A program made the translations under genes and the position numbers. From Kiloniellales bacterium (GTDB taxonomy: Bacteria; Pseudomonadota; Alphaproteobacteria; Kiloniellales; JAKSBE01), in the NCBI GenBank assembly GCA_030066685.1, contig JASJBF010000010.1, forward strand, positions 124,001 through 188,000: DNA of 64,000 nt, given 5' to 3'. Each line of letters opens with the position of its first letter. Position 1 is the stretch's first letter. This document shows, one piece after another, positions 1 to 64,000 of this stretch. Below the pieces are notes generated by a model. The model made no database searches. It saw only the letters and a program-made list of their open reading frames with translations, and was not told where the DNA came from.

Positions 1-711
1 GGGGACGAACTGCGGGTTCTCGGCGACAAATGAGTCGATCTTGGGCCCTGCCACCGGCACCAGGTACGCCTCGCAAGACGCGACTGCTTCCTGCAGCGAC
101 AGGTTCGGGTGCGCGACCACGTAAACGGCGGCATCGATACGGCCGGCGCAGATCTCTTCGGCCTGGAGCGAGGTCCTAATCTCGGTGGCGGCCCGGAAAC
201 TTTCGAGCGTCCAACCCATGTGTTGCATCAGAGCGTCGAAGACGACGCGTCCGCCGGATCCGGGAAGGCCCACATTGACCCTTTTCTCGTCGATCAGGGC
301 CTCCAAGCCGGTGATGTTGGAGTTCTTGGCGGCGACGACGGTGAAGGTCTCCGGCACGACCGAGAACAAGGCACGCAACCCGGTATTGGGCCCTTCGCCG
401 GAAAACTCCGCGGTCCCTTTAAAGGCATGAAACTGCACGTCCGATTGGACGACCGCCAGCTCCAATTCGCCCGCGCGCAGGGCCCTTACATTGTAGACGG
501 ATCCTTCGGTGGCCTTGGTTTGGCAGCGCAGCCCGTGCTCTTCCGGGTTCTTCTTGAGGAAGCGACAGATCGAGGCCCCGATTTGATTGTAGATCCCGGC
601 GACGCTGCCGGCGCCGATCCTGAGCTGGGTCTCGGCCGTCGCGCCGAAGCTCGCGATCGAGACGCCGAGGACGATGACGGCCCGAAGCGCTCCTCGTAAC
701 CTCACGTGCAT
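1..711 (-). CDS. TAXI family TRAP transporter solute-binding protein (3' end outside window)
   Basis: Periplasmic substrate receptor of the TAXI class of TRAP transporters. The 237 visible residues start at ATG 711 with a short signal peptide ending near ASFGATAET. The typical opening LRIGAGSVAGIYNQIGASIC follows, then a segment on reading out a quantity (VYNVRALRAGELELAVVQSD) and the VGLPGSGGRVVFDALM loop that lines the binding cleft in this family. The C-terminus lies beyond base 1. No TRAP membrane subunit is visible inside the window, so the substrate cannot be guessed; glutamate or carboxylates are usual for the family. A second, distinct TAXI receptor lies at 51433. Family assignment is firm. 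Confidence 0.88.
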   Translation of the reverse strand, partial: MHVRLRGALRAVIVLGVSIASFGATAETQLRIGAGSVAGIYNQIGASICRFLKKNPEEHGLRCQTKATEGSVYNVRALRAGELELAVVQSDVQFHAFKGTAEFSGEGPNTGLRALFSVVPETFTVVAAKNSNITGLEALIDEKRVNVGLPGSGGRVVFDALMQHMGWTLESFRAATEIRTSLQAEEICAGRIDAAVYVVAHPNLSLQEAVASCEAYLVPVAGPKIDSFVAENPQFVP

Positions 712-840
712 GGTGTTGCTCCCTCGTGTCCCTGATTCTGCAAGACCGAGACCATATTAGCCTGTCTTTTCCGGCTTCGCGATTGCGGGCTGTCGTCTTG
801 TCCTGGCGTGCGCGGCCTTGATCGCGGGTGCTCTGCCACC

Positions 841-2154
841 TCAGTCCCGGCGCAGGCGGCAGGCGTAGAAGCCGTCCATGCCGCCCAGCTCCGACAGGTG
901 GCAGGGCAGGCTGCGCAGGTCGCCTTCGGGGGTGACCAGCTCGGAAAGGCCGTGAAGCTCCTCGGCCCGCAGCGGCTGGCGCGCCAGCCCGGGCGTCTCG
1001 TCGAGCAGGCGGGCGATGCGCTCCGGGCCCTCCTCGGGCTGCAGGGAGCAGACTGCGTAGACCAGGGTGCCGCCGGGCGCCAGCATGGCCGCGGCACCAC
1101 GCAGCAGCTCGTCCTGCACCTCGGTCAGCGCCGCCACATCCTGGGGTCGGCGCAAGCGGGCGATGTCGGGATGCCGGCGCAGGGTGCCGGTCGCCGTGCA
1201 GGGCGCGTCCAGGAGGACCGCTCCCGCCGGGTGCGGCGGGCGCCAGGTCGCGGCGTCGGCGACCACCGTCGCGGCGTCGAGGCCGAGCCGCTTGAGGTTG
1301 CCGCGCAGCCGCTCCAGGCGGCTCTCGCTCAGGTCGAGGGCGATGACCTCGGCCCCGGCGGCGGCCAGCTGCGCGGTCTTGCCGCCGGGTGCGGCGCAAA
1401 GGTCGAGCACAGTCTTGCCCGCCAGGGCGCCGAAGAGCCGCACCGGCAGGCCGGCGGCGAAGTCCTGGACCCACCAGGCACCGGCGCCGTAGCCGGGCAG
1501 GCGGCCGACCTCGCCGGCCCCGGGCGCCAGCCGCAGGGCGCCCCCGGGCAGCACCTTGGCGTCGAACCGTAGGGCCCACAACTCCGGGTCCTCGCCCTGC
1601 CGCAGGGTCAGGTCGAGCGGCGGGTCCAGGAGCTGGACCTCGGCGCTGCGGCGCGCCGCCGCCTCCCCGTAGGCCGCACTCCAACTGCGCCAGAGCCAAT
1701 CCGGGGTGTTGAGCCGGGCGGCGTCCTGCTCGGCGACCAGGGTCTGGCCGGTCTCGGCCAGGCGGCGCAGGACGGCGTTGATCAGGCCGCGGAAGGGCCG
1801 TTCCCCCTGCCCCAGCGCCAGGGCCACCGTCGTGCTGACCGCGGCATGGGCCGGCACCGCCAGGAAGCAGACCTGGGCCACGCCCAGGCGCAGGATCGCG
1901 CGGACCCGGGCCTTGGAGGGCTTGAGCGGCCGCTCCATCCGGGCGTCGATCAGCGCGTCGATCTGGCCCTGGCGGCGCAGGCAGGTGCCGACCAGGGCGC
2001 GGACGAAGGCCCGGTCCCGGGTTGCCAGAGCGTCCAGGCCACGGTGGGCGGCGACGGCTTCGTCGAGCGGCCGGCCGCGCTGCCACACCGCTTCCAGCAG
2101 GTCGAGCGCGACGGCGCGGCTGGAGGGCGGGTGCGGATCTTGTCGGGACGGCAT
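841..2154 (-). CDS. rsmB: 16S rRNA (cytosine-967-C5)-methyltransferase RsmB
   Basis: SAM-dependent methyltransferase that makes m5C967 in 16S rRNA. The 437-residue protein has an N-terminal NusB-like RNA-binding domain (about residues 8-140), then the Rossmann methyltransferase domain with SAM motif VLDLCAAPGGKTAQL near residue 248. Motif IV (LLDAPCTATGTLRRHPD) and motif VI (YAVCSLQPEEG) carry the two cysteines used in catalysis and product release in m5C RNA methyltransferases. It lies 63 bases downstream of htpX on the same strand, an arrangement common in alphaproteobacteria, and is probably cotranscribed with it. Length is normal for the family. Confidence 0.93.
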   Translation of the reverse strand: MPSRQDPHPPSSRAVALDLLEAVWQRGRPLDEAVAAHRGLDALATRDRAFVRALVGTCLRRQGQIDALIDARMERPLKPSKARVRAILRLGVAQVCFLAVPAHAAVSTTVALALGQGERPFRGLINAVLRRLAETGQTLVAEQDAARLNTPDWLWRSWSAAYGEAAARRSAEVQLLDPPLDLTLRQGEDPELWALRFDAKVLPGGALRLAPGAGEVGRLPGYGAGAWWVQDFAAGLPVRLFGALAGKTVLDLCAAPGGKTAQLAAAGAEVIALDLSESRLERLRGNLKRLGLDAATVVADAATWRPPHPAGAVLLDAPCTATGTLRRHPDIARLRRPQDVAALTEVQDELLRGAAAMLAPGGTLVYAVCSLQPEEGPERIARLLDETPGLARQPLRAEELHGLSELVTPEGDLRSLPCHLSELGGMDGFYACRLRRD

Positions 2155-2217
2155 ACCCTGTTGTGCCCGGCCGGACCGGGCCCTGGCAAGCCGAGTCGGC
2201 GCCGCGAGCGGCCCTCG

Positions 2218-3084
2218 TCAGCCCCAGGGGCCGCGCCCGCCGGCGGTCTCGCCCGCCAGGGCGCGCAGCCGGGCGACCCGCTCGGCGGTCTTGGGATGGG
2301 TGCGGAACAGGCCGTCGACGGCATGGGCGTGCAGCGGGTTGATGATGAACATGTGCGCCGTCGCCGGATTGCCTTCGGCACGCTGGTTGTCGATCCCCTG
2401 GGCCAAGCGCTCGATCTTCTCCAGCGCCGAGGCCAGCCAGAGCGGCCGGCCGCAGATCTCCGCGCCGATCCGGTCGGCCTCGTACTCGCGCGAGCGGCTG
2501 ATCGCCATCTGCACCAGGCTGGCGGCCAAGGGCGCCAGGATCGCCACCAGGATGACGCCGACCAAGCCCAGCGGGTTGTTGCGGTTGCCGCCGAAGAACA
2601 GGCCGAAGGTCGCCAGCATCGAGATCGCGCCGGCGATGGTCGCGGTCACTGTCATGGTCAGGGTGTCGCGGTTCTTGATGTGCGCCAGCTCGTGCGCGAC
2701 CACGCCGGCGACCTCCTCGTCGGTCAGGCGGCTGAGAAGCCCGCGGGTCACCGCGACCGCGGCGTTGTCCGGGTTGCGGCCGGTGGCGAAGGCGTTGGGC
2801 TGGTCGCTGTCGATGATGTAGACCGCCGGCATCGGCAGTTCGGCGTTACCGGCCAGGGTCTCGACCATGCGGGTGAGCCCCGGCGCGCTGGATGCGTCGA
2901 CCGGCCGGGCGCCGTACATGCGCAGCACCAGCTTGTCCGAATTCCAATAGGCAAAGCCGTTGGTCGCCACGGCGAAGAGCAGGGCGAAGATCATGCCGCC
3001 GCTGCCGCCCAGCAGGTAGCCGACGCCGAGGAACAGGGCGGTCATTGCCGCCATCAGCATAAAGGTGCGCGTATGGTTCATCAT
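2218..3084 (-). CDS. htpX: Membrane zinc metalloprotease HtpX (M48 family)
   Basis: Inner-membrane quality-control protease that degrades misfolded membrane proteins. The 288-residue protein begins with two hydrophobic segments (about 7-26 and 30-46). The zinc-binding HELAH motif is at residues 131-135, followed by two more hydrophobic stretches. The third ligand region, [13 protein letters not shown], is near residue 205. Two consecutive ATGs (3084 and 3081) are possible starts. It precedes rsmB. HtpX is usually heat- or envelope-stress induced, but I see no clear regulatory site here. Confidence 0.94.
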
Positions 3085-3183
3085 AGGTCTTGGCTCTCAA
3101 ACCCTCCGTATCCGCCACTTGGGCATTGCCGAAAGCCGCTTCAAGACTTGCTCTCGGCCTTGCGGCGGGCCATATGAGCAAGC

Positions 3184-3417
3184 ATGACCAAGGACTTCAA
3201 AGCCCACACCCCGGCCCCGGCCAAGGCGAGCCGCCTGGCCCCCTCACCGCCTTCGGCACCGCCCCGGCGGATCGACAAAGCCGAGCTGGAAGCCGCGGCC
3301 AAGGCGAAGACCGAGGACAAGCCGGGCGCGAAACCCAAGGAGATCGGCGGGCCCGAAGGGCCCGAGCCGACCCGCTACGGCGACTGGGAACGCAAGGGCA
3401 TCTGTGTCGATTTCTGA
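3184..3417 (+). CDS. DUF1674 protein, SDHAF4-like succinate dehydrogenase assembly factor
   Basis: A 77-residue protein whose C-terminus, EPTRYGDWERKGICVDF, is the diagnostic DUF1674 signature. The eukaryotic members (SDHAF4/Sdh8) bind flavinylated SdhA and protect it before the succinate dehydrogenase complex assembles. The bacterial proteins are inferred to do the same. The N-terminal half is Ala/Pro/Lys-rich and likely disordered. It is followed 9 bases later by an HD phosphohydrolase gene on the same strand. No sdh genes are in the window. Confidence 0.85.
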   Translation: MTKDFKAHTPAPAKASRLAPSPPSAPPRRIDKAELEAAAKAKTEDKPGAKPKEIGGPEGPEPTRYGDWERKGICVDF

Positions 3418-3426
3418 GCGCCGCAC

Positions 3427-4068
3427 ATGACGGGTGACAACGCTCACGGCGGCTTCAGCCTGGCGCGCTGGCGCGATTTGATGTCCGCGCTGGACCTGGG
3501 CGAGCAGGACGAGACCTACGCTGCCCTGGCCGAGGCCTACGGCGCCCGCGGGCGTCACTACCATACCCAGGACCACATCGCCGCCTGCCTGGCCCTGCTC
3601 GACGACTACGCCGACCTCGCCGCAAAGCCGGCGGAGGCCGAGCTGGCGCTCTGGTTCCACGACGCGGTCTACAGCACCAAGGCCTTCGACAACGAGGCGA
3701 AGAGCGCCGACTGGGCGGCCGAGTTCCTGGCCGAGGCCGGCGCCGAAGCGCCGGTTGCGGACCGGGTGGCCACGCATGTCCGGGCGACCAAGCACGACGA
3801 CACCCCGCCCTCGGGCGACTCGGCGCTGGTGGTCGACATCGACCTCTCGATCCTCGGCCGCGAGCCTGAGATCTTCGACGCCTTCGACCGGGCAATCCGC
3901 AAGGAATACTCTTGGGTGCCCGGCTTCCTGTTCCGCCAGAAGCGGCGCCAGCTCCTGCAGCACCTGATGGAGCGCCCGGTCCTCTACGCGACCCCGGCCC
4001 TGCGCGAGCGCTTCGAAGCCCCGGCCCGCGCAAACCTCGAACGGGCCCTGGGCCGGCTGGCCTCCTAG
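3427..4068 (+). CDS. HD-domain phosphohydrolase-like protein
   Basis: A 213-residue protein of the predicted metal-dependent HD superfamily (COG4339-like). Visible ligands are the early His pair in GRHYHTQDHIAACLALLDD, the HD dyad in LWFHDAVY near residue 78, a His in ATHVRATKHDD and the distal Asp in LVVDIDLSILGR. The substrate is unknown, and no synthetase or nucleotide-cyclase domain is attached. It follows the DUF1674 gene closely (9 bases), so the two may share a transcript. Family is clear; function is not. Confidence 0.8.
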   Translation: MTGDNAHGGFSLARWRDLMSALDLGEQDETYAALAEAYGARGRHYHTQDHIAACLALLDDYADLAAKPAEAELALWFHDAVYSTKAFDNEAKSADWAAEFLAEAGAEAPVADRVATHVRATKHDDTPPSGDSALVVDIDLSILGREPEIFDAFDRAIRKEYSWVPGFLFRQKRRQLLQHLMERPVLYATPALRERFEAPARANLERALGRLAS

Positions 4069-4170
4069 GCGTCCCGGCATTTCCCTGAGGATCCAAAGCA
4101 AAGCCGCAAGACGGCGCCGCAGACGCGCGGTTAGACTGTGACGGTCCCGTTGCCGTTTCGGAGGCCCGCG

Positions 4171-5184
4171 ATGCTCGAGACGTTCGAACGCTATCCGCTG
4201 ATGTTCGGCCCGACGCCGATCGAGAAGCTCAGCCGCCTGTCCGAGCACCTCGGCGGCGATGTCGAGATCTACGCCAAGCGCGAGGACTGCAACTCCGGTC
4301 TCGCCTTCGGTGGCAACAAGATCCGCAAGCTCGAGTACATCGTCCCCGACGCCATCGCTTCCGGGGCCGATACCCTGGTCACCATCGGCGGCGTGCAGTC
4401 GAACCACACGCGCCAGGTCGCGGCGGTCGCGGCCAAGCTCGGGATGAAGTGCCGCCTGGTCCAGGAGAGCTGGGTCCCCTTCCCCGACGCGGTCTACGAC
4501 CGGGTCGGCAACATCCTGATGAGCCGCGTCATGGGCGCCGAGGTCGAGCTGGTCGACGAGGGCTTCGACATCGGCATCCGCGAAAGCTGGGAGCGGGCCC
4601 TGGAGGACGTCAAGGCCAAGGGCGGCAAGCCCTACGCGATTCCCGCCGGCGCCTCGGTGCACAAATACGGCGGCCTCGGCTACGTCGGCTTCGCCGAGGA
4701 GGTCCGCGCCCAGGAGGCCGAGGCCGGGATCCGCTTCGACACCATCGTTGTCTGCTCCGTGACCGGCTCGACCCAGGCCGGCATGGTGGTCGGCTTCGCC
4801 GCGGACGGCCGCGCCCAAAGGGTGATCGGGATCGATGCCTCGGCGACGCCCGCGCAGACCCGGGCCCAGGTCCTGGAGATCGCCCGCAACACCGCCGTGC
4901 TGGTCGGGCTCGGCCGGGAAATCGCCGAGGACGAGGTGGTGCTGGAAGAGGGCTACGCCTACCCGGCCTACGGCCTTCCCTCGCAGGAGACCAACGAGGC
5001 GATCCGGCTCTGCGCGCGCCTGGAAGGCATGATGACCGACCCGGTCTACGAGGGGAAATCCATGCAGGGCCTGATCGATCTGGTCCGCAAGGGCCGCTTC
5101 CCCGCCGGCTCGAAGATCCTCTATGCCCACCTCGGCGGCGTGCCGGCGATCAACGCCTACAGCTACGTCTACCGGAACGGCTGA
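4171..5184 (+). CDS. acdS: 1-aminocyclopropane-1-carboxylate deaminase
   Basis: PLP enzyme converting ACC to 2-oxobutyrate and ammonia, which lowers ethylene in plant hosts. I start it at ATG 4171 because a GGAG lies 7 bases upstream and the resulting 337-residue protein matches the family length; an upstream GTG at 4138 would add 11 residues. The PLP lysine lies in [11 protein letters not shown]. Residues separating true ACC deaminases from D-cysteine desulfhydrases are present: the Tyr-Glu of [11 protein letters not shown] and the Leu of LYAHLGG. It stands alone, with no acdR/Lrp-type regulator beside it. Presence suggests occasional plant or algal association (inference). Confidence 0.93.
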
Positions 5185-5197
5185 CGGCCGAAGCCCG

Positions 5198-5866
5198 CTA
5201 TTGGCCGGGTCTGGAAGTAGAGGCGGCCTCCGAGACCTCGGCTTCGTCGACCGGCAGGCGCCAGCGCTTGAGCAGTGCCGCGATCAAGAGGTAGGACAGC
5301 CAGCTGATGTCCCAGGCGAGGGTGGACACGAAAGCGAAGGGCAAGGTGATCAGCGCGGTGAGCGGCTCGGCCAGGACGCCGACCCGCAGGTTGCGCACCT
5401 CCGCTTCGCCGACGACCGGTAGCAGCAGGCGGTGACGCCGGCTCGCGTACCACCAGCCGATGGCACCCAGAGACCCGAGAACGGCGGCCAGGGCGCTCAT
5501 GATCGCGAGCGAGATCGGGTCTCCGTCGAACACGACCACGAAGTCCTGCCAGATGACCAGCAGCAGGATGACGACGACCTGCAGGATCGTCAGACAGGCG
5601 TGGAGGGCGTTCGTCGCCGCCAGCTTGCCGAGCAGGATGTTGCTCTGAACCCAGTAGATCAGCACGATCGCGATGATCAGGGCGCCGATCAAGAAGGTGT
5701 CCTGCGCGGCTTCCAGATAGGCCGCCATGCCCCGATCGGCCCAGTCCTGGGGCCGGGGGAGGTCATAGACCACCAGGACGATGACCACGGCATAGACCAC
5801 GTCGATGAAGTGCCCGAGCCGGTGCAGCTGACGCTTTCCGGCGATCGCATCGGCCTCTGTCTTCAC
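5198..5866 (-). CDS. TMEM175/DUF1211-like membrane protein
   Basis: An integral membrane protein of about 222 residues with roughly six hydrophobic segments. The first helix, RLGHFIDVVYAVVIVLVVYDLP, resembles the TMEM175 pore helix RxxxFSDGVxAIxxTLLVLxL, but the FSDG core reads FIDV. Membership is therefore likely and K+ channel function unproven. I place the start at GTG 5866, preceded by a strong GGGAGGGA; a longer frame to 5929 would add a basic non-hydrophobic stretch. It converges with acdS and there is no operon partner. Confidence 0.6.
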   Translation of the reverse strand: MKTEADAIAGKRQLHRLGHFIDVVYAVVIVLVVYDLPRPQDWADRGMAAYLEAAQDTFLIGALIIAIVLIYWVQSNILLGKLAATNALHACLTILQVVVILLLVIWQDFVVVFDGDPISLAIMSALAAVLGSLGAIGWWYASRRHRLLLPVVGEAEVRNLRVGVLAEPLTALITLPFAFVSTLAWDISWLSYLLIAALLKRWRLPVDEAEVSEAASTSRPGQ

Positions 5867-6084
5867 GTCTCCCTCCCGTGGCCGCCAACACCGGAAGGCC
5901 GCGCTACGGGCGCTCTCGCGCGTCCTCACCGTTGTCGTTCCCGGTCCGACAAATTTATGGGGAACCGCGAGGCGACCCCGACTCCTCCATCGCCCTCGAC
6001 GGGCCGCCTCATGTCACGGGCAACAAGTCTATCCGACTCCTGTCGGCGCCGGTTCGCTTTTTTGCCAGCAAAGGGAGGCAAATC

Positions 6085-6999
6085 TCAGCTCGGCCCGCCT
6101 TGCCGCGGGGCCAGGTTGACCAGGGCGACGCCGAGGACGACCAGGGCCATGCCGGCCAGCGCGAGGGGGCCGAAGCGCTCGTCGAAGATCAGCCAGGCCA
6201 GGACCGCGGTCGAGGGCGGCACGAGGTAGAAGAGGCTGGCGACCCGCGAGGCGGCGCCCCGGCGGATCAGGATGATCAAGAGGGTCACCGCGCCGAAGGA
6301 CAGGACGATCACCAGCCAGGCGAGCGCGAAGACGAAGGCCGGAGTCCAGTCGATGGTCCGGGTCTCGAAGCTGAAGGCCAGCAGGCCGGTGGCCAGGGCG
6401 GCGGCGGCGAACTGGATGGCGTTGCCGCTCCTGAGCGGCATCTCGCTGCAGAAGCGCTTCTGGTAGAGCGTGCCGGCGGTGATCCCGAAGAGCGCCAGGA
6501 CCGAGAGCGCCATGCCGAGCGGCGTGCCGAGGCCCAGGGCCAGCTTCTGCCAGACCACCAGGGTCACGCCGAGGAAGCCGAGCCCCAGGCCCAGCCACTG
6601 GCGCGGGGTCACCCGCTCGCCGAGGACCGGACCCGCGGCGACCGCGGTCAGCAGCGGCTGCACCCCGACGATCAGGGCCGAGACCCCGGCCTCGACGCCC
6701 AGGTCGATGGAGGCGAAGACCCCTCCCAGGTAGACCCCGTGCAGCAGCAGGCCGGCGACCGCGATGTGTCCGGCGGCGCCCCAGGACTCCGGCCAGGGCG
6801 CCCGCACGATCAGCACGAAGGCGAGCAGCGCGCCGCTGACCAGCATGAAGCGCACCGCCAGGAAGGTCATGGGCTCGGCCGAGGGCAGGCCGAGCTTGGC
6901 GCCGATGAAGCCGGTGCTCCAAAGGAAGACGAAGACCCCGGGCGTGATCGCGAGCCAGATAGAGGCCGCGCCGTCGCCGTTGCGAGAGGGGGCGCTCAA
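6085..6999 (-). CDS. DMT superfamily (EamA) transporter
   Basis: A 304-residue inner-membrane transporter with ten hydrophobic helices in two EamA repeats; the second begins around LGTPLGMALSVLALFG. The glycine- and proline-rich helix ends (FLWSTGFIGAKLGLPSAEP) are typical of drug/metabolite exporters. The substrate is unknown. The likely start is TTG 6999, without a strong ribosome site, so the exact N-terminus is uncertain. It lies 22 bases downstream of the DUF1194 gene and is probably cotranscribed. Confidence 0.82.
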   Translation of the reverse strand: MSAPSRNGDGAASIWLAITPGVFVFLWSTGFIGAKLGLPSAEPMTFLAVRFMLVSGALLAFVLIVRAPWPESWGAAGHIAVAGLLLHGVYLGGVFASIDLGVEAGVSALIVGVQPLLTAVAAGPVLGERVTPRQWLGLGLGFLGVTLVVWQKLALGLGTPLGMALSVLALFGITAGTLYQKRFCSEMPLRSGNAIQFAAAALATGLLAFSFETRTIDWTPAFVFALAWLVIVLSFGAVTLLIILIRRGAASRVASLFYLVPPSTAVLAWLIFDERFGPLALAGMALVVLGVALVNLAPRQGGPS

Positions 7000-7021
7000 G
7001 GCCGGGTCGCGGCCGGCGGGG

Positions 7022-7708
7022 TCACGGCGCGGCCTTGTCGTCCGCCGCGGCGTCCGGGTTCCCCGGCGGCGCCTCGCGGCCGACGACCTCGAGGAAGAGC
7101 TTGTTGCGCAGCGCCTCGTAGAAGTCCTCGCGCCGCTCCACCGGCAGCACGAAGCCGGTCGCGACGTGCTGCAGGTAGTAGTCCGAGATGTCGACCTCGG
7201 GGTCGTTGTCGATCGCCAGGCCGTTGATCTCGATGTCCCGCTCGGCGGCCTTGCGCCGGACCTTGGTCAGAAGCCGCCGGTCGACGTTCTCCACGCCGTC
7301 GCCGGAGATGTCGATCACCTTGCGGCCCTGCTTGCCGGCGAGCAGCCCGAGGGCCAGCTGGACCGCATAGCCGATGCCGGTCTGGCCGCGCAGGCCGTCC
7401 GGCGACTTGCGGCTGTATCGCTGCGCCGCGCCCTGGGCATTGGTCCAGCCGGTGACCAGCTCGGTCCGGCTGTCAAACTCGACGATGGCGACCCGGGTGT
7501 CGCTGAGCGCCTGGACCACGGCCTCGTCGGTCAGCAGGCGGATGTAGGCCTCGCGCTGCAGGCGCAGCTCCTCCGGGTCGATAGAGTTGGAGCGGTCGAC
7601 CAGCAGGACCAGCCAGTCGGCGGCGGCGGCCGGTGCGGGGGCGAGGGCCAGGCAAAGGACGGCGAGGCGCGCGATGCTTCGTCGAAAGGCTCTGCCCCGG
7701 CGGGCCAT
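7022..7708 (-). CDS. DUF1194 secreted von Willebrand A-like protein
   Basis: A 228-residue exported protein. It has a basic N-terminus and a signal peptide ending near APAAAADW. A VWA-like fold then opens with LVLLVDRSNSIDPEELRLQR; the classical MIDAS DxSxS reads DRSNS, so metal binding is plausible. KVIDISGDGVENVDRR is a second conserved DUF1194 block. The role of the family is unknown, and the export signal implies a periplasmic location. It is upstream of the EamA transporter gene. Confidence 0.84.
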   Translation of the reverse strand: MARRGRAFRRSIARLAVLCLALAPAPAAAADWLVLLVDRSNSIDPEELRLQREAYIRLLTDEAVVQALSDTRVAIVEFDSRTELVTGWTNAQGAAQRYSRKSPDGLRGQTGIGYAVQLALGLLAGKQGRKVIDISGDGVENVDRRLLTKVRRKAAERDIEINGLAIDNDPEVDISDYYLQHVATGFVLPVERREDFYEALRNKLFLEVVGREAPPGNPDAAADDKAAP

Positions 7709-7912
7709 GATCGCGGTTTCCCCCGGCTGGTCGAAGAGGTCTTAACCTGTCAGCCATAGCCCTCGAGGTCCAGTGTCTCGGCGCTACGCTCCCAGTCGTT
7801 GCAGCAATCCGCTTCGGCCGCGCGCCGCCGTCCCCGGTCGGGCGACTTGTCTTGCGCCGGTTTTGGTTGAAAGCTTCCACCCTGCGGCCAAGCCCACGGG
7901 GGAGTTCAGGAC

Positions 7913-8560
7913 ATGAGACTGCAAACGGGGTCGATCTATCGGTCCGGGGCACTTCAGCTTCTCGTCGCTCTCGTCCTTTTGATCCTCCTGTCGTCCATTC
8001 TTGAAGGGACGCAGTTCGGGCAAGTCGCCGTCGATGTCCTCTTAGCCCTGGTCATTCTGGCAACGGTGAGGGCCGCGAGCGGGGAGCGTCGAATCCAAAT
8101 CGCCTTTCTCGTGCTGGCGGTTGCGGCCATCGCCCTCCTCTGGACGAGCGATGGGGTTCAACGGGTCGGTGTCGGAGTCGTTGGGTTGCTGATCTTCGTT
8201 GTCCTCAACGTCGGGACCATCGCCCTGATGCTGCGGCGCATCCTGCAAGCGGCGATCGTGGACTTCGACGTTCTCTGCAGCGCCGTCGCCGTCTATCTGC
8301 TGCTCGGCGTCACCTGGGCGCTGACCTACATTGTCATCGATACCTTGGACCCGGCCGCCTTCGAGCAGCTGGCGCTACGCGCCTGGGCCGGCGGAACGGA
8401 TTACGTCTATTTCAGCTTCGTGACCCTGACGACGCTCGGCTACGGCGACATTTCCCCGGACGGCAACTTCGTGCGCATCTGGGCCGTGATGGAGGCCGCC
8501 GTCGGTGTCCTCTACCTCGCGCTCCTGATCGCGCGCCTGGTCAGCCTCTATCGCCCGTAA
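7913..8560 (+). CDS. Two-TM potassium channel family protein
   Basis: A 215-residue membrane protein. An N-terminal block of four hydrophobic helices (about residues 13-105) is followed by an Ion_trans_2 pore module. The module comprises an outer helix, the pore loop FVTLTTLGYGDISP containing the TxGYGD potassium selectivity filter, and an inner helix ending near residue 212. There is no RCK/TrkA regulatory domain, which is the usual C-terminal partner. Transcribed alone, divergent from the DUF1194 gene across 204 bases. Potassium selectivity is inferred from the filter. Confidence 0.87.
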   Translation: MRLQTGSIYRSGALQLLVALVLLILLSSILEGTQFGQVAVDVLLALVILATVRAASGERRIQIAFLVLAVAAIALLWTSDGVQRVGVGVVGLLIFVVLNVGTIALMLRRILQAAIVDFDVLCSAVAVYLLLGVTWALTYIVIDTLDPAAFEQLALRAWAGGTDYVYFSFVTLTTLGYGDISPDGNFVRIWAVMEAAVGVLYLALLIARLVSLYRP

Positions 8561-8578
8561 ACCCCGGGCTTTGTAGGC

Positions 8579-9766
8579 TCAGAACGGTGGGCCGCCACCG
8601 GGCTCGCCTGCAGGCGCTTCCTCGACGGTGATGTCGACCCGGCCGGTCGGGCGCGGGTCGCGACAGCGGCCGTGAACGTCCCGGCCGCTGCCCGCGGCCT
8701 TGTTCTGGAACTCCAGCGCCGCGAAGTCACCGGGCGTGAAGCGGTCGGTGGTGCCGATCACCATGGCCGCGTCCCTTACCTTTCGACGGCCGGTACCGCG
8801 CTCGGCCCACCACAAGGCGTAGAGCCGGAGCGGCGCCTCGGCCGCCAGGAAGAAGACGTCGTTGTGGTCGAAATGGGTCGAGCCGGGATCGGCGATGCAG
8901 GCCTCCGCGTCCTCGACGCAGGGCTCGATCTGGGTGCCGAGGTTGTACAGCCAGGCGCTCTGGGCGAATCCCGTGTAGTAGCCCGGGCGCGGCGAACCAC
9001 GGCGCGGCACGTAGCGCGGCGCCGGCGGGGTCACGCGGATGCCGTAGCCGTCCGGCAGGCCTGCACCGACTTCCTCCGGCAGGTCCTCGACCTCGTCTAG
9101 CGCTTGGAACAACGGCTCGCCGCTGCGCGCATCGGTCAGTTCCAACGGACCGGCCCAGGCGACGGTCGGAAAGAAGTCGATGTTCTCGCGGCAGGCCGGG
9201 GTCTGGGCGATGCCGATCATAGTGACCTCGCCGAAGCGGGGCTCGTAGTCGTAAGCGGCCACATCGACGTCGTCTCGCCCGACCAGGGCGCTGCTCAAGG
9301 CGATCCCGGCGTTGGGCCGGGGCGCGCCCGCCGAGAGGTCGCAGGTGCCGGCGGCCGGGCCGCCGGGCGCCCCGAGGGGCACACAGAGGCCGAGACGCTC
9401 GGGACCGCCCGGGAAAGCCGGCGGCAGAGGGCATTCGGGACTCGGCGCGGCGACGCCGGAGGTCGGCGTGCAGGCGATGTCGAAACCCGGTGCTCCGGGC
9501 AGACCGGGCTGCGGCACGCGGGTCTGGCCGATGATGTCCAGGGGGTTGTCGAAGCTCCAATCGTCTTCGAGGCGGAAGGGACAGAAGAAACCCGACGGAT
9601 CGAGCTCGCTCGGCCCGCATTCGCCGGTCTGCCGCTCGGCGAAGCCGCCCTTCGTGAAGTGATTGTCGTTCCTCAGGCGCTCCGGCTCGGAAACGAGCAC
9701 ATGGCCGGCCAGCGGCCAGGGAACCATGCAGAGCAGTACCAGCACCAAGAGCCTTAGCTTCAGCAT
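8579..9766 (-). CDS. Secreted cysteine-rich protein of unknown function; mature N-terminus may be His
   Basis: A 395-residue protein I do not recognise. A clear signal peptide (residues 1-21) ends in WPLAG, so cleavage after Gly21 would expose His22 as the first residue (HVLVSEPERLRNDNHF). About ten cysteines follow, spread over the protein, suggesting disulfides outside the cytoplasm. The C-terminal third holds the hydrophobic block FDHNDVFFLAAEAPLRLYAL and a basic/Cys patch (RDVHGRCRDPRP). GGAGGAA precedes the ATG. An N-terminal His followed by a V-S-x-P pattern recalls copper 'histidine-brace' oxygenases, but no established LPMO domain can be asserted. It stands alone. Confidence 0.55.
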   Translation of the reverse strand: MLKLRLLVLVLLCMVPWPLAGHVLVSEPERLRNDNHFTKGGFAERQTGECGPSELDPSGFFCPFRLEDDWSFDNPLDIIGQTRVPQPGLPGAPGFDIACTPTSGVAAPSPECPLPPAFPGGPERLGLCVPLGAPGGPAAGTCDLSAGAPRPNAGIALSSALVGRDDVDVAAYDYEPRFGEVTMIGIAQTPACRENIDFFPTVAWAGPLELTDARSGEPLFQALDEVEDLPEEVGAGLPDGYGIRVTPPAPRYVPRRGSPRPGYYTGFAQSAWLYNLGTQIEPCVEDAEACIADPGSTHFDHNDVFFLAAEAPLRLYALWWAERGTGRRKVRDAAMVIGTTDRFTPGDFAALEFQNKAAGSGRDVHGRCRDPRPTGRVDITVEEAPAGEPGGGPPF

Positions 9767-9858
9767 GACGGCTTCCTCCGGCTGGCGCTCAGGTTCGGTC
9801 GGGCGGACCTGGTCGCCGTATGGTTGAGAGAAGAACGCGATACTTAATCCAGAGTAGG

Positions 9859-10566
9859 CTAGATCTTGCCCTGCTCGGGATCAACCGAGGAGTCCTGCCC
9901 TCGCAGGTCGGAAAGCGAACGCCTTTGCGCTCCGCTCGCGTCGAAGTTTGCGGGGTCCAGCCAGGTCTCGAAGCAGGACCGCAGGGCCGGCCAGTCCCGA
10001 TCGAGGATGGCGAACCAGGCGGTGTCCCGGTTGCGGCCCTTGACGATCAGATGCTGGCGGAAGGTGCCCTCGTAGACGAAGCCGAAGCGCAGCGCAGCAC
10101 GGCGCGAGGCGGTGTTGGCCGCGTCGCACTTCCATTCTACCCGACGGTAGCCGAGGTCGTCGAAGGCCGCGCGGAGCATCAGGAAGATCGCCTCGGTCGC
10201 GGGCCGGCGGCGGCGGATCGTCTTCGAGAACCAGATATGGCCGAGCTCGAGCAAGCCGTGCTCCGGCCGGATGTTCAGGAAGCTCGCCATCCCGGCAGCG
10301 CGGCCGCCTTCGGCCTCGACCAGGGCCAGGAACAGCGGGTCGTCGCTCTGCGCGCAGCCCTCCAGCCAGGCCGTCATCTGCCCGGAATCGTCGAAGGGCC
10401 CGTAGGGCATGTAGGTCCATAGCGCGGGGTCGTCCGCGGAGGCCGCGAAGAGCTCGGCCGCGTGCCGCGCCGGATCGATGGGCTCGAGGCGGATGCTGCG
10501 GCCGTCGAGCGGCGCGCGTTCGGGCGGGCCCTTGGCCGGCCGGGGTGCCGGGGCTTCGGCCTTCAT
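9859..10566 (-). CDS. GNAT family N-acetyltransferase (RimJ/RimL-like)
   Basis: A 235-residue GCN5-related acetyltransferase. The N-terminal 20 residues are Pro/Ala-rich. The GNAT core follows, with RSIRLEPIDPARHAAELF (beta1-alpha1), the acetyl-CoA loop area FSKTIRRRRPATEAIFLML and the late YRRVEWKCDAANTASRRAAL block characteristic of the RimJ/RimL group. Substrate unknown. It starts 5 bases after the cupin gene stop and is the last gene of a PNPOx-like/cupin/GNAT operon. Confidence 0.84.
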   Translation of the reverse strand: MKAEAPAPRPAKGPPERAPLDGRSIRLEPIDPARHAAELFAASADDPALWTYMPYGPFDDSGQMTAWLEGCAQSDDPLFLALVEAEGGRAAGMASFLNIRPEHGLLELGHIWFSKTIRRRRPATEAIFLMLRAAFDDLGYRRVEWKCDAANTASRRAALRFGFVYEGTFRQHLIVKGRNRDTAWFAILDRDWPALRSCFETWLDPANFDASGAQRRSLSDLRGQDSSVDPEQGKI

Positions 10567-10571
10567 GCCGT

Positions 10572-10910
10572 TCAGCCAGCTTCTCCGCCTTTAGGGCCGT
10601 AGAAGACAACCCAGGTGGCGAAGTCGTCGGTGAACTCCAGGAAGCGATGCGTCTCTCCGGCCGCGGCGAAGAGCACGTCGCCGGGGCCGAAGTCGACCTT
10701 GCGATCCTCCCTTTGGAAGGTCCCTCGCCCGCGCGCGACGATGTAGAGCTCGTCCTGGTCGTGCGGCGTCTGCCGGTCCTCGCCCTCGGGCGCGTAGTAG
10801 CGCAGGGTCATGCTGCCGCGCGCCATCAGCAGGGCCGAGCTGCGGCCGGGCGAGGGCGGCTCGTCGGCGGCCTGCGCCAGGGTCGCGTGCCAGGTGGTCT
10901 TGGGATCCAT
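10572..10910 (-). CDS. Small cupin-domain protein
   Basis: A 112-residue single-domain cupin. Cupin motif 1 is visible as PHDQDELYIVARGRGTF (His and Glu ligands) and motif 2 as FGPGDVLFAAAGETHRF (final His). Such proteins bind a divalent metal and serve as isomerases, dioxygenases or sensors; the activity here is unknown. A strong GGAGGGAG precedes ATG 10910. It lies 25 bases after the PNPOx-like gene and 5 bases before the GNAT gene, so the three are almost certainly one transcript. Confidence 0.82.
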   Translation of the reverse strand: MDPKTTWHATLAQAADEPPSPGRSSALLMARGSMTLRYYAPEGEDRQTPHDQDELYIVARGRGTFQREDRKVDFGPGDVLFAAAGETHRFLEFTDDFATWVVFYGPKGGEAG

Positions 10911-10935
10911 GAGGTCTCCCTCCTCGCGCGGGCGG

Positions 10936-11628
10936 TCAGTCGCCCTCCACCGCGTTGATCCGGATCTCCCGCAGGTAGTCCGGCGCGGCCACGCCGGGCT
11001 TCAGGCGCGGGTCGTCCGCGGGCGGGTCGATCACGGTCCGGATCGGCACCACGCCGGCCCAGACGTCGAGGGCATAGTCTTCCTCGTCGTCGACCGGCGG
11101 CCCGTTGCGGATCTTCACCGCGACTTCGTCGAGCTTCATCCGCAGCAAGGTGGTGGCCTTGAGCTCCTGGCTGTTGGCGGGGCGGATCTCGGCCGCCCGG
11201 CCCGGAGTCAGGCGATTGATGAAGACGTCCAGGCTGCGGATCTTTTCGGCGTCCTCGTCGACCGCCTGCGCCTGGCCGAAGGCCATCAGCGAACGGTAGT
11301 TGACGGAGTGGTGGAATCCGGAGCGGGCCAGGACAAGGCCGTCGAGCATGGCCACCGTGAAGCAGACGGGCACGCCCTCTTTGACCCGGCGCAGCATCCG
11401 GCTGGCCGAGGAGCCGTGCCAGTAAACCCGGTCGCCTTCGCGCCAATAGGCGGTCGGCGTGACGTAGGGCTGGCCGTCGATCACGTAGCCGACGTGGCAA
11501 AGGACGCCGGAGTCGAGGATCGCATAGGCGCTCTCGCGATCGTAATGCGCGCGCTGATGCAGGCGCTTGATCCGGGTTCTTTCGGTCGGTCGAAAGTCGA
11601 CGGGCCTCTCGGCCTCCGACAGTGGCAT
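10936..11628 (-). CDS. Pyridoxamine 5'-phosphate oxidase-fold flavin-binding protein
   Basis: A 230-residue protein of the split-barrel FMN-binding group (pyridox_oxase_2-like). Characteristic parts are the opening TRIKRLHQRAHYDRESAYAI, the strand pair VGYVIDGQPYVTPTAYWREG and the basic FMN-phosphate segment HGSSASRMLRR. It is first in an operon with a cupin and an acetyltransferase and is divergent from a MocR/PdxR-type regulator, a frequent pairing. True PNP oxidase activity is not implied; many relatives are FMN or haem binders of unknown role. Confidence 0.82.
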   Translation of the reverse strand: MPLSEAERPVDFRPTERTRIKRLHQRAHYDRESAYAILDSGVLCHVGYVIDGQPYVTPTAYWREGDRVYWHGSSASRMLRRVKEGVPVCFTVAMLDGLVLARSGFHHSVNYRSLMAFGQAQAVDEDAEKIRSLDVFINRLTPGRAAEIRPANSQELKATTLLRMKLDEVAVKIRNGPPVDDEEDYALDVWAGVVPIRTVIDPPADDPRLKPGVAAPDYLREIRINAVEGD

Positions 11629-11699
11629 GGCGCTCCTCCTGGCTTTCGTCGGTTGGGACGTTAGTCGGGAAGTGGTTTGCCGAGAAGGGCCGATAGCGG

Positions 11700-11728
11700 C
11701 TATTCAATAGGGCCAATTCCTTCTGGAA
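11700..11728. promoter_or_regulatory. Candidate operator for the MocR/PdxR-type regulator
   Basis: The 112-base divergent intergenic region contains an 11-base palindrome, CTATTCAATAG (11700-11710). Next to it is a short inverted pair TTCC-ttct-GGAA (11717-11728), directly before ATG 11741. The position between a PLP-type GntR regulator and its divergent target operon suggests an autoregulatory operator. This is inference from position and symmetry only. Confidence 0.4.
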
Positions 11729-11740
11729 CCGGGCCCCTCC

Positions 11741-13240
11741 ATGCCGCAACGCAGCTCCCGCGCCGCCCTGCTCGCCCTGGGCCTTGACCCCAAGGCGCCG
11801 CTGCCGCTGCAGCGCCAGCTCTACGACCAGCTGCGCGAGGCGGTGCTGGCCGGCCGCCTGGCGCCCGGGACCCGGCTGCCGGCGAGCCGCGGCCTGTCGC
11901 GGGAGCTCGGCTGCTCGCGCAACACGGTGCTGGCCGCGGTCGATCAGCTCGTCGCCGAGGGCTACCTGGAGGGCCGGGTCGGCTCCGGCACCTACGTCTC
12001 CGGCGTGCTGCCGGAGGAGCTGCTGGCCGCCAAGGCGCGCGACGCCGCCGTGCCGCGCCCGCCGGCCCAAAGCCGCGGGCTCTCCGCCCGGGGCCGGGTC
12101 CTGGCCGGCGTGCTGCAGGCGCGCCCGCCCCGGCACAAGGCCTTCGTCGCGGGCCTGGCCGACCTGGACGCCTTTCCCTTCGACCTCTGGGGCCGGGCCC
12201 TGGCACGGACCTGGCGGCATCCGCCCCGGGCCCTCCTCAGCCACGGCGATGCTGCCGGCTATTTGCCGCTGCGACGGGCGATTGTGACCTATCTCAAGGC
12301 CGTGCGGGCGGTCGACTGCGCGCCCGAGCAGGTCGTCGTCACCTCGGGGGCGCAGCAGGCCGTCGACCTGGCGGCGCGGGCGCTGCTCGAGCCGGGCGAC
12401 GAGGTCTGGCTGGAGGAGCCCGGCTATCCGGGCCTGCGCGGCCCGCTGGTCGCAAACGGCGCCCGGCTGGCGCCGGTCCCGGTCGACGCCGAGGGCCTGT
12501 CCCTGGAGGCAGGCCGTCGCCTCGCGCCCGCGGCGCGCCTGGCCATGGTCACGCCCTCGCACCAGTACCCCTTGGGCACGACCATGACCCTGGCCCGGCG
12601 CCTGGCGCTGCTCGACTGGGCGCGGGCCGGCGGCGCCTGGATCCTGGAAGACGACTTCGACAGCGAGTATCGCTACGCCGGCCGGCCGCTGGCGGCGCTG
12701 CAGGGGCTCGATGCGGCCGAGGGGCCGGGCTGCGTGCTCTACCTCGGCAGCTTCTCCAAGGTGCTCTTCCCCTCGCTGCGCCTCGGCTACCTTGTGGTGC
12801 CGCCCGGCCTGGTCGAGGCCTTCCTGCGCGTTCGCGGCGCGGTCGACGACCATCCTTCGAGCACCGCCCAGCCAGCCCTCGCCGCCTTCATCGAGGAGGG
12901 CCATTTCGCCGCCCACGTCCGGCGCATGCGCGGCCTCTATGCCGCGCGCCAGGCGGCGCTGGTCGCGGCGATCCGCCGGCGCCTGGACGGGCTGCTGGCG
13001 GTCGACCCGGACCCGGCCGGCATGCACCTGGTCGCCGGCCTGGCCCCGGAGCTGGCTGCGCGCCGCAGCGACGCCGAGATCGAAAGCCGCGCCGCCGCGG
13101 CCGGGATCACCGCCTTCGCGCTCTCCAGCTTCTACCTCGGCCCGCCCGCCCGGCAGGGCCTGCTGCTCGGCTACGCCGCCCTGACCGAAAGAGAGATCGA
13201 GGCCGGTGTCGAACGGCTGGCCGCGGTCCTGGAGGCGTGA
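11741..13240 (+). CDS. MocR/PdxR-type transcriptional regulator (GntR HTH + aminotransferase domain)
   Basis: A 499-residue regulator. The N-terminal winged helix-turn-helix (about 20-90) contains LREAVLAGRLAPGTRLPASR and GCSRNTVLAAVDQLVAEGYL. A linker and a fold-type I aminotransferase domain follow. The PLP site is visible as EDDFDSEYRYAGRP and the lysine of LGSFSKVLFPSLRLGY. Family members sense PLP or a PLP adduct and control vitamin B6, GABA or taurine genes. Divergence from the PNPOx-fold gene makes that operon the likely target. Base composition matches the backbone. Confidence 0.9.
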   Translation: MPQRSSRAALLALGLDPKAPLPLQRQLYDQLREAVLAGRLAPGTRLPASRGLSRELGCSRNTVLAAVDQLVAEGYLEGRVGSGTYVSGVLPEELLAAKARDAAVPRPPAQSRGLSARGRVLAGVLQARPPRHKAFVAGLADLDAFPFDLWGRALARTWRHPPRALLSHGDAAGYLPLRRAIVTYLKAVRAVDCAPEQVVVTSGAQQAVDLAARALLEPGDEVWLEEPGYPGLRGPLVANGARLAPVPVDAEGLSLEAGRRLAPAARLAMVTPSHQYPLGTTMTLARRLALLDWARAGGAWILEDDFDSEYRYAGRPLAALQGLDAAEGPGCVLYLGSFSKVLFPSLRLGYLVVPPGLVEAFLRVRGAVDDHPSSTAQPALAAFIEEGHFAAHVRRMRGLYAARQAALVAAIRRRLDGLLAVDPDPAGMHLVAGLAPELAARRSDAEIESRAAAAGITAFALSSFYLGPPARQGLLLGYAALTEREIEAGVERLAAVLEA

Positions 13241-13246
13241 CGGCGT

Positions 13247-14674
13247 CTAGAGATAGGCCTCCGACTCCGCCTGCAGCATCCGGGTGAAGGCCCGGCGATC
13301 GTCCTCCCAGCGGGCGAGCGCCGCGTAGGGCGCCTGGGTCGCGAAGGCGCGCCGACGCATCTCCTGCCGGGCCGCGGCCAGGCGGCGGCCGACCCGCTGC
13401 TGGTGCTCGTGGCGCAGCCCGCGCAGGTCCAGCGCCAGCGGGGCCGTGAAGGACCAGCGCGAGACCAGGCCGCTGTCGTCCCGACGGCAGAAGGCGAAGA
13501 GCGCGCCTTCCAGCTCATCGACGAGCCGGCGCCGCAGAGCCAGGCCGCGGCTGCCGCCCGCCTCTCGAAGGACCTCGAAGAGACGCTCGGGGAAGCGGAC
13601 CGCGAACACCCCGAAGCGCTGGCCGCCGACCTGGTAGGTCCGGCAGCGGTCGAGTCGGAGGAAGCGGCCATGCCGGTCCTGAAACAGCGCGACGAACCAG
13701 TGCCAGGTGTCGTCCGACATCCTTCGCAGGCCCGACCTGGCGTCGCTGTAGAAGCTCGCCAGGCAGGGGTTGTCGTCGATGCAGATCCTGCCGTCGATCT
13801 CCCTCCGGATCAGGTCGTGCAGCCCCCGCTCCGCCGGCCAGCCCTGCGGGTTCGAGAGGTCCAGGGGACGGAAGGTGATGCCGGCGTTCTCGCGGTCTCC
13901 GACGATGTCCAGGCCCATTTCCCGGATGAAGGCCGCGACATACTTGCCGTAGCGGGGCGCGACCGGACCGTTCGCCTTGCCCTTGATCTGGACCACCTGG
14001 CGGCTGCCGAGGATCTCCAGGGTCACGTGGGGCCGGTTCCGGCGGTCCCGCAGCGAGACGATGTCGCTGCCGTGATCCACCTCGTAGCCGTAGTCGCCGA
14101 CGCAGTGACGCATGCGATTGCCCTCGATGGCCAGATCCTTCTCGCTGCTCAGCAAGGCGAAGCGATAGCCGTCGTCGAAGTCCAGCAGGGTGTTGTCCAG
14201 CGCCGGCCCCTCGCGTCCGGCGACGAGCGCGCGGAAGCGGTGCGCGGCCGCAGCGGCATCGGGAAAGGCGATGCGGTCGAGGCGCGTGTACTGGGCGCTG
14301 CCCTTAAGGCTGAAGAAGTAGAGCGCGATCGCGTGGAGTTCCGACTCCAGCCGACGCGCGCTCGGCCCGCCCAGGTCCAGCCAATAGACGCCCTGCGGCA
14401 GGGCCGCCTCCAGCCACTGCGGAACCGGGCCCTGCCGGGGGTTGACGCCCCGGGAGTCGGCGCCGTTGCGCCAGGCGATGGCGAACTGGCCCTGGTCGTC
14501 GGAAGACCGGCTCGCGATTCTCAGGACCCGCCCCACGGCATGGAACTCCTTCAGGATCCAGCGCCGCGCCACGCGATCCAGCCACTGCCGGATGGGCTTC
14601 TCGTCCTCGGGCACGTCGATCCAGCTCAGAAAGCGATCGAGGTCCCAGGTGTTGAGGATGTTCCTGTTGTTCAT
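13247..14674 (-). CDS. PcfJ-like domain protein
   Basis: A 475-residue protein with a PcfJ-like domain at about residues 172-260. The signature reads LAIEGNRMRHCVGDYGYEV, then VSLRDRRNRPHVTLEILG and VVQIKGKANGPV. The rest is unassigned. The N-terminal part starts NRNILNTWDLDRFLSWIDVP, and the C-terminus is Arg-rich. PcfJ was named on an enterococcal conjugative plasmid and its biochemical role is unknown. Chromosomal members like this one are seen alone, as here. It converges with the MocR gene, leaving 6 bases between stops. Confidence 0.72.
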   Translation of the reverse strand: MNNRNILNTWDLDRFLSWIDVPEDEKPIRQWLDRVARRWILKEFHAVGRVLRIASRSSDDQGQFAIAWRNGADSRGVNPRQGPVPQWLEAALPQGVYWLDLGGPSARRLESELHAIALYFFSLKGSAQYTRLDRIAFPDAAAAAHRFRALVAGREGPALDNTLLDFDDGYRFALLSSEKDLAIEGNRMRHCVGDYGYEVDHGSDIVSLRDRRNRPHVTLEILGSRQVVQIKGKANGPVAPRYGKYVAAFIREMGLDIVGDRENAGITFRPLDLSNPQGWPAERGLHDLIRREIDGRICIDDNPCLASFYSDARSGLRRMSDDTWHWFVALFQDRHGRFLRLDRCRTYQVGGQRFGVFAVRFPERLFEVLREAGGSRGLALRRRLVDELEGALFAFCRRDDSGLVSRWSFTAPLALDLRGLRHEHQQRVGRRLAAARQEMRRRAFATQAPYAALARWEDDRRAFTRMLQAESEAYL

Positions 14675-15158
14675 CGTCTTGCCCGTCGTCCTGCCGCGGC
14701 GTCAGACTCCCAAGCCTCGAGGACAAGGCGTCGGGGCAACGCCAAGGACACCTCGGGCTCATCGCCCTTGGGGTCCGGCGGTCTTGGTTTCGCTTGTGTG
14801 GCTTGGCGCCCGGCCGCCGGCCGGGGCGCTAGGACAGGCTAGCGTCGGCTAAGCGGCTCGGAAGCCAACCACGGTCTCTTCGCATTGCGTGGTCGATCCC
14901 GCATGGGGCCTCGCTTCCTTTCGCATCGTTCCGCAAGGGAACGCCGGCGCCATCCCGGCGCCGGGCTGCAGGTTCTAGCCGAAAGCGCTTCGGAAGTCCA
15001 CAGCCCAAGTGGGGACTTGTCGGCCTTTTCAAACCCCGGCAGGGCGTCTAAGAGCTTTCTTAACCATAGCCGGATTGAATCGATTCGCTGTGCCGCCGAG
15101 CGGCCCGCCTTCGCGGTCCCCGCGTCCGGCAGCGCCAGCGAACATAAGAGATTCGGAG
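14675..15158. other. Intergenic region, 484 bases, divergent
   Basis: Lies between the divergent PcfJ-like and TPR-like genes. It contains one GC-rich hairpin (14944-14964: 8-base arms CCGGCGCC and GGCGCCGG with loop atccc) without a T-tract. Reading frames through it are arginine-rich and lack family resemblance, so I see no gene. Confidence 0.5.
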
Positions 15159-16592
15159 ATGATAGGGCCTTCAACGAAGAAAGCCTTCTCGCGCTATTCG
15201 CTTCCCGGCGGCGCCCTTCTTTTGGTGTTGATCGCCATCGTTTCTCACTGGATCTGGCGGGTCGAGGAGCTTACGGCGACCGGCCTGCTCGCCGCCATGT
15301 CCAAGTCCCTTCTGGTCCTCGGCGCCTGCGCGCTCGGGCTCTTCCTGCTGGTTCGTCTGGTCAGGCGCCTCGGTCCCGCCTACGGCCTCCATCTCGGGCG
15401 CTGGGGCAGCGACGCCGCCCTCCAAGCCTTCATCGACGCCAAGCGGCGGCGTCTGTCGCGGCTTCGCGGCGGCGGGCGGCCCTTGGCGCGGGCGCGCACG
15501 CAGACCTCGCTCGGCCGGGCGCTCGGCGAGCTCGCTGCCCGCGACAGCGACAATGACGCCCTGGGCCAGGCGGCCGAGGCCTTCCGGCAGGCGCTGCCGG
15601 CCCTGCGCGCGGCCGGCCGGGACGCGAAATGGGCACGGACCCAGACGGAGCTGGCCGCCACGCTCCTGCAACTGAGCCGGAGCGAGATCGGCCGGGCGTC
15701 CCTCGAAGAGGCCGAAACGGTCCTGCGCGCCACCGGCGACGCCGGCGTTGCGAACGCCCCGGAACGGCGCGATGCCCAGACCCTGCTCTGTGCCGTCTTG
15801 ACCCGGCTCGGGCGTCTCCAGGCCGGTCCCGCGGCGCTCGCAGAAGCGGTCGCGGTCGGCGAGGCGGTGCTGGCGGCCGAAGCGGAGAGCGACCCGTCGG
15901 CGGCCGGGATCCGCCTGCGCATCGACCTGTCCCAGGCCCTCGCCTTCTTGGGCGCGCGCGAGATCGGCAGCGCGCGGCTCGAGGACGCCGCAAAGCTGGC
16001 GCGCGAAGGCCTGCGGATCCTTGCCGAGGCCCAGGACCACGGCTTGGACCGGCAGGTGTCGATCGAATTTCGGCTACAGCTGCACGGCTCCCTGGGCCGG
16101 GCGCTGCGCTGCTTGGGCGAACGGAGCGGCGGCCCGGAGACGCTGCGCGAGGCGGTGGCCAGCTTGCGCGCCGCGGTCCCGCTGCGGACCTCCAGGAACG
16201 CTTACGACTGGGCGGTCGTGCAGGACGAGCTGTCCCGCGCGCTCCTCGCGCTCTGCGTTTGCACGAAAAAGCCCGAACTGCTGACCGAGGCCTACTCGGC
16301 CAGCGATTCGGCGCTGAGCATCCTGACCCGGGAGAGCCATCCCTTCGACTGGGCCGTCGCCTTGTCCACGCGGGCGATGAGCCTCGGCGCCCTGGTCGAG
16401 AGCGAGTCGACCCTGCGCCGTGCCGGCGAGGACCTGCGGGCCGCTTTGGAGGTCTTCGATCGGATCGATGCGCCGCTTCAGGGCCGGCAATGCCGGCGCG
16501 ACCTCGACCGGATCATGGCCGTGCTGGCGCGGAACCTGCCCCACGAGGCGGAGGACGCGCGGCAGGCGCGCCCTCGCCAAGCGGTCGGCTGA
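15159..16592 (+). CDS. Membrane-anchored helical-repeat (TPR-like) protein
   Basis: A protein of about 477 residues from ATG 15159; a frame back to 15009 would add an unconvincing basic stretch. Two N-terminal hydrophobic segments (about 18-36 and 47-63) would anchor it. They are followed by about 380 residues of Ala/Leu/Arg-rich helical repeats of TPR character, each with a pattern like RTQTxLGxALxxLxxR, for instance ARTQTSLGRALGELAARDSD and RTQTELAATLLQLSRSEIG. No catalytic motif is seen. It is probably a cytoplasmic-facing scaffold. It converges with acs (11 bases between stops). Confidence 0.62.
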   Translation: MIGPSTKKAFSRYSLPGGALLLVLIAIVSHWIWRVEELTATGLLAAMSKSLLVLGACALGLFLLVRLVRRLGPAYGLHLGRWGSDAALQAFIDAKRRRLSRLRGGGRPLARARTQTSLGRALGELAARDSDNDALGQAAEAFRQALPALRAAGRDAKWARTQTELAATLLQLSRSEIGRASLEEAETVLRATGDAGVANAPERRDAQTLLCAVLTRLGRLQAGPAALAEAVAVGEAVLAAEAESDPSAAGIRLRIDLSQALAFLGAREIGSARLEDAAKLAREGLRILAEAQDHGLDRQVSIEFRLQLHGSLGRALRCLGERSGGPETLREAVASLRAAVPLRTSRNAYDWAVVQDELSRALLALCVCTKKPELLTEAYSASDSALSILTRESHPFDWAVALSTRAMSLGALVESESTLRRAGEDLRAALEVFDRIDAPLQGRQCRRDLDRIMAVLARNLPHEAEDARQARPRQAVG

Positions 16593-16603
16593 AGCCCCCG
16601 GAT

Positions 16604-18544
16604 CTAGCGGTTCATCCGGTTGTCGACCAGGTCGGTCACCACGCTGGGATCGGCCAGGGTCGAGGTGTCGCCCAGGTTGCCATAGTCGTTCTCGGCGATC
16701 TTGCGCAGGATCCGGCGCATGATCTTGCCGGAGCGGGTCTTGGGCAGGCCCGGCGCCCACTGGATCAGGTCCGGCGAGGCGATCGGGCCGATCTCCTTGC
16801 GGACCCACTGGACCAGCTCCTTGCGCAGCTCCTCCGAAGGCTCCTCTCCGGCGTTCAGGGTCACGTAGGCGTAGATGCCCTGGCCCTTGATGTCGTGGGG
16901 ATAGCCGACCACGGCCGCCTCGGCCACCTGGTGATGGGCGACCAGGGCGCTCTCGACCTCGGCGGTGCCCATGCGGTGGCCGGAGACGTTGATCACGTCG
17001 TCGACCCGGCCGGTGATCCAGTAGTAGCCGTCCTCGTCGCGGCGGCAGCCATCGCCGGTGAAGTACTTGCCGGCATAGGTCGAGAAGTAGGTCTGCACGA
17101 AGCGTTCGTGGTCGCCGTAGACCGTGCGCATCTGGCCCGGCCAGGAATCGGCGATGCAGAGGTTGCCTTCGGTCGCGCCCTGCAGGACCTTGCCGTCGGC
17201 GTCGACGATCTCCGGCTGCACGCCGAAGAAGGGCCGGGTCGCGGAGCCGGGCTTGAGCGGCGTCGCGCCGGGCAGCGGCGTGATCAGGATCCCGCCGGTC
17301 TCGGTCTGCCACCAGGTGTCCACGATGGGACAGCGCTGGTCGCCGACCAGCTCGTGGTACCACATCCAGGCCTCGGGGTTGATCGGCTCGCCGACCGTGC
17401 CCAGCAGGCGCAGGCTGCCGCGGTCGGTCGCCTTGACCGGCCCCTCGCCCTCGCGCATCAGGGCGCGGATCGCGGTCGGCGCGGTGTAGAAGCTGTTGAC
17501 CTTGTGCTTGTCGCAGACCTGCCAGAAGCGCGAGGCGTCGGGATAGTTGGGCACGCCCTCGAACATCAGGGTGATCGCGCCGTTGGCCAGCGGACCGTAG
17601 ACGATGTAGCTGTGCCCGGTGACCCAGCCGACGTCCGCCGTGCACCAGTAGATGTCGCCGTCGTGGTAGTCGAAGACGTACTGGTGGGTCATCGCCGTGT
17701 AGACCATGTAGCCGCCGGTGGTGTGCAGCACGCCCTTCGGCTTTCCGGTCGAGCCCGAGGTGTAGAGGATGAACAGCGGATCCTCGGCGTTCATCTCCGC
17801 CGGCGGGCAGTCGGGCGAGGCGGCCTCGGTCAGCTCGTGGTACCAGACGTCGCGGCCGTCGTCCCAGTCGACCTTGCCGCCGGTGCGCTTGACCACGACG
17901 CACTTCTTCACCGAGGGGCAGGAGGCCAGCGCCAGGTCGGCATTCTTCTTCAGGGGCACCTTGCGGCCGCCGCGCAGGCCCTCGTCGGCGGTGATCACGA
18001 CGTTGGAATCGCAGTCCTGGATGCGCCCGGCGAGGGAGTCCGGCGAGAAGCCGCCGAAGACGACCGAATGGATCGCGCCGACCCGGGTGCAGGCCAGCAT
18101 CGCCACCGCGGCCTCGGGGATCATCGGCATGTAGATCGTGACCCGGTCGCCCTTCTGGACCCCGATCTCCTTCAGGCCGTTTGCCAGGCGGCAGACCGCC
18201 TCGTGCAGCTCCCGGTAGGTGATCTTCTTGTCGTCCTTGGGGTCGTCGCCCTCCCAGATGATCGCGGTCTGGTCGCCGCGCGTCTCCAGGTGCCGGTCCA
18301 GGCAGTTGTAGGAGGCGTTCAGGGTGCCGTCGTGGAACCACTTGATGTGGACGTCGCCCGGACCGTAGGACACGTCCTTGACCTGGGTGAAGGGCTTGAA
18401 CCAGTCGATGCGCTTGCCGTGCTCGCCCCAGAAGGCCTCCGGGTCGGCGATCGACTGCTCGTACATCTTGAAGTAGGTCGCCTCGTCGGCCCAGGCCCGC
18501 TCCGCCCAGGACTCGGGAACGGGAAAGACGTGATGCTCCGTCAT
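16604..18544 (-). CDS. acs: Acetyl-CoA synthetase (AMP-forming)
   Basis: Activates acetate to acetyl-CoA with ATP, feeding acetate into central metabolism. At 646 residues it is full length. It has an N-terminal ACAS domain, the P-loop-like [17 protein letters not shown], the [16 protein letters not shown] acyl-pocket region with its conserved Trp, and the hinge [20 protein letters not shown]. The C-terminal lysine of [10 protein letters not shown] is the residue that is acetylated in regulated homologues. It is transcribed singly. No Pat/CobB genes are nearby. Confidence 0.96.
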
Positions 18545-18731
18545 GCTTCTTGGCCTCCCTGCTGAGGATCGCTTTGCCGCCGGAAGCTAGCATCCGGCCG
18601 CCGCTCTCCCTTTGTCATAGGTCAATTCTGCAAGCCTATTCTCGGCAAGACGCGACAAAAGACAAGGGGCGCCGCCGCCGGGCGCTGCGGCGCGATCTCT
18701 GCCCCCTAGTTTGCGCCGGCCGGCGCGCACA

Positions 18732-18793
18732 TAACCCCTCCCCCTCGATGGGGCGCGTACGCGCGGCGCTGCGCGCGGGTTGGGAGGGGGTGA
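18732..18793. repeat. GC-rich palindromic intergenic repeat, copy 1
   Basis: Imperfect inverted repeat with arms CCCCTCCCC and GGGAGGGGG around cctcgatgggg and a GC-only loop. It sits between acs and the Rieske gene. A related sequence occurs at 60702-60803. The style is that of REP-like elements found between genes in many alphaproteobacteria. Confidence 0.6.
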
Positions 18794-18828
18794 ACCTCCG
18801 AAGTCCCGGCACCGGCAGATTTCGGGGC

Positions 18829-19197
18829 TCAGCCGTCGCTGGGCCCCTCGGCCGTCAGGTCGAGGTAAATCCCGCCGTCCTCGGCGACCTGGAGCGCGAC
18901 CGTCGTCAGGCTCGCCCCGGCGCAGGGGCCGGCGATGCAGTAGCCGTCCTCGATCCGGAACAGGGCGCCGTGGGTGTGGCACATGAGGTAGCTGCCGTCG
19001 GCGTTCATGAAGCGATCGGGCTCCCAGTCCAGGGGCGTGCCGGCATGGGGGCAGGCGTTGGCGTAGCCGTAGACCGCCTCGGCCTCGCGCACCACGAAGA
19101 TCTCGCGGCGCGCCAAGCCCTCGCCGAAGACGAAGCCCCTGCCCTCGCCGTCCTCGATGTCCTCCAGGCGGCAGAGATAGCCGTCCCCGGCGCTCAC
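18829..19197 (-). CDS. Rieske [2Fe-2S] ferredoxin-like protein
   Basis: A 122-residue soluble Rieske protein. The cluster ligands are in NACPHAGTPLDW (Cys, His) and MCHTHGALF (Cys, His), spaced as in assimilatory or oxygenase-type Rieske ferredoxins. It lacks a signal or anchor, so it is cytoplasmic. The GTG start (19197) overlaps the stop of the upstream EVE-domain gene, implying translational coupling. The partner oxidoreductase is not in the window. Confidence 0.86.
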   Translation of the reverse strand: MSAGDGYLCRLEDIEDGEGRGFVFGEGLARREIFVVREAEAVYGYANACPHAGTPLDWEPDRFMNADGSYLMCHTHGALFRIEDGYCIAGPCAGASLTTVALQVAEDGGIYLDLTAEGPSDG

Positions 19198-19607
19198 CCC
19201 TCGGTCTCGCCCAGGGCGCAGATCAGCCGCCAGTGCGCTTCCTCGATCGGCATGACCGAGAGCCGCGACTGGCGCACCAGGGCGATGCCCTCGAGCCGCG
19301 GCTCGGCCTTGATCTGGGCCAGGGTCACCGGCTTTGCGAAGGGCCTGACCGCCTTGACATCGACCATGCCGAAGCGTCCGGACTCGTCGCTCGGGTCGGG
19401 GTAGTACTCCTTCACCACCTCAACGATGCCGACGACTTGCTTCTCGTTGACCGAGTGATAGAAGAAGGCCCGGTCGCCGATCTTCATGGCCTTCAGGTTG
19501 TTGGACGCCTGGTAGTTGCGCACGCCGTCCCATTCGGCCGTGCCGTCGCGGACCTGGTCGTCCCAGGACCAGGTGCCGGGCTCCGACTTGACCAGCCAGT
19601 AGGCCAT
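19194..19607 (-). CDS. EVE domain protein
   Basis: A 137-residue protein starting at ATG 19607 behind GGAGGAGG. It is a single EVE (PUA-like) domain: AYWLVKSEPGTWSWDDQ, GVRNYQASNNLKAMKIGDRA, FFYHSVNEKQVVGIVEV and LVRQSRLSVMPI are the conserved blocks. EVE domains bind modified bases in DNA or RNA; the housekeeping bacterial homologues of THYN1 have no settled role. It is translationally coupled to the Rieske gene and divergent from the MFS gene. Confidence 0.9.
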   Translation of the reverse strand: MAYWLVKSEPGTWSWDDQVRDGTAEWDGVRNYQASNNLKAMKIGDRAFFYHSVNEKQVVGIVEVVKEYYPDPSDESGRFGMVDVKAVRPFAKPVTLAQIKAEPRLEGIALVRQSRLSVMPIEEAHWRLICALGETEG

Positions 19608-19730
19608 GCTCCTCCTCCCCGCTTGCTGCGTCTCGGCGCGGACCCTTCTGCGCCCGCGGCGGCCCAAGTGATAGCGGGGAACGGGCAAGGGGAAAAGGGC
19701 CGCGGGCCGGAGGCAGGGGGAACAGGCGAC

Positions 19731-20969
<1,239 letters not shown>

Positions 20970-20984
20970 TTCCGCTCCTGAACG

Positions 20985-22001
20985 CTAAGGCCTGGCGTGC
21001 TCGCTGGTGAAGGGCCGGTTCAGCAGGCCGGCGATGGTCTCGTCGAGGTCGGCGCCGGCGTTGACCACCCGGTCGACGGCCGCGCAGATCGGCATCTCGA
21101 CGCCCTGGCGCTCGGCCAGAGCCGCGACCGCAGCGGCGGAGAACACGCCCTCGGCGACCGAGCGCCGGGCGCCGAGGACCGCGTCGATCCGCTCGCCGTG
21201 GCCCAGGGCGACGCCCAGGGAGTAGTTGCGCGACTGCATGGCGCTGCAGGTCAGGGTCAGGTCGCCCAGGCCCGAGAGGCCCATCAGGGTCTCGGGCCGG
21301 GCGCCCAGGGCGACCCCCAGACGCACGACCTCGGCCAGGCCGCGGGTGATCAGGGCCGCCCGGGCGTTGTCGCCGAGCCGGCGGCCGGTGACGATGCCGC
21401 AGGCGATAGCGATGACGTTCTTGACCGCGCCGCCGACCTGGGCGCCGACCGGGTCGTCGGAGACGTAGGGTCGGAAGCTGCGACTGCCCAGCGCTTCGAC
21501 CAGGGCCCGGGCCAGGGCCTCGTCGCTGGCCGCCAGGGTGGTCGCGGCCGGCAGGCCGGCGGCGACCTCCTTGGCGAAATTGGGGCCCGAGAGCACCGCC
21601 AGGGGCTGGCCCGGCAGGGCCTCGGCGGCGGCCTCGGTCATCAGGGCGAGGCTGCCCTGCTCGATCCCCTTGGAACAGATCACCAGGGGCCGCCCCGGCT
21701 TCAGCTTGCCGGCCAGGTCCCGGCAGAGCCTGCGCAGGTGCTGCGCCGGGGTGACCAGCAGCAGGGCGTCGCGCTCGGCGGCCTCGGCCAGGTCGCCACT
21801 GGCCCGGATCGCGGCATCCAGGCTCACGTTGGGCAGGTAGTCGGGGTTCGCGTGGCGCCGGTTGATCTCCTCCGCCAGCTCGGCGCGCCGGGACCAGAGC
21901 AGGACCTCGCGCCCGGCGCGCTGCAGCGCCGCCGCCAGCGCCGTGCCCCAGGCCCCGGCGCCGAGGACCGCGACCCGCTGGATGGCTCCCGCCCCGGCCA
22001 A
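20985..22001 (-). CDS. gpsA: NAD(P)H-dependent glycerol-3-phosphate dehydrogenase
   Basis: Reduces dihydroxyacetone phosphate to sn-glycerol 3-phosphate for phospholipid synthesis. The 338-residue protein opens with the dinucleotide-binding VAVLGAGAWGTALAAAL. It has SKGIEQGSLALMTE, SGPNFAKEVAAGLPAATTLA and the catalytic-lysine block GGAVKNVIAIACGIVTGRRL. A TTG start at 22001 is implied by the frame. It follows the 2OG oxygenase gene by 10 bases in a tsaD-oxygenase-gpsA operon. Confidence 0.95.
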   Translation of the reverse strand: MAGAGAIQRVAVLGAGAWGTALAAALQRAGREVLLWSRRAELAEEINRRHANPDYLPNVSLDAAIRASGDLAEAAERDALLLVTPAQHLRRLCRDLAGKLKPGRPLVICSKGIEQGSLALMTEAAAEALPGQPLAVLSGPNFAKEVAAGLPAATTLAASDEALARALVEALGSRSFRPYVSDDPVGAQVGGAVKNVIAIACGIVTGRRLGDNARAALITRGLAEVVRLGVALGARPETLMGLSGLGDLTLTCSAMQSRNYSLGVALGHGERIDAVLGARRSVAEGVFSAAAVAALAERQGVEMPICAAVDRVVNAGADLDETIAGLLNRPFTSEHARP

Positions 22002-22011
22002 AGCCCTGCCC

Positions 22012-22653
22012 CTAGATGCTGAAGTTGAAGGCGATGGAGATCCGGGTGCCGCCGCCCGAATAGGGCCGCACGGCGTGGGACAGCCAGCTCGGGAACATCA
22101 GGATCATGCCGCTGCGCGGCGTCACGATCTCGGAGGCGCCGCAGGACTGCCCACCCGGCACCGCGAAGGCCAGGCCCGGGGCGTACATCGCCGGCGCCAC
22201 GCCGCGCGGATCCTGGATCTCGAACTGGCCGCCCAGGGCCGGGTCGGCGCCGATGCCGGCGTCGTCGACGTAGTAGCTGCCGGACCAGAAGGCGCCGGGG
22301 TGGGTGTGGAACTCGTTGCCGTGACCGTCCCGGTTGACGTTGGCCCAGGCGTTCATCTTCCAGCTCACCTGCTGGCGCTGGCCCTGGCGGTTGCAGGTCA
22401 GCTGGTCGGCGAGGCGGCGGGCGGCGTCCAGGACCCGCTGCGCGGCGGGACCGCCCCACTCGGGGAAGTCCCAGGTCGACTGCCAGCCGCCGCGGTTGGA
22501 GTGCTTGGTCGAGGGGTGGCTTTCCTCGCGGGCCAGGATGGTCGCCTTGAGGGCCTCGTTGAGCGCCGCCGCGTCGGCCAGCATCAGGGTGGCGACCGGG
22601 GTCGCGAAGACGCCCCTGACTCGAGCCTGCGGGCCCGCGTTGGTCTCGCTCAT
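22012..22653 (-). CDS. 2OG-Fe(II) oxygenase family protein (TIGR02466-like)
   Basis: A 213-residue double-stranded beta-helix oxygenase. Candidate iron ligands are His in [20 protein letters not shown] and the distal His of [20 protein letters not shown], whose Arg would bind 2-oxoglutarate. The early [19 protein letters not shown] is typical of the TIGR02466 group, whose substrates are unknown. Its ATG (22653) overlaps the tsaD stop (ATGA), and gpsA follows after 10 bases. It is thus embedded in the usual tsaD-gpsA pair. Confidence 0.82.
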
Positions 22654-23729
22654 GGCATGGTGCCTCCGGTGTCGGCCGCCGTGGTGCCTGGCGGCGGGCG
22701 GCGCAGTTGCTCGAGCGGCCAGCGCGGCCGCGGGGCGAAATCCAAGGGATCGCCGAGGCCCAATCGCAGGCGCTCGACCCCGGCCCAGGCGATCATGGCG
22801 GCGTTGTCGGTGCAGAGCCAGGGCGGCGGCGCCAGCAGCGCGGCCCCGGCCTCGGCGGCGACCGCGCTGAGGCGCGCGCGCAGGTAGTGGTTGGCCGCGA
22901 CGCCGCCGGCCACAACCAGCGGGCTGGGCTGCCCGTAGTCGGCTGCGAAGCGCGCCAGGGCGCGTCGGCAGCGGTCGGCCAGCACGTCGCCCACGGCGGC
23001 CTGGAAGTCGGCTGCCAGGTTCCTGACCGCCGGCGAGTTTCCCCCCGGGCGCGGTTCCATGGCGGCGACGACGTGGCGCACGGCGGTCTTCAGGCCCGAG
23101 AAGGAGAAGTCCAGGCTGTCGCGCCCCTTCATCGGCCGCGGCAGCTCGAAGTGTCCGGTCTCGCCCTCGGCGGCGGCGCGCTCGACCGCCGGGCCGCCGG
23201 GATAGCCCAGGCCGAGGAGCTTGGCGGTCTTGTCGAAGGCCTCGCCGGCAGCGTCGTCGACCGTGGTGCCCAGGCGGCGGTAGGCCCCGACCCCCTCGAC
23301 CGCGAGAAGCTGGCAGTGCCCGCCCGAGACCAGCAGCAGCAGATAGGGAAAGTCCAGCTCTTCGGTCAGGCGGGCGCTGAGGGCGTGGCCCTCCAGGTGG
23401 TTGATCGCCAGGAAAGGCAGCCTGCGGGCGGCGGCGATGGCCTTGGCGGTCATCACGCCGACGAAGACCCCGCCGATCAGCCCGGGTCCGGCGGTGGCCG
23501 CGACGCCGTCCAGGTCCGCGAAGCCCAGGTCGGCCTCGACCAGGGCCCGGGCGATCAGGCCGTCCAGGTGCTCCAGATGGCTGCGCGCGGCGATCTCGGG
23601 CACCACCCCGCCGAAAGGGCTGTGCTCCTCGAGCTGGGAGAGCACCAGGTTGGACAGGATCTCCCGCTTCGCCGTCACCACGGCGGCGGCGGTCTCGTCG
23701 CAACTGGTCTCGATGCCCAAAATCCGCAT
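22650..23729 (-). CDS. tsaD: tRNA N6-adenosine threonylcarbamoyltransferase TsaD
   Basis: Catalytic subunit that transfers threonylcarbamoyl to A37 of ANN-decoding tRNAs, acting with TsaB and TsaE. The 359-residue protein shows the ASKHA fold with [16 protein letters not shown] at the N-terminus, and the metal-binding histidines in [14 protein letters not shown]. Nucleotide-binding loops are [11 protein letters not shown] and [17 protein letters not shown]. It is divergent from hemC, the arrangement common in alphaproteobacteria, and translationally coupled to the downstream oxygenase. Confidence 0.95.
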
Positions 23730-23898
23730 GCCGATCCGCGTCCCCGGCCGATCTCCGCTTTCAGGGAGCCTTCGCTCTCTTTATATCTGGGCACTGCCCA
23801 GCCACGTGAGAGACTTAGCGGAGCCGAGGCCGGATGCACAAGGGACAGGACGCCGCAGGGGGCCGCACGATCTTCGCGGCCGGTGGCCGGCGCTGGCG

Positions 23899-24834
23899 AT
23901 GAAGACCTGGCGCATCGGCACCCGGGGCAGCCCGCTGGCCCTCGCCCAGGCCCAGGAGGTGCGGCAGCGCCTGATCGCGGCGCACCCGGACCTGGCGGAA
24001 GAGCGGCGGCTGCAGATCGTCGTGATCACCACCACCGGCGACCGCGACCGCAGCCGCCCCCTGGCGGAGATCGGCGGCAAGGGCCTCTTCACCAAGGAGA
24101 TCGAGGAGGCCCTGATCGCGGGCCGCATCGACCTCGCCGTGCACTCCATGAAGGACGTTCCGACCTGGCTGCCCGAGGGCCTGGAGATCGGCACCATCCT
24201 GCCCCGCGAGGACGCCCGCGACGCGCTCTTCTCGGGCGCCGGCGATAGCCTGGCCGCCCTGCCCGCCGGCGCCGTGGTCGGCACGGTCAGCCTGCGCCGT
24301 CAGGCCCAGATCCTGGCCGCCCGGCCCGACCTGGAGGTCGTGCCGATCCGCGGCAACGTCGACACCCGCCTGCGCAAGCTTGAGGAGGGCCGGGTCGACG
24401 CGACCCTGCTGGCGGTCGCCGGCCTGCGCCGGCTGGGCCAGGCCGATCGCATCACCGCGGCCCTGGCGCCCGAGGAGATGCTGCCGGCCGTGGCCCAGGG
24501 CGCCATCGGCCTCGAGGTGCGCCATGCCGACGACGCGGCCAAAGCCCTGCTGGCGCCCTTGAACGACGCCGACTCGGCCCTGCGGGTCGGCGCCGAGCGG
24601 GCCTGCCTGGAGGTGCTCGACGGCTCCTGTCGCACCCCGATCGCGGCCTACGCCGAGCTGAGCGGCGGCCGCCTGCGCCTGCGCGCCCTGGTCGCCGCCC
24701 CCGACGGCAGCCGGGTCTTCCGCGCCGAGGCCGAGAGCGCGCCTGCGGAGGCCGAGGGCCTCGGCCGGGCTCTGGGCCAGGAGCTGCGGATCGAGGCCGG
24801 CGAGGACTTCTTCAAGGCCCTGGGGCATCTGTAA
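23899..24834 (+). CDS. hemC: Hydroxymethylbilane synthase (porphobilinogen deaminase)
   Basis: Polymerises four porphobilinogens into hydroxymethylbilane for haem and other tetrapyrroles. The 311-residue protein starts at ATG 23899 and opens with WRIGTRGSPLALAQAQEV. It has the catalytic-Asp block RIDLAVHSMKDVPTWLPEGL and an arginine-rich cofactor pocket (GTVSLRRQAQILAARPDL). The dipyrromethane cofactor cysteine is in EVLDGSCRTPIAAYAEL. Its stop overlaps the next gene start at 24834, so hemC and the hemD fusion are translationally coupled. Confidence 0.96.
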   Translation: MKTWRIGTRGSPLALAQAQEVRQRLIAAHPDLAEERRLQIVVITTTGDRDRSRPLAEIGGKGLFTKEIEEALIAGRIDLAVHSMKDVPTWLPEGLEIGTILPREDARDALFSGAGDSLAALPAGAVVGTVSLRRQAQILAARPDLEVVPIRGNVDTRLRKLEEGRVDATLLAVAGLRRLGQADRITAALAPEEMLPAVAQGAIGLEVRHADDAAKALLAPLNDADSALRVGAERACLEVLDGSCRTPIAAYAELSGGRLRLRALVAAPDGSRVFRAEAESAPAEAEGLGRALGQELRIEAGEDFFKALGHL

Positions 24835-27278
24835 TGCGGGTCCTGGTCACCCGCCCCCGGCCCGACGCCGAGGCCTTCGCCGCAGCCTTGGCGGCGCGCG
24901 GCCACGAGGCCCTGATCGAGCCCCTGCTCGAGATCAAGCTGGCCGAGCGTTCGGCCCTGCCGGCGGAGCTGGACGCCTTCCAGGCCCTGCTGGCGACCAG
25001 TGCCAACGGCCTGCGCGCCTTCGCCGCCCTGACCGAGCGGCGCGAGCTTCCGGTCTTCGCGGTCGGGCCGGCCTCGGCCGAGGCGGCGAAGGCGGCGGGC
25101 TTCTCCAAGGTCGAGAGCGCCGAGGGCGACGTCGAGGCCCTGGCCCGCCTGGTCCGCGCCCGACTCTCGCCGGACGACGGGGTCCTGCTGCACGCCGCCG
25201 GGTCGAGCCTGGCCGGCGACCTCAAGGGCGAGCTGGAGGCTGCGGGCTTTACGGTGACCCGGGCGGTGCTCTATACCGCCGAGGCGGCGGCCCGGCTGTC
25301 GGACGCCGCGCAGGCGGCGCTGCGCGCCGGCCAGGTGGACGCGGTCGCACTGTTCTCGCCGCGCAGCGCCGAGACCTTCGCCGCCCTGGTCCGCGAGGCC
25401 GGCCTGGCGGAGGCCTGCCGGTCGCTCCGGGCATTCTGCCTCAGCGCCGCGGTGGCGGCGGTGCTGGAGGCACGAGGCTGGACGGCGCTGGAGGTCTCGG
25501 CGCGTCCGGAGACCGAGGCGCTGTTGGCGCTCCTCGACCGCCCGGCGGCGCAGGGGCGGTCCGATGCGGGGGAAAGCAAGGACAAGGGCATGGCGGAACA
25601 GGACGGCGTGGCGGCGTCCGGCGAGAAGGCAAATGGCGAGACGGAGTCCGCCGCGGTCTCGGTCATCGGCCGTTTCGGCGGCATCCGGCCTATGGCGCAG
25701 AAGCTGGGCATCGCGGTCAGCACGGTCCAGGGCTGGCGCGAGCGCGGCGTGATCCCCAAGGGGCGCCACGGCCAGATCCGGGCGGCCGCGGCCGCCGGCG
25801 GCATCGCGCTGCCGGACGAAGAGCTTGACGCGGCCGGCAAGCGAACGGCCGCGGCTTCCGCCGAACCTTCCGGGCCGGCCAAGCTTCCCGGCCCGAAACC
25901 CGAAACGCCCAAGCCTGAAGCGCCCCGGCCCGAAGCCGCCAAGCCGGAAACCCGGAAGTCCGACCTCTCGAAACCAGACGCGCCAGAGCCGGCCGAACCG
26001 CCCTCGGACGCAAAGCCGGCACCGCGCAGCAGCATGGCGACGGCAGCGGCCGCCGGCCGCGGTTCCAGGTCATCGTCGGCGCCGCTGAGCGGTGGCGGCG
26101 GCTGGCTCTTCGGCTTCCTGCTGGGGGCTTTGGTGTTCCTGGGCGGGCTGGGGATTGCGGTGCTGAGCCGCGACACCTGGCTGCCCCTGCTGGGCGAGCC
26201 GAGCGGCGTGGTCGTGGCCGAGCCTTCGCCCGAGCTGCTGGAACGGCTCGACGCGCTGGAGCGGGCGCTCTCGGCCCAGGAAGGCGCCGCCGGGGCCGAG
26301 TTCGCCGCCGAGATCGGTCGCCTGCGCGCTGCCCTGTCGCGGGTCGAGGCCGAGGTCGGTGCCGGCGCCTCGACCAGCAGCGAGGCTCAGGCCGCCCTCT
26401 CGGGACTGGAGGCGCGACTCTCGAGCCTGGACCGCCGGGTCGCCCAGCTCGGCCGCCGGACCGGCGCCGACGAGGCGCTGCGGGCCGACCTGGACGACCT
26501 GGCCGCGCGCCTGGACGCGATCGAAGGGCGGCTGGTGGCGCTGCCGCAGGTCGGACCGGACGGCCGCATCGCCCTGCCGGAGCAGGTCGCCGTGGTGCTG
26601 GCCATCGCCCAGCTGCGCGACGCGCTGCGGCGGTCGGCGCCCTTCGCGCGCGAACTGGACGCCCTGACCCGCCTGGCCGGTGGCGACGCCGAGCTGGCCG
26701 CGGTGCTCGACACCCTGGCGCCCAACGCCGCCGCCGGGATCCCGACCCGGGAGAGCCTGCGCGCCGAGTTTCCCCAGGTCGCGCGCGCGATCGCCGCGGC
26801 CGGCGCCGGCGCCGGCGAGGAAGGCTGGCTCGCCGGGGTGCGGCGGCGGCTGAGCGACCTGGTGACGGTGCGGCCGGTGGGCGGCGATGCCGTCGGCGAG
26901 GACCCCGGCGCGGTCGCGGCGCGGGCCGAGGCCCGGGTCGCGGCCGGCGACCTGGCCGGCGCCCTGGCCGAGCTGGACGGGCTGTCCGGTCGGGCCGCGG
27001 CGGCGGCCGCCGACTGGCGCCGGGCCGCCCGGGCCCGCGGCGCGGCCGAGGACGCGCTGCAGTTGCTGGGCGGACGGGTGGTCGAGAGCCTGGCGCCCAG
27101 CCTGGCGGCCGCGCAAGACCCGGCGCCCGAAACGGAAGCCGAAACGGAGGCCGAGGCTGCGGCGGAGACGGAGCCCGAAACGGCGCCCGAGCCGGAGTCC
27201 GAGACGGCAACGCAGAGGGGGCCGGACCCGGCGGCCGAGTCCGCCGGCGACGCCGCCACTGACCCGGACCCGCAGTAG
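24834..27278 (+). CDS. hemD: Uroporphyrinogen-III synthase fused in frame to an HTH segment and a Mic60/mitofilin-like membrane protein
   Basis: One open frame of 814 residues without an intervening stop. Residues 1 to about 235 are HemD (VLVTRPRPDAEAFAAAL; LLATSANGLRAFA; VALFSPRSAETFAALV), which closes the uroporphyrinogen-III ring. Residues 279-325 form a Cro/CII-like HTH (GGIRPMAQKLGIAVSTVQGW). A Lys/Pro-rich linker runs to about 415, with a transmembrane helix at 422-444 and a coiled coil at about 465-575. A COG4223/mitofilin-type C-terminal domain (about 585-750) ends in an acidic repeat tail. In alphaproteobacteria these are usually two adjacent genes. An internal ATG at 25590 (residue 253), with an AAGGA-like site before it, could produce the membrane protein separately. 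Confidence 0.85.
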   Translation: MRVLVTRPRPDAEAFAAALAARGHEALIEPLLEIKLAERSALPAELDAFQALLATSANGLRAFAALTERRELPVFAVGPASAEAAKAAGFSKVESAEGDVEALARLVRARLSPDDGVLLHAAGSSLAGDLKGELEAAGFTVTRAVLYTAEAAARLSDAAQAALRAGQVDAVALFSPRSAETFAALVREAGLAEACRSLRAFCLSAAVAAVLEARGWTALEVSARPETEALLALLDRPAAQGRSDAGESKDKGMAEQDGVAASGEKANGETESAAVSVIGRFGGIRPMAQKLGIAVSTVQGWRERGVIPKGRHGQIRAAAAAGGIALPDEELDAAGKRTAAASAEPSGPAKLPGPKPETPKPEAPRPEAAKPETRKSDLSKPDAPEPAEPPSDAKPAPRSSMATAAAAGRGSRSSSAPLSGGGGWLFGFLLGALVFLGGLGIAVLSRDTWLPLLGEPSGVVVAEPSPELLERLDALERALSAQEGAAGAEFAAEIGRLRAALSRVEAEVGAGASTSSEAQAALSGLEARLSSLDRRVAQLGRRTGADEALRADLDDLAARLDAIEGRLVALPQVGPDGRIALPEQVAVVLAIAQLRDALRRSAPFARELDALTRLAGGDAELAAVLDTLAPNAAAGIPTRESLRAEFPQVARAIAAAGAGAGEEGWLAGVRRRLSDLVTVRPVGGDAVGEDPGAVAARAEARVAAGDLAGALAELDGLSGRAAAAAADWRRAARARGAAEDALQLLGGRVVESLAPSLAAAQDPAPETEAETEAEAAAETEPETAPEPESETATQRGPDPAAESAGDAATDPDPQ

Positions 27279-27297
27279 GCGCAGGGCGGTGGCGGGC

Positions 27298-28707
27298 ATG
27301 TGGCGGTCCCTTTTCTACTTCTTAAAGCTTGCGATCCTGGTCGCGATCGCCTTCTGGTTGGCCGAGCGGCCGGGCGAGCTCAGCCTGACCTGGCAGGGCT
27401 ACCGCATCGAGACCTCGGTCGGCGTGCTGCTGCTGGCGGTCTACGTTGCGGTGCTGATCGGGGCCAGCTTCTACTATATCTGGCGCCAGCTCCGCCGGGC
27501 GCCCTTTCTGGCGTCCGACTCGATCCTCGCGGGACGCAAGCGGCGCGGCTACAAGGCGCTGACCCAGGGCATGGTCGCGGTCGCTGCCGGCGACGCCGAG
27601 GAGGCCCGGCGCATGGCCAAGAAGGCCGAGGTCCTGCTCGACGAGCCGCCTTTGACCATGCTGCTGCAGGCCCAGGCCGCTCAGCTCGGCGGCGACGAGG
27701 CGGCGGCCAAGCGCTATTTCAAGTCGATGCTGGAGCGCGACGAGACCCGCTTCATGGGCCTGCGCGGGCTCTTGATGCAGGCCCTGCGCGACGGTGACCA
27801 GGCCCTGGCGCTGGACTACCTGGAGCAGGCCCGCAGGATCCGCCCCGATGCCCATTGGGTGATCAACGGCCTCCTCGATCTGCAGCTCCAGCGCGGCGAC
27901 CTGGCCGGCGCCCAGGACAGCGTCACCCGCGCCCGCAAGGCTCGGGCCCTGCCGCCGGCCGAGGCGAGCCGGCGCCGCGCCGTGCTGCTGGTCGCCCAGG
28001 CCCAGGAGGCGCAGGCCGCCGGCGACAACCCGCGCGCCCTTAAGCATCTGCGCGAGGCCGGCAAGCTGACCGAGGACCTCCTGCCCGGCACCCTTATAGA
28101 GGCCGAGATCCTGCTCGCCGAGGGCAAGGACCGGGCGGCGGCCAAGCTGGCCGAGCGGGCCTGGCCCAAGGCGCCGCACCCGCGCCTGGCCGAGCTCTAC
28201 CTGCGCGCCCTCGGCGAGGGCAAGGGGGTCTCGGGCCTCAAGGCCATCGTGCGCCTGACCGAGACAGCGCCGGAGCATCGGGAGAGCCTTCTGGCCCGGG
28301 CCCGGGCCGCCCTCGATGCCCGGCTCTGGGGCGAGGCCCGGCGCTACCTGGCCGCCGCCCAGGACGTCGGCCCCGGCGAGGCGATCTGCCGCCTCATGGC
28401 CAAGCTGGAGGACTCCGAGCACGGCGACGTCGCCGCCGCGCGCAACTGGCTGGACAAGGCGACCCAGGCCCCGGCCGAGCCGGCCTGGGTCTGTGGCACC
28501 TGCGGCACCACCGGGCCGGAATGGAGCGCGACCTGTGCCGCCTGCAAGAGCTTCGACGCCATCGCCTGGCGCCGTCCGCCCAGCGTCGCTGCGCCCCTCT
28601 TGGCCGAATCCCAGGTTGCCGAGGCAGCGCCACCGCCGTCCGCGGCCGCCTCGGGCACGACCATCGAGGCGCTGCCGGCCAGGAGCCGCCGGGTCGAGGG
28701 CGGCTAA
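27298..28707 (+). CDS. HemY N-terminal-domain TPR membrane protein (Orf52-like)
   Basis: About 469 residues. Two transmembrane helices at the N-terminus (about 5-22 and 38-60) are joined by the HemY-type segment LSLTWQGYRIETSVGVLLL. The block FLASDSILAGRKRRGYKALTQ and a long TPR array follow. A C-terminal zinc ribbon (CGTCG and CAAC, near residues 397-415) is typical of the alphaproteobacterial form. Despite the name this is not protoporphyrinogen oxidase; a role in tetrapyrrole or envelope organisation alongside Mic60 is inferred from conserved linkage. ATG 27298 follows a possible GTG at 27289. Confidence 0.87.
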   Translation: MWRSLFYFLKLAILVAIAFWLAERPGELSLTWQGYRIETSVGVLLLAVYVAVLIGASFYYIWRQLRRAPFLASDSILAGRKRRGYKALTQGMVAVAAGDAEEARRMAKKAEVLLDEPPLTMLLQAQAAQLGGDEAAAKRYFKSMLERDETRFMGLRGLLMQALRDGDQALALDYLEQARRIRPDAHWVINGLLDLQLQRGDLAGAQDSVTRARKARALPPAEASRRRAVLLVAQAQEAQAAGDNPRALKHLREAGKLTEDLLPGTLIEAEILLAEGKDRAAAKLAERAWPKAPHPRLAELYLRALGEGKGVSGLKAIVRLTETAPEHRESLLARARAALDARLWGEARRYLAAAQDVGPGEAICRLMAKLEDSEHGDVAAARNWLDKATQAPAEPAWVCGTCGTTGPEWSATCAACKSFDAIAWRRPPSVAAPLLAESQVAEAAPPPSAAASGTTIEALPARSRRVEGG

Positions 28708-28716
28708 CCGCCGGCG

Positions 28717-28745
28717 TTGACGCGCGGCCGCAGCCTGCATTACCT
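28717..28745 (+). promoter_or_regulatory. Sigma-70-type promoter of the tRNA-Thr gene
   Basis: A -35 TTGACG (28717-28722) and a -10-like TTACCT (28740-28745) are separated by 17 bases. This places transcription start about 45 bases before the tRNA, in the gap after the HemY-like gene. Confidence 0.55.
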
Positions 28746-28798
28746 TCCGCCCGCGTTCATGCCAGCGGCCTTCACGGGCCCGGCCCTCAGGCGATCGA

Positions 28799-28873
<75 letters not shown>

Positions 28874-29024
28874 TCTTCTTCTATTTGACGGGCAGTTCAC
28901 GCGACGTTCTGTACGCGACCCATCGAGACCTATCTTGTGTCCGCATTGTGTCCGTATCTCTCTTTGTCTCCCAGAAACCGGATTACCTGCATCGCTTCGA
29001 TCGGGCTGCTGCACTCAACTCCTG

Positions 29025-29047
29025 GCGAATTGGAGGCATGCGAAAGC
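29025..29047 (+). repeat. 23-base direct repeat, copy A
   Basis: Differs at two positions (A/G exchanges) from copy B at 30027-30049 upstream of gmhA. Both contain GGAG just before an ATG that opens a mini-frame of 5 codons (here) or 7 codons (copy B). A GCTGCT precedes both at slightly different distances, which suggests a diverged longer duplication. Confidence 0.6.
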
Positions 29048-29103
29048 CCGAATAGTTTGGGACGTAGATTCCCAGGCATTGTCGACATCCAGCCTCTCTT
29101 TTA

Positions 29104-29252
29104 CCAGGGAGCGTTGATACTGACCCATTTGATGGCGCGCGGCGGCCCGCTGCGTTGCGCTCCGCTTACGGTGCCCAGCACCGCTGCGCGAAGCGCGCCT
29201 GACGGGCGGGCAAGCAAACCCGGTCAAATGGGTCAGTATCAACGCTCCTTGG
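29104..29252. mobile_element. 149-base element with 29-base terminal inverted repeats (MITE-like)
   Basis: Left arm 29104-29132 and right arm 29224-29252 are inverted copies with a single mismatch; the core is GGAGCGTTGATACTGACCCA. The 91-base interior is GC-rich and codes for nothing recognisable. No target-site duplication is evident. It could be a non-autonomous insertion element or two abutting ends of a larger insertion sequence whose middle was lost. Confidence 0.6.
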
Positions 29253-29472
29253 CATCAGCTGCGGTACAGGGTCTCTCTCAGCCGGGGGGTTTGTGTCCCT
29301 GCGGCTGGTGTGGGAGCTGGGGGACACAACCAGAATGCACGAAAGCACCGTGTGACTTCTGTCCTCTGACTGCATTGATGCCACCCGTGGCATCCAGCTC
29401 ACAGGGCCGACCACGGCGTTGCGGAACTGTGGGAACTAGGTTAAGCAGGCAATCCTGATCGGTTTATCACAT

Positions 29473-29997
29473 ATGCCCCGCACGCCTCTTCAACCCCGTC
29501 CTGCCGTCTTCTTCGACCGTGACGGCGTGCTCAATCACGATGCCGGCTATACTCATCGAATCGAGGACTTCCGCTGGATGGGAACCGCCCGGCAAGCGAT
29601 CAAGTTCTGCAACGACTCAGGGTACTTTGTTTTCGTGGTGACCAACCAGGCCGGCATAGCGCACGGCTATTACGACGAAAGGGCGGTGCGTCGGCTACAC
29701 CGCTACATGAACGACGAGATTCTCGAGCAAGGCGCGCGGATCGACGATTTTCGCTATTGTCCTCATCACCCCGAGGGTTCGGTCCCCGCCTTCGCCAAGT
29801 CCTGCTTCTGCCGCAAGCCGCGCCCCGGCATGATCCTCAGCTTGCTTCGTGATTGGCCGGTCATCACGGCTGGGAGTGTTATGTTCGGCGACAAGCAAAG
29901 CGACATCGAGGCCGCCGAGGCCGCCGGGCTGCCTGGCGTTCTCTTCACCGGTGGCTGCCTGCAATCCGTCGTCGAAACCGCGCTGTCCAAAATCTAG
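29473..29997 (+). CDS. gmhB: D-glycero-D-manno-heptose 1,7-bisphosphate 7-phosphatase
   Basis: HAD-IIIA phosphatase of 174 residues that removes the 7-phosphate from heptose 1,7-bisphosphate. The catalytic aspartates are in FFDRDGVLNHDAGYTH, followed by VFVVTNQAGIAHGYY. The zinc-binding loop is YCPHHPEG with CFCRKP, and the late motif is MFGDKQSDIEAAEAAG. With gmhA, hddA and hddC in the same island it completes the route to GDP-D-glycero-alpha-D-manno-heptose. Base composition is clearly less GC-rich than the flanking backbone. Confidence 0.92.
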   Translation: MPRTPLQPRPAVFFDRDGVLNHDAGYTHRIEDFRWMGTARQAIKFCNDSGYFVFVVTNQAGIAHGYYDERAVRRLHRYMNDEILEQGARIDDFRYCPHHPEGSVPAFAKSCFCRKPRPGMILSLLRDWPVITAGSVMFGDKQSDIEAAEAAGLPGVLFTGGCLQSVVETALSKI

Positions 29998-30026
29998 ATC
30001 GATTTCCAACCAAGCTGCTAGTCTCC

Positions 30027-30049
30027 GCGAATTGGAGACATGCGAGAGC
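30027..30049 (+). repeat. 23-base direct repeat, copy B
   Basis: Second copy of the sequence at 29025-29047, lying 16 bases before the gmhA start. The ATG inside it (30040) opens a 7-codon frame ending at TGA 30061, just before gmhA ATG 30065. It may therefore be a leader region rather than chance duplication. Confidence 0.6.
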
Positions 30050-30064
30050 TAGAAGGGCCGTGAC

Positions 30065-30625
30065 ATGCTGTCTCGATACCTGAAAGAAACCGCCGACAAC
30101 ATCCGGGCCGCCGCGAACGCCGATCTAGACGGCTGCATGGAGCGGGCGATCGGACTTGTCGCCGATGCGGTCAGGAACAGACGCCCGGTCCTGGTCTGCG
30201 GAAACGGCGGATCCATGGCGGACAGCTTGCACATCAGCGGCGAGCTGGTGTCGCGTTTCAAGGTCGAACGGCAAGGCCTGCCGGTTATTGCGCTGGGCAT
30301 CAACCTGGCGGCCTCGACGGCCTGGAGCAACGACTACTCCTATGAGACCCAGTTCGCCCGCGAGGTCGAGGCTTTCGGGACCGAGGGCTCAACCATCATC
30401 GGTCTGTCCACCAGCGGCAACTCGAGCAACGTTATTGCCGCCTTCGAAACGGCCCGGCAAATGGGCATGAAGACCATAGCTCTGACGGGCAAGGGCGGCG
30501 GTAAGCTGGCCGATCTCGCCGACGTCTTGCTGGCGGTCCCCTTAAGCGACACGCCGCGTGTCCAGGAGGCGCACGTCGCCTGCTACCACTACCTCTGCAT
30601 GGAAGTTGAGAAGGCCATTGTTTGA
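30065..30625 (+). CDS. gmhA: Sedoheptulose-7-phosphate isomerase
   Basis: SIS-domain isomerase (186 residues) converting sedoheptulose 7-phosphate to D-glycero-D-manno-heptose 7-phosphate, the first step of the heptose pathway. Diagnostic blocks are VLVCGNGGSMADSLHISGEL, GINLAASTAWSNDYSYE, GLSTSGNSSNVIAAFE and the His-containing end PRVQEAHVACYHYLCMEVE. An AAGGG precedes ATG 30065. It follows gmhB on the same strand with a 67-base gap and converges with the Fcl-like gene. Confidence 0.93.
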   Translation: MLSRYLKETADNIRAAANADLDGCMERAIGLVADAVRNRRPVLVCGNGGSMADSLHISGELVSRFKVERQGLPVIALGINLAASTAWSNDYSYETQFAREVEAFGTEGSTIIGLSTSGNSSNVIAAFETARQMGMKTIALTGKGGGKLADLADVLLAVPLSDTPRVQEAHVACYHYLCMEVEKAIV

Positions 30626-30637
30626 AACCGGGCGCTC

Positions 30638-31579
30638 CTAAGCCGCATTTTCCTGCAGCCAATCGATGGTCATGCGTAGCCCTTCGCGCAGGCTCACCCT
30701 GGGGCGCCAACCCAGCTCGAGTATTCGCGTGGAGTCGAGCTGTTTTCTCGGCATTCCATCGGGCTTTTCGGTCGCGTAGTGGAATCCGCCGGAATAGCCG
30801 ACCTCGGAGGCGACCAATTGCGCCAGCTCCGAGATGCTGACGCTTTCCCCCGCGCCGATATTGATGACGTCCTCGGCGCTGTAATGTTCCATAAGGAAGA
30901 TCAGCGCGCGCGCCGCGTCGTCGACGTAAAGGAACTCGCGTCGCGGCCTCCCGGTGCCCCAGATCTCGACTGGGCCACCGCTCTTTCGCGCCTCGGTGAT
31001 TTTGCGAATCATGGCCGGCACGACATGGCTGGCGGCCGGATCGCAATTGTCACCTGGACCGAACAGATTGGTTGGGACGACCACGATGAAATCGTCACCG
31101 TACTGTCGTCGGTAGGCCTGGCACAGCTTGATGCCGGCGATCTTCGCCACCGCGTACCACTGGTTGGTCGGTTCGAGCGGACCGGTCAGCAAGTCGGCTT
31201 CCGCCATTGGCTGCTTGGCCAGCCTAGGGTAGATACACGACGAACCGAGGAACATCAGCTTGCCGGTGCTTGCGAGGTGCGCGCCATGCACGATGTTGTG
31301 CACGATCGCCAGGTTGTCATGGATGAAGTCGGCCGGCCGGGTGTCATTGGCCAGGATACCGCCGACCGTGGCCGCGCTGACGAAAATGGCATCGGGCCGA
31401 TTGGCATCGATCCATGCCTCGGTATCGCTTTGGCGGCGCAGGTCGAGTTCGTCGCGGCCGACGGTCAGAATTCGGCAGTTCCTCGTCTCCAGCTCACGTA
31501 CAAGGGCTGACCCGACCATTCCGCGATGGCCGGCCACCCAGACGCGCTTGCCCGACAGGTCGAACAGCTTCTCGGCCAT
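30638..31579 (-). CDS. GDP-L-fucose synthase-like epimerase/reductase (Fcl/ColC/MlghC family)
   Basis: Extended SDR of 313 residues. The NADP-binding VWVAGHRGMVGSALVREL, LMFLGSSCIYPRLAKQP and the catalytic YAVAKIAGIKLCQAYRRQYG (Tyr-x3-Lys) are all as in GDP-fucose synthase, with PTNLFGPGDN after. Family members act on GDP-4-keto-hexoses (Fcl, ColC) or GDP-4-keto-heptoses (Campylobacter MlghC). No GDP-mannose 4,6-dehydratase is present, and heptose genes flank it. A GDP-4-keto-heptose substrate is therefore more likely here (inference). It is last in a five-gene operon. Confidence 0.85.
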   Translation of the reverse strand: MAEKLFDLSGKRVWVAGHRGMVGSALVRELETRNCRILTVGRDELDLRRQSDTEAWIDANRPDAIFVSAATVGGILANDTRPADFIHDNLAIVHNIVHGAHLASTGKLMFLGSSCIYPRLAKQPMAEADLLTGPLEPTNQWYAVAKIAGIKLCQAYRRQYGDDFIVVVPTNLFGPGDNCDPAASHVVPAMIRKITEARKSGGPVEIWGTGRPRREFLYVDDAARALIFLMEHYSAEDVINIGAGESVSISELAQLVASEVGYSGGFHYATEKPDGMPRKQLDSTRILELGWRPRVSLREGLRMTIDWLQENAA

Positions 31580-31582
31580 GGG

Positions 31583-32527
31583 TCACACGTTGCCGTAGCG
31601 GCTGTCGCGGATCATGACATAGCCCTTGATGAGTTCTTCGATGCCGGCGTCGAGTGAGTGTTCCGGCTTGAAGCCTGTGCTCTCGATCTTCTCGTTGGAC
31701 ACGATATAGTCGCGTTTGTCCGGGTCCTCGCCGATCGGGGCCTCCAAGACCTGGAAGGCCGGGATGCGCTTCCGAATCCGCTCGCACAATTCCAGCTTCG
31801 ACAGGTTTGCGTCGGACAGCCCGACGTTGTAAGGCTCGTCCTTCATGCTTTCGAAATTGTCGATACCGTGCAGAAAAACGCGGGCGACGTCGCGGACGTG
31901 AACATAGTTGCGCTTGAAATGGGCCTCGAACAGCACGACGGCACGGTCATAGACGGCGCGGTAGACGAAGTCGTTCACCAGGAGATCGATGCGCATTCGC
32001 GGGGCCATGCCGAATACGGTGGCCAGACGGAAGCTGATGGCGTTGCCGCGGTCCAGCACCGCCGATTCCGCCTCGACCTTGGTCTTGCCGTAAGTCGAAA
32101 TCGGCAGCAGCGGCGTGTCCTCGGTACAGTACTTACCGGCCTCGCCGATGCCGTAACCTGAATTTGTGGTTGGTATCAGGATCCGCTGCTCCTTCGACAG
32201 CATCCTTGTCAGCATGACGACGGCGTCTCGGTTGGTCGTCACCGTGGCGATCTCATCGTCGCGGCAAAGCGGAGCCCCCACCAAGGCGGCCAGGGGGATC
32301 ACGATATCGGCTTTGCTTATCAGCGGCCTAAGCACAGCCTCCGATCGCGCATCGCCCTTGACGACCGTGAAGTTCGAATCCGCGCAGCTGCTGGCCAGAG
32401 AGTTCTGCTTGAACATGAAATTGTCGAGCACGGTGACCCGGTGGCCCGCCATCAGCATCTCGGGGACCATGATCGAGCCCAGATAGCCCGCGCCTCCAGT
32501 AATCAGTACATTCAGTTTCGCGACCAT
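31583..32527 (-). CDS. NAD-dependent epimerase/dehydratase (extended SDR), candidate GDP-heptose 4-oxidoreductase
   Basis: A 314-residue extended SDR. The NAD-binding VLITGGAGYLGSIMVPEML leads it, then IPTTNSGYGIGEAGKYC and the catalytic STYGKTKVEAE (Tyr-x3-Lys). The C-terminal half carries NYVHVRDVARVFLHGI and PYNVGLSDANLSK as in sugar-nucleotide epimerases. By analogy with Campylobacter Cj1427, a GDP-heptose C4 dehydrogenase, it could supply the 4-keto sugar for its neighbours; this is inference from context. The Fcl-like gene starts 3 bases after its stop. Confidence 0.8.
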   Translation of the reverse strand: MVAKLNVLITGGAGYLGSIMVPEMLMAGHRVTVLDNFMFKQNSLASSCADSNFTVVKGDARSEAVLRPLISKADIVIPLAALVGAPLCRDDEIATVTTNRDAVVMLTRMLSKEQRILIPTTNSGYGIGEAGKYCTEDTPLLPISTYGKTKVEAESAVLDRGNAISFRLATVFGMAPRMRIDLLVNDFVYRAVYDRAVVLFEAHFKRNYVHVRDVARVFLHGIDNFESMKDEPYNVGLSDANLSKLELCERIRKRIPAFQVLEAPIGEDPDKRDYIVSNEKIESTGFKPEHSLDAGIEELIKGYVMIRDSRYGNV

Positions 32528-32582
32528 CGCATTCCCTCTTGTCGCCGTTCGCTTCTATGTTCGCCTGAGGGTCCTCAAGAGG

Positions 32583-33749
32583 TCAGCAGGCCGCATCCAG
32601 CACTTCGCGCAGCCGGTGGATCTGCGGCGAGAGGTCGTAGGGGTGGTTGCCGACGAAGAAACCATAGTCATGCGCGATGTGGGCGTTCTCGATTTCGCCG
32701 ACCGTGTCATAGTCGTAGTACTTCAAGACATCGTGACGCAAAAAGCAGCCGCCGGTGATGATGCGGAAGCCGATGTCGGATTCTGTAAGGGCGGCAAAGA
32801 CCTTACGCCGGTCGATATCCTTGCCTGGATTCAAGACGATCGTGAAGGCAAAAGCTGAACTCTTGCCATTTTCCTTCTGGATGATGAAGCGGTCGTCGCC
32901 GCCGAACAGCTCCTGGAACAGGGCCCAGTTCGCCCGGCGCTTGGCGGTCATGCCGGGCAGCTTCTTGAGCTGCTCAAGGCCGACGGCGCCCGACATCTCA
33001 AGCGGCCGCAGATTGTAACCCGGCAGGATGAAGCGATAAGCCTCGAACCGGTCGTCGCCGCCGCGTTCGTACAGCGGGGTGTCGTCGGGCAGGTCGCGGG
33101 TCCACCCATGGGCACGAATCGACCGGCATAGGTGCGCCAGCTCCATGTCGTCGGTCAGAACCATGCCACCTTCCATGGTGGAGATGTGGTGCGAGAAAAA
33201 GAAGCTGAAGGTGTTTATCTCGCCGAAAGTCCCGGTTTTTCTGCCGCCGAGTTCGGCATCCATCGACTCGCAGTTGTCCTCGAACAGGTAGAGGCCATGC
33301 TCGTCACAGAAGGCGCGCATCACATCCAGGGCGGCCGGATTGCCCAGGATGCTGACCGCCATCACGGCCTTGGTCTTCGGCGTCAGCGCCGCCTCGAGCT
33401 TGGAGACGTCGACATTCAAGGACTCGAGCTCGACATCGAGGAAACGAAGCTTCAGGCCGAACTGCTGCAAGGGATGATATGTCGTACTCCACGAGATCGC
33501 CGGCACAATCACCTCATCGCCGCGCTTCAGCGGGTTGTCCTTCTTGTAGGTCAGGGCGGCCACGCCGGCGAGGTTGGCCGAGGAGCCGGAGTTGACCATC
33601 ACGCCGTGGGCCTTGCCGAAGTAGGCGGCGAACGTCTGCTCGAACTGCGCCACACACTTGCCCATGGTGAAGAAGCCGGAGTCGATGACACGATGTATGG
33701 CATCGATTTCCTCCTGGCCCCAAGAGGAGGAGGCGAGGTCATAGAACAT
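32583..33749 (-). CDS. ColD-like PLP-dependent sugar 3-dehydratase (catalytic Lys replaced by His)
   Basis: A 388-residue DegT/DnrJ-fold protein. Where aminotransferases carry the PLP lysine this one reads FSFFFSHHISTMEGG. The second His of SHH is the hallmark of GDP-4-keto-6-deoxymannose 3-dehydratase ColD and of CDP-sugar E1, which use PMP and remove the 3-OH. Other blocks also match ColD-type proteins: DLASSSWGQEEIDAI, GFFTMGKCVAQFE, VPAISWSTTYHPLQQFGL, LPGYNLRPLEMSGAVGLEQL and FFVGNHPYDL. The product would be a 3-deoxy-4-keto sugar. It is the third gene of the operon, 77 bases after E1beta. Confidence 0.88.
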   Translation of the reverse strand: MFYDLASSSWGQEEIDAIHRVIDSGFFTMGKCVAQFEQTFAAYFGKAHGVMVNSGSSANLAGVAALTYKKDNPLKRGDEVIVPAISWSTTYHPLQQFGLKLRFLDVELESLNVDVSKLEAALTPKTKAVMAVSILGNPAALDVMRAFCDEHGLYLFEDNCESMDAELGGRKTGTFGEINTFSFFFSHHISTMEGGMVLTDDMELAHLCRSIRAHGWTRDLPDDTPLYERGGDDRFEAYRFILPGYNLRPLEMSGAVGLEQLKKLPGMTAKRRANWALFQELFGGDDRFIIQKENGKSSAFAFTIVLNPGKDIDRRKVFAALTESDIGFRIITGGCFLRHDVLKYYDYDTVGEIENAHIAHDYGFFVGNHPYDLSPQIHRLREVLDAAC

Positions 33750-33826
33750 TGGCGATCGGGTCCTTTAGACAGTTCTCTCGTCACATGGATGGGTTCAGCC
33801 GTTTCGCCGCAGCCGCCGGCACCTGG

Positions 33827-34897
33827 CTAGAACGGTCCCTTGAACTCGGCTTGGTAGGCGAGTTGGCACGCCTCTTCCGGCGGCGCCCAATGACCCTCCT
33901 CGGGACGGACCATTTTGTGGGCCGCAGTAGCGATCGTCGCCGGGTTCGCATAGAAGAGGCGCTCCAGCGCCGGTGTGGTCGGACAAGTGGTCGGCGCAAA
34001 GCCCATCCGGTGCACCTGGAGGGGCTGCTCGGGCCCCAGCATTTCGCAGACGCGGGCAACGATTTCGGCGCTGGCGCCGCAGCTTGTCCAGGCGTTGTCG
34101 ACCACGAGCAAGCGCCCGGTCTTGCGCACAGAGTCCGCAATGGTCTCGACATCCAGTGGGATCAGCGAGATCGGATCGATGACCTCGGCTTTGATACCGA
34201 CGTCGGCCAGCAGGTCGCGGGCGCGCAGGGCTTCCATGACCATGTTCGATACGCCGACGATACTAATATCGTCGCCTCTGGTGATCACGCGGGCCTCGCC
34301 GAACTCGACGGTATAGGGGGTTTCCGGCACATAGGCCTCGGTGAAGTACAGCAGCCTGTGCTCCACGAACATGACTGGGTTGTTGTCGCGGATCGCCGCG
34401 ATGAGGCAGCCCTTCGCATCATGCGCATTTGAGGGCGCCACGACCTTCAAGCCGGGCACGTGCATGAACATCGCGTGCAGGCCCTGCGAATGCTGGGCGC
34501 CTTGTCCCCACGACTTGCCGATCATGCTCCGCACCACCAGTGGCACATTGACCTGACCGCCGTACATGTAGTGGCTCTTGGCCGCGATGTTCACAAGCTG
34601 GTTCATGCAGAGCATCATGAAATCCATGCGAATATGCACGTGAATCGGCCGCATGCCCGCCATGGCGGCGCCAATCGCCACACCGGTCATGGCGTCTTCC
34701 GACAACGGCGTCGTGAAAACGCGCTCGGACCCAAACCTTTCGAGCAAACCGCTGGTGGAGCCCTGTATCGCCTTATGGTCGTCGACATCCAGACCCATCA
34801 CAAAGACAGAGGGATCGGCTGCCATCTCCTGACAGGCGGCTTCGGCGAGGGCGTCGACATAGCGAAGAAGGCGCTGGGAGCTATTCCGCGAAGACAT
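33827..34897 (-). CDS. TPP-dependent alpha-keto acid dehydrogenase E1 beta-like subunit
   Basis: A 356-residue transketolase-type pyrimidine-binding plus C-terminal domain protein, as in the PDH/acetoin dehydrogenase E1 beta family. Conserved parts are the TPP-activating glutamate region TTPLSEDAMTGVAIGAAMAG, GQGAQHSQGLHAMFMHVPGL with VVAPSNAHDAKGCL, and EVIDPISLIPLDVETI. It overlaps the E1alpha gene by 17 bases. No E2 acyltransferase or E3 genes are nearby, so the pair probably acts on free acyl-TPP chemistry, e.g. adding a C2 unit to a keto sugar as proposed for AviB1/B2 (inference). Confidence 0.86.
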   Translation of the reverse strand: MSSRNSSQRLLRYVDALAEAACQEMAADPSVFVMGLDVDDHKAIQGSTSGLLERFGSERVFTTPLSEDAMTGVAIGAAMAGMRPIHVHIRMDFMMLCMNQLVNIAAKSHYMYGGQVNVPLVVRSMIGKSWGQGAQHSQGLHAMFMHVPGLKVVAPSNAHDAKGCLIAAIRDNNPVMFVEHRLLYFTEAYVPETPYTVEFGEARVITRGDDISIVGVSNMVMEALRARDLLADVGIKAEVIDPISLIPLDVETIADSVRKTGRLLVVDNAWTSCGASAEIVARVCEMLGPEQPLQVHRMGFAPTTCPTTPALERLFYANPATIATAAHKMVRPEEGHWAPPEEACQLAYQAEFKGPF

Positions 34898-35846
34898 GGG
34901 TCATAAGCTCCTGCGGTTCTGGGAAGGGACTATTTTCGGCGAAGTCGAAGGCTTCGCGAATCTGTTCTTCGATGGCAACGTCAATGGCCTCGCGCTGGGA
35001 TTGTGGAACCATCCCGGCAAGCCAGGTCAGTTGGTCGTTGGCGATCCAGGAGTCGGCCTCGTCTCGGGAGCGATAGCCGGCGGCGAAGTCCTCGTTGGGG
35101 CCGACGTGTTCCTTCCAGCGGTAGGCATGGACTTCCAGGAAAGCAGGGCCGTTGCCCGAACGGACGTGCTCGACTGCCTTCGCCGCCGCTTCCCGGACGG
35201 AAAAAATTTCACCATCGGCCACGCGCTGGGCCTTCACGCCGAAGCTTTGCATCCGCTCGACCAAGGCATTCCTTGCCCAGCGCTTCGAAAGCGGCTCGTG
35301 GATCGCATAGAAGTTGTTCTCACAGACAAAAAGGACCGGCAATCCGTGCAACGAGGCAAAATTGACCGTTTCGTAAAAGCAACCTTCCTCCGTCGCACCG
35401 TCGCCGAAGAAACAGACCGCGATCCGGTCCCCGCCTAGGCGCTTCAGGGCGAGCGCGACGCCCGCTGTGTGCGGTATGTGCGTGGCGACGACCGCTGAGG
35501 CCCCGAGGACGTTGTTGTCGGCAGCAATCAAGTGCATCGACCCGCCCTTGCCGCCGGCGCAGCCGCCGGACTTGCCGTACAGCTCCGCAATCATGCGCTT
35601 GAGCGAGCCGCCCCGCGCCAGGTAGACGGCATGGCCGCGATAGGAGCCGCCGCAGACGTCGTCCGCCCGTAGGACATCGCTCACTGCCACGGTCACGAAC
35701 TCCTGCCCGATCGAAAGGTGAACAGGGGACTTGATGTCGTCGCTTGGATAGACCCGAGCGATCTCCTCTTCAACCCGCCGAATGTAGCGGAGCATTTGAT
35801 ACAGGCGGATTGCCAAGCCTTCGCAAGACCCCTGCTTGGTTTCCAC
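34881..35846 (-). CDS. TPP-dependent alpha-keto acid dehydrogenase E1 alpha-like subunit
   Basis: A 321-residue E1 alpha subunit starting at GTG 35846 behind GGAGG at ideal spacing; a frame to 35900 exists but lacks such a site. The TPP/Mg motif is FFGDGATEEGCFYETVNFAS ending at CENNFYAIHEP. The substrate-channel region GSMHLIAADNNVLGASAVV and SYRGHAVYLARGGSLKRMI are typical. It is the first gene of the operon E1alpha-E1beta-ColD-like-SDR-Fcl-like. Cofactor binding can be read from the motif; the acceptor is unknown. Confidence 0.87.
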   Translation of the reverse strand: METKQGSCEGLAIRLYQMLRYIRRVEEEIARVYPSDDIKSPVHLSIGQEFVTVAVSDVLRADDVCGGSYRGHAVYLARGGSLKRMIAELYGKSGGCAGGKGGSMHLIAADNNVLGASAVVATHIPHTAGVALALKRLGGDRIAVCFFGDGATEEGCFYETVNFASLHGLPVLFVCENNFYAIHEPLSKRWARNALVERMQSFGVKAQRVADGEIFSVREAAAKAVEHVRSGNGPAFLEVHAYRWKEHVGPNEDFAAGYRSRDEADSWIANDQLTWLAGMVPQSQREAIDVAIEEQIREAFDFAENSPFPEPQELMTHVFAE

Positions 35847-36200
35847 GTTTATTACCTCCGTTTTCGCAATAACAGTGATGACGATTTTCGATATCGGCAC
35901 TGCCCTTGTGTCATCTGCTCGTAGTCAAGTACCTTGGAAGACGGAAGGACGGGCGATCGTGAGGACATACGAGGAAACCTCACGACGCGCAATATCAGAT
36001 CAAAGCCCGGCGCCGCCGATCTCACATTCTCACTCGGAATGCCGCACGCCACACCGAAAACACAGTTCGCCGCCTAGATGAGCCTGGATTGACGAAAATT
36101 CATCGAGTTCTCACGGGGGGTATGGAATTTTGGTCAAGGCTGGCTAGACTGCTGCCTCGCCAGCCCACGCTACGAGAGAACAATTGGAGTGATTTCCAGC
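35847..36200. other. Divergent intergenic region inside the sugar cluster
   Basis: A 354-base gap between the E1alpha operon and the radical SAM operon. It must hold both promoters, but I find no -35/-10 pair with good spacing on either strand. TTGACG at 36089 and TTGACT on the opposite strand near 35930 lack good partners. There is no hairpin-plus-T-tract and no gene. Confidence 0.4.
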
Positions 36201-37712
36201 ATGCCAGAACCGCTTGATCTCATTTTGATCAATCCCGGTGGTCGAGAGAAGATCTATCAAGACCTTGGCGCAGATTTGACGGCGGTCGAACCCCCCTTGT
36301 GGTGCCGGTTGATCGGCGGGTACGTGCGGGATCGCGACTACAGCATCGAAATCCTCGATTCCGAGGCGCTGAACCTGGGGGCGGAGAAGATTGCCGAAAT
36401 CGTCGTGCAGAAACAACCGCGTCTTGTTGGGCTGGTCGTGTTCGGTCACCAGCCCTCGGCCTCGACTCAGCAGATGGTGGGCGCGCGTGACGCATGCCAG
36501 GCGATAAAACAGTGGGACGCCGAGCTGCCGGTCGTCATCGTCGGTGGCCATGTCTCTGCTCTGCCTGAGAAGACGCTGCGTGAAGAGCCGGTGGATTTCG
36601 CCTGCAAAGGCGAAGGTCCGGTCACCATCGTGCAGCTCTTGGAGATGCTGGGAAAGCCCGCGGAGCAGCGGGAGTTGACGAAGGTCGCCGGGTTGGTATG
36701 GCACGACACCGAAAATGACAAGGTGGTCATCAACCCGCCTGCGCCCCTAATCACGGACCTGGACACCGATCTTCACGGCCAGGCTTGGGATTTGCTGCCG
36801 ATGGAGCTCTATCGCGCGCACAACTGGCAATGCTTCGACGACTTGTCGCGCCGCAAGCCGTACGCCTCGATATATACTTCGCTTGGCTGCCCCTACAAAT
36901 GCACCTTCTGTTGCATCAACGCTCCGTTCGATATCAACCGGTATCGCATGCGCAGCCCACAAGCGGTGATCGCCGAGATCGATCATCTTCACGCCACCTA
37001 TGGGGTGAAAACCTTCAAGATCATAGATGAGATGTTCGTGCTCAATCATCGGCACGTGAAGGCGATCTGCGAAGGTCTTGCGGCGAAGCCCTATGCGAGG
37101 GAGCTGAACATCTGGGCCTATGCGCGCGTGGACACCGTCAAGGAGAGCATGCTCGACCTACTGCGGTCGGCCGGTATCCGCTGGCTGGCGCTGGGGATAG
37201 AATCTGGGTCTGCGCATGTGCGGGACGGCGCCGAAAAGTCGTTCGCGCAGGACGAGATTCGCGACATTGTCCGCAAGATTCAAATGCACGACATTGCCGT
37301 TATCGGGAACTACATCTTCGGTCTTCCCGACGACGATCTGAAGAGCATGCGCGAGACCCTGGACTTGGCCAAAGAGCTAAACTGCGAGTTCGCCAATTTT
37401 TATTCCGCGATGGCCTATCCGGGGTCGCCACTCTACGCGATGGCGGTTCAGCACGGATGGGAGCTGCCGGATTCATGGAGCGGATTCTCGCAGCATTCCT
37501 ACGACTGTAAGCCTTTGCCGACAGAAAAGATCTCGTCCGTCGAGGTGCTCGAGTTTCGCGACAAGGCGTTCCACGAGTATTTCAGAAGCACGCGATACTT
37601 GGAAATGATCACCCAGAAGTTTGGCCACGGGGTACGGGACCATCTGGAGATCATGTCGAGGACCAAGCTGCGTCGAAAGCTGGTGGAGGAGATGGCCCAA
37701 GAGGCGGTCTGA
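36201..37712 (+). CDS. B12-binding domain radical SAM protein
   Basis: A 503-residue protein. Residues about 5-140 form a B12-binding-like Rossmann domain (LILINPGGREKIYQDL; VGLVVFGHQPSASTQQM; VVIVGGHVSALPEKTL). The radical SAM barrel begins at SLGCPYKCTFCCINAPFD, whose CxxxCxxC binds the 4Fe-4S cluster, with LALGIESGSAHVRDGAEKSF and IGNYIFGLPDDDLKSM downstream. Relatives methylate or rearrange unactivated carbons. In this cluster a sugar or lipid carrier is the probable substrate (inference). ATG 36201 is preceded by GGAG; GTG 36189 is an alternative. It heads an operon with hddC and hddA. Confidence 0.85.
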   Translation: MPEPLDLILINPGGREKIYQDLGADLTAVEPPLWCRLIGGYVRDRDYSIEILDSEALNLGAEKIAEIVVQKQPRLVGLVVFGHQPSASTQQMVGARDACQAIKQWDAELPVVIVGGHVSALPEKTLREEPVDFACKGEGPVTIVQLLEMLGKPAEQRELTKVAGLVWHDTENDKVVINPPAPLITDLDTDLHGQAWDLLPMELYRAHNWQCFDDLSRRKPYASIYTSLGCPYKCTFCCINAPFDINRYRMRSPQAVIAEIDHLHATYGVKTFKIIDEMFVLNHRHVKAICEGLAAKPYARELNIWAYARVDTVKESMLDLLRSAGIRWLALGIESGSAHVRDGAEKSFAQDEIRDIVRKIQMHDIAVIGNYIFGLPDDDLKSMRETLDLAKELNCEFANFYSAMAYPGSPLYAMAVQHGWELPDSWSGFSQHSYDCKPLPTEKISSVEVLEFRDKAFHEYFRSTRYLEMITQKFGHGVRDHLEIMSRTKLRRKLVEEMAQEAV

Positions 37713-37730
37713 AGAACAAGGGGGATTCAT

Positions 37731-38441
37731 TTGCAGGCCCGACTCGATGAGATATCGATAGCAATTCTGGCTGGTGGACTGGGAACGCGCTTGCGTTCCC
37801 TTTTGCCGGACCGGCCGAAGGTGCTGGCGCCGATTGGAACGGGTCTGTTCATCGATGTGCTGCTGGACTGGCTCGAGGCCCAAGGAGCTAAACGCGTGGT
37901 GTTTCTCTTGGGCCACCGCGCCGAGCAGGTGACGAGCCATTTGTCGGCCGCGTCGCGGCCCGCACTGACCATTGAAACGGTTGTTGAGCCCCAGCCGCTG
38001 GGCACCGCGGGTGCTGTGACCTTCGGCCGGGCACAGCTTGGTGCGCCGGTGATCGTCATGAATGGCGACACCTTCGTGGACTGCGACCTCAAGGCGTTTG
38101 CCGCCGCGGCGCTGTCCGATCCGGCCCCCGCCTCGCTTGTTGCCGTCGACCAGGAGGATACCTCGAGGTACGGGCGGATCGAGGTGCGGGACGGTCGGCT
38201 GGTCGGGTTTCAGGAAAAGCCGGATGGGCGGCCCGGTCTGGTCAACGCCGGCATCTACTTCCTGAAGCAGCCAGCGCTGAAATCCATTCACGAAATCGAA
38301 TCAGGCTCGATCGAGCGCGACTTCTTCGCACGCCTGCCCAAGCGGACCGTGATGGTGTGGCAAACGCACGGACGATTCATCGATATCGGGACCCCCGATA
38401 GCCTGCTCGCCGCGGGCGAAGTTCTCCAGTCTGCCTGTTGA
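37731..38441 (+). CDS. hddC: D-glycero-alpha-D-manno-heptose 1-phosphate guanylyltransferase-like nucleotidyltransferase
   Basis: A 236-residue sugar-phosphate nucleotidyltransferase. The phosphate loop is AILAGGLGTRLRSLLPDRPK, with the metal-binding VIVMNGDTFVDCDL, FQEKPDGRPGLVNAGIYFL and the terminal FIDIGTPDSLLAAGEVL. Short length and lack of a C-terminal beta-helix fit HddC. The TTG start (37731) has AAGGGGG upstream. Gene order rSAM-hddC-hddA, with gmhA/gmhB in the same island, supports GDP-heptose as product; a mannose-1-phosphate specificity cannot be excluded from sequence alone. Confidence 0.82.
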   Translation: MQARLDEISIAILAGGLGTRLRSLLPDRPKVLAPIGTGLFIDVLLDWLEAQGAKRVVFLLGHRAEQVTSHLSAASRPALTIETVVEPQPLGTAGAVTFGRAQLGAPVIVMNGDTFVDCDLKAFAAAALSDPAPASLVAVDQEDTSRYGRIEVRDGRLVGFQEKPDGRPGLVNAGIYFLKQPALKSIHEIESGSIERDFFARLPKRTVMVWQTHGRFIDIGTPDSLLAAGEVLQSAC

Positions 38442-38490
38442 TAACACCGGCCCGCATCCGAAGTGCAGGCCCAAGTTGGAGTTGTTGTCG

Positions 38491-39492
38491 TTGATTATTA
38501 GTCGGACACCGTTTCGCATTTCTCTCTTCGGTGGTGGAACGGACTATCCAGAGTGGTACCGGGAGCACGGCGGTGCGGTTTTCGGCACGACCATAGACAA
38601 GTATTGCTACATAAGTGCTCGTCGCCTGCCGCCGTTTTTTTCCCACAAGCATCGTTTGGTTTATTCCAAAGTCGAGACCGTCACGGATATCCAGGAGATC
38701 CAGCATCCGGCGATCCGCGGCGTGCTCGGGGACCTGGAGATCGACGACGGATTGGAGATCCATCACGACGGCGATCTACCGGCGCGCTCGGGCCTCGGGT
38801 CGAGTTCGTCCTTCACCGTCGGTCTGATCAATGCGTTGCGAGCGCTCGAAGGGCGCATGTCGTCCGCCAGGTTTCTGGCGGAACAGGCGATCCGCATCGA
38901 GCGAGATGTGCTGAGGGAAAACGTCGGGGCGCAGGATCAGATCTGGGCCGCCTTTGGTGGGATCAACAAAATCGAGTTCTTGTCCGACGGAACATTCACG
39001 GTCACACCCACGGTAATGTCGTGCGAACGACGCACCGATCTCCAATCGTGCATGATGTTGTTCTTTACCGGCTTTACCCGCCACGCATCGGAAATCGCCG
39101 CAAAGACGATCTCCAACATCCATCAGCGGCAGCATCAGCTGCGGGCCATGCTGAGTATGGTCGACGATGCGGTCGCGGTCCTGCAGAACGAGCACGGCGA
39201 CGTCCGGGATATCGGTGCCATGCTGCACGACAGCTGGCGTTTGAAGCAGGAACTCGCCGACAATATCTGCCCTGCTTACATCGAAAGCATCTACGAAGCT
39301 GGCAAGGCAGCCGGCGCACTTGGAGGCAAGATTTTGGGCGCCGGAGGCGGTGGCTTTATGCTCTTCTTCGTCCCGCCGGAGAAGCAAAAAGGCGTGCGGG
39401 AAGCCTTGAAGAAACTGATTAGCGTCAAAATCACGATTGGCAGTTCAGGCAGCACGATCGCTGTTTACGAGCCTGACCTCGGACAGGGCTGA
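38491..39492 (+). CDS. hddA: D-glycero-alpha-D-manno-heptose 7-phosphate kinase-like GHMP kinase
   Basis: GHMP kinase of 333 residues that would phosphorylate heptose 7-phosphate at C1. I start at TTG 38491: a GGAG lies 9 bases upstream and the protein then begins IISRTPFRISLFGGGTDYPE, the usual N-terminus of HddA. The ATP loop is DLPARSGLGSSSSFTVGLIN, and the C-terminal GHMP motif is GGKILGAGGGGFMLFFVP. It is last in the rSAM-hddC-hddA operon. Together with gmhA, gmhB and hddC it completes the GDP-manno-heptose set. Confidence 0.88.
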   Translation: MIISRTPFRISLFGGGTDYPEWYREHGGAVFGTTIDKYCYISARRLPPFFSHKHRLVYSKVETVTDIQEIQHPAIRGVLGDLEIDDGLEIHHDGDLPARSGLGSSSSFTVGLINALRALEGRMSSARFLAEQAIRIERDVLRENVGAQDQIWAAFGGINKIEFLSDGTFTVTPTVMSCERRTDLQSCMMLFFTGFTRHASEIAAKTISNIHQRQHQLRAMLSMVDDAVAVLQNEHGDVRDIGAMLHDSWRLKQELADNICPAYIESIYEAGKAAGALGGKILGAGGGGFMLFFVPPEKQKGVREALKKLISVKITIGSSGSTIAVYEPDLGQG

Positions 39493-39539
39493 TGCGATGA
39501 GGCCCGATCCGCGACAAACCGACGTAAAGCGGCCCGAGC

Positions 39540-40583
39540 TCAGCGCTTTCTTGACTGGGCACTGAGGCTACGCACCGTTCCAGACTCACTCTGTACATTT
39601 TTTTTCTTCTTGGATAAGACACTTTTTACAATGTAATTCGGTCTCTTTTTGACCTCGTGAAATATCACATTAATGTACAAGCCGATGAATCCCAGCACGA
39701 TCAACTGGACGCCGCCGAGAAGCAGCATCGTCGCCATGATGGCCGGCCAACCTGGTTCGTGCCAGCCGAAAAGCTTTTGGACCAGAACCGCCATCAGGTA
39801 GATCGCGGCTAGTCCGGCGATGAAAAACCCCGCAAAAAGCGCGAGCTTCAGCGGCGCATCGGAGAACGAGATCAAGGCACGATCCAGGTAGCCGTAGATA
39901 ACCCGCTTGGACAGAACCGAAAACTTCGTGCTTGCTCGGCCGTCGAACCTTGGGTCGCGGTCGTAGTATACCTGCACCTGCTTGAATCCGACCCAACTGA
40001 CCAGCCCTCGAAGGTAAGGCAACTTCTCTTCGCATCGGAGGACCTCGTCGACAACCCGTCGCGACAGGAGTTTGAAATCACCTGAGTCGACCGGAAGATC
40101 GGTATTCGAAATGCGGTTGATAAATCGATAGCCGACCTTGGTCAGCAGCATCTTCAAGGGATGCTCGCCGGAACGCGTGCGCCGGGTCGTGTAAACCACC
40201 TCCGCGTCCGGGTCCGTCCGCCATCGCTCAAGGAGAGTTGGAATAAGCTCCGGCGGATCCTGAAGATCCGAATCCATATAGATGACGACGTCACCCGTCG
40301 ATTGGGCGAAACCGGCGTAGACACACTCGGAGACCCCAAAATTGCGAGACATACTTATCAAGACGATATCGCCATGCCGCTCTATCTCGCGGTTGAGGAG
40401 TTCCTCCGAATTGTCAGTCGAGGCGTCGTTGACAAAAACCAGCTCGTACCCGGAAATCTGGTCGCGTACACCCGCGAAGGTCTGCCGCAGCCGAGAGAGA
40501 AGCTCCGGGATGACCGCCTCTTCATTGTAAAACGACAGGACAACGGACACGAAAGGCCGGCTGCGAGCTTCGCCGACTGACAT
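39540..40583 (-). CDS. Membrane-anchored GT2 glycosyltransferase (DPM1/GtrB-like)
   Basis: A 347-residue protein. The GT-A domain (about 10-235) has VSVVLSFYNEEAVIPELL, LVFVNDASTDNSEELL, the metal-binding IYMDSDLQDPPELIPTL and NRISNTDLPVDSGDFKLLSR. Two transmembrane helices (about 245-270 and 280-310) follow and the tail is Lys-rich. This is the layout of polyprenyl-phosphate glycosyltransferases such as GtrB, which load a sugar on undecaprenyl phosphate. An AGGAGAAAGG precedes the ATG. It is downstream of the VTT gene and may build the island's glycan. Confidence 0.87.
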   Translation of the reverse strand: MSVGEARSRPFVSVVLSFYNEEAVIPELLSRLRQTFAGVRDQISGYELVFVNDASTDNSEELLNREIERHGDIVLISMSRNFGVSECVYAGFAQSTGDVVIYMDSDLQDPPELIPTLLERWRTDPDAEVVYTTRRTRSGEHPLKMLLTKVGYRFINRISNTDLPVDSGDFKLLSRRVVDEVLRCEEKLPYLRGLVSWVGFKQVQVYYDRDPRFDGRASTKFSVLSKRVIYGYLDRALISFSDAPLKLALFAGFFIAGLAAIYLMAVLVQKLFGWHEPGWPAIMATMLLLGGVQLIVLGFIGLYINVIFHEVKKRPNYIVKSVLSKKKKNVQSESGTVRSLSAQSRKR

Positions 40584-40595
40584 TGAACCTTTCTC

Positions 40596-41222
40596 CTAGT
40601 TTTGCTTTTTGATCTCGTCCACGCGATCTGCCTGGATATGTCGCCGTAGGAAAAGCCAGACGCCCAAGGCCAGGGTCGAGACGAGCATTAAGTAGATGAT
40701 TGGCTCTCGAACGTCGTGCAGGAAAATCACATCCTTGGCCGCAGCGCCTGAGGCGACCAGGGCGGTTTGCAGTGGCAGCGTGGAAAGAAAGGTCGTGAAC
40801 GTGAAAGTGCTGCACCGCATGCCCGAAAAACCGAAAGCGTATCCTGCGCTCGACGCGGGAACGAAGGGATTGCCCTGCACAATCACGACGGCCGCCCAAC
40901 CGGTGCCGACAATGCGTCCCAGAGCCGCGCTCGATTTCCGAACGAACGTGCTGTTGCTCAATATACGTCCGGCTCTACCGGCGCCGACCAACCGCCCGAT
41001 CAGGAATGTCAACGCGGCGGCCGTCAAGGCGGTTAGAGACGATATGGCTAGCCCAGGCCAGAGACCCCAGGCGGCTCCGGCGACGAAGGTAAATGGCGAA
41101 CAAGGCAGAAATAGCAACGCCGCCGATACATGCAGAACCAAATAAACAGCTACGGCCAAATAAATCTCTTCACTTGCGAGGGCCAATACGATCTGGGCGG
41201 GTTCCAAGATATAGTCGAACAT
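40596..41222 (-). CDS. VTT-domain (TVP38/TMEM64-like) membrane protein
   Basis: A 208-residue protein with about six hydrophobic segments. The VTT/SNARE-associated signature is seen as LPCSPFTFVAGAAWGLWPG, ALTFLIGRLVG and VVIVQGNPFVPASSAGYAFG. Related proteins act as lipid scramblases or in undecaprenyl-phosphate recycling, which suits a glycan locus, but the role here is not proven. The GT2 gene starts 12 bases after its stop, so they are cotranscribed. Confidence 0.82.
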   Translation of the reverse strand: MFDYILEPAQIVLALASEEIYLAVAVYLVLHVSAALLFLPCSPFTFVAGAAWGLWPGLAISSLTALTAAALTFLIGRLVGAGRAGRILSNSTFVRKSSAALGRIVGTGWAAVVIVQGNPFVPASSAGYAFGFSGMRCSTFTFTTFLSTLPLQTALVASGAAAKDVIFLHDVREPIIYLMLVSTLALGVWLFLRRHIQADRVDEIKKQN

Positions 41223-41424
41223 TAAGCCAATACCTCAGGCCGCAGTGCGGGGAACGGACAAAACTGGCGCCGTTTCCGCAAGGTTGGCCTCTTCCAGTAA
41301 TCTGTTTATCGCTTTCCCAGTCAGTACACGGTGCCGGCGCTCCTCTGGCAGCAGGAGCGATGCGCCCGACGCATGCTCTCAGTTACCGTATCCTTACTGC
41401 TGGCGCAAGGGATCTGCCTTGACA

Positions 41425-43212
41425 TCATCTGAGGGAATACAACTTGTACGAATCGCCTTCCGCGATCGGCTGCTTGAGAGCCAGCACCCAATCCGGTGGA
41501 ACCATGACAGCGTCAACTCCGAACTCGTTTGCGACGTGGACCCACTCAGCGGCAGTTCGCGCTTCCCAAACTTGCTTGAACGCGCTTTTCACGATCGCCC
41601 CCCTGTAACGTGTCGCCACGGGCGGATTCTCAAAACTGACGCCGTAAGCGATCGAAATTATGCGGCGCATTTCGCTCGCAGCCCAGGGTATGTAGGGAAG
41701 CGAGTTGGTGGCTGTCGGATCTATGAGCGCAGGCAAGGCACACAGGCGTTGTGAAATGGCAAATTGCCTGTAAGAAGCGACGAGAACCAGGCCCTTCAAT
41801 TCAACGTCCCTGCATTCGTTCGTATCACCATATGATGCCGCTCTTTCAAATCCGATATATGAAAGCGCCGTAAGCGAGACGGTACCGGCGAAAAAAGCCA
41901 CTGCGATGACGACGTTTGTTGCGCGAACAAACAGCCTGCTTCGCGGTCTTGGCCGCTGAGTAAATCGGGCTGCAGAAACCAAGAGAATCACGAACACAAA
42001 AATCCAAAACAGCATGATTTCATGGTTCCTAACTTCAATGTACAGGCCTAGCACGAAAGAGTACATAAGTAATGTTATCAGAGCGAAGCTAGCGGAACGG
42101 TTTTGGCACATTCTGCGGAAGCTAAATCGAAACAGAGTTCCGATAAAGAAAACCTGCACGAAAAACACATTGAACATCATAAATCGACCAGGGATGGCTC
42201 GAACCATAATCTCGCTTGCAGCGCCCAAATCGCTATGGCTGATGATGTACGGCAAGGGGCTAAGAACGACGGCGAAAGACAAGGCAAGAGTAATGCTGGA
42301 GCCATGGTAAAGGCCTTGAGTTTCTTTGAGTACATGCAGCCATAGCATCATTGCTCCGCAAATAAATGCGCTGATGATAGGCAAAATTTTGAAGTCGATG
42401 TTTCTGTGATGTCCCCAGAATTGCGACCAGATCAGGAATGCATGATCGTCGGCCGAGAATTCAGACTTTGTGGTGAAGACAAAGTGATCCACCAAATAGC
42501 TGCCAAAAAGAAACAAAGTTCCTAATGATAGACCTCTTAGAATTGCCGAACATTTTTCTCTTCTTTCCTTGAGGAGCAAAAAGGCCGCTATAAAAGCAAC
42601 GATTATAACTGTCCATAAGCCAAGAATTAAATGTATACAGGTCGTCAGCACTGCGAGGAAGCCCGTGGATCTGAAATAGCCCACAGCCGCAACCCCAAGC
42701 GTTAAAATTGCGAATGATGAACCGAGCCAACTTAAATGTTCGCTGCCGATATACTGAGTTGGATAGTCAGATTCGAAAATACTAAAGAAGCCATCGCGTG
42801 CAATCAGCGGCGCCAGCAAAACGGCAAGTAGCCCGTTCTTGGAAATCGAATAGAGCAGTAAAGCCAGTCCCGCTACCATTGCTGCGCCCGCCGCCGCGGA
42901 AATCGCAGCGGACATCTGACCGTGACCTAATCCAAGTGAATATCCTAGATACCCAATTTGGTGGATCAGGCTCCAAGAGTTGGTGGCCCACTCGACTGCG
43001 TATGAATTTGATGGAAAAGAATCGCGTGACAAAAATATATAGGGCACGTCGAGTGGCCGGAGCGCAACGGCGCGCAAGAATCCCCAAACCGCTCCACAGT
43101 AGAGCGATATCAGAAAGACAGTTTCAACGTCTATTTTTTTAGAAATCAAATACAGGAAAACATTTGGGGTGCGTAAAAATCTTGAGAATATTTCATACGA
43201 GGGAAGATTCAT
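41425..43212 (-). CDS. Large polytopic membrane protein of unknown function
   Basis: About 595 residues starting at ATG 43212 with MNLPSYEIFSRFLRTPN; a frame back to 43299 lacks a good start signal. It has ten to twelve hydrophobic segments up to about residue 460. A soluble, probably periplasmic C-terminal domain of about 130 residues follows, containing CRDVELKGLVLVASYRQF, TNSLPYIPWAASEMRR and HVANEFGVDAVMVPPDW. The build recalls DUF6311/Wzy-like or GT-C transferases, but I recognise no family motif. This is the most AT-rich gene of the window, pointing to separate, recent acquisition. Confidence 0.72.
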   Translation of the reverse strand: MNLPSYEIFSRFLRTPNVFLYLISKKIDVETVFLISLYCGAVWGFLRAVALRPLDVPYIFLSRDSFPSNSYAVEWATNSWSLIHQIGYLGYSLGLGHGQMSAAISAAAGAAMVAGLALLLYSISKNGLLAVLLAPLIARDGFFSIFESDYPTQYIGSEHLSWLGSSFAILTLGVAAVGYFRSTGFLAVLTTCIHLILGLWTVIIVAFIAAFLLLKERREKCSAILRGLSLGTLFLFGSYLVDHFVFTTKSEFSADDHAFLIWSQFWGHHRNIDFKILPIISAFICGAMMLWLHVLKETQGLYHGSSITLALSFAVVLSPLPYIISHSDLGAASEIMVRAIPGRFMMFNVFFVQVFFIGTLFRFSFRRMCQNRSASFALITLLMYSFVLGLYIEVRNHEIMLFWIFVFVILLVSAARFTQRPRPRSRLFVRATNVVIAVAFFAGTVSLTALSYIGFERAASYGDTNECRDVELKGLVLVASYRQFAISQRLCALPALIDPTATNSLPYIPWAASEMRRIISIAYGVSFENPPVATRYRGAIVKSAFKQVWEARTAAEWVHVANEFGVDAVMVPPDWVLALKQPIAEGDSYKLYSLR

Positions 43213-43259
43213 TGCATTCTCGCGGAAGTTTGCACTTGGAGATTTCGCGGTCGTCAGAT

Positions 43260-43320
43260 TGTACAGACAGGGTGTACAGATGCGGTAACCGCCTGACAAT
43301 CGCCGCTTTTAGCGGGGCGT
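43260..43320. other. Palindrome-rich right-border segment of the island
   Basis: Holds a direct repeat TGTACAGA (43260-43267 and 43273-43280), a perfect GCGGT-A-ACCGC palindrome (43282-43292) and a hairpin CCGCT-TTT-AGCGG (43303-43315). It lies exactly where base composition jumps back to backbone level. No copy of the tRNA 3' end is found here. Confidence 0.45.
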
Positions 43321-43362
43321 AATAGGCCGCCTTGGTATTCGGTTGGCAATTGTCAGAGCGAT

Positions 43363-43779
43363 TTGTTCGAGGATGAGGAGGTGCTGCGCGAGGCGCGTTT
43401 CAGGAGCGTGCCGGTCATCGAGAACCCCGACTTCTACAACGCGCCGATCGCCGCCGGCCCGCCCTTGCCGACGGACTTCACCTCCGCGCAGGGGATCACC
43501 TGCGATGACACCGTGCTGCTCTCGACCGAGGACGGAATCGTGCAGGGCGCGCCTTCCGGCCTACTGTTTCACGAGCTGGTCCACGTCGTCCAATACCGGC
43601 TCCTGGGCATCGACGGCTTCGTCACCAGCTACGTGACCGGCTGGGCCGAGGCCGGCTTCGTTCACGAGGCGATTCCCCTGGAGCGCGAGGCCTTCGATCT
43701 CCAGCAGCGCTTCAAGCGCGAACCGCAGGGGCGCTTCAGCGTCCGCGCCATGGTTTTGCAGCGGCTCGGGCTGAGCTAG
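43363..43779 (+). pseudogene. Probably 5'-truncated gene with HELVH zinc-binding motif
   Basis: A 138-residue frame whose only start is TTG 43363, without a ribosome site. It contains FYNAPIAAGPPLPTDFTSAQ, then LLFHELVHVVQYRLLGIDGF and AGFVHEAIPLEREAFDLQQR, i.e. a putative metallopeptidase-like HExxH with a downstream glutamate. Comparable proteins usually have a further N-terminal stretch of several tens of residues. The frame starts just inside the composition break at the island border, so loss of the 5' end during insertion is likely. It could still be an intact short gene. Confidence 0.5.
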
Positions 43780-43970
43780 CCGTCACCGGCCCGTCGTTGT
43801 CCTTCACGCCTGCTTGAGTTTGCGCCGCCGGCCTTTGCATGCGGAAGACTCCACCCTATGTCTCTCGTTAAGATCGGGAGTTCCTCGGCCGAGGCCCGCG
43901 AACGTAGGGTTCGGCCGTCTTGTCGCGCCGGACTGCGGCGGTTTTGAGTTCGATCGGGGAGAAGGCGACC

Positions 43971-44621
43971 GTGGAGTTGACTGAGAAGGCTCTCGGCCGG
44001 ATCGCCGCGGCGGCCGCAGTTTTGGTGTTTGTTTCCGCCTGCGGCGTTCCGACCACCTACAAGTGGAACCGCGAGCAGTGGAGCCGCGGCAAGCTCGGCT
44101 ACGCCGCCGCCCAGGGCGCGATGTTGACCGATATCCGCGGCAACCCCTTCACGGGACCCAAGGCGGAGCTCGACAAGGCGGTGACCGAGACCATGTACGG
44201 CGCCCACTTCGGCCCCCTGGTCCGCTTCGTCACCCAAGCCGAAGCGCCGCAGGGCCTGAAGTCGCCCTATCGGGTGGTCATGCTGTTCAATCCCGAGGAG
44301 ACCACCAGGTCCAAGGAGCTCTGCACCGGCGATCCGGCGCCCGGCGCGCCGACTCCGGGCCAGGTCAAGATCGCGGCGGCGGTCTGTTCTCAGGATCTCC
44401 TCGAGACGGCGATCTGGGGCAGGGTCGCCGAGGTCTCCGGACCCGACGACGCGGGGTTCAAGGCCTTGATCCGGCAGATGACCATGCAGCTCTTCCCGCA
44501 TCAGAATCCCGACGACCGCTCGGCGCAGGGGCCGGCCGGCTACGGCTCTCCGCCGGTCGAAGTGAGCGTCTTCGATGACCCGGCTTCGGGATGGCGCGCC
44601 GCGGCGGCTTCGGCGCAATAG
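43971..44621 (+). CDS. Lipoprotein of a three-copy tandem family, copy 1
   Basis: A 216-residue protein starting at GTG 43971 with GGGGAG upstream. The signal peptide ends in the lipobox VSAC, so Cys is lipidated. The mature part shares with its two neighbours TYKWN, YAAAQGAMLTDIRGNPF, TMYGAHFGPLVRFVTQ, SPYRVVMLFNPEETT and FKALIRQMTMQLFP. It has a unique 25-residue C-terminal extension. Two further cysteines (ELC, VCSQD) are conserved across the three copies. I do not recognise the family. Probably outer-membrane or periplasmic-face. Confidence 0.75.
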   Translation: MELTEKALGRIAAAAAVLVFVSACGVPTTYKWNREQWSRGKLGYAAAQGAMLTDIRGNPFTGPKAELDKAVTETMYGAHFGPLVRFVTQAEAPQGLKSPYRVVMLFNPEETTRSKELCTGDPAPGAPTPGQVKIAAAVCSQDLLETAIWGRVAEVSGPDDAGFKALIRQMTMQLFPHQNPDDRSAQGPAGYGSPPVEVSVFDDPASGWRAAAASAQ

Positions 44622-44695
44622 GACTGGAATGCAGAGAAGTGGTTTCTGGTTGGCGGTTCAAGGCATGATTGAAACCGACCGAGGAGAAAAAGACC

Positions 44696-45280
44696 ATGGC
44701 ATTCAAGGCAGAGATTCTCGGACGTAGCGTTCTGGCCGCCGGTGTCGCGGCCCTGGTCGCGGGCTGTTCGGTGCCGACGACCTACAAGTGGAACTACCAG
44801 CAGTTCAGCCGCAGCAAGCTCGCCTACGCCGCCAAGGAGGGCGCGATGCCGACCGAGATCCGCGGCAACCCCTTCAACGCGCCGAAGGCGGAGGTCGACG
44901 CCACCATCCTCGACACCATGTACAAGTCGCACTTCGGACCGCCCGTGCCCTTCGTGAGCCAGGTGCCCGAGGACTTCAGATCGCCCTACCGGGTGGTCAT
45001 GCTCTTCGACCCCAAGGAAACCATGACCGCCCACGAGCTCTGCACCGGCGAACCGGAGGCCGGCGATCCGGACGCCCGGACGATCAAGGTCGCCGCCGCC
45101 TTCTGCGCCCAGGATATCCACGAGACTTCGGTCTGGGGCACCGTCCCTCGCTCCTCGGGCCCGAACGACCCGGAGTTCCAGGCCCTGATCCGGAAGATGA
45201 CGAACCAGCTCTTCCCGGTTCTGGAGCCGAACGTGCGAGACAACGACCCGTCGGGCAGAAGCACCCGACGGCGCCGCTAG
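44696..45280 (+). CDS. Lipoprotein of a three-copy tandem family, copy 2
   Basis: A 194-residue protein starting at ATG 44696 behind GAGGAG. Lipobox is LVAGC. It shares TYKWNYQQFSRSKLAYAA, MPTEIRGNPFNAPKAEVD, TMYKSHFGPPVPFVSQVPED and RSPYRVVMLFDPKETM with the copies on either side, and is closest to copy 3. Its stop codon lies inside the first arm of a palindromic repeat (45279-45328). Function unknown. Confidence 0.78.
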   Translation: MAFKAEILGRSVLAAGVAALVAGCSVPTTYKWNYQQFSRSKLAYAAKEGAMPTEIRGNPFNAPKAEVDATILDTMYKSHFGPPVPFVSQVPEDFRSPYRVVMLFDPKETMTAHELCTGEPEAGDPDARTIKVAAAFCAQDIHETSVWGTVPRSSGPNDPEFQALIRKMTNQLFPVLEPNVRDNDPSGRSTRRRR

Positions 45281-45328
45281 AGCACGATTCAGACATGAGG
45301 TCGACTCGACCTCATGTCATCGTGCTCT
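45279..45328. repeat. Palindromic GAGC-type repeat, copy 1
   Basis: Arms AGAGCACGAT (45279-45288) and ATCGTGCTCT (45319-45328). An inner perfect pair, ACATGAGGTCGA / TCGACCTCATGT, flanks a single base. The left arm starts within the stop codon of lipoprotein copy 2, so it may also act in mRNA stabilisation or termination. Same family as 45343-45390 and 52857-52901. Confidence 0.7.
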
Positions 45329-45342
45329 AAACTGTTGAACTG

Positions 45343-45390
45343 GAGCGGGATTCAGATTTGAAGTCCAGTCGACTCCAAATCATCCCGCTC
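45343..45390. repeat. Palindromic GAGC-type repeat, copy 2
   Basis: Arms GAGCGGGAT (45343-45351) and ATCCCGCTC (45382-45390) with inner pair ATTTGaAGTC / GACTcCAAAT. Layout, unpaired tcag and central GTC/GAC match copy 1, only 14 bases away. The two form a tandem pair between lipoprotein copies 2 and 3. Confidence 0.7.
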
Positions 45391-45540
45391 TGGGACCGGC
45401 GCCGTCCGTTGGGCATCGGCGGCAGGGAGTTTGATCTGGTTCATGTCGCTCGGGCGGCATCTCGGGCTTCAATCGACCGAGGCTTGCCCTCGAGGGGACC
45501 GGCTTCCGATTTCGCGGCACTGACCAAGGAGGATCGAGCC

Positions 45541-46125
45541 ATGGCGCTGAATACGCGGATTTTGATGCGCGGCGCGCTGGCGGTCGGCATCGCGGCCGTC
45601 GCGGCGGGCTGCGACTGGCCGAGGACTTACAAGTGGGATTGGCAACAATGGAGCCCGAACAAGCTGCGCTACGCGGCAGGCGAGGGCGCCATGCTGACCG
45701 AGATCCGCGGCAATCCCTTCTCGGTGCCCAAGACCAAGGTCGAGGCGGTCATCACCGACACCATGTACGGCGCCCATTTCGGTCCGCGCGTGCCCTTCGT
45801 TACTCAGGTGCCCGAGGACCACAGGTCGCCCTACCGCGTGGTCATGGTCTTCGATCCCGAGGAGACCTTGAACTCCCGGAAGATCTGCGCGGAGCCGCCG
45901 CAGCCGGGCCCGGCGAATCCCGACCGGATCCGGGTCGCCGCCGCTTTCTGCTCCCAGGAGGTCCACGAGACCTCGGTCTGGGGCACCGTCGGCAGGACCG
46001 AAGGTCCCGACGACCCGCAGTTCAAGGCGCTGATCCGCAGCATGACGACCCAGCTCTTCCCGAGACAGGATCCCAACGAGCGGGACAACTTCGACAACGG
46101 CAACGACGTCGACTGGGTCCAGTAG
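45541..46125 (+). CDS. Lipoprotein of a three-copy tandem family, copy 3
   Basis: A 194-residue protein starting at ATG 45541 behind AAGGAGG. Lipobox VAAGC. It retains TYKWDWQQWSPNKLRYAA, MLTEIRGNPFSVPKTKVE, TMYGAHFGPRVPFVTQVPED, VFDPEETLNSRKIC and ETSVWGTVGRTEGPDDPQF. It is separated from copy 2 by 260 bases holding two palindromic repeats, so it probably has its own promoter. Role unknown; the conserved cysteine pair may form a disulfide. Confidence 0.78.
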   Translation: MALNTRILMRGALAVGIAAVAAGCDWPRTYKWDWQQWSPNKLRYAAGEGAMLTEIRGNPFSVPKTKVEAVITDTMYGAHFGPRVPFVTQVPEDHRSPYRVVMVFDPEETLNSRKICAEPPQPGPANPDRIRVAAAFCSQEVHETSVWGTVGRTEGPDDPQFKALIRSMTTQLFPRQDPNERDNFDNGNDVDWVQ

Positions 46126-46438
46126 CGGCCACCGAACCCGAGGGTGCTCTACGGGCATCGCGGCAGGTTTGGGCATGGCGATCGACCGCCGGCGTCCGCA
46201 GTTCGAGCGATGCAATACGCCGATTCGCCCTCTGCGATGCGCCGCGGAGCCGCTTCGGATGACACGCAAAGGCTTGTTGACAATTTTAACCAGTCACCGG
46301 ACACTCCGCCCCTTCACCGCGTGTGTCTGGTCGATGTTCGGCTCTTGTGCCTAATTTGCTCCCGACATTGCGGCGAAGTGAGCGGCACCCGCCCCGGCGG
46401 CGGGGGCCATCAAGACTATGCAGTGAGGGATTACAGGA
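46126..46438. other. Long leader region of the cold-shock gene
   Basis: A 313-base gap between lipoprotein copy 3 and the cold-shock gene, with no gene of its own. The promoter-like pair at 46277-46305 would give a 5' UTR of about 125 bases, in line with the long, structured, temperature-responsive leaders of cspA-type genes. Confidence 0.45.
46277..46305 (+). promoter_or_regulatory. Candidate promoter of the cold-shock gene
   Basis: Perfect -35 TTGACA (46277-46282) and, after 17 bases, GACACT (46300-46305) as a weak -10. The AT-rich spacer start (attttaac) supports it. It lies about 130 bases before the csp start. Confidence 0.42.
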
Positions 46439-46648
46439 ATGCCCACAGGAACCGTGAAGTGGTTCAACGCAACCAAGGGCTACGGTTTCATCCAGCCGGA
46501 CGACGGGGATCGTGACGCCTTCGTGCACATCTCCGCCGTCGAACGTGCCGGTTTGTCCGGGTTGAACGAAGGCCAGCGCGTCGAGTACGAGCTGGTGCCG
46601 GGCCGTGGTGGCAAGGTCGCGGCCGACAACTTGAAGCTGGCCGAGTAG
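46439..46648 (+). CDS. CspA-family cold-shock protein
   Basis: A 69-residue single cold-shock domain. RNP1-type KGYGFIQPDDG and RNP2-type DAFVHISAVE are both present, after the usual start TGTVKWFNATKGYG. It binds single-stranded RNA/DNA and acts as an RNA chaperone. Which paralogue it is cannot be told. It is monocistronic, with a long leader and a terminator-like hairpin after it. Confidence 0.95.
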   Translation: MPTGTVKWFNATKGYGFIQPDDGDRDAFVHISAVERAGLSGLNEGQRVEYELVPGRGGKVAADNLKLAE

Positions 46649-46670
46649 ACCAGCCGCGCTTCGAACTTGT

Positions 46671-46710
46671 GCCGGCGGGTGAGGTGCTTGACCCACCCCC
46701 GGCCAAAATT
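46671..46710 (+). terminator. Possible terminator after the cold-shock gene
   Basis: Stem GCCGG (46671-46675) with CCGGC (46699-46703) and inner GGGT/ACCC around a 10-base loop, followed by caaaattt. It is imperfect and the U-tract is short. Confidence 0.35.
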
Positions 46711-46835
46711 TCCTCGCTGCATGGACCCCTCAAGGCGTCGGGCGACTTTTGACGCCATGCTTGACGCCGCTGCGCGCTCTTAGAGGACGGACGGAGTCCT
46801 CGATTCCCCCCAATAGCAGCGAGAGGCATAGCGAT

Positions 46836-47201
46836 ATGACTGAGTTGGCAAGGCGCGGTCTCCGCGCCGGCGTTCTGGCCGCCCTGCTGTTCCTGGCCGG
46901 CCCCCTGGCCAATGCGCAGGCCCAGGGTTCCTTCGACGACCAGAAGCTCGAGGCTTTCGTGGTCGCCGTGGTCAAGGTCGATTCCCTGATCGATAGCTGG
47001 GCGCCCAAGATTCGGAGCGCCGAAAGCCAAGAGCAAGCCGAGGCCATGAACAAGCAGGCGAATGCCGAACTCCGGCAGGCCATCGAAGAAACCGACGGAA
47101 TCACGGTCGACGAATACAAGGCGATCAGCGATGCCTTGAGCAGAGACCTGGACCTGATGTCGCGGGTCGAGGCGATCTACAAGAAGCAGAACGGAGAGTG
47201 A
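46836..47201 (+). CDS. Small exported DUF4168-like protein
   Basis: A 121-residue protein with a signal peptide ending near LANAQAQG, then a helical domain. KLEAFVVAVVKVDSLIDSW, NAELRQAIEETDGITVDEY and KAISDALSRDLDLMSRVE match the DUF4168 pattern, in which a 'glx-Y' turn precedes a D-x-L-x-x-R helix. Starts at ATG 46836 with AGAGG upstream. Periplasmic; function unknown. The SlyD-like gene follows after 70 bases on the same strand. Confidence 0.72.
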   Translation: MTELARRGLRAGVLAALLFLAGPLANAQAQGSFDDQKLEAFVVAVVKVDSLIDSWAPKIRSAESQEQAEAMNKQANAELRQAIEETDGITVDEYKAISDALSRDLDLMSRVEAIYKKQNGE

Positions 47202-47271
47202 AGCGATCGGTCGCCGGGGCAGGCGCCGAACAGGTCGCCCCGCCCCGGCCGCCGGCAGAAAGGAAGCAACG

Positions 47272-47700
47272 ATGTCAGCGGTAAGCCCGGGCGACACGGT
47301 CCGGTTCCATTATACGACCAAACTCGAAAGTGGCGCGGAGCTCGAATCCTCGCGGGATGGCGATCCCCTGGAGGTGACACTCGGCGAGGGCAAGATCATC
47401 GCTGGCCTGGAGAGCGCCCTGGTCGGCATGGCGGCCGGCGACGCCAAGACCGTGACGATCCGTTCCGAGGACGCCTACGGCCCGCACCACGCCGAGTTCG
47501 TCCGGGTCGTCGATCGCTCGATGATCCCGCCGCACATCGACCTCGAGGTCGGCAAGGTGCTGCAGGCGGGAGCCTCCGAGGCGGAGCAGATCAGCCTGAC
47601 CATCACCGAGGTCGCGGAGGAGACCGTGACCCTGGATGCCAACCATCCGCTGGCCGGCAAGGACCTGGTCTTCGATCTGGAGATGGTCGAGATTCTCTAG
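47272..47700 (+). CDS. FKBP-type peptidyl-prolyl isomerase, SlyD-like
   Basis: A 142-residue FKBP-fold protein with an IF (insert-in-flap) domain. GDTVRFHYTTKLESGAELES starts the FKBP part. LGEGKIIAGLESALVGMAAG and KTVTIRSEDAYGPHHAEFV lead into the insert, and TLDANHPLAGKDLVFDLEMV closes it. It is a cytoplasmic chaperone/prolyl isomerase. It lacks the metal-binding His/Cys tail of E. coli SlyD, so a nickel role is unlikely. Confidence 0.9.
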   Translation: MSAVSPGDTVRFHYTTKLESGAELESSRDGDPLEVTLGEGKIIAGLESALVGMAAGDAKTVTIRSEDAYGPHHAEFVRVVDRSMIPPHIDLEVGKVLQAGASEAEQISLTITEVAEETVTLDANHPLAGKDLVFDLEMVEIL

Positions 47701-47716
47701 TACGCCTGGGGCGGTG

Positions 47717-48829
47717 TCAGGACCAGGCGTTCAGCGCCAGGACCTCCTCCTCCTCGGCGGGATCGACGACCGCCTCGAGATCCCGCGAATTAGCCGGCGA
47801 CAGGGTGCCGCGGTAGAAGGGATCGGTGAGGCTGCGGCCCTCGGTCTCGGATAGGAAGTTGCGCGCGCCCTGGCGCCCGATACCGACCAGCATGCCGTGG
47901 CTGAGATGCAGGCGGGGCGCCACCAGGCCGAATTCGTCCGCCGCGATCCGGGCCAGGTGATCGACCGTCATACGGTCGTAGGTATCCAGGCGCCAGGCCT
48001 TGGCGAACCAGCGGTCGAAGGCCGCACGGGTGGCCCGAAGCTCTGCAGCGGCATCCTGCCCGCGCTCCATGGCGTCCGCGAAGGCCACCGCCAGGTCGCC
48101 GTAGACGCCGGCGCGCTTGGCCTTCCAGACCTCGGTCAGACCGGCTCTCGCGAGCTGCCAGGCGATGCGAGTCGCCGTCGCCTCGGCTGCCGCCTCCCGG
48201 ACGCGGCGCAACAGCACGAGGTCCTCAGGCGGAAAATAGCGGTTATCCGAGAAGGCCGGATGCTGGGGTACGTGGGCCAGCTCATGGGAGAGGTAGATCA
48301 GGCGCTCGGCCCGGCTCAGGCTGCGCCGCAGGCCGATCAGACGCAGGCCCGAGAAGTAGTAGGCCAGGAGCGGGGTGTCGGCGTCCAGACAGACAATGAC
48401 GTTACGACCGGCCGCGGTCCGGAGCAGCTCGACCGCCTGGGCGCTGCGGCGCAGGTCGCGGATCAGTGCCGCGATCTCGCGCTGCTGCCGGGTGGCCGGA
48501 CGCTCCGCCGTGATCGGGAGGCAGGCCGCCTCGGCATTGTCGACGTGATGCCGGATGCGGTGCGAGCGCTTCGGGCCCGCCGGCAGATTGCCCTGGGCCA
48601 AGGCCGCTTGCGGGCCGCTGTCGGCGAAGGTCGCCCGTCCGCTGCCGGGCGCGCCGGGCTCGGCGACCAGGCCGACGAAGGCAGCGCCGGCGAACAGCAG
48701 CCCGGCCAGCAGCAGACAGAGCAGGGCGGCGTGGCCGTCCTGGGCGGCCCGCCGGAGCGGGCTCCAACGAGGCCGCAGAGGGGCCCCGCCGGTCCCGGTC
48801 GCCCGGCTGTCTGAACCTGTCGCTGTCAC
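47717..48829 (-). CDS. Membrane-anchored HELAH metallopeptidase-like protein (DUF6782-like)
   Basis: A 370-residue protein with one N-terminal transmembrane segment (about residues 33-55) and a large extracytoplasmic part. A zincin-like RLIYLSHELAHVPQHPAFSD lies near residue 180, followed by LRRVREAAAEATATRIAWQL, whose Glu could be the third ligand. Substrate unknown. The GTG start at 48829 is assumed; internal starts are possible. It converges with the SlyD-like gene. Confidence 0.66.
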   Translation of the reverse strand: MTATGSDSRATGTGGAPLRPRWSPLRRAAQDGHAALLCLLLAGLLFAGAAFVGLVAEPGAPGSGRATFADSGPQAALAQGNLPAGPKRSHRIRHHVDNAEAACLPITAERPATRQQREIAALIRDLRRSAQAVELLRTAAGRNVIVCLDADTPLLAYYFSGLRLIGLRRSLSRAERLIYLSHELAHVPQHPAFSDNRYFPPEDLVLLRRVREAAAEATATRIAWQLARAGLTEVWKAKRAGVYGDLAVAFADAMERGQDAAAELRATRAAFDRWFAKAWRLDTYDRMTVDHLARIAADEFGLVAPRLHLSHGMLVGIGRQGARNFLSETEGRSLTDPFYRGTLSPANSRDLEAVVDPAEEEEVLALNAWS

Positions 48830-49056
48830 CTGTCTTGGCCCGCCCGTCGCTCGAGTCTGTCGGCTGAGAACACCGAAGCGCAGGCTAGCGCGGAATGCTT
48901 AAGACTTGGCTGCCAGCCCCTTTTCGGCGCTGGTCGAAGCCCAGAAAGCCAGGGATTCCCTTGGCCTTGGCCGGGAAAGAGCCGTATTTTCCTTTCCGGT
49001 CCGGGCGTGTAATCTGGCTGGGCAACCGAGGGAGCCAGGACGGCGAGACCTGAACG

Positions 49057-49386
49057 ATGGAAACCAGGCTAGCGAAATTCCAGATCGGGCAGATCGTCCG
49101 CCACCGCTTCTATCCCTTCCGCGGTGTGGTGTTCGACGTCGACGCGGTGTTCTCCAACACCGAGGAGTGGTACGAGTCGATCCCGGAGGAGATCCGGCCC
49201 CGCAAGGACCAGCCTTACTATCACCTCTTCGCCGAGAACGAAGAGACGACCTACGTCGCCTACGTCTCCGAGCAGAATCTGGTCCCCGACGACACCCAAG
49301 AGCCGGTCCGCCACCCCGAAGTGCTGGAGGTCTTCTCCGGCATCGAGAACGGCTGCTACGTCCTGCGCAACCACCAGACCAACTAA
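49057..49386 (+). CDS. hspQ: Heat shock protein HspQ
   Basis: A 109-residue YccV/HspQ domain protein. KFQIGQIVRHRFYPFRGVVF, the acidic loop DAVFSNTEEWYESIPEE, QPYYHLFAENEETTYVAYVS and EQNLVPDDTQEPVRHPEV are the family blocks. HspQ binds hemimethylated DNA and acts as a specificity enhancer for the Lon protease in enterics; the role in alphaproteobacteria is less clear. Monocistronic. It converges with a small membrane protein gene. Confidence 0.93.
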   Translation: METRLAKFQIGQIVRHRFYPFRGVVFDVDAVFSNTEEWYESIPEEIRPRKDQPYYHLFAENEETTYVAYVSEQNLVPDDTQEPVRHPEVLEVFSGIENGCYVLRNHQTN

Positions 49387-49415
49387 AGCGCTGCGATCCC
49401 GGCCCGGAGGACGCC

Positions 49416-49685
49416 TCAAGGCTCCTGCCCGAGGCCGTCGCGGCGCAGGGCCCACCATTTGAAGAGGCACTGTCCGGGATCAGGGTCGGTGACGCCCTCG
49501 AGCAGGAACTCGGCCCGGATCTTGGCGGTAACCACCAATTCGGGCAGGTCCGAGGCCATGACCAGGTCGTGGGTCATCCAGTCGCAGGGATCAAGGCTCT
49601 GATAGCGCCAGTAGGTCGCCGCCATCGCCGCGCCGGCCAGGACGGCGACCAGGACGCTTGCTTTGAATAGACGCATCACGGCCAT
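49416..49685 (-). CDS. Small membrane-anchored or exported hypothetical protein
   Basis: An 89-residue protein with a single N-terminal hydrophobic segment (LFKASVLVAVLAGAAMAA), then a short domain with two cysteines (DPCDWMTHDLV and GQCLFKWWALRR). No family is recognised. The start could be ATG 49685 or ATG 49676. Codon use fits the backbone and the N-terminal helix is well formed, so I treat it as a real gene. Confidence 0.55.
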   Translation of the reverse strand: MAVMRLFKASVLVAVLAGAAMAATYWRYQSLDPCDWMTHDLVMASDLPELVVTAKIRAEFLLEGVTDPDPGQCLFKWWALRRDGLGQEP

Positions 49686-49932
49686 GCAGGGGCTCGCTCG
49701 ACGGCTTCCAGGGGCGGCGGGAGGTCGGGATCGGCGCCAGTCTAGGGCATTAGCCGGCCGGATGGAAAGGCTTCGCGATCCAGCCGGCCGGACGTAATGC
49801 CTTCACTTCAGCGTCTTAGCGACCCATTTGCGGGCCGGACCGAAAGCTTCGGATAGGGGCCTGTGCCGGGCGTTGCGCGCCGTCTTGCCGGTCGGCGCGA
49901 GATCCCGGCCCGCGTCGCCCGGGGGCGGCCGC

Positions 49933-50805
49933 TCAGCCAGCGGGCCGCGACGCGTTCAGGCGCCAGTCGTAGTCGGTGTCGTGAATCTCGCCGATGGCTT
50001 TCAGCTGGCTCGCCAGCTCCGGTCCCGCGTAGCGCAGCAGGTGGGCTTTCAGGCTTTCGGGGCTGCGGCCGAAATCCTCGTAGAACCAATCGTAGATCTT
50101 GGAGACGACGACCCTGCCGCCGTCGACCGAGACGCCGCGCGGGTCGTTGACGTAGCTGCGGGCGGCGTCGTCCAGGGCGGCCTCGATCCCCTCCGCCTCG
50201 TAGGCCGCCGGGCGCAGGTCGGGGCAGCCGATCGAGGCACAGTTGACCGCGTAGTGGATCCGCGGATCCCGCCAGATCGGGCGCAGGATCCGGTGCTCGA
50301 TGTCGTCCAGGGTCAGGGCCTGGCCCTCGACCTCGATCAGGGCCTTGCCCCAGGGCCCGTCCGAGAACCAGCCGGGCGAGATGTCGATGTCGCGGATCGA
50401 CTCCACGGGGAAGTGGTCCAGGACCACGCGCACGGTCAGCGCGTTGTAGAGGTTGATCCAGTAGGCGAACTGTTCCGGCCTGGAGAAGCGGCTGATCGGC
50501 AGCGCGGCCATGCGGGCCAGGAAGCCGTCCAGGGCCCGGCGGTCTGCCTCGGTCACCGCCGCGTAGTCGAAGAGGTTCGCACCCTCGCCCTCCATGACGT
50601 AGGTCATCAGCAGGCGGTCCCAGTCCGAGAAGTCGATGCGCTCCTGGCTCTGCGGGTCGTGGGCCTGCCAGCGCGGCCAGACTTCGGCGCTGGGCGCGAA
50701 GAGGTTCTCCTTGGGGGTGAAAGCCGCCAGGGGCAGCAGCAGGGCGAGCGCGGTCAGGCTGCGGCCGAAGGCCCGCCGGGGGCGTCCGGCTTTGGTGGTT
50801 GGCAC
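49933..50805 (-). CDS. DUF547 domain protein, exported
   Basis: About 290 residues from GTG 50805 (AAGGGA upstream), with a basic N-terminus and a signal peptide ending near LPLAAFTPK. The DUF547 core shows FAYWINLYNALTVRVVLDHF, HYAVNCASIGCPDLRPAAYE, RSYVNDPRGVSVDGGRVVVS and KIYDWFYEDFG. The cysteine pair of the NCASIGCP block is conserved in the family. Function unknown; probably periplasmic. A frame extends upstream to 51072 but is Arg/Pro-rich and unlikely to be translated. Confidence 0.82.
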   Translation of the reverse strand: MPTTKAGRPRRAFGRSLTALALLLPLAAFTPKENLFAPSAEVWPRWQAHDPQSQERIDFSDWDRLLMTYVMEGEGANLFDYAAVTEADRRALDGFLARMAALPISRFSRPEQFAYWINLYNALTVRVVLDHFPVESIRDIDISPGWFSDGPWGKALIEVEGQALTLDDIEHRILRPIWRDPRIHYAVNCASIGCPDLRPAAYEAEGIEAALDDAARSYVNDPRGVSVDGGRVVVSKIYDWFYEDFGRSPESLKAHLLRYAGPELASQLKAIGEIHDTDYDWRLNASRPAG

Positions 50806-51432
50806 GGTTCCGGTCCCTTTCTCTCTTGCGGCGACTGCAGATCGATTTGGGAAGCCCGCGCCGCCCTCGCAATCAAGCCTTCGCGAGCACGGCGTGATCC
50901 CGGTGGCGTCTACCGGCTCGGCGCTGGCGCGTCGCCCAACCCGGTCCGTCAGCGATCGGCCACCCTCGGCTGTCGGCGTTCGGGGGCGAAGCGGGCGCAG
51001 ACGCTTGGGACGCCGAGTCAGAGGTGGAAGGGCGGCGCGATCACCGCCGCAGCAAAAGCTGCAGCCTCTCATCCACAGGACACGGTCGATCCGAAACTCC
51101 GGCCGAGAACGACCCGCAATGCGCTTAAAGATCGTTTCCGGGCGGTCGCAGCCGACCTGCCCGGCCCGGCCCGCCGGGGGCCTCGGGGAGCGCCGTCGCA
51201 GGGACGGATCCGGATCGCGGGATCCTGCCTGGATCGAGAGGCTTTGGTTGGCTAATCCGGTTCGGCGCAGTAATTTAGGCCTCAGGGTGGCGGTGCAGAC
51301 AGACGCGGCCTGGATCCTTGGTGTTTGGCATGGTCTCGACGGGGGCGCAGGCGACCTTCGGGGTTGCCTGGCGAATGCCTCATTGATAACACACCAGAGA
51401 TGTCGGCCTTATGGCATATAGGGAGCAGCTGA
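50806..51432. other. Intergenic region, 627 bases
   Basis: Divergent gap between the DUF547 and TAXI receptor genes. Near its right end it becomes AT-richer (TTGATA at 51383, then TATGGC/CATATA by 51420), where the TAXI promoter should lie, though no well-spaced pair stands out. Frames in the rest are arginine-rich shadows. I find no gene, tRNA or strong hairpin. Confidence 0.4.
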
Positions 51433-52599
51433 ATGCGAGGTAAATCCATGTGGCAGCGTTTGAGCATCCTGCCGGCCGTCTTCCTTTTGGTTGCGGCGGT
51501 AGGTCTTGCCGTGGCGGCGGCTCCGGCTTCCGCCCAGGATGACAAGTCGAAGAAGCAGGCATCGAACCTGCGCGAACAGATCAACCGCGGCACGGTCGGA
51601 ATCATCTCCGGGGGAATCAACGGCACCTACATCCGGATCGCCAGCGATCTGGCCTCGGTTCTGGATGACGGCAACCAGCTCCGGGTCCTGCCCTTGGTCG
51701 GCAAGGGCTCGGTCCAGAACATCCGCGACATCCTGTATCTCAAGGGGATCGACATCGGGATCGTGCAGTCCGACGTCCTGGCCTTCCTCAAGCGGCAGCG
51801 GCCGCACGCCAAGATCGAGGACCGGATCCACTACATCACCAAGCTCTACAACGAGGAGCTGCATCTGGTGGCCGGTCCCGGGGTCAACTCCGTCAAGGAC
51901 CTCGCCGGCAAGAAGGTGAACTTCGGCAACAAGGGCAGCGGCACCTACATGTCCTCCTCGATCATCTTCGAGAAGCTGGGCATCAAGGTGCAGCCGACCA
52001 GCTTCGATCAGGCCACGGCGGTCGAGAAGACGCGCAAGGGCGAGATCGCGGCCCTGGTCTACATCGTCGGCAAGCCGGCGCGGCTCTTCCAGGAGGCCAG
52101 CGTCCAGGGGCTCAAGCTTCTGCCGGTGCCGCAGACGCCTGAACTTCTCGAGGTCTATCTGCCGTCCCGCTTCACCGACCAGGACTATCCGGGCCTGGTG
52201 CAGGCGGGTCAGGAGGTTCGGACCCTGGCGGTCGGCGCGGTCATGGCGGTCTACAACTGGGACCCTACCGGCGAGCGCTATGCCAAGGTGTCCCGCTTCG
52301 TCGACAGCTTCTTCGGCCGCTTTAAGGAGTTCCAGCAGGCACCCCGCCATCCGAAGTGGCGCGAAGTCAACCTCAACACCGAGGTTCCGGGCTGGAACCG
52401 CTTCAAGGCGGCGAACGAATGGCTTGCAAAGGCCAGGGTCGCCCAGCAGCCGAGCCTGGAAAGTAGCTTCGCTCGCTTCCTGGCCGAGCAGGGCCCGAGC
52501 CTGCGCGGTGGTGGTGGCGAGGCCAACAACCTCGAGCAGGCGAAGGACGAGCTGTTCCGCCAATTCCTGCTCTGGCAGGCGAAGCAGCAGAGCCAGTAG
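51433..52599 (+). CDS. TAXI family TRAP transporter solute-binding protein (orphan)
   Basis: A 388-residue periplasmic receptor. A signal peptide ends near AAAPASAQDD. RGTVGIISGGINGTYIRIAS opens the TAXI domain, followed by LVGKGSVQNIRDILYLKGID, GIVQSDVLAFLK, the cleft loop VNFGNKGSGTYMSSSI and VEKTRKGEIAALVYIVGKPA. A C-terminal extension with a Gly run (LRGGGGEA) and a Gln-rich end is unusual. Both ATG 51433 and ATG 51448 have ribosome sites. No DctQ/DctM membrane gene is adjacent, so it must use a remote permease or serve another role. Confidence 0.87.
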   Translation: MRGKSMWQRLSILPAVFLLVAAVGLAVAAAPASAQDDKSKKQASNLREQINRGTVGIISGGINGTYIRIASDLASVLDDGNQLRVLPLVGKGSVQNIRDILYLKGIDIGIVQSDVLAFLKRQRPHAKIEDRIHYITKLYNEELHLVAGPGVNSVKDLAGKKVNFGNKGSGTYMSSSIIFEKLGIKVQPTSFDQATAVEKTRKGEIAALVYIVGKPARLFQEASVQGLKLLPVPQTPELLEVYLPSRFTDQDYPGLVQAGQEVRTLAVGAVMAVYNWDPTGERYAKVSRFVDSFFGRFKEFQQAPRHPKWREVNLNTEVPGWNRFKAANEWLAKARVAQQPSLESSFARFLAEQGPSLRGGGGEANNLEQAKDELFRQFLLWQAKQQSQ

Positions 52600-52725
52600 C
52601 CGGCTTCCGGGCCTCACCGCTCCGGCGCGGAGTCGTCGGATCGGGCTTCAGACGATGGCAGCCGTGGGGAGCGGATTCCCGCTGCCGTGCGCGCCGCTTC
52701 GCCGCTTCCGAACCCCGAATCTAAA

Positions 52726-52754
52726 TCGTCCCGGATCGGCCCGATCCGGGACGA
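52726..52754. repeat. Perfect 14-base inverted repeat
   Basis: TCGTCCCGGATCGG (52726-52739) and its exact complement (52741-52754) around one base. It sits between two convergent genes and could end transcription from either side, though it lacks a T-tract. Intrinsic bidirectional terminator or repeat element. Confidence 0.6.
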
Positions 52755-52856
52755 AACGCTCGAGCTATTCGAACAACAAAGCAGGAAACGCCTCGTACGG
52801 CTGAGGCGTCACGCGTTCATGCTTGAGGGCCAGGCATCCGCAACCCGGCGCCCCTG

Positions 52857-52901
52857 GAGCGGGCTGACTTGAAGTCGAATGGACGTCAAGTAAGCCCGCT
52901 C
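52857..52901. repeat. Palindromic GAGC-type repeat, copy 3
   Basis: Arms GAGCGGGCT (52857-52865) and AGCCCGCTC (52893-52901) with inner pair ACTTGA / TCAAGT and a central AGTC...GGAC. Same layout as the tandem pair at 45279-45390, 7.5 kb away. Confidence 0.65.
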
Positions 52902-52930
52902 AAAGGGCCGAGCGGCGAGCCCGCCTGAGA

Positions 52931-54565
52931 TCAGCGGTTCTGCACCCAGTTGCGGAGCCGATCGAGCCGGCTCTGCGCGGCGCCGTCGCCCGCCTGGACG
53001 GCTTCGCCGTAGAGCGCCAAGGCCCGATCCGCATCTGGTTCCGGACCGTTGATCTGCGCTTCTGCGAAGTACAGGGGATCGTAGGTCATGGCCAGCGCCG
53101 TGCGCCCGGCGGCGCTGCCCTGGCTGATCGCCTCCTCGAAGAACAGTCGCGCCGAGGCGATGTCGCCCAGGGACAGCAGCTCGTTGCCGCGGCCGATGTG
53201 CCAGGCCCCGGGGTCCGAGGGGTTGACCGCCGGCAGGGTCGGTGCCAGGGCGGCGGTCTGATCGCGCACCGACGGTCGCGTCTGCTGCGTCGGTGCCGCC
53301 GCCTCTATCTGGGGCGGGGCCGGTGCCTTGGCCGCAGGCGGACTTGGCGCCGGTGCGGTGGGCTGGATCTTCGCGACCTGGGTCCCGAGCATGTGATCCA
53401 GCAGGCTGCGGCTGGCGCGGCCGTCGACCCCTAGGCCGTGGGTTTGCTGATATTCCCGGATCGCCGCGCTCAGTTGCGGGGTGGTCCGTCCGTCAAGCGT
53501 GCCGGGGTCCAGGCCGGCCCGCTTGAGGCCGAGCTTGACCAGGCGCACGACGCTGCTGTCCGCAGAGCCGGCATCGGGCACGGCGGCGGCATCCCGGTTG
53601 CCGCCGTCCGGGGCGCCGGACTTGGTGGCGACGATCTGTTCGTTCGCCTTTCGCGCGACGACCAGACAGTGCTGGCCGGCATCGGTGACGCTGATCTGTG
53701 CGCAGAAATCCTGGGCGGTCGACTCGCTCGGCAGGTAGCCGGCCAGGCCACGATAGACGACCCGGTTGCCCTCAAGGGCGACGCGGCGAAGCTCCAGCGT
53801 GGTGTCGCCCAGAAGCTCCGGATAGGCCTTTTGAAGCCGGGACCACTCGGTCTTGGCCTCTTCGAGGCTGGTCGGGGCGATCACCTCCACGGTGTACTGC
53901 GTCGGCGCGACCGCCCTTGGTCGCGGCTCTGCAACGGGTTCCGCCGGCTCGGCCCGCGCGGTCTGGCGCGGCTCGGGTGCGGGGATGCGCTGAGGTTCCG
54001 GGGGCGCGGTGAAGGTCTCCGCCTCGGCCGTCGGGCTCGGCGCCGTCACCTCCGGCGCGGCCGGGATCGCGATCCGGGCCCCTCCGCTCGGGGCGGGCGC
54101 GGGCGCCGCCGGTGCTTCAGTGGCGGGGCGGCCGGCGAGCAGGCGCTGCAAGGTCTCCGAGGCCCGCGGCGGGGCCTCTGTCGCCTGCTCTGCCGGCGCC
54201 GCTGGCGCTGCCGGCGGCGGGCTGGACCCCTCGGCCTCGAGCTTCGCCGGCTCGTTCTGGGCCGTGATTACCGGCAGGTCGCTGCGCTCGGCGACCATGC
54301 CATCGCGCAGGCTGCGCACGACCAGAACGCCGACGCCGATGCTGACCGCAAAGACCAGAGCCAGGATGGTCGGACCCATCCAGCGTGTCCCGCTCTTCTT
54401 ATCTTGCGGCTCGGCCTCGCTACGGCGTTGGTAGATGAAGTCGGGCGGCGGCTCGGGCGCCGAAAGTCGAAGCGAAAGGATATCTGCGGCGCGCTGTTCC
54501 GACGCCAAGTTCTCCGGAAGGGGAGGACTCGGCGCCTCTCGCCGCCATGGAAACCGGGATGACAC
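52931..54565 (-). CDS. Envelope protein with SPOR-like, peptidoglycan-binding and Sel1-like segments
   Basis: A 544-residue protein from GTG 54565 (GGAGAG upstream). The short cytoplasmic N-terminus and one transmembrane helix (about 66-86, TILALVFAVSIGVGVLVV) are followed by a long Ala/Pro/Glu linker. A SPOR-like segment comes next (YTVEVIAPTSLEEAKTEWSR ... LPSESTAQDFCAQI). A PG-binding-1-like domain follows (VRLVKLGLKRAGLDPGTLDG; IREYQQTHGLGVDGRASRSL), then a second Pro/Ala linker and one or two Sel1 repeats at the C-terminus. Likely tethers the inner membrane to the wall, perhaps at the division site. Neighbour of another Sel1 protein. Confidence 0.75.
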   Translation of the reverse strand: MSSRFPWRREAPSPPLPENLASEQRAADILSLRLSAPEPPPDFIYQRRSEAEPQDKKSGTRWMGPTILALVFAVSIGVGVLVVRSLRDGMVAERSDLPVITAQNEPAKLEAEGSSPPPAAPAAPAEQATEAPPRASETLQRLLAGRPATEAPAAPAPAPSGGARIAIPAAPEVTAPSPTAEAETFTAPPEPQRIPAPEPRQTARAEPAEPVAEPRPRAVAPTQYTVEVIAPTSLEEAKTEWSRLQKAYPELLGDTTLELRRVALEGNRVVYRGLAGYLPSESTAQDFCAQISVTDAGQHCLVVARKANEQIVATKSGAPDGGNRDAAAVPDAGSADSSVVRLVKLGLKRAGLDPGTLDGRTTPQLSAAIREYQQTHGLGVDGRASRSLLDHMLGTQVAKIQPTAPAPSPPAAKAPAPPQIEAAAPTQQTRPSVRDQTAALAPTLPAVNPSDPGAWHIGRGNELLSLGDIASARLFFEEAISQGSAAGRTALAMTYDPLYFAEAQINGPEPDADRALALYGEAVQAGDGAAQSRLDRLRNWVQNR

Positions 54566-55014
54566 CAGCAGCTCTCCTCAGCAAAGTCTCCTCAACCAAA
54601 AACCCAAGGTCACGACATCCTCGTGGCCCTGAGGTTCCGGCCGGTCTGAGTGTCGCCGCCGCTCACTCCGCGCTTCAGGCTCCCTCCAAGCTTTGCGCCA
54701 AGAATTGCTTCCGCGGCGACAGTCTCCGCCTCTTCTCCCGTTAACCAAGATTAAGGCTGAAAGACTACACGCACGCCAAGTATAGTCAAATTCCGAATCC
54801 GAATACCGTGACAAGTTTAAACCAAAACTGTGCGGCCACAAGGGGATCAAAGGGAAAATCAGGGGAAAACGGTTAATCTCTGTTCGGCCGCCCCAGTTCT
54901 TGTCAAATAGACGCGGCTCGGCACGGCGCGGGTGTCAGGGTTCGGCGATGACCTTCTTCGCTTCGACACCGGTGCCCGGATGTGGCGGCCGGCCGCGCCG
55001 GCGCAGCTCGACAC
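54566..55014. other. Intergenic region upstream of the SPOR-domain gene
   Basis: A 449-base gap, AT-rich between about 54740 and 54900 where the SPOR gene promoter (leftward) should be. It includes TTAACCAAGATTAA (54741-54754), two TTAA half-sites six bases apart, close to but one base short of the CtrA box spacing. No gene is evident. Confidence 0.4.
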
Positions 55015-56220
55015 TCAACCCTCGCTGTCGCCGGCGGGCGCCGCGCCTTCGAGCTCGGCCTCCAGGGCCTCGAGCTGTGGCAGGGCCGGCCGGTAGCCCG
55101 CCTCAACGGCGGCGCGCAGCCAGCGCCGGGTCTGATCCAGGTCTTGGGGCACGCCCTCGCCCCTGCGAAACAACTCGGCCAGCTTCACCGCAGCCTGGCC
55201 CCAGCCGGCTTCCGCCGCCGACTGCAACAGCGCCGCGGCGCGCTCGGGGTCCCGGGCCACGCCCAGGCCGGCGAGATGCAGCTCCGCCAGCTCCAGGCGG
55301 GCAACCTGCACCGCCTGCCATTGGGCCGGCCGCAGGCGCGGATGATGGTAGGCGTAGAGGTCGGGCCAGCCGACCGGCGACCGGCTCGGCCGCTCCGCGG
55401 CCGCGGCCACCTTGCGATACCAGGACGCCGCCGCCTCGTAATCCTGGGTCAGGTCCTTGCCTGTGGCGAGGCGCTGGGCCAGGCCGAGCTGCGCCGAGGC
55501 GATGCCGTTCTCGGCGGCGCGGCGGAGCCAGTGCAGGGCCTGGACCGGGTCGCTCTCCTGGAAGACCACGGCCAGGCTCGCCTGGGCCGGTCCGTGGTCC
55601 TGGCGGGCGGCGTCCTGCCACCAGGCCATGATCTTCTCCGAACGCCGGGCCTGCTCCTCGATCGGGACCTGGTCGTCCTGGTAGAACAGCATGCCGAGGG
55701 CGTACTGCGCCTCCGGGTGCCCGCCTTCCGCCGCCTGCCGCAGCAGGTCCTCCTTGCGCGCTTGCCAGCCCGGCCGCCGCCGCTGCTCGACCAGGCGCGC
55801 CAGGGTGATCCGGGCGAAGGGATTGCCCGCCGCGGCCGCTTCGGCCAGCAGGGTCTCGGCCCGGTCGAGGTCCTGCAGGGTGCCGAGGCCGCGCTCGTAG
55901 AGCCGGGCCAGATTGTACTTGGCGGCGATCACGCCGGCCTCGGCCGCGCGCTCGTAGAGGGCGAAGGCCTCTCCGAAGCGCTGCTTCGTCCCCAGGCCCA
56001 GGTTGGCCAGGACCCCCAGGTTGTTGGCGGCCGGGGCATGGCCGAGGCTGCTGAGGCTCTGGAACAGCGCGAATGCCGCCTCGTGGTGGCCCTGCTCGTA
56101 GAGCCAGACGCCCGCCCGGTTCTTCAAGGGGTAGCTGGCCGGCAGCGGCACTAGGACCAGGATGACCAGGACCGCGAGGCCGAAGCAGGCGTAGAGGCCG
56201 GCCTTCAGGAGCAGCTTCAT
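55015..56220 (-). CDS. Sel1-repeat protein with N-terminal membrane anchor
   Basis: A 401-residue protein starting MKLLLKAGLYACFGLAVLVI, a single membrane anchor or uncleaved signal. About eight to nine Sel1-type repeats fill the rest: GHAPAANNLGVLANLGLG, GVIAAKYNLARLYERGLG, GNPFARITLARLVEQ, GHPEAQYALGMLFYQDD and GIASAQLGLAQRLATGKD. Sel1 arrays mediate protein-protein contacts, often in envelope signalling or peptidoglycan regulation. It lies upstream of the SPOR/Sel1 gene on the same strand, though 449 bases apart. Confidence 0.82.
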   Translation of the reverse strand: MKLLLKAGLYACFGLAVLVILVLVPLPASYPLKNRAGVWLYEQGHHEAAFALFQSLSSLGHAPAANNLGVLANLGLGTKQRFGEAFALYERAAEAGVIAAKYNLARLYERGLGTLQDLDRAETLLAEAAAAGNPFARITLARLVEQRRRPGWQARKEDLLRQAAEGGHPEAQYALGMLFYQDDQVPIEEQARRSEKIMAWWQDAARQDHGPAQASLAVVFQESDPVQALHWLRRAAENGIASAQLGLAQRLATGKDLTQDYEAAASWYRKVAAAAERPSRSPVGWPDLYAYHHPRLRPAQWQAVQVARLELAELHLAGLGVARDPERAAALLQSAAEAGWGQAAVKLAELFRRGEGVPQDLDQTRRWLRAAVEAGYRPALPQLEALEAELEGAAPAGDSEG

Positions 56221-56317
56221 CGGGTTTCGTCGGCCATCGGGGGCGGACTCCGGTTGGACCCACGTCCTGTCCTAGCGCCGCAAAAGCTAACAAGACCTTA
56301 AGGGCGCCCTTCGGCGG

Positions 56318-57415
56318 TCAGCGCGCTTCCGGCTTGGTCGGCCGGTCGCCCGCTCCTGGCCGCGGTTCCGGGCCGGCATCGTCGCCGCGGTTGGGCAGAG
56401 TGCCGGCGGGCCGCGGCCAGTGCAGCGCCGCCGTGACCGCGGCGTGGTCCGAAAGGGCGTCGTAGGGCAGCGACCCGAAGGTCTCGACCCCGGCCTCGCG
56501 CACCCGGATCCCCGGGCCGCGCAGGAAGATGTAGTCGATGCGCCGGCGTTCCCAGCTGTCGGTGCCGCCCAGGGCGAGGCCCAGGTCACGGAATCCTAGG
56601 GGCGCCAGCCGTCGCATCAGCCCCTGGTACTCGCCCTCCGGATCGGCGCGCGCTGCCGGCGAGCCGTCGACGTTGAAGTCACCGAACAGCAGCGCCGGCA
56701 GCCGGGGATCGGCGCGCGCCTCGATGAAGGTCGCAAGCTCGACGATCTGGCGGCGCCGGATCTCGGCGTGGTTGGCCTGCAGGTGGGTGACGAAGACCTC
56801 GATCGCGTCCTCCACCGCCGACCTGCCGCCGCGCCCAAGCCGGGCGTGCAGCACGCCCTTGGCGGTCAGGGCGTCGGTTCCGCGTGCCGCCCCGAAGACC
56901 CGGGAGCCGCTGGCGATGACCGGCAGCCGGGTGACGATCGCGACTTCGTCGTCGGTCACCGCCATGGGCACGTCCGAGGTCGCGAAGGCGGCCAGACCCG
57001 CCAGGCTCGGCCAGCCCCGGGCCGCCGGCGGCAGGCTCGGCCCCGCGAGCAGCTGGAAGCTGTGGCCGCCGCCGAAGCGCGAGGGCTTGCCGCAGGCCGG
57101 CGCCGCCGACTCCATGGCCGCCAGGATCTGCCGTCGCCGTCGGTCGTTGATGGTCTCGTTCAGGGCGACGATGTCGAAGCAGGCCAGCGCCCGGCCGATC
57201 GCCCGCGCCCGCTCCTCGGTGTTGGGATAGTGCTTCGGGGAGGCCCGGCTGAAGTCCCAGGGCGCGACGAACTGGACGTTGTACTGGATGACCTCGAGGC
57301 CTTCGGCACGGGCGCAGGACAGCCAGGGCCCAAGCGCGCAGGCGGCAAGGCTCAGAAGGACGAGCGGCAGCATCCGACCTGCCTCACGACGCCGCAACCG
57401 AAACGGATCCTGCAT
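56318..57415 (-). CDS. Exported endonuclease/exonuclease/phosphatase-fold protein
   Basis: A 365-residue EEP-superfamily protein. A signal peptide is likely from Met15 (LPLVLLSLAACALGPW), cleaved near CARAEG. EEP motifs are LEVIQYNVQFVAPWD, DIVALNETINDRRRRQI (metal-binding Glu), FVTHLQANHAEIRRRQ, the catalytic LLFGDFNVDGSP, and the terminal RRIDYIFLRG with LSDHAAVTA. Relatives include secreted sphingomyelinases and nucleases; the substrate here is not assigned. Monocistronic. Confidence 0.83.
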   Translation of the reverse strand: MQDPFRLRRREAGRMLPLVLLSLAACALGPWLSCARAEGLEVIQYNVQFVAPWDFSRASPKHYPNTEERARAIGRALACFDIVALNETINDRRRRQILAAMESAAPACGKPSRFGGGHSFQLLAGPSLPPAARGWPSLAGLAAFATSDVPMAVTDDEVAIVTRLPVIASGSRVFGAARGTDALTAKGVLHARLGRGGRSAVEDAIEVFVTHLQANHAEIRRRQIVELATFIEARADPRLPALLFGDFNVDGSPAARADPEGEYQGLMRRLAPLGFRDLGLALGGTDSWERRRIDYIFLRGPGIRVREAGVETFGSLPYDALSDHAAVTAALHWPRPAGTLPNRGDDAGPEPRPGAGDRPTKPEAR

Positions 57416-57601
57416 GCCCCTCGCCCGCTGTGCCGAGCCCGAGAATACCCGACGGCGGCGCGATGCCCAGGCGAGTTTCCGGTGATTTTGTCGTGCCGGC
57501 GCCGGGGCGCATTAACCGGGATCCAAGGATCGCCTCGCTATCCTGCCGCGCAACGTCGCGCCGAGAACCGGGTTCCCGCTTTGATCGACGACCTGAAATA
57601 C

Positions 57602-58807
57602 ATGTCCTGGCTGACGCCGGCCCGGCTGATGGCCTATGCGGCCGTCTTCGCGGTCGTGTCCATCGCCGCCTACGCGATCGACCTCTCGGGCCAGACCGCG
57701 GTCGGGCTCAGCGACGGCAAGGGTCGGCCCCTGGGTGACGATTTCGTCAACTACTGGTCGGCGGCGGTCCTGGCGGTCGAGGGCCGCACGGCGGAGATCT
57801 ACGACCTCGCGGCCTTCAACGCCTTCCAGAGCGGCGCCTTGGCGGCGCCGCTCCAGCCCTACCATTTCAGCTATCCGCCGGTCGCGCTGGTGCTGCTGTG
57901 GCCCCTGGCCGCCTTGCCCTACGTTCCCGGCCTCGCGGTCTGGCTGTTGAGCGGCCTGGCGTGCTTCTGGGCCGCCCTGTCGCTCAACCTATCGCGGCGG
58001 CTCGCCCTGCTGGCCGCCGTGGCGACCCCTGCCGTCTTCATCAACGCGGTCGCCGGGCAGAACGGCGTCTTCTCGGCGGCGCTGCTCGGCGGCGGCCTGA
58101 CGCTCCTACCGAACCGCCCTGCCCTCGCCGGGGTCCTGATCGGCCTGCTCTGTTACAAGCCGCAGCTGGGCCTGCTGATTCCCTTCGCGCTGGCCGCGGC
58201 CGGCCAGTGGCGCGCCTTCCTCTGGGCGGCCGCCACCGTCGCCGCCCTGTTCACGGTCTCTCTCGCCTGGTTCGGCGAGGGCATCTGGGCCGACTACCTG
58301 GCGCGGGCCGAGTTGCTGAAGCGCGCCGTCCTCGAGAACGGCAGCGTCTTCTGGCATCGCATGCCCTCGATCTTCGCGGCCCTGCGCAGCTGGGGCGTCG
58401 CGACGCCCGCGGCCTACGGCGCCCAGCTCGCCACCGCCTTGATCGCGTTCTGGGTCACGCTCCGGGTCTGGAGGTCGCCCTGCGAACAGGCGGCGAAGTC
58501 CTCGATCCTCCTGATCGCGACCTTCCTGGTGAGCCCCTACGCCGTGGACTACGACATGGTCGTCCTGATCTTCGTCGTCGCCTTGACCGCCGCCCAGAGG
58601 CCCGCGCTCTTCGACGCGCCCTGGGTGCGCTGCGCCCTGGCCGGCCTCTTGCTGTTGCCGATGGTTCACGCACCGCTGATGCGGCTCTGTCCCCTGCCCT
58701 ACGGGCCCGCCGCCCTGCTCTTCGCGCTCTGGGCCTACCAGCGGGCCCTCGGCATTCCGCTCGGATGGCGCGCCGCCGCGCTTCCGGCCGCCCCGGGCAA
58801 GGATTGA
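57602..58807 (+). CDS. GT87-like (DUF2029) polyprenol-dependent mannosyltransferase-type membrane protein
   Basis: About 401 residues with some ten hydrophobic helices. The first periplasmic loop after helix 1 holds the family signature DDFVNYWSAAVLAVEGRTAE and HFSYPPVALVLLWPLAALP, as in GT-C enzymes of the GT87/DUF2029 group. FINAVAGQNGVFSAALLGGG and GLLCYKPQLGLLIPFALA are also typical. Start uncertain: ATG 57602 or TTG 57581, neither with a strong site. The lipid-linked donor and the acceptor are unknown. Confidence 0.82.
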   Translation: MSWLTPARLMAYAAVFAVVSIAAYAIDLSGQTAVGLSDGKGRPLGDDFVNYWSAAVLAVEGRTAEIYDLAAFNAFQSGALAAPLQPYHFSYPPVALVLLWPLAALPYVPGLAVWLLSGLACFWAALSLNLSRRLALLAAVATPAVFINAVAGQNGVFSAALLGGGLTLLPNRPALAGVLIGLLCYKPQLGLLIPFALAAAGQWRAFLWAAATVAALFTVSLAWFGEGIWADYLARAELLKRAVLENGSVFWHRMPSIFAALRSWGVATPAAYGAQLATALIAFWVTLRVWRSPCEQAAKSSILLIATFLVSPYAVDYDMVVLIFVVALTAAQRPALFDAPWVRCALAGLLLLPMVHAPLMRLCPLPYGPAALLFALWAYQRALGIPLGWRAAALPAAPGKD

Positions 58808-58838
58808 CCGCGCCGGGACCCAACCCTTCCGGAACGGC

Positions 58839-60647
58839 TTAGAATGCCTCCGCGTCCAGGGCCATCAGCGGCTTCTTTCCGGCCATGATGGCGGTGAAGA
58901 GAGCCGAGGACTCCGGCAGCACCCGGGCCATGTAGAAGCGCGCGGTCGCCAGCTTCGCCTCGTGGAAGGCGGCGTCTCCGTTCGCGGCTCCGTTGGCCCC
59001 ACCATTGGCCTGGGGCTTACTGATCACGACCATGCGGGCCCAGAGGTAGGCCAGCGCCGTCAGGGCGAAGAGCTTCAGGTAGTCGGTCGAGGCCGCGCCT
59101 GCCTCTTCCGGATCGGCCAGGCCCTGCTGGGCGATCCAGGCGGTGGACTGCTGCAGCTTGGCGAAGGACTTGGCCAGCGGCAGCACGAACTCGGCCATTT
59201 CGGGGTTGGTCTGATGCTCTTCGATGAAGGCCTGGACCGGGTGGAAGAACTGCCGCAGCAGGCGGCCCATGCCCTGGCCCAGCTTGCGGCCGACCAGGTC
59301 GAGGGCCTGGATGCCGTTGGTGCCTTCGTAGATCTGGGTGATCCGGGCGTCGCGGACCAGCTGCTCCATGCCCCACTCGTGGATGTAGCCGTGGCCGCCG
59401 TAGACCTGCTGGCCGGTGTTGCTCAGCTCGAAGCCGGCATCGGTCAGGTAGGCCTTCACGATCGGCGTCATCAGGGCGACCAGGTCGTCGGCCGCCTGCC
59501 GCGCCTCGGGGTCCGGATGCCTCTCCGACCGGTCGACCGCGGTGCCGACCCAGAGCGCCAGCGCCCGGCCGCCCTCGATGATGGCGCGCATCTTCATCAG
59601 GTTCTTGCGCACGTCGGGGTGGACGATGATCGGGTCGGCCGTCGCCTCGGGCTCCGCCGCGCCCTTGAGCGCGCGGCCCTGGCGCCGGTCCTTGGCGTAG
59701 GCGACCGCGGACTGGTAGGCGGTCTCGGCCAGGCCCAGGCCCTGGATGCCGACCGCCAGGCGGGCGACGTTCATCATGGTGAACATGTAGCGCATGCCCT
59801 TGTGCGGCTCGCCGATCAGCCAGCCCTGGGCGTCGTCGAAGTTCATGACGCAGGTCGCAGAGGCCTTGATGCCCATCTTCTTCTCGATCGAGCCGCAGCG
59901 CACGCCGTTGCGCGAGCCGACGCTGCCGTCCTCCTTCGGGATGAACTTGGGCACGATGAAGAGCGAGATGCCGCGGACGCCCGGCGGCGCGTCGGGCAGC
60001 TTGGCCAGCACCAGGTGAACGATGTTATCGGTCAGGTCGTGCTCGCCGGCCGAGATGAAGATCTTGGTGCCGTTGATCCGGTAGCTGCCGTCATCGTTGG
60101 GATCGGCCTTGGTCTTGATCAGGCCCAGGTCGGTGCCGCAGTGCGGCTCGGTCAGGCACATGGTGCCGGACCAGGTGCCGTCGGTCAGCTTGGGCAGGTA
60201 GAGGCTCTTCTGGTCCTCGCTGCCGTGCAGCTCCAGGGCGTTGTAGGCGCCGTGGCTGAGGCCCGGGTACATGCCGAAGCTCAGGTTGGTCGAGCAGATC
60301 AGCTCGTCCAGGACGAACTGCAGGGTCTTGGGCAGGCCCTGGCCGCCGTATTCGGGATCGCAGGACAGGCCGGTCCAGCCGTTCTCGCAGAAGGCCGCAT
60401 AGGCCTCCTTGAAGCCCTTGGGCGTGCGCACCACGCCGTTTTCGTAGTGGCAGCCCTCGGCGTCGCCCGAGAGGTTGAGCGGCAGCAGCTCGTTCTCGCA
60501 GAAGCGCGCGCCTTCCTCCAGCACGGCGTCGAGAAGCTCCGTGGTCGCTTCCTCGTAACCGGGCAAGCCGGCGACGGTCTTCTCGTAGTCGAAGACCTCG
60601 TTCAGCAGGTAGCGGATGTCGTCGAGCGGTGCGGCGTAGGTGACCAT
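58839..60647 (-). CDS. Acyl-CoA dehydrogenase (602 residues, C-terminal-extended group)
   Basis: FAD enzyme that introduces the 2,3 double bond into acyl-CoA. An N-terminal short domain (YLLNEVFDYEKTVAGLPGY) precedes the usual three domains. Key blocks are MCLTEPHCGTDLGLIKTKAD, ICRINGTKIFISAGEHD-like FAD/substrate loops, QVYGGHGYIHEWGMEQLVRD and AQIYEGTNGIQALDLVGRKL. A family-specific C-terminal extension follows. The length and extension match the FadE5/DmdC-like group, so substrate may be a medium/long-chain or methylthio-acyl-CoA. It is downstream of the FadN-type gene. Confidence 0.92.
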   Translation of the reverse strand: MVTYAAPLDDIRYLLNEVFDYEKTVAGLPGYEEATTELLDAVLEEGARFCENELLPLNLSGDAEGCHYENGVVRTPKGFKEAYAAFCENGWTGLSCDPEYGGQGLPKTLQFVLDELICSTNLSFGMYPGLSHGAYNALELHGSEDQKSLYLPKLTDGTWSGTMCLTEPHCGTDLGLIKTKADPNDDGSYRINGTKIFISAGEHDLTDNIVHLVLAKLPDAPPGVRGISLFIVPKFIPKEDGSVGSRNGVRCGSIEKKMGIKASATCVMNFDDAQGWLIGEPHKGMRYMFTMMNVARLAVGIQGLGLAETAYQSAVAYAKDRRQGRALKGAAEPEATADPIIVHPDVRKNLMKMRAIIEGGRALALWVGTAVDRSERHPDPEARQAADDLVALMTPIVKAYLTDAGFELSNTGQQVYGGHGYIHEWGMEQLVRDARITQIYEGTNGIQALDLVGRKLGQGMGRLLRQFFHPVQAFIEEHQTNPEMAEFVLPLAKSFAKLQQSTAWIAQQGLADPEEAGAASTDYLKLFALTALAYLWARMVVISKPQANGGANGAANGDAAFHEAKLATARFYMARVLPESSALFTAIMAGKKPLMALDAEAF

Positions 60648-60701
60648 GGGTCCTCGTTCCTCAAGTTCCTTCGACGCCTTCTGCTTCGGCGCCTGAGTTT
60701 T

Positions 60702-60803
60702 CCCCTCCCCCGACCCCCTCCCGCCAGGGCAGGGGGACCCCGGTTCGAGGCCTCGCTTAGCTCCCTCCCTCTCGATGGGGGAGGTCGGGGAGGGGGTGGA
60801 TCC
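60702..60803. repeat. GC-rich palindromic intergenic repeat, copy 2
   Basis: Lies in the 171-base gap of the beta-oxidation cluster. It consists of CCCCTCCCCCGACCCCCTCC and, about 60 bases on, the reverse type GGGGGAGGTCGGGGAGGGGG, with ctctcgatgggg between as in the copy at 18732-18793. It can fold into a long GC hairpin that may separate expression of the dehydrogenase gene from the genes upstream. Confidence 0.62.
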
Positions 60804-60818
60804 CTCGTCCCTTCGGTC

Positions 60819-63158
60819 TCAGTTCCTCAGCGGCTTGCCGGTGGTGATGGTGTGCTCCATCCGGGCCAGGGTCTGGCTGGTGCGGGCCAGCTTCATGAAA
60901 CTCGCGCGCTCCAGGGCCAGGATCTCATCCTCCGGGATCGGCTCGGTCTGATCCGCGCCGGGCCCGCCGGTCAGGACGTTGGCGAGCTCGCCGGCCACGG
61001 TCTCGTCGTGCGGCGTGACCAGGCCCTTCAGCTTGAGGTCGTGCAGCGCCAGGTTCAGCGCGGCGCGGCCCGAGGGTCCGGGCAGGGTTAGCTCGATCGG
61101 CTCCGGCGGCCGGTAGCCTTCGGCCAGCTCCAGGGCCTTGGCCTTGGCGTCGGCCAGCAGGCGGTCGCGGTTGAAGCTGATGCCGTCGCTCGGCCGCAGG
61201 AAGCCCATCTCCTGGGCCTCGAAGGCCGACTTCGCCACCTGGGCGGTGCCGATGGTCTCGAAGGCCTTGGCGACGTGCGGCATGGGGCCCTTGGGCAGGC
61301 GCGGATTTTCGGCCAGGCGGTGCATCAGCTCCTTGGTGCCGCCCCAGCCCGGGATCACGCCCACGCCGACCTCGACCAGGCCGATGTAGCTCTCGGCGTG
61401 GGCCTGGACCGCATCGGCGTGCAGCAGCATCTCGCAGCCGCCGCCCAGGGCCAGGCCCGAAGGCGCCGCGACCACCGGAAAGGGCGCGCGCTTCAGCGCC
61501 AGATAGGTCTTCTGGCCCTCGCCGACCATGGACTCGATCATCGGCCACATCGCCGTGTTGGCGGCGAAGAGCGCGAGGCCCAGGTTGGCGCCGGCCGAGA
61601 AGTTGCTGCCCTCGTTGTAGAGCACCAGGGCCTTGTGCGCCTTGGGCACGATCTCGATGGCCTTGCGGAACAGGGCGAAGACCTCGGGGTCCAGGACGTT
61701 GAGCTTGGTGTGGACCTCGAAGCAGAGCACGCCGTCGCCGACGTCCCAGAGGCTGGCCGAGCCGTTCCGGGCCAAAGGCTCGCTGCGCCGCTTGACGTCG
61801 GCCAACAGCTCGACGCCCGACGGGCGCTCCACGTCGTGGTAGCCGCCCTCGACGCCGAGGTACTGCAGCCGGCCGCCCTCGACCCGGTAGAAGCTGCCGG
61901 CCTCGGCCGCGGTCTTCAGCAGCGGCGGCACCGGCGCGCCCTCTGCCTCCAGGCGCCTGGCGAAGTCGGCGGCGCCCAGCTTGTCGATCAGCTCGAAGGG
62001 CCCGAACTTCCAGTTGTAGCCCAGGCGCATGGCGCGATCGACGTCGGCCACGCTGTCGGCGATCTCGGGCACCAGGGAGGCCGAGTAGTCGAGCAGCCGC
62101 GACATCACGGTCCAGGCGTAGACGCCGCCCCTGTCCTCGTGCGCGACCAGGGCCTTGGCGCCGCCCTGCTTGGCCGCGTCCAGGCTCTCCAGATGGACCT
62201 TCTGGGCCGGGGCATAGGCGCCGGTCTGCAGGTTGCGCGCCTCCTTGATGCGCTTGCCGCCCTCCTTGTTGAGCCGGAAGAAGCCGCCCTTGCCCTTGCG
62301 GCCGGTATAGCCGGCCTCGATCATCTCGCGGACCACAGGCAGGTCGCGGCGCACCTGGTTGTAGGCGTCGTCGGCCGGCAGGTTCTCCGAGAGGCTGCGG
62401 TCGACGTGCGGCATAAGGTCGATGCCGACCAGGTCCATCAGGGCGAAGACGCCGGTCTTGGGGATGCCCAGCGGCCGGCCCATGACGGCGTCGGCCTCCT
62501 CGACCGAGAGGCCCTGGTCGAGCGCCGCGGCCACCGCGGCCTGGACCCAGAAGGTGCCGATACGGTTGGCGATGAAGCCCGGTGTGTCGTTGCAGGCGAC
62601 CACGTCCTTGCCCAGGCGCCGGTCGGCGAAGTCGCTCAAGGTCGCGACGGCGTCGGCCCGGGTGTCGGGCCCGGCGACCACCTCCAGCAGGCGCATGTAG
62701 CGCGGCGGATTGAAAAAGTGCGTGATCAGGAAGTCGGGCTTGAGTTCGGCCTCCATGCCCTCGACCAGCCGCGCCAGCGGCAGGGTCGAGGTGTTGGAGG
62801 AGACGATGGAGCCCGGCTTCCGGGCCGCCTGGATCTTCTTGTAGAGCTCCTGCTTGATGTCCAGGCGCTCGATCACGACCTCGACGATCCAGTCGCAGTC
62901 GGCGAGCTGGTCCAGGTCGTCCTCGATGTTGCCGGCGGTGACCCGCTTGGCCGCCCGCCTGCTCATGAAGGGCGCCGGATCGGCCTTGAGCATCTTCTGG
63001 ATCGCGGTCTTGGCGACCACGCTGCGGTCTTTTGCCCCGTCAGGGACGATGTCCAGCAGGACCACCGGGATCCCGGCATTGGCGACTTGAGCGGCGATGC
63101 CGCCGCCCATGACGCCGGCGCCGATGACGGCGACCTTGTTGATCGACTTCTCCGCCAT
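60819..63158 (-). CDS. 3-hydroxyacyl-CoA dehydrogenase / enoyl-CoA hydratase (FadN-type order)
   Basis: Multifunctional beta-oxidation enzyme of 779 residues. The 3-hydroxyacyl-CoA dehydrogenase comes first: VAVIGAGVMGGGIAAQVANA, LITHFFNPPRYMRLLEVV and PGFIANRIGTFWVQAAV. Its C-terminal domains follow. The crotonase-type hydratase is C-terminal ([56 protein letters not shown]). This order is the reverse of E. coli FadB and that of Bacillus FadN. It starts 3 bases after the thiolase stop, so the two are cotranscribed. Confidence 0.94.
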   Translation of the reverse strand: MAEKSINKVAVIGAGVMGGGIAAQVANAGIPVVLLDIVPDGAKDRSVVAKTAIQKMLKADPAPFMSRRAAKRVTAGNIEDDLDQLADCDWIVEVVIERLDIKQELYKKIQAARKPGSIVSSNTSTLPLARLVEGMEAELKPDFLITHFFNPPRYMRLLEVVAGPDTRADAVATLSDFADRRLGKDVVACNDTPGFIANRIGTFWVQAAVAAALDQGLSVEEADAVMGRPLGIPKTGVFALMDLVGIDLMPHVDRSLSENLPADDAYNQVRRDLPVVREMIEAGYTGRKGKGGFFRLNKEGGKRIKEARNLQTGAYAPAQKVHLESLDAAKQGGAKALVAHEDRGGVYAWTVMSRLLDYSASLVPEIADSVADVDRAMRLGYNWKFGPFELIDKLGAADFARRLEAEGAPVPPLLKTAAEAGSFYRVEGGRLQYLGVEGGYHDVERPSGVELLADVKRRSEPLARNGSASLWDVGDGVLCFEVHTKLNVLDPEVFALFRKAIEIVPKAHKALVLYNEGSNFSAGANLGLALFAANTAMWPMIESMVGEGQKTYLALKRAPFPVVAAPSGLALGGGCEMLLHADAVQAHAESYIGLVEVGVGVIPGWGGTKELMHRLAENPRLPKGPMPHVAKAFETIGTAQVAKSAFEAQEMGFLRPSDGISFNRDRLLADAKAKALELAEGYRPPEPIELTLPGPSGRAALNLALHDLKLKGLVTPHDETVAGELANVLTGGPGADQTEPIPEDEILALERASFMKLARTSQTLARMEHTITTGKPLRN

Positions 63159-63161
63159 GGC

Positions 63162-64000
63162 TCAGGCCGCCTCCAGGATGGTCGCGATGCCCTGGCCGCC
63201 GCCGATGCACTGGCTGGACAGCGCCAAGCCCTTACCGTCGCGGTGCATGATCTGGGCCGCCTTGCCGGTGATCCGCGCCCCGGTCGCGCCCAGGGGATGG
63301 CCCAGGGCCAAGGCGCCGCCGTCGATGTTGATCTTCTCCATCTCGAGCCCGAGCTCGTCGATGCAGGCCAGGGCCTGCGAGGCGAAGGCCTCGTTGAGCT
63401 CGACCACGTCGATGTCCTTGGCGGTGACGCCGGCGCGCTCCATGGCCTTGCCGCTGGCGACCACCGGGCCCATGCCCATGATCTCCGGGGCGCAGCCGCC
63501 GACCGCGATGGCCTTGATCCGGGCCAGCGGGGTCAGGCCGTGGGCCTTGGCGAAGTCCTCGGAGGTGACCAGGGTCGCCGCCGCGCCGTCGGTCAGCGGC
63601 GAGGAGGTCGCCGCGGTCACGCTGCCCGTGTCCTTGAAGGCGGGCTTGAGGCCGGCCAGAGACTCGGCGTTGGTGTCCGGCCGGATGCAGCCGTCGACCT
63701 CGACCTTGTGGTTGCCCTGGGTGATCGCCACCAGCTCGCCCTCGAAGCGGCCCTCGGCTTGGGCCTTGGCTGCCTTCTGGTGGCTGATGACGGCCAGCTC
63801 CTCCTGGCGCTCGCGCGGGATCTTGTACTTCTCGGCGACGTTCTCCGCGGTCTCGCCCATGGACATGTAGGCCTGGGGATAGCGCTCGGCCATGACCGGG
63901 TGCAGCAGCGGGTTGAAGCCGGGGATCGGCACCCGGGTCATGGACTCGACCCCGGCGCAGATAAAGGCTTCGCCGGCGCCCATCTGGATGGCGCCGGCGG
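63162..64000 (-). CDS. Acetyl-CoA C-acyltransferase (thiolase), 5' end outside window
   Basis: C-terminal 279 residues of a thiolase that cleaves 3-ketoacyl-CoA. Visible are MGAGEAFICAGVESMTRVP, the substrate-loop region PLTDGAAATLVTSEDFA, VELNEAFASQALACID, the catalytic histidine in GGALALGHPLGATGARI and the second catalytic cysteine in SSQCIGGGQGIATI. The first catalytic cysteine lies beyond base 64000. It precedes the FadN-type gene with 3 bases between them, forming a FadA-FadN pair. Confidence 0.93.
   Translation of the reverse strand, partial: AGAIQMGAGEAFICAGVESMTRVPIPGFNPLLHPVMAERYPQAYMSMGETAENVAEKYKIPRERQEELAVISHQKAAKAQAEGRFEGELVAITQGNHKVEVDGCIRPDTNAESLAGLKPAFKDTGSVTAATSSPLTDGAAATLVTSEDFAKAHGLTPLARIKAIAVGGCAPEIMGMGPVVASGKAMERAGVTAKDIDVVELNEAFASQALACIDELGLEMEKINIDGGALALGHPLGATGARITGKAAQIMHRDGKGLALSSQCIGGGQGIATILEAA

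Follow-up and report, generated by a model that had tools for sequence, protein, structure and literature searches.

A B12-binding-type radical SAM protein tied to GDP-heptose branching cassettes: a candidate carbocyclase for caryose-type surface sugars

Caryose is a carbocyclic sugar of the lipopolysaccharide of Trinickia (Pseudomonas) caryophylli (PMC9026286). Bradyrhizose is a bicyclic sugar of ten carbons; a 2016 report called its genes unknown and pointed to an 11-gene cluster, and none of the terms radical, B12, transketolase and thiamine appears in its main text (PMC4743980). To build a carbocyclic surface sugar of the kind of caryose or bradyrhizose, two C-C bonds have to be made, each joining carbons that bear oxygen; one of these can arise by thiamine chemistry, and the second seems to require radical chemistry.

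Several described systems resemble parts of the locus reported here. In the GDP-heptose pathways of Campylobacter jejuni, the nucleotide sugar is oxidised at C4, dehydrated at C3 by a PLP enzyme and epimerised at C5, with the C4-dehydrogenase Cj1427 and the C3-dehydratase HS:5 among the enzymes (PMC10680097; PMC10440746). Cj1427 and the C3-dehydratase together yield GDP-D-glycero-4-keto-3-deoxy-heptose in vitro, and the hydride removed by Cj1427 is passed to 2-oxoglutarate, forming L-2-hydroxyglutarate (PMC10680097). The sections of these accounts that describe the pathways mention neither a ThDP branching enzyme nor a radical SAM enzyme, unlike our cassette, and their C5 epimerase, which carries a His/Tyr dyad, is not presented there as Fcl-type, unlike the corresponding protein of our locus (PMC10680097; PMC10440746). 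As to carbon branching, the E1, split transketolase and decarboxylase types are, according to a 2025 review, the only three of nine ThDP superfamilies known with ketone acceptors, and all three have been linked to branched keto-sugars; among them, the alpha-KADH2 enzymes (e.g., KbDH), which consist of E1-alpha and E1-beta, place a two-carbon unit from pyruvate onto sugar-like ketones and have been described for antibiotics (PMC12247030). As to radical enzymes, HpnJ carries out the last step to the BHT cyclitol ether, starting from a glucosamine adduct (PMC12583986).

The window analysed here is a 64,000-nt stretch of a Kiloniellales bacterium genome (GCA_030066685.1, contig JASJBF010000010.1, positions 124,001-188,000 of the forward strand). 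It encodes a radical SAM protein of the B12-binding type of 503 amino acids (36201-37712, + strand), here termed rSAM, for which we propose a role as a carbocyclase acting late on a C2-branched GDP-heptose. Its open reading frame can be read from a GTG start (36189-37712) or an ATG start (36201-37712); the ATG agrees with the N-termini of homologues, and a GGAG motif lies upstream of it with a spacer of 11 bases. A simple consensus scan of the divergent gap in front of the gene (35850-36260) revealed no sigma-70 promoter. The Pfam B12-binding domain (PF02310) covers residues 22-146 (61.7 bits, cut-off 32.1), and the Radical_SAM domain (PF04055) residues 225-390 (51.8 bits, cut-off 29.5). The cluster motif C230-x3-C234-x2-C237 is invariant among 42 aligned sequences, the window's own included, and CxxxCxxC is present in all 96 genomic family members. 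By these sequence features rSAM is a cobalamin-binding (class B) radical SAM protein, with cobalamin and cluster binding predicted, and the preliminary description of a B12-type radical SAM protein with a CxxxCxxC motif directly upstream of hddC/hddA is thereby confirmed. A search of the same genome at an E-value threshold of 1e-5 returned a single second match (E 2.5e-9, 29% identity).

An AlphaFold model of rSAM, built on the 42-sequence alignment, reached a mean pLDDT of 92.8. Among solved structures, its best matches come from the radical SAM enzymes, for the most part from the class that binds cobalamin, and the fold matches are near full-length. At the top stands the complex of AprD4 with paromamine (PDB 6fd2; Z 30.4, rmsd 2.9 over 413 residues, 21% identity), followed by MgmA (Z 27.8), CysS (27.0), OxsB (26.4) and TsrM (26.1); a phmmer comparison of rSAM with AprD4 gave an E-value of 7.8e-17. 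As dehydratases, methylases and rearranging enzymes are all close in fold, the architecture of rSAM is clear, and the fold does not tell its reaction.

Among the NCBIfam profiles, HpnJ (TIGR03471) scored best with 165.1 bits against a cut-off of 577.6, followed by BchE (TIGR02026) with 163.6 bits against 481.35 and by ApyD, a methylase, with 131 bits. Lower scores were returned by a P-methyltransferase profile (112.8 bits), the PhpK-like P-methylase TIGR04479 (86.8 bits; cut-off 600), AprD4 (NF033070, 78.8 bits; cut-off 500) and the hopanoid methylase HpnR (TIGR04367, 57.2 bits; cut-off 650). The HpnJ and BchE profiles matched all 42 aligned family members at E 1e-20, with the best E-values of all, and the ApyD profile matched 41 of the 42. 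Profile-profile comparison ranked the families alike (HpnJ 309.8, BchE 285.1, HpnR 199.5), with the profiles built on as few as 6, 2 and 3 sequences, respectively. A quick tree was built on 61 rows. The 37 rows of the rSAM family form a single clade in it (support 100) that is separate from HpnJ, BchE, HpnR and 13 neighbouring paralogues; the HpnJ clade is likewise distinct (support 100). This tree has long branches among the outside rows, and it leaves the deep branching order unsettled. Membership of rSAM in the HpnJ, BchE or HpnR families was rejected on scores far under the cut-offs and on the separate clade, and membership in the PhpK or AprD4 families on the scores. At the sequence level HpnJ and BchE are nevertheless ring-forming, if distant, relatives of rSAM. 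HpnJ shares with it the B12-binding radical SAM architecture, a sugar-derived substrate and the best profile match; it differs in its separate clade, in a cut-off that rSAM comes nowhere near and in that no hopanoid genes occur among the annotated cassette ORFs. The ring of the hopanoid cyclitol ether is a cyclopentane. BchE, an anaerobic oxidative cyclase and thus ring-forming by name, resembles rSAM in architecture and in its second-best profile; its substrate is a porphyrin, its cut-off is not reached and its clade is separate. AprD4, a diol dehydratase, has a sugar substrate and the top fold match in common with rSAM, but the low identity and the profile score far from the cut-off set it apart.

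The genes around rSAM make up a GDP-heptose cassette. Directly downstream lie genes for an HddC-like heptose-1-phosphate nucleotidyltransferase (37731-38441, +; PF00483; NF049965 104.7 bits, cut-off 300) and an HddA-like heptose kinase of the GHMP type (38476-39492, +; PF00288/PF08544; NF049969 138.4 bits, cut-off 600). Farther to the left are a GmhB-like heptose bisphosphate phosphatase (29473-29997, +; NF006506 150.4 bits, cut-off 178; TIGR00213 136.6 bits, cut-off 149.6) and a GmhA-like sedoheptulose-7-phosphate isomerase (30065-30625, +; TIGR00441 185.8 bits, cut-off 209.45). A GDP-fucose-synthase-like SDR (Fcl; 30638-31579, -; NF047922 452.9 bits, cut-off 500; PDB 8du0 375 bits) is a putative C5 epimerase and possibly a reductase. 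The adjoining GalE-like SDR (31583-32527, -), a presumed GDP-heptose 4-dehydrogenase, matches PDB 6vo6/6vo8 (383 bits, E 7.4e-114), which we take to be Cj1427, the GDP-heptose 4-dehydrogenase of C. jejuni. It is followed by a ColD-type PLP C3-dehydratase of the DegT family (32583-33749, -; 384-390 bits with ColD, PDB 2gms/3gr9). The PLP lysine, which we take from the 2gms alignment to be the first letter of the aligned ColD pair, is replaced in this protein by His, and the motif SHHI is shared with ColD 2gms in the alignment; of 57 ColD-type proteins near rSAM genes, 55 have His and 2 have Lys at that position.

The ThDP enzyme of the window comprises an E1-beta subunit (33827-34897, -; PF02779/PF02780; PRK09212 292.8 bits, cut-off 321) and an E1-alpha subunit (34881-35900, -; PF00676; TIGR03182 284.8 bits, cut-off 393.85). 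Separate E1-alpha and E1-beta genes within a sugar locus (33827-35900) are what marks sugar-branching alpha-KADH2 enzymes, and no E2 or E3 subunit was found among the annotated cassette ORFs. The likeness to alpha-KADH2 extends to the two-subunit make-up; the setting differs, with heptose cassettes and a radical SAM partner here instead of antibiotics (PMC12247030). To the right of the kinase gene follow a family 2 glycosyltransferase that possibly transfers the sugar to a polyprenyl carrier (39540-40583, -; PF00535 102.2 bits) and whose homologues adjoin rSAM in some other loci, a VTT-domain membrane protein that may be a flippase (40596-41222, -; PF09335 58.5 bits), and a large protein, perhaps a membrane glycosyltransferase (41425-43299, -; no Pfam match within 41428-43212). 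Since most of these assignments fall below the NCBI equivalog cut-offs, they are family-level readings. A route to a 6-deoxy-heptose via GDP-mannose 4,6-dehydratase was considered and rejected: in the genome no such enzyme exceeds the cut-off (best match 46.1 bits against 415), and a route that keeps O6 is therefore likelier.

The setting of rSAM is conserved. In many phyla, homologues that share about 38-71% identity are flanked by similar genes, which argues against a chance arrangement. Of 100 genomic loci entered into a census, 4 were dropped for an identical stretch of 200 residues, leaving 96 non-redundant loci, 58 of which have at least 5 kb of flank on both sides of rSAM and 38 less than that. 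By our own bit-score cuts for the neighbouring genes, a branching-type ThDP enzyme is encoded within 10 kb of rSAM in 51 of the 58 loci, in 49 of them within 5 kb, at a median distance of 1.3 kb for the nearest ThDP gene. Within the same 10 kb are found HddA (48 loci), the SDR (47), the ColD type (44), HddC (35), Fcl (29), NUDIX (12), GmhA (9) and GmhB (9), the NUDIX group being named from record annotations, as its representative has no NCBIfam match. Eight loci also have an L-2-hydroxyglutarate oxidase gene. These counts strongly tie the rSAM family to GDP-heptose branching cassettes, and hence to the context of that pathway; the expectation that rSAM belongs to the GDP-heptose cassette was borne out.

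The ThDP enzyme at these loci is a two-subunit E1 in 39 cases, a split transketolase in 12 and an acetolactate-synthase-like decarboxylase in 3, with the profile types of the latter two groups, and of the L-2-hydroxyglutarate oxidase group, checked on one representative each. Two types occur together in 3 of the 58 loci. One of the three decarboxylase-type matches (L147) is weak and lies on the opposite strand beside an E1 pair. No ThDP gene passed our cuts in 7 of the 58 loci. In one of them (L108), two short E1-like genes form a pair that scored under the cut (107 and 58 bits); in two others (L151 of genome G276, and L106, identical in sequence to the G098 locus) the gene is lacking locally and the cassette lies on a different contig. 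At least 13 changes of ThDP type are needed on a quick tree of rSAM with 74 rows of one type each. Such frequent changes make it more likely that the constant factor is the branched product rather than any one gene lineage. By the names of the NCBI records (those of 74 of the 96 tree rows, many of them MAGs, whose contigs may be misbinned), the family occurs in about 16 phylum-level groups.

A sample of 385 genomes of the class, the window's own included, gives a similar picture at the genome level, with p values that ignore relatedness and presence scored on at most four candidates per genome. rSAM was present in 17 genomes, the SDR in 28 and E1-beta in 23; 16 of the 17 rSAM genomes have the SDR (Fisher p 6e-20) and 15 have E1-beta (p 2e-19). 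The seventeenth, G346, is represented by a contig fragment on which the SDR lies beside rSAM (L055). It is also one of the two rSAM genomes without E1-beta; the other, G363, has a split transketolase (L154). Conversely, E1-beta occurs without rSAM in G273, G293 and G376, the latter two falling outside a recheck of 12 SDR-positive, rSAM-negative genomes. Five of the 12 gave an rSAM match at E 1e-20. The one in G180 (111 residues, 141.8 bits) we take from its sequence for a truncated family member, and the other four, weak over longer stretches, for probable paralogues, that of G058 being an HpnJ gene. Three nearly complete genomes, G058 (95%), G130 (98%) and G166 (99%), carry E1-alpha, E1-beta, ColD, SDR and HddA in one locus, and no rSAM of the window's family was found in them; G228 (70% complete) likewise has a linked branching cassette that is rSAM-less. 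rSAM thus accompanies the cassette, the cassette also occurs without rSAM, and this would fit an optional step added after branching. Inspection by eye of four rSAM-free cassettes recognised no ketoreductase that might substitute for it.

rSAM relatives are also encoded by phages. IMG/VR contains 37 loci with a relative, 31 of them non-redundant, and a phages collection searched at E 1e-30 gave no match. Among the 31 loci, several of which are cut by contig ends, a ThDP gene is present in 26, the SDR in 17, ColD in 16, and HddA and L-2-hydroxyglutarate oxidase in 6 each, so that many phage modules are without ColD or HddA. Locus L021 spans 17.5 kb of an 80-kb contig on which a phage-type exonuclease is encoded as well. 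There an L-2-hydroxyglutarate oxidase gene directly precedes the SDR, and next in order come rSAM, an E1-alpha-like gene of 203 aa, one more ORF, and an E1-beta-like gene of 179 aa, both E1-like genes being short. The proximity of the oxidase to the SDR fits a 4-dehydrogenase that hands its hydride to 2-oxoglutarate, as Cj1427 does.

This conserved gene set lends itself to a pathway whose catalytic steps we infer throughout, ring closure most of all. GmhA, HddA, GmhB and HddC would provide GDP-D-glycero-D-manno-heptose. The SDR would oxidise C4 with O6 retained, the ColD-type enzyme would remove O3, and the Fcl-type protein would invert C5; the 4-keto-3-deoxy intermediate is the compound formed in vitro by Cj1427 and the C3-dehydratase (PMC10680097). 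The two-subunit ThDP enzyme would then place an acetyl group from pyruvate onto C4, supplying carbons 8 and 9 of a GDP-3-deoxy-4-C-acetyl-heptose. From this branched intermediate, rSAM would abstract the hydrogen at C7 and link C7 to the ketone carbon C8, closing a cyclopentane ring; attack of a C7 radical on the C8 ketone would make the bond without a change in mass. The product would be a GDP-bound 4,8-cyclo-3,9-dideoxy-nonose of the caryose type, ready for transfer to a surface glycan. Our own arithmetic for the atom balance leads from C7H14O7 via C7H12O7 (C4 oxidised) and C7H12O6 (3-deoxy) to C9H16O7 after addition of an acetaldehyde unit. As the C7-C8 bond joins two oxygen-bearing carbons, it would not be made by aldol chemistry, and as C8 is already a ketone, a second ThDP step could not make it either. 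Assignment of this closure to rSAM draws on the ring-forming activity of HpnJ and BchE, the named families closest to it. Its dependence on enzymes that add two carbons points to a branched nucleotide sugar as the substrate, for which ring closure is a better fit than methylation. We therefore favour, with confidence that stays just short of even, the reading that rSAM serves a mobile GDP-heptose pathway as its dedicated late enzyme and closes the ring on a C2-branched sugar.

Several observations weigh against this proposal, and other readings draw on some of them. With AprD4 as top fold match and methylases close behind, ring closure is not readily read from the fold, and the HpnJ and BchE scores far under their cut-offs, with ApyD next, count against it as well. 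Fcl-type proteins normally also reduce C4; such a reduction would compete, and an Fcl gene is near rSAM in just 29 of the 58 loci. The 7 loci without a ThDP gene and the phage modules without ColD or HddA likewise speak against the proposal. It is unlikely, at a level that still deserves serious weight, that rSAM is instead a cobalamin-dependent C-methylase of the branched GDP-heptose, with the acetyl branch or some other unactivated carbon as its target. The majority of B12 radical SAM enzymes characterised so far are methylases, and this general prevalence favours such an activity, as do the fit of MgmA, CysS and TsrM to the model and the matches to the ApyD and P-methyltransferase profiles. 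The closest profiles, however, are those of HpnJ and BchE, with HpnR well below HpnJ in the profile comparison, and methylation has no need of a two-carbon branch, yet rSAM tracks three types of branching enzyme. The preliminary description had expected a second carbon modification by C-methylation of the sugar, the lipid carrier or a later glycan. That rSAM adds a second carbon modification is probable; methylation of any of these found no specific support and is not favoured, as the closest named families are not methylases, though the methylase ApyD comes next.

A radical dehydratase or epimerase working on the heptose side chain (C6/C7), in the manner of AprD4 on paromamine, is improbable to a somewhat greater degree. 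The paromamine-bound AprD4 structure is the best solved match and its phmmer E-value is low, but its profile score is far from the cut-off, 3-deoxygenation is already accounted for by the ColD-type enzyme, and this reading leaves the dependence of rSAM on branching enzymes unexplained. That dependence is also out of line with a stand-alone modification of a heptose or a lipid, which we rejected. Very improbable is an action of rSAM outside the pathway, on a lipid carrier, a cofactor or a finished glycan, with its place in the cassette reflecting shared regulation. Five drafts (G046, G098, G101, G276 and G353) have SDR and ColD genes that are not on the rSAM contig, and in G098 rSAM lies 120 kb inside its contig, clearly far from the SDR, ColD and E1 cassette on another. 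The same drafts do have the remaining cassette genes in other places, and rSAM keeps its association with the cassette across phyla and on phage contigs. In the phylogeny called for in the preliminary description, rSAM falls outside HpnJ, BchE and HpnR, the known clades placed in the tree, and its family is linked to heptose cassettes.

With ring closure by rSAM as the preferred reading, the predicted product can be compared with caryose. By our own reading of the name, the two agree in formula (C9H16O7), deoxy positions and ring, and caryose has the C2 and C6 configuration of the heptose with C5 inverted (PMC9026286). Trinickia caryophylli is not among the best 80 of 210 rSAM relatives in our scan of genome contigs. 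It is quite possible, though on balance doubtful, that the family constitutes a new carbocyclase clade among radical SAM enzymes, whose members convert C2-branched GDP-heptoses into fused-cyclopentane sugars of the caryose type in about 16 phylum-level groups and in phages. An octose version of the same logic would explain bradyrhizose, an analogy we offer only as a lead. Our search of open-licence PMC papers, by title and opening of the abstract, yielded no report of this gene set or of a ring-closing gene. If correct, the proposal would supply a first set of genes for sugars of this carbocyclic surface type, and such sugars would be far more widespread, in many phyla and in phages, than one would gather from the few structures known. 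As the cassette couples ThDP and radical enzymes on a heptose scaffold, a biosynthesis that has long stood open comes within reach of a mass-spectrometric test using four or five enzymes.

Four plasmid records contain an rSAM relative (E 1e-40). On plasmid pDMC1 of Solidesulfovibrio magneticus, the gene order runs from a VTT-domain protein over two family 2 glycosyltransferases, rSAM, NUDIX and a kinase to E1-alpha, transketolase-C (E1-beta), Fcl, DegT, SDR and a nucleotidyltransferase, with an L-2-hydroxyglutarate oxidase and a SIS-domain gene farther along. In the window, a tRNA was the sole RNA element to reach the gathering score. This tRNA-Thr adjoins the cassette stretch at 28-44 kb, whose G+C content (0.545-0.635 in 4-kb blocks) is lower than that of the DNA to its left (0.69-0.76) and right (0.65-0.71).

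The low-G+C GDP-heptose cassette that surrounds the B12-binding-type radical SAM gene adjoins a tRNA-Thr gene (window 28799-28873), and comparison with the congeneric genome G001 suggests that this site is variable. The congener retains the left flank together with the tRNA, with 80-91% identity in the aligned pieces, yet its next 11 kb, up to the contig end, have no similarity to the window (blastn, E 1e-5); for this reason the site looks variable. Between the tRNA and gmhB lies an inverted repeat (29104-29252), whose 29-base arms are 97% complementary and separated by 91 bases; it is perhaps the remnant of a small mobile element.

Elsewhere in the window, an ORF of 624 residues (41425-43299) has a low G+C content of 0.485, measured over 41428-43212, and found no match in a Pfam search. 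A tandem array of three gene copies, with a DNA identity of about 70%, occupies positions 43949-45991; the copies are small lipoprotein-like ORFs with a Cys close to the N-terminus.

Among the 58 genomic loci of the radical SAM family with at least 5 kb of flank on both sides, 12 encode a NUDIX hydrolase no more than 10 kb away from the radical SAM gene, L056, L057 and L059 being examples. On phage contigs (L021:5964-11250 and other IMG/VR loci), the family member occurs with an L-2-hydroxyglutarate oxidase, an SDR and a miniature two-gene ThDP enzyme. The latter is, in L021, far shorter than the window subunits (203 + 179 versus 339 + 356 residues), and both of its halves match phrog_34187, a group of unknown function.
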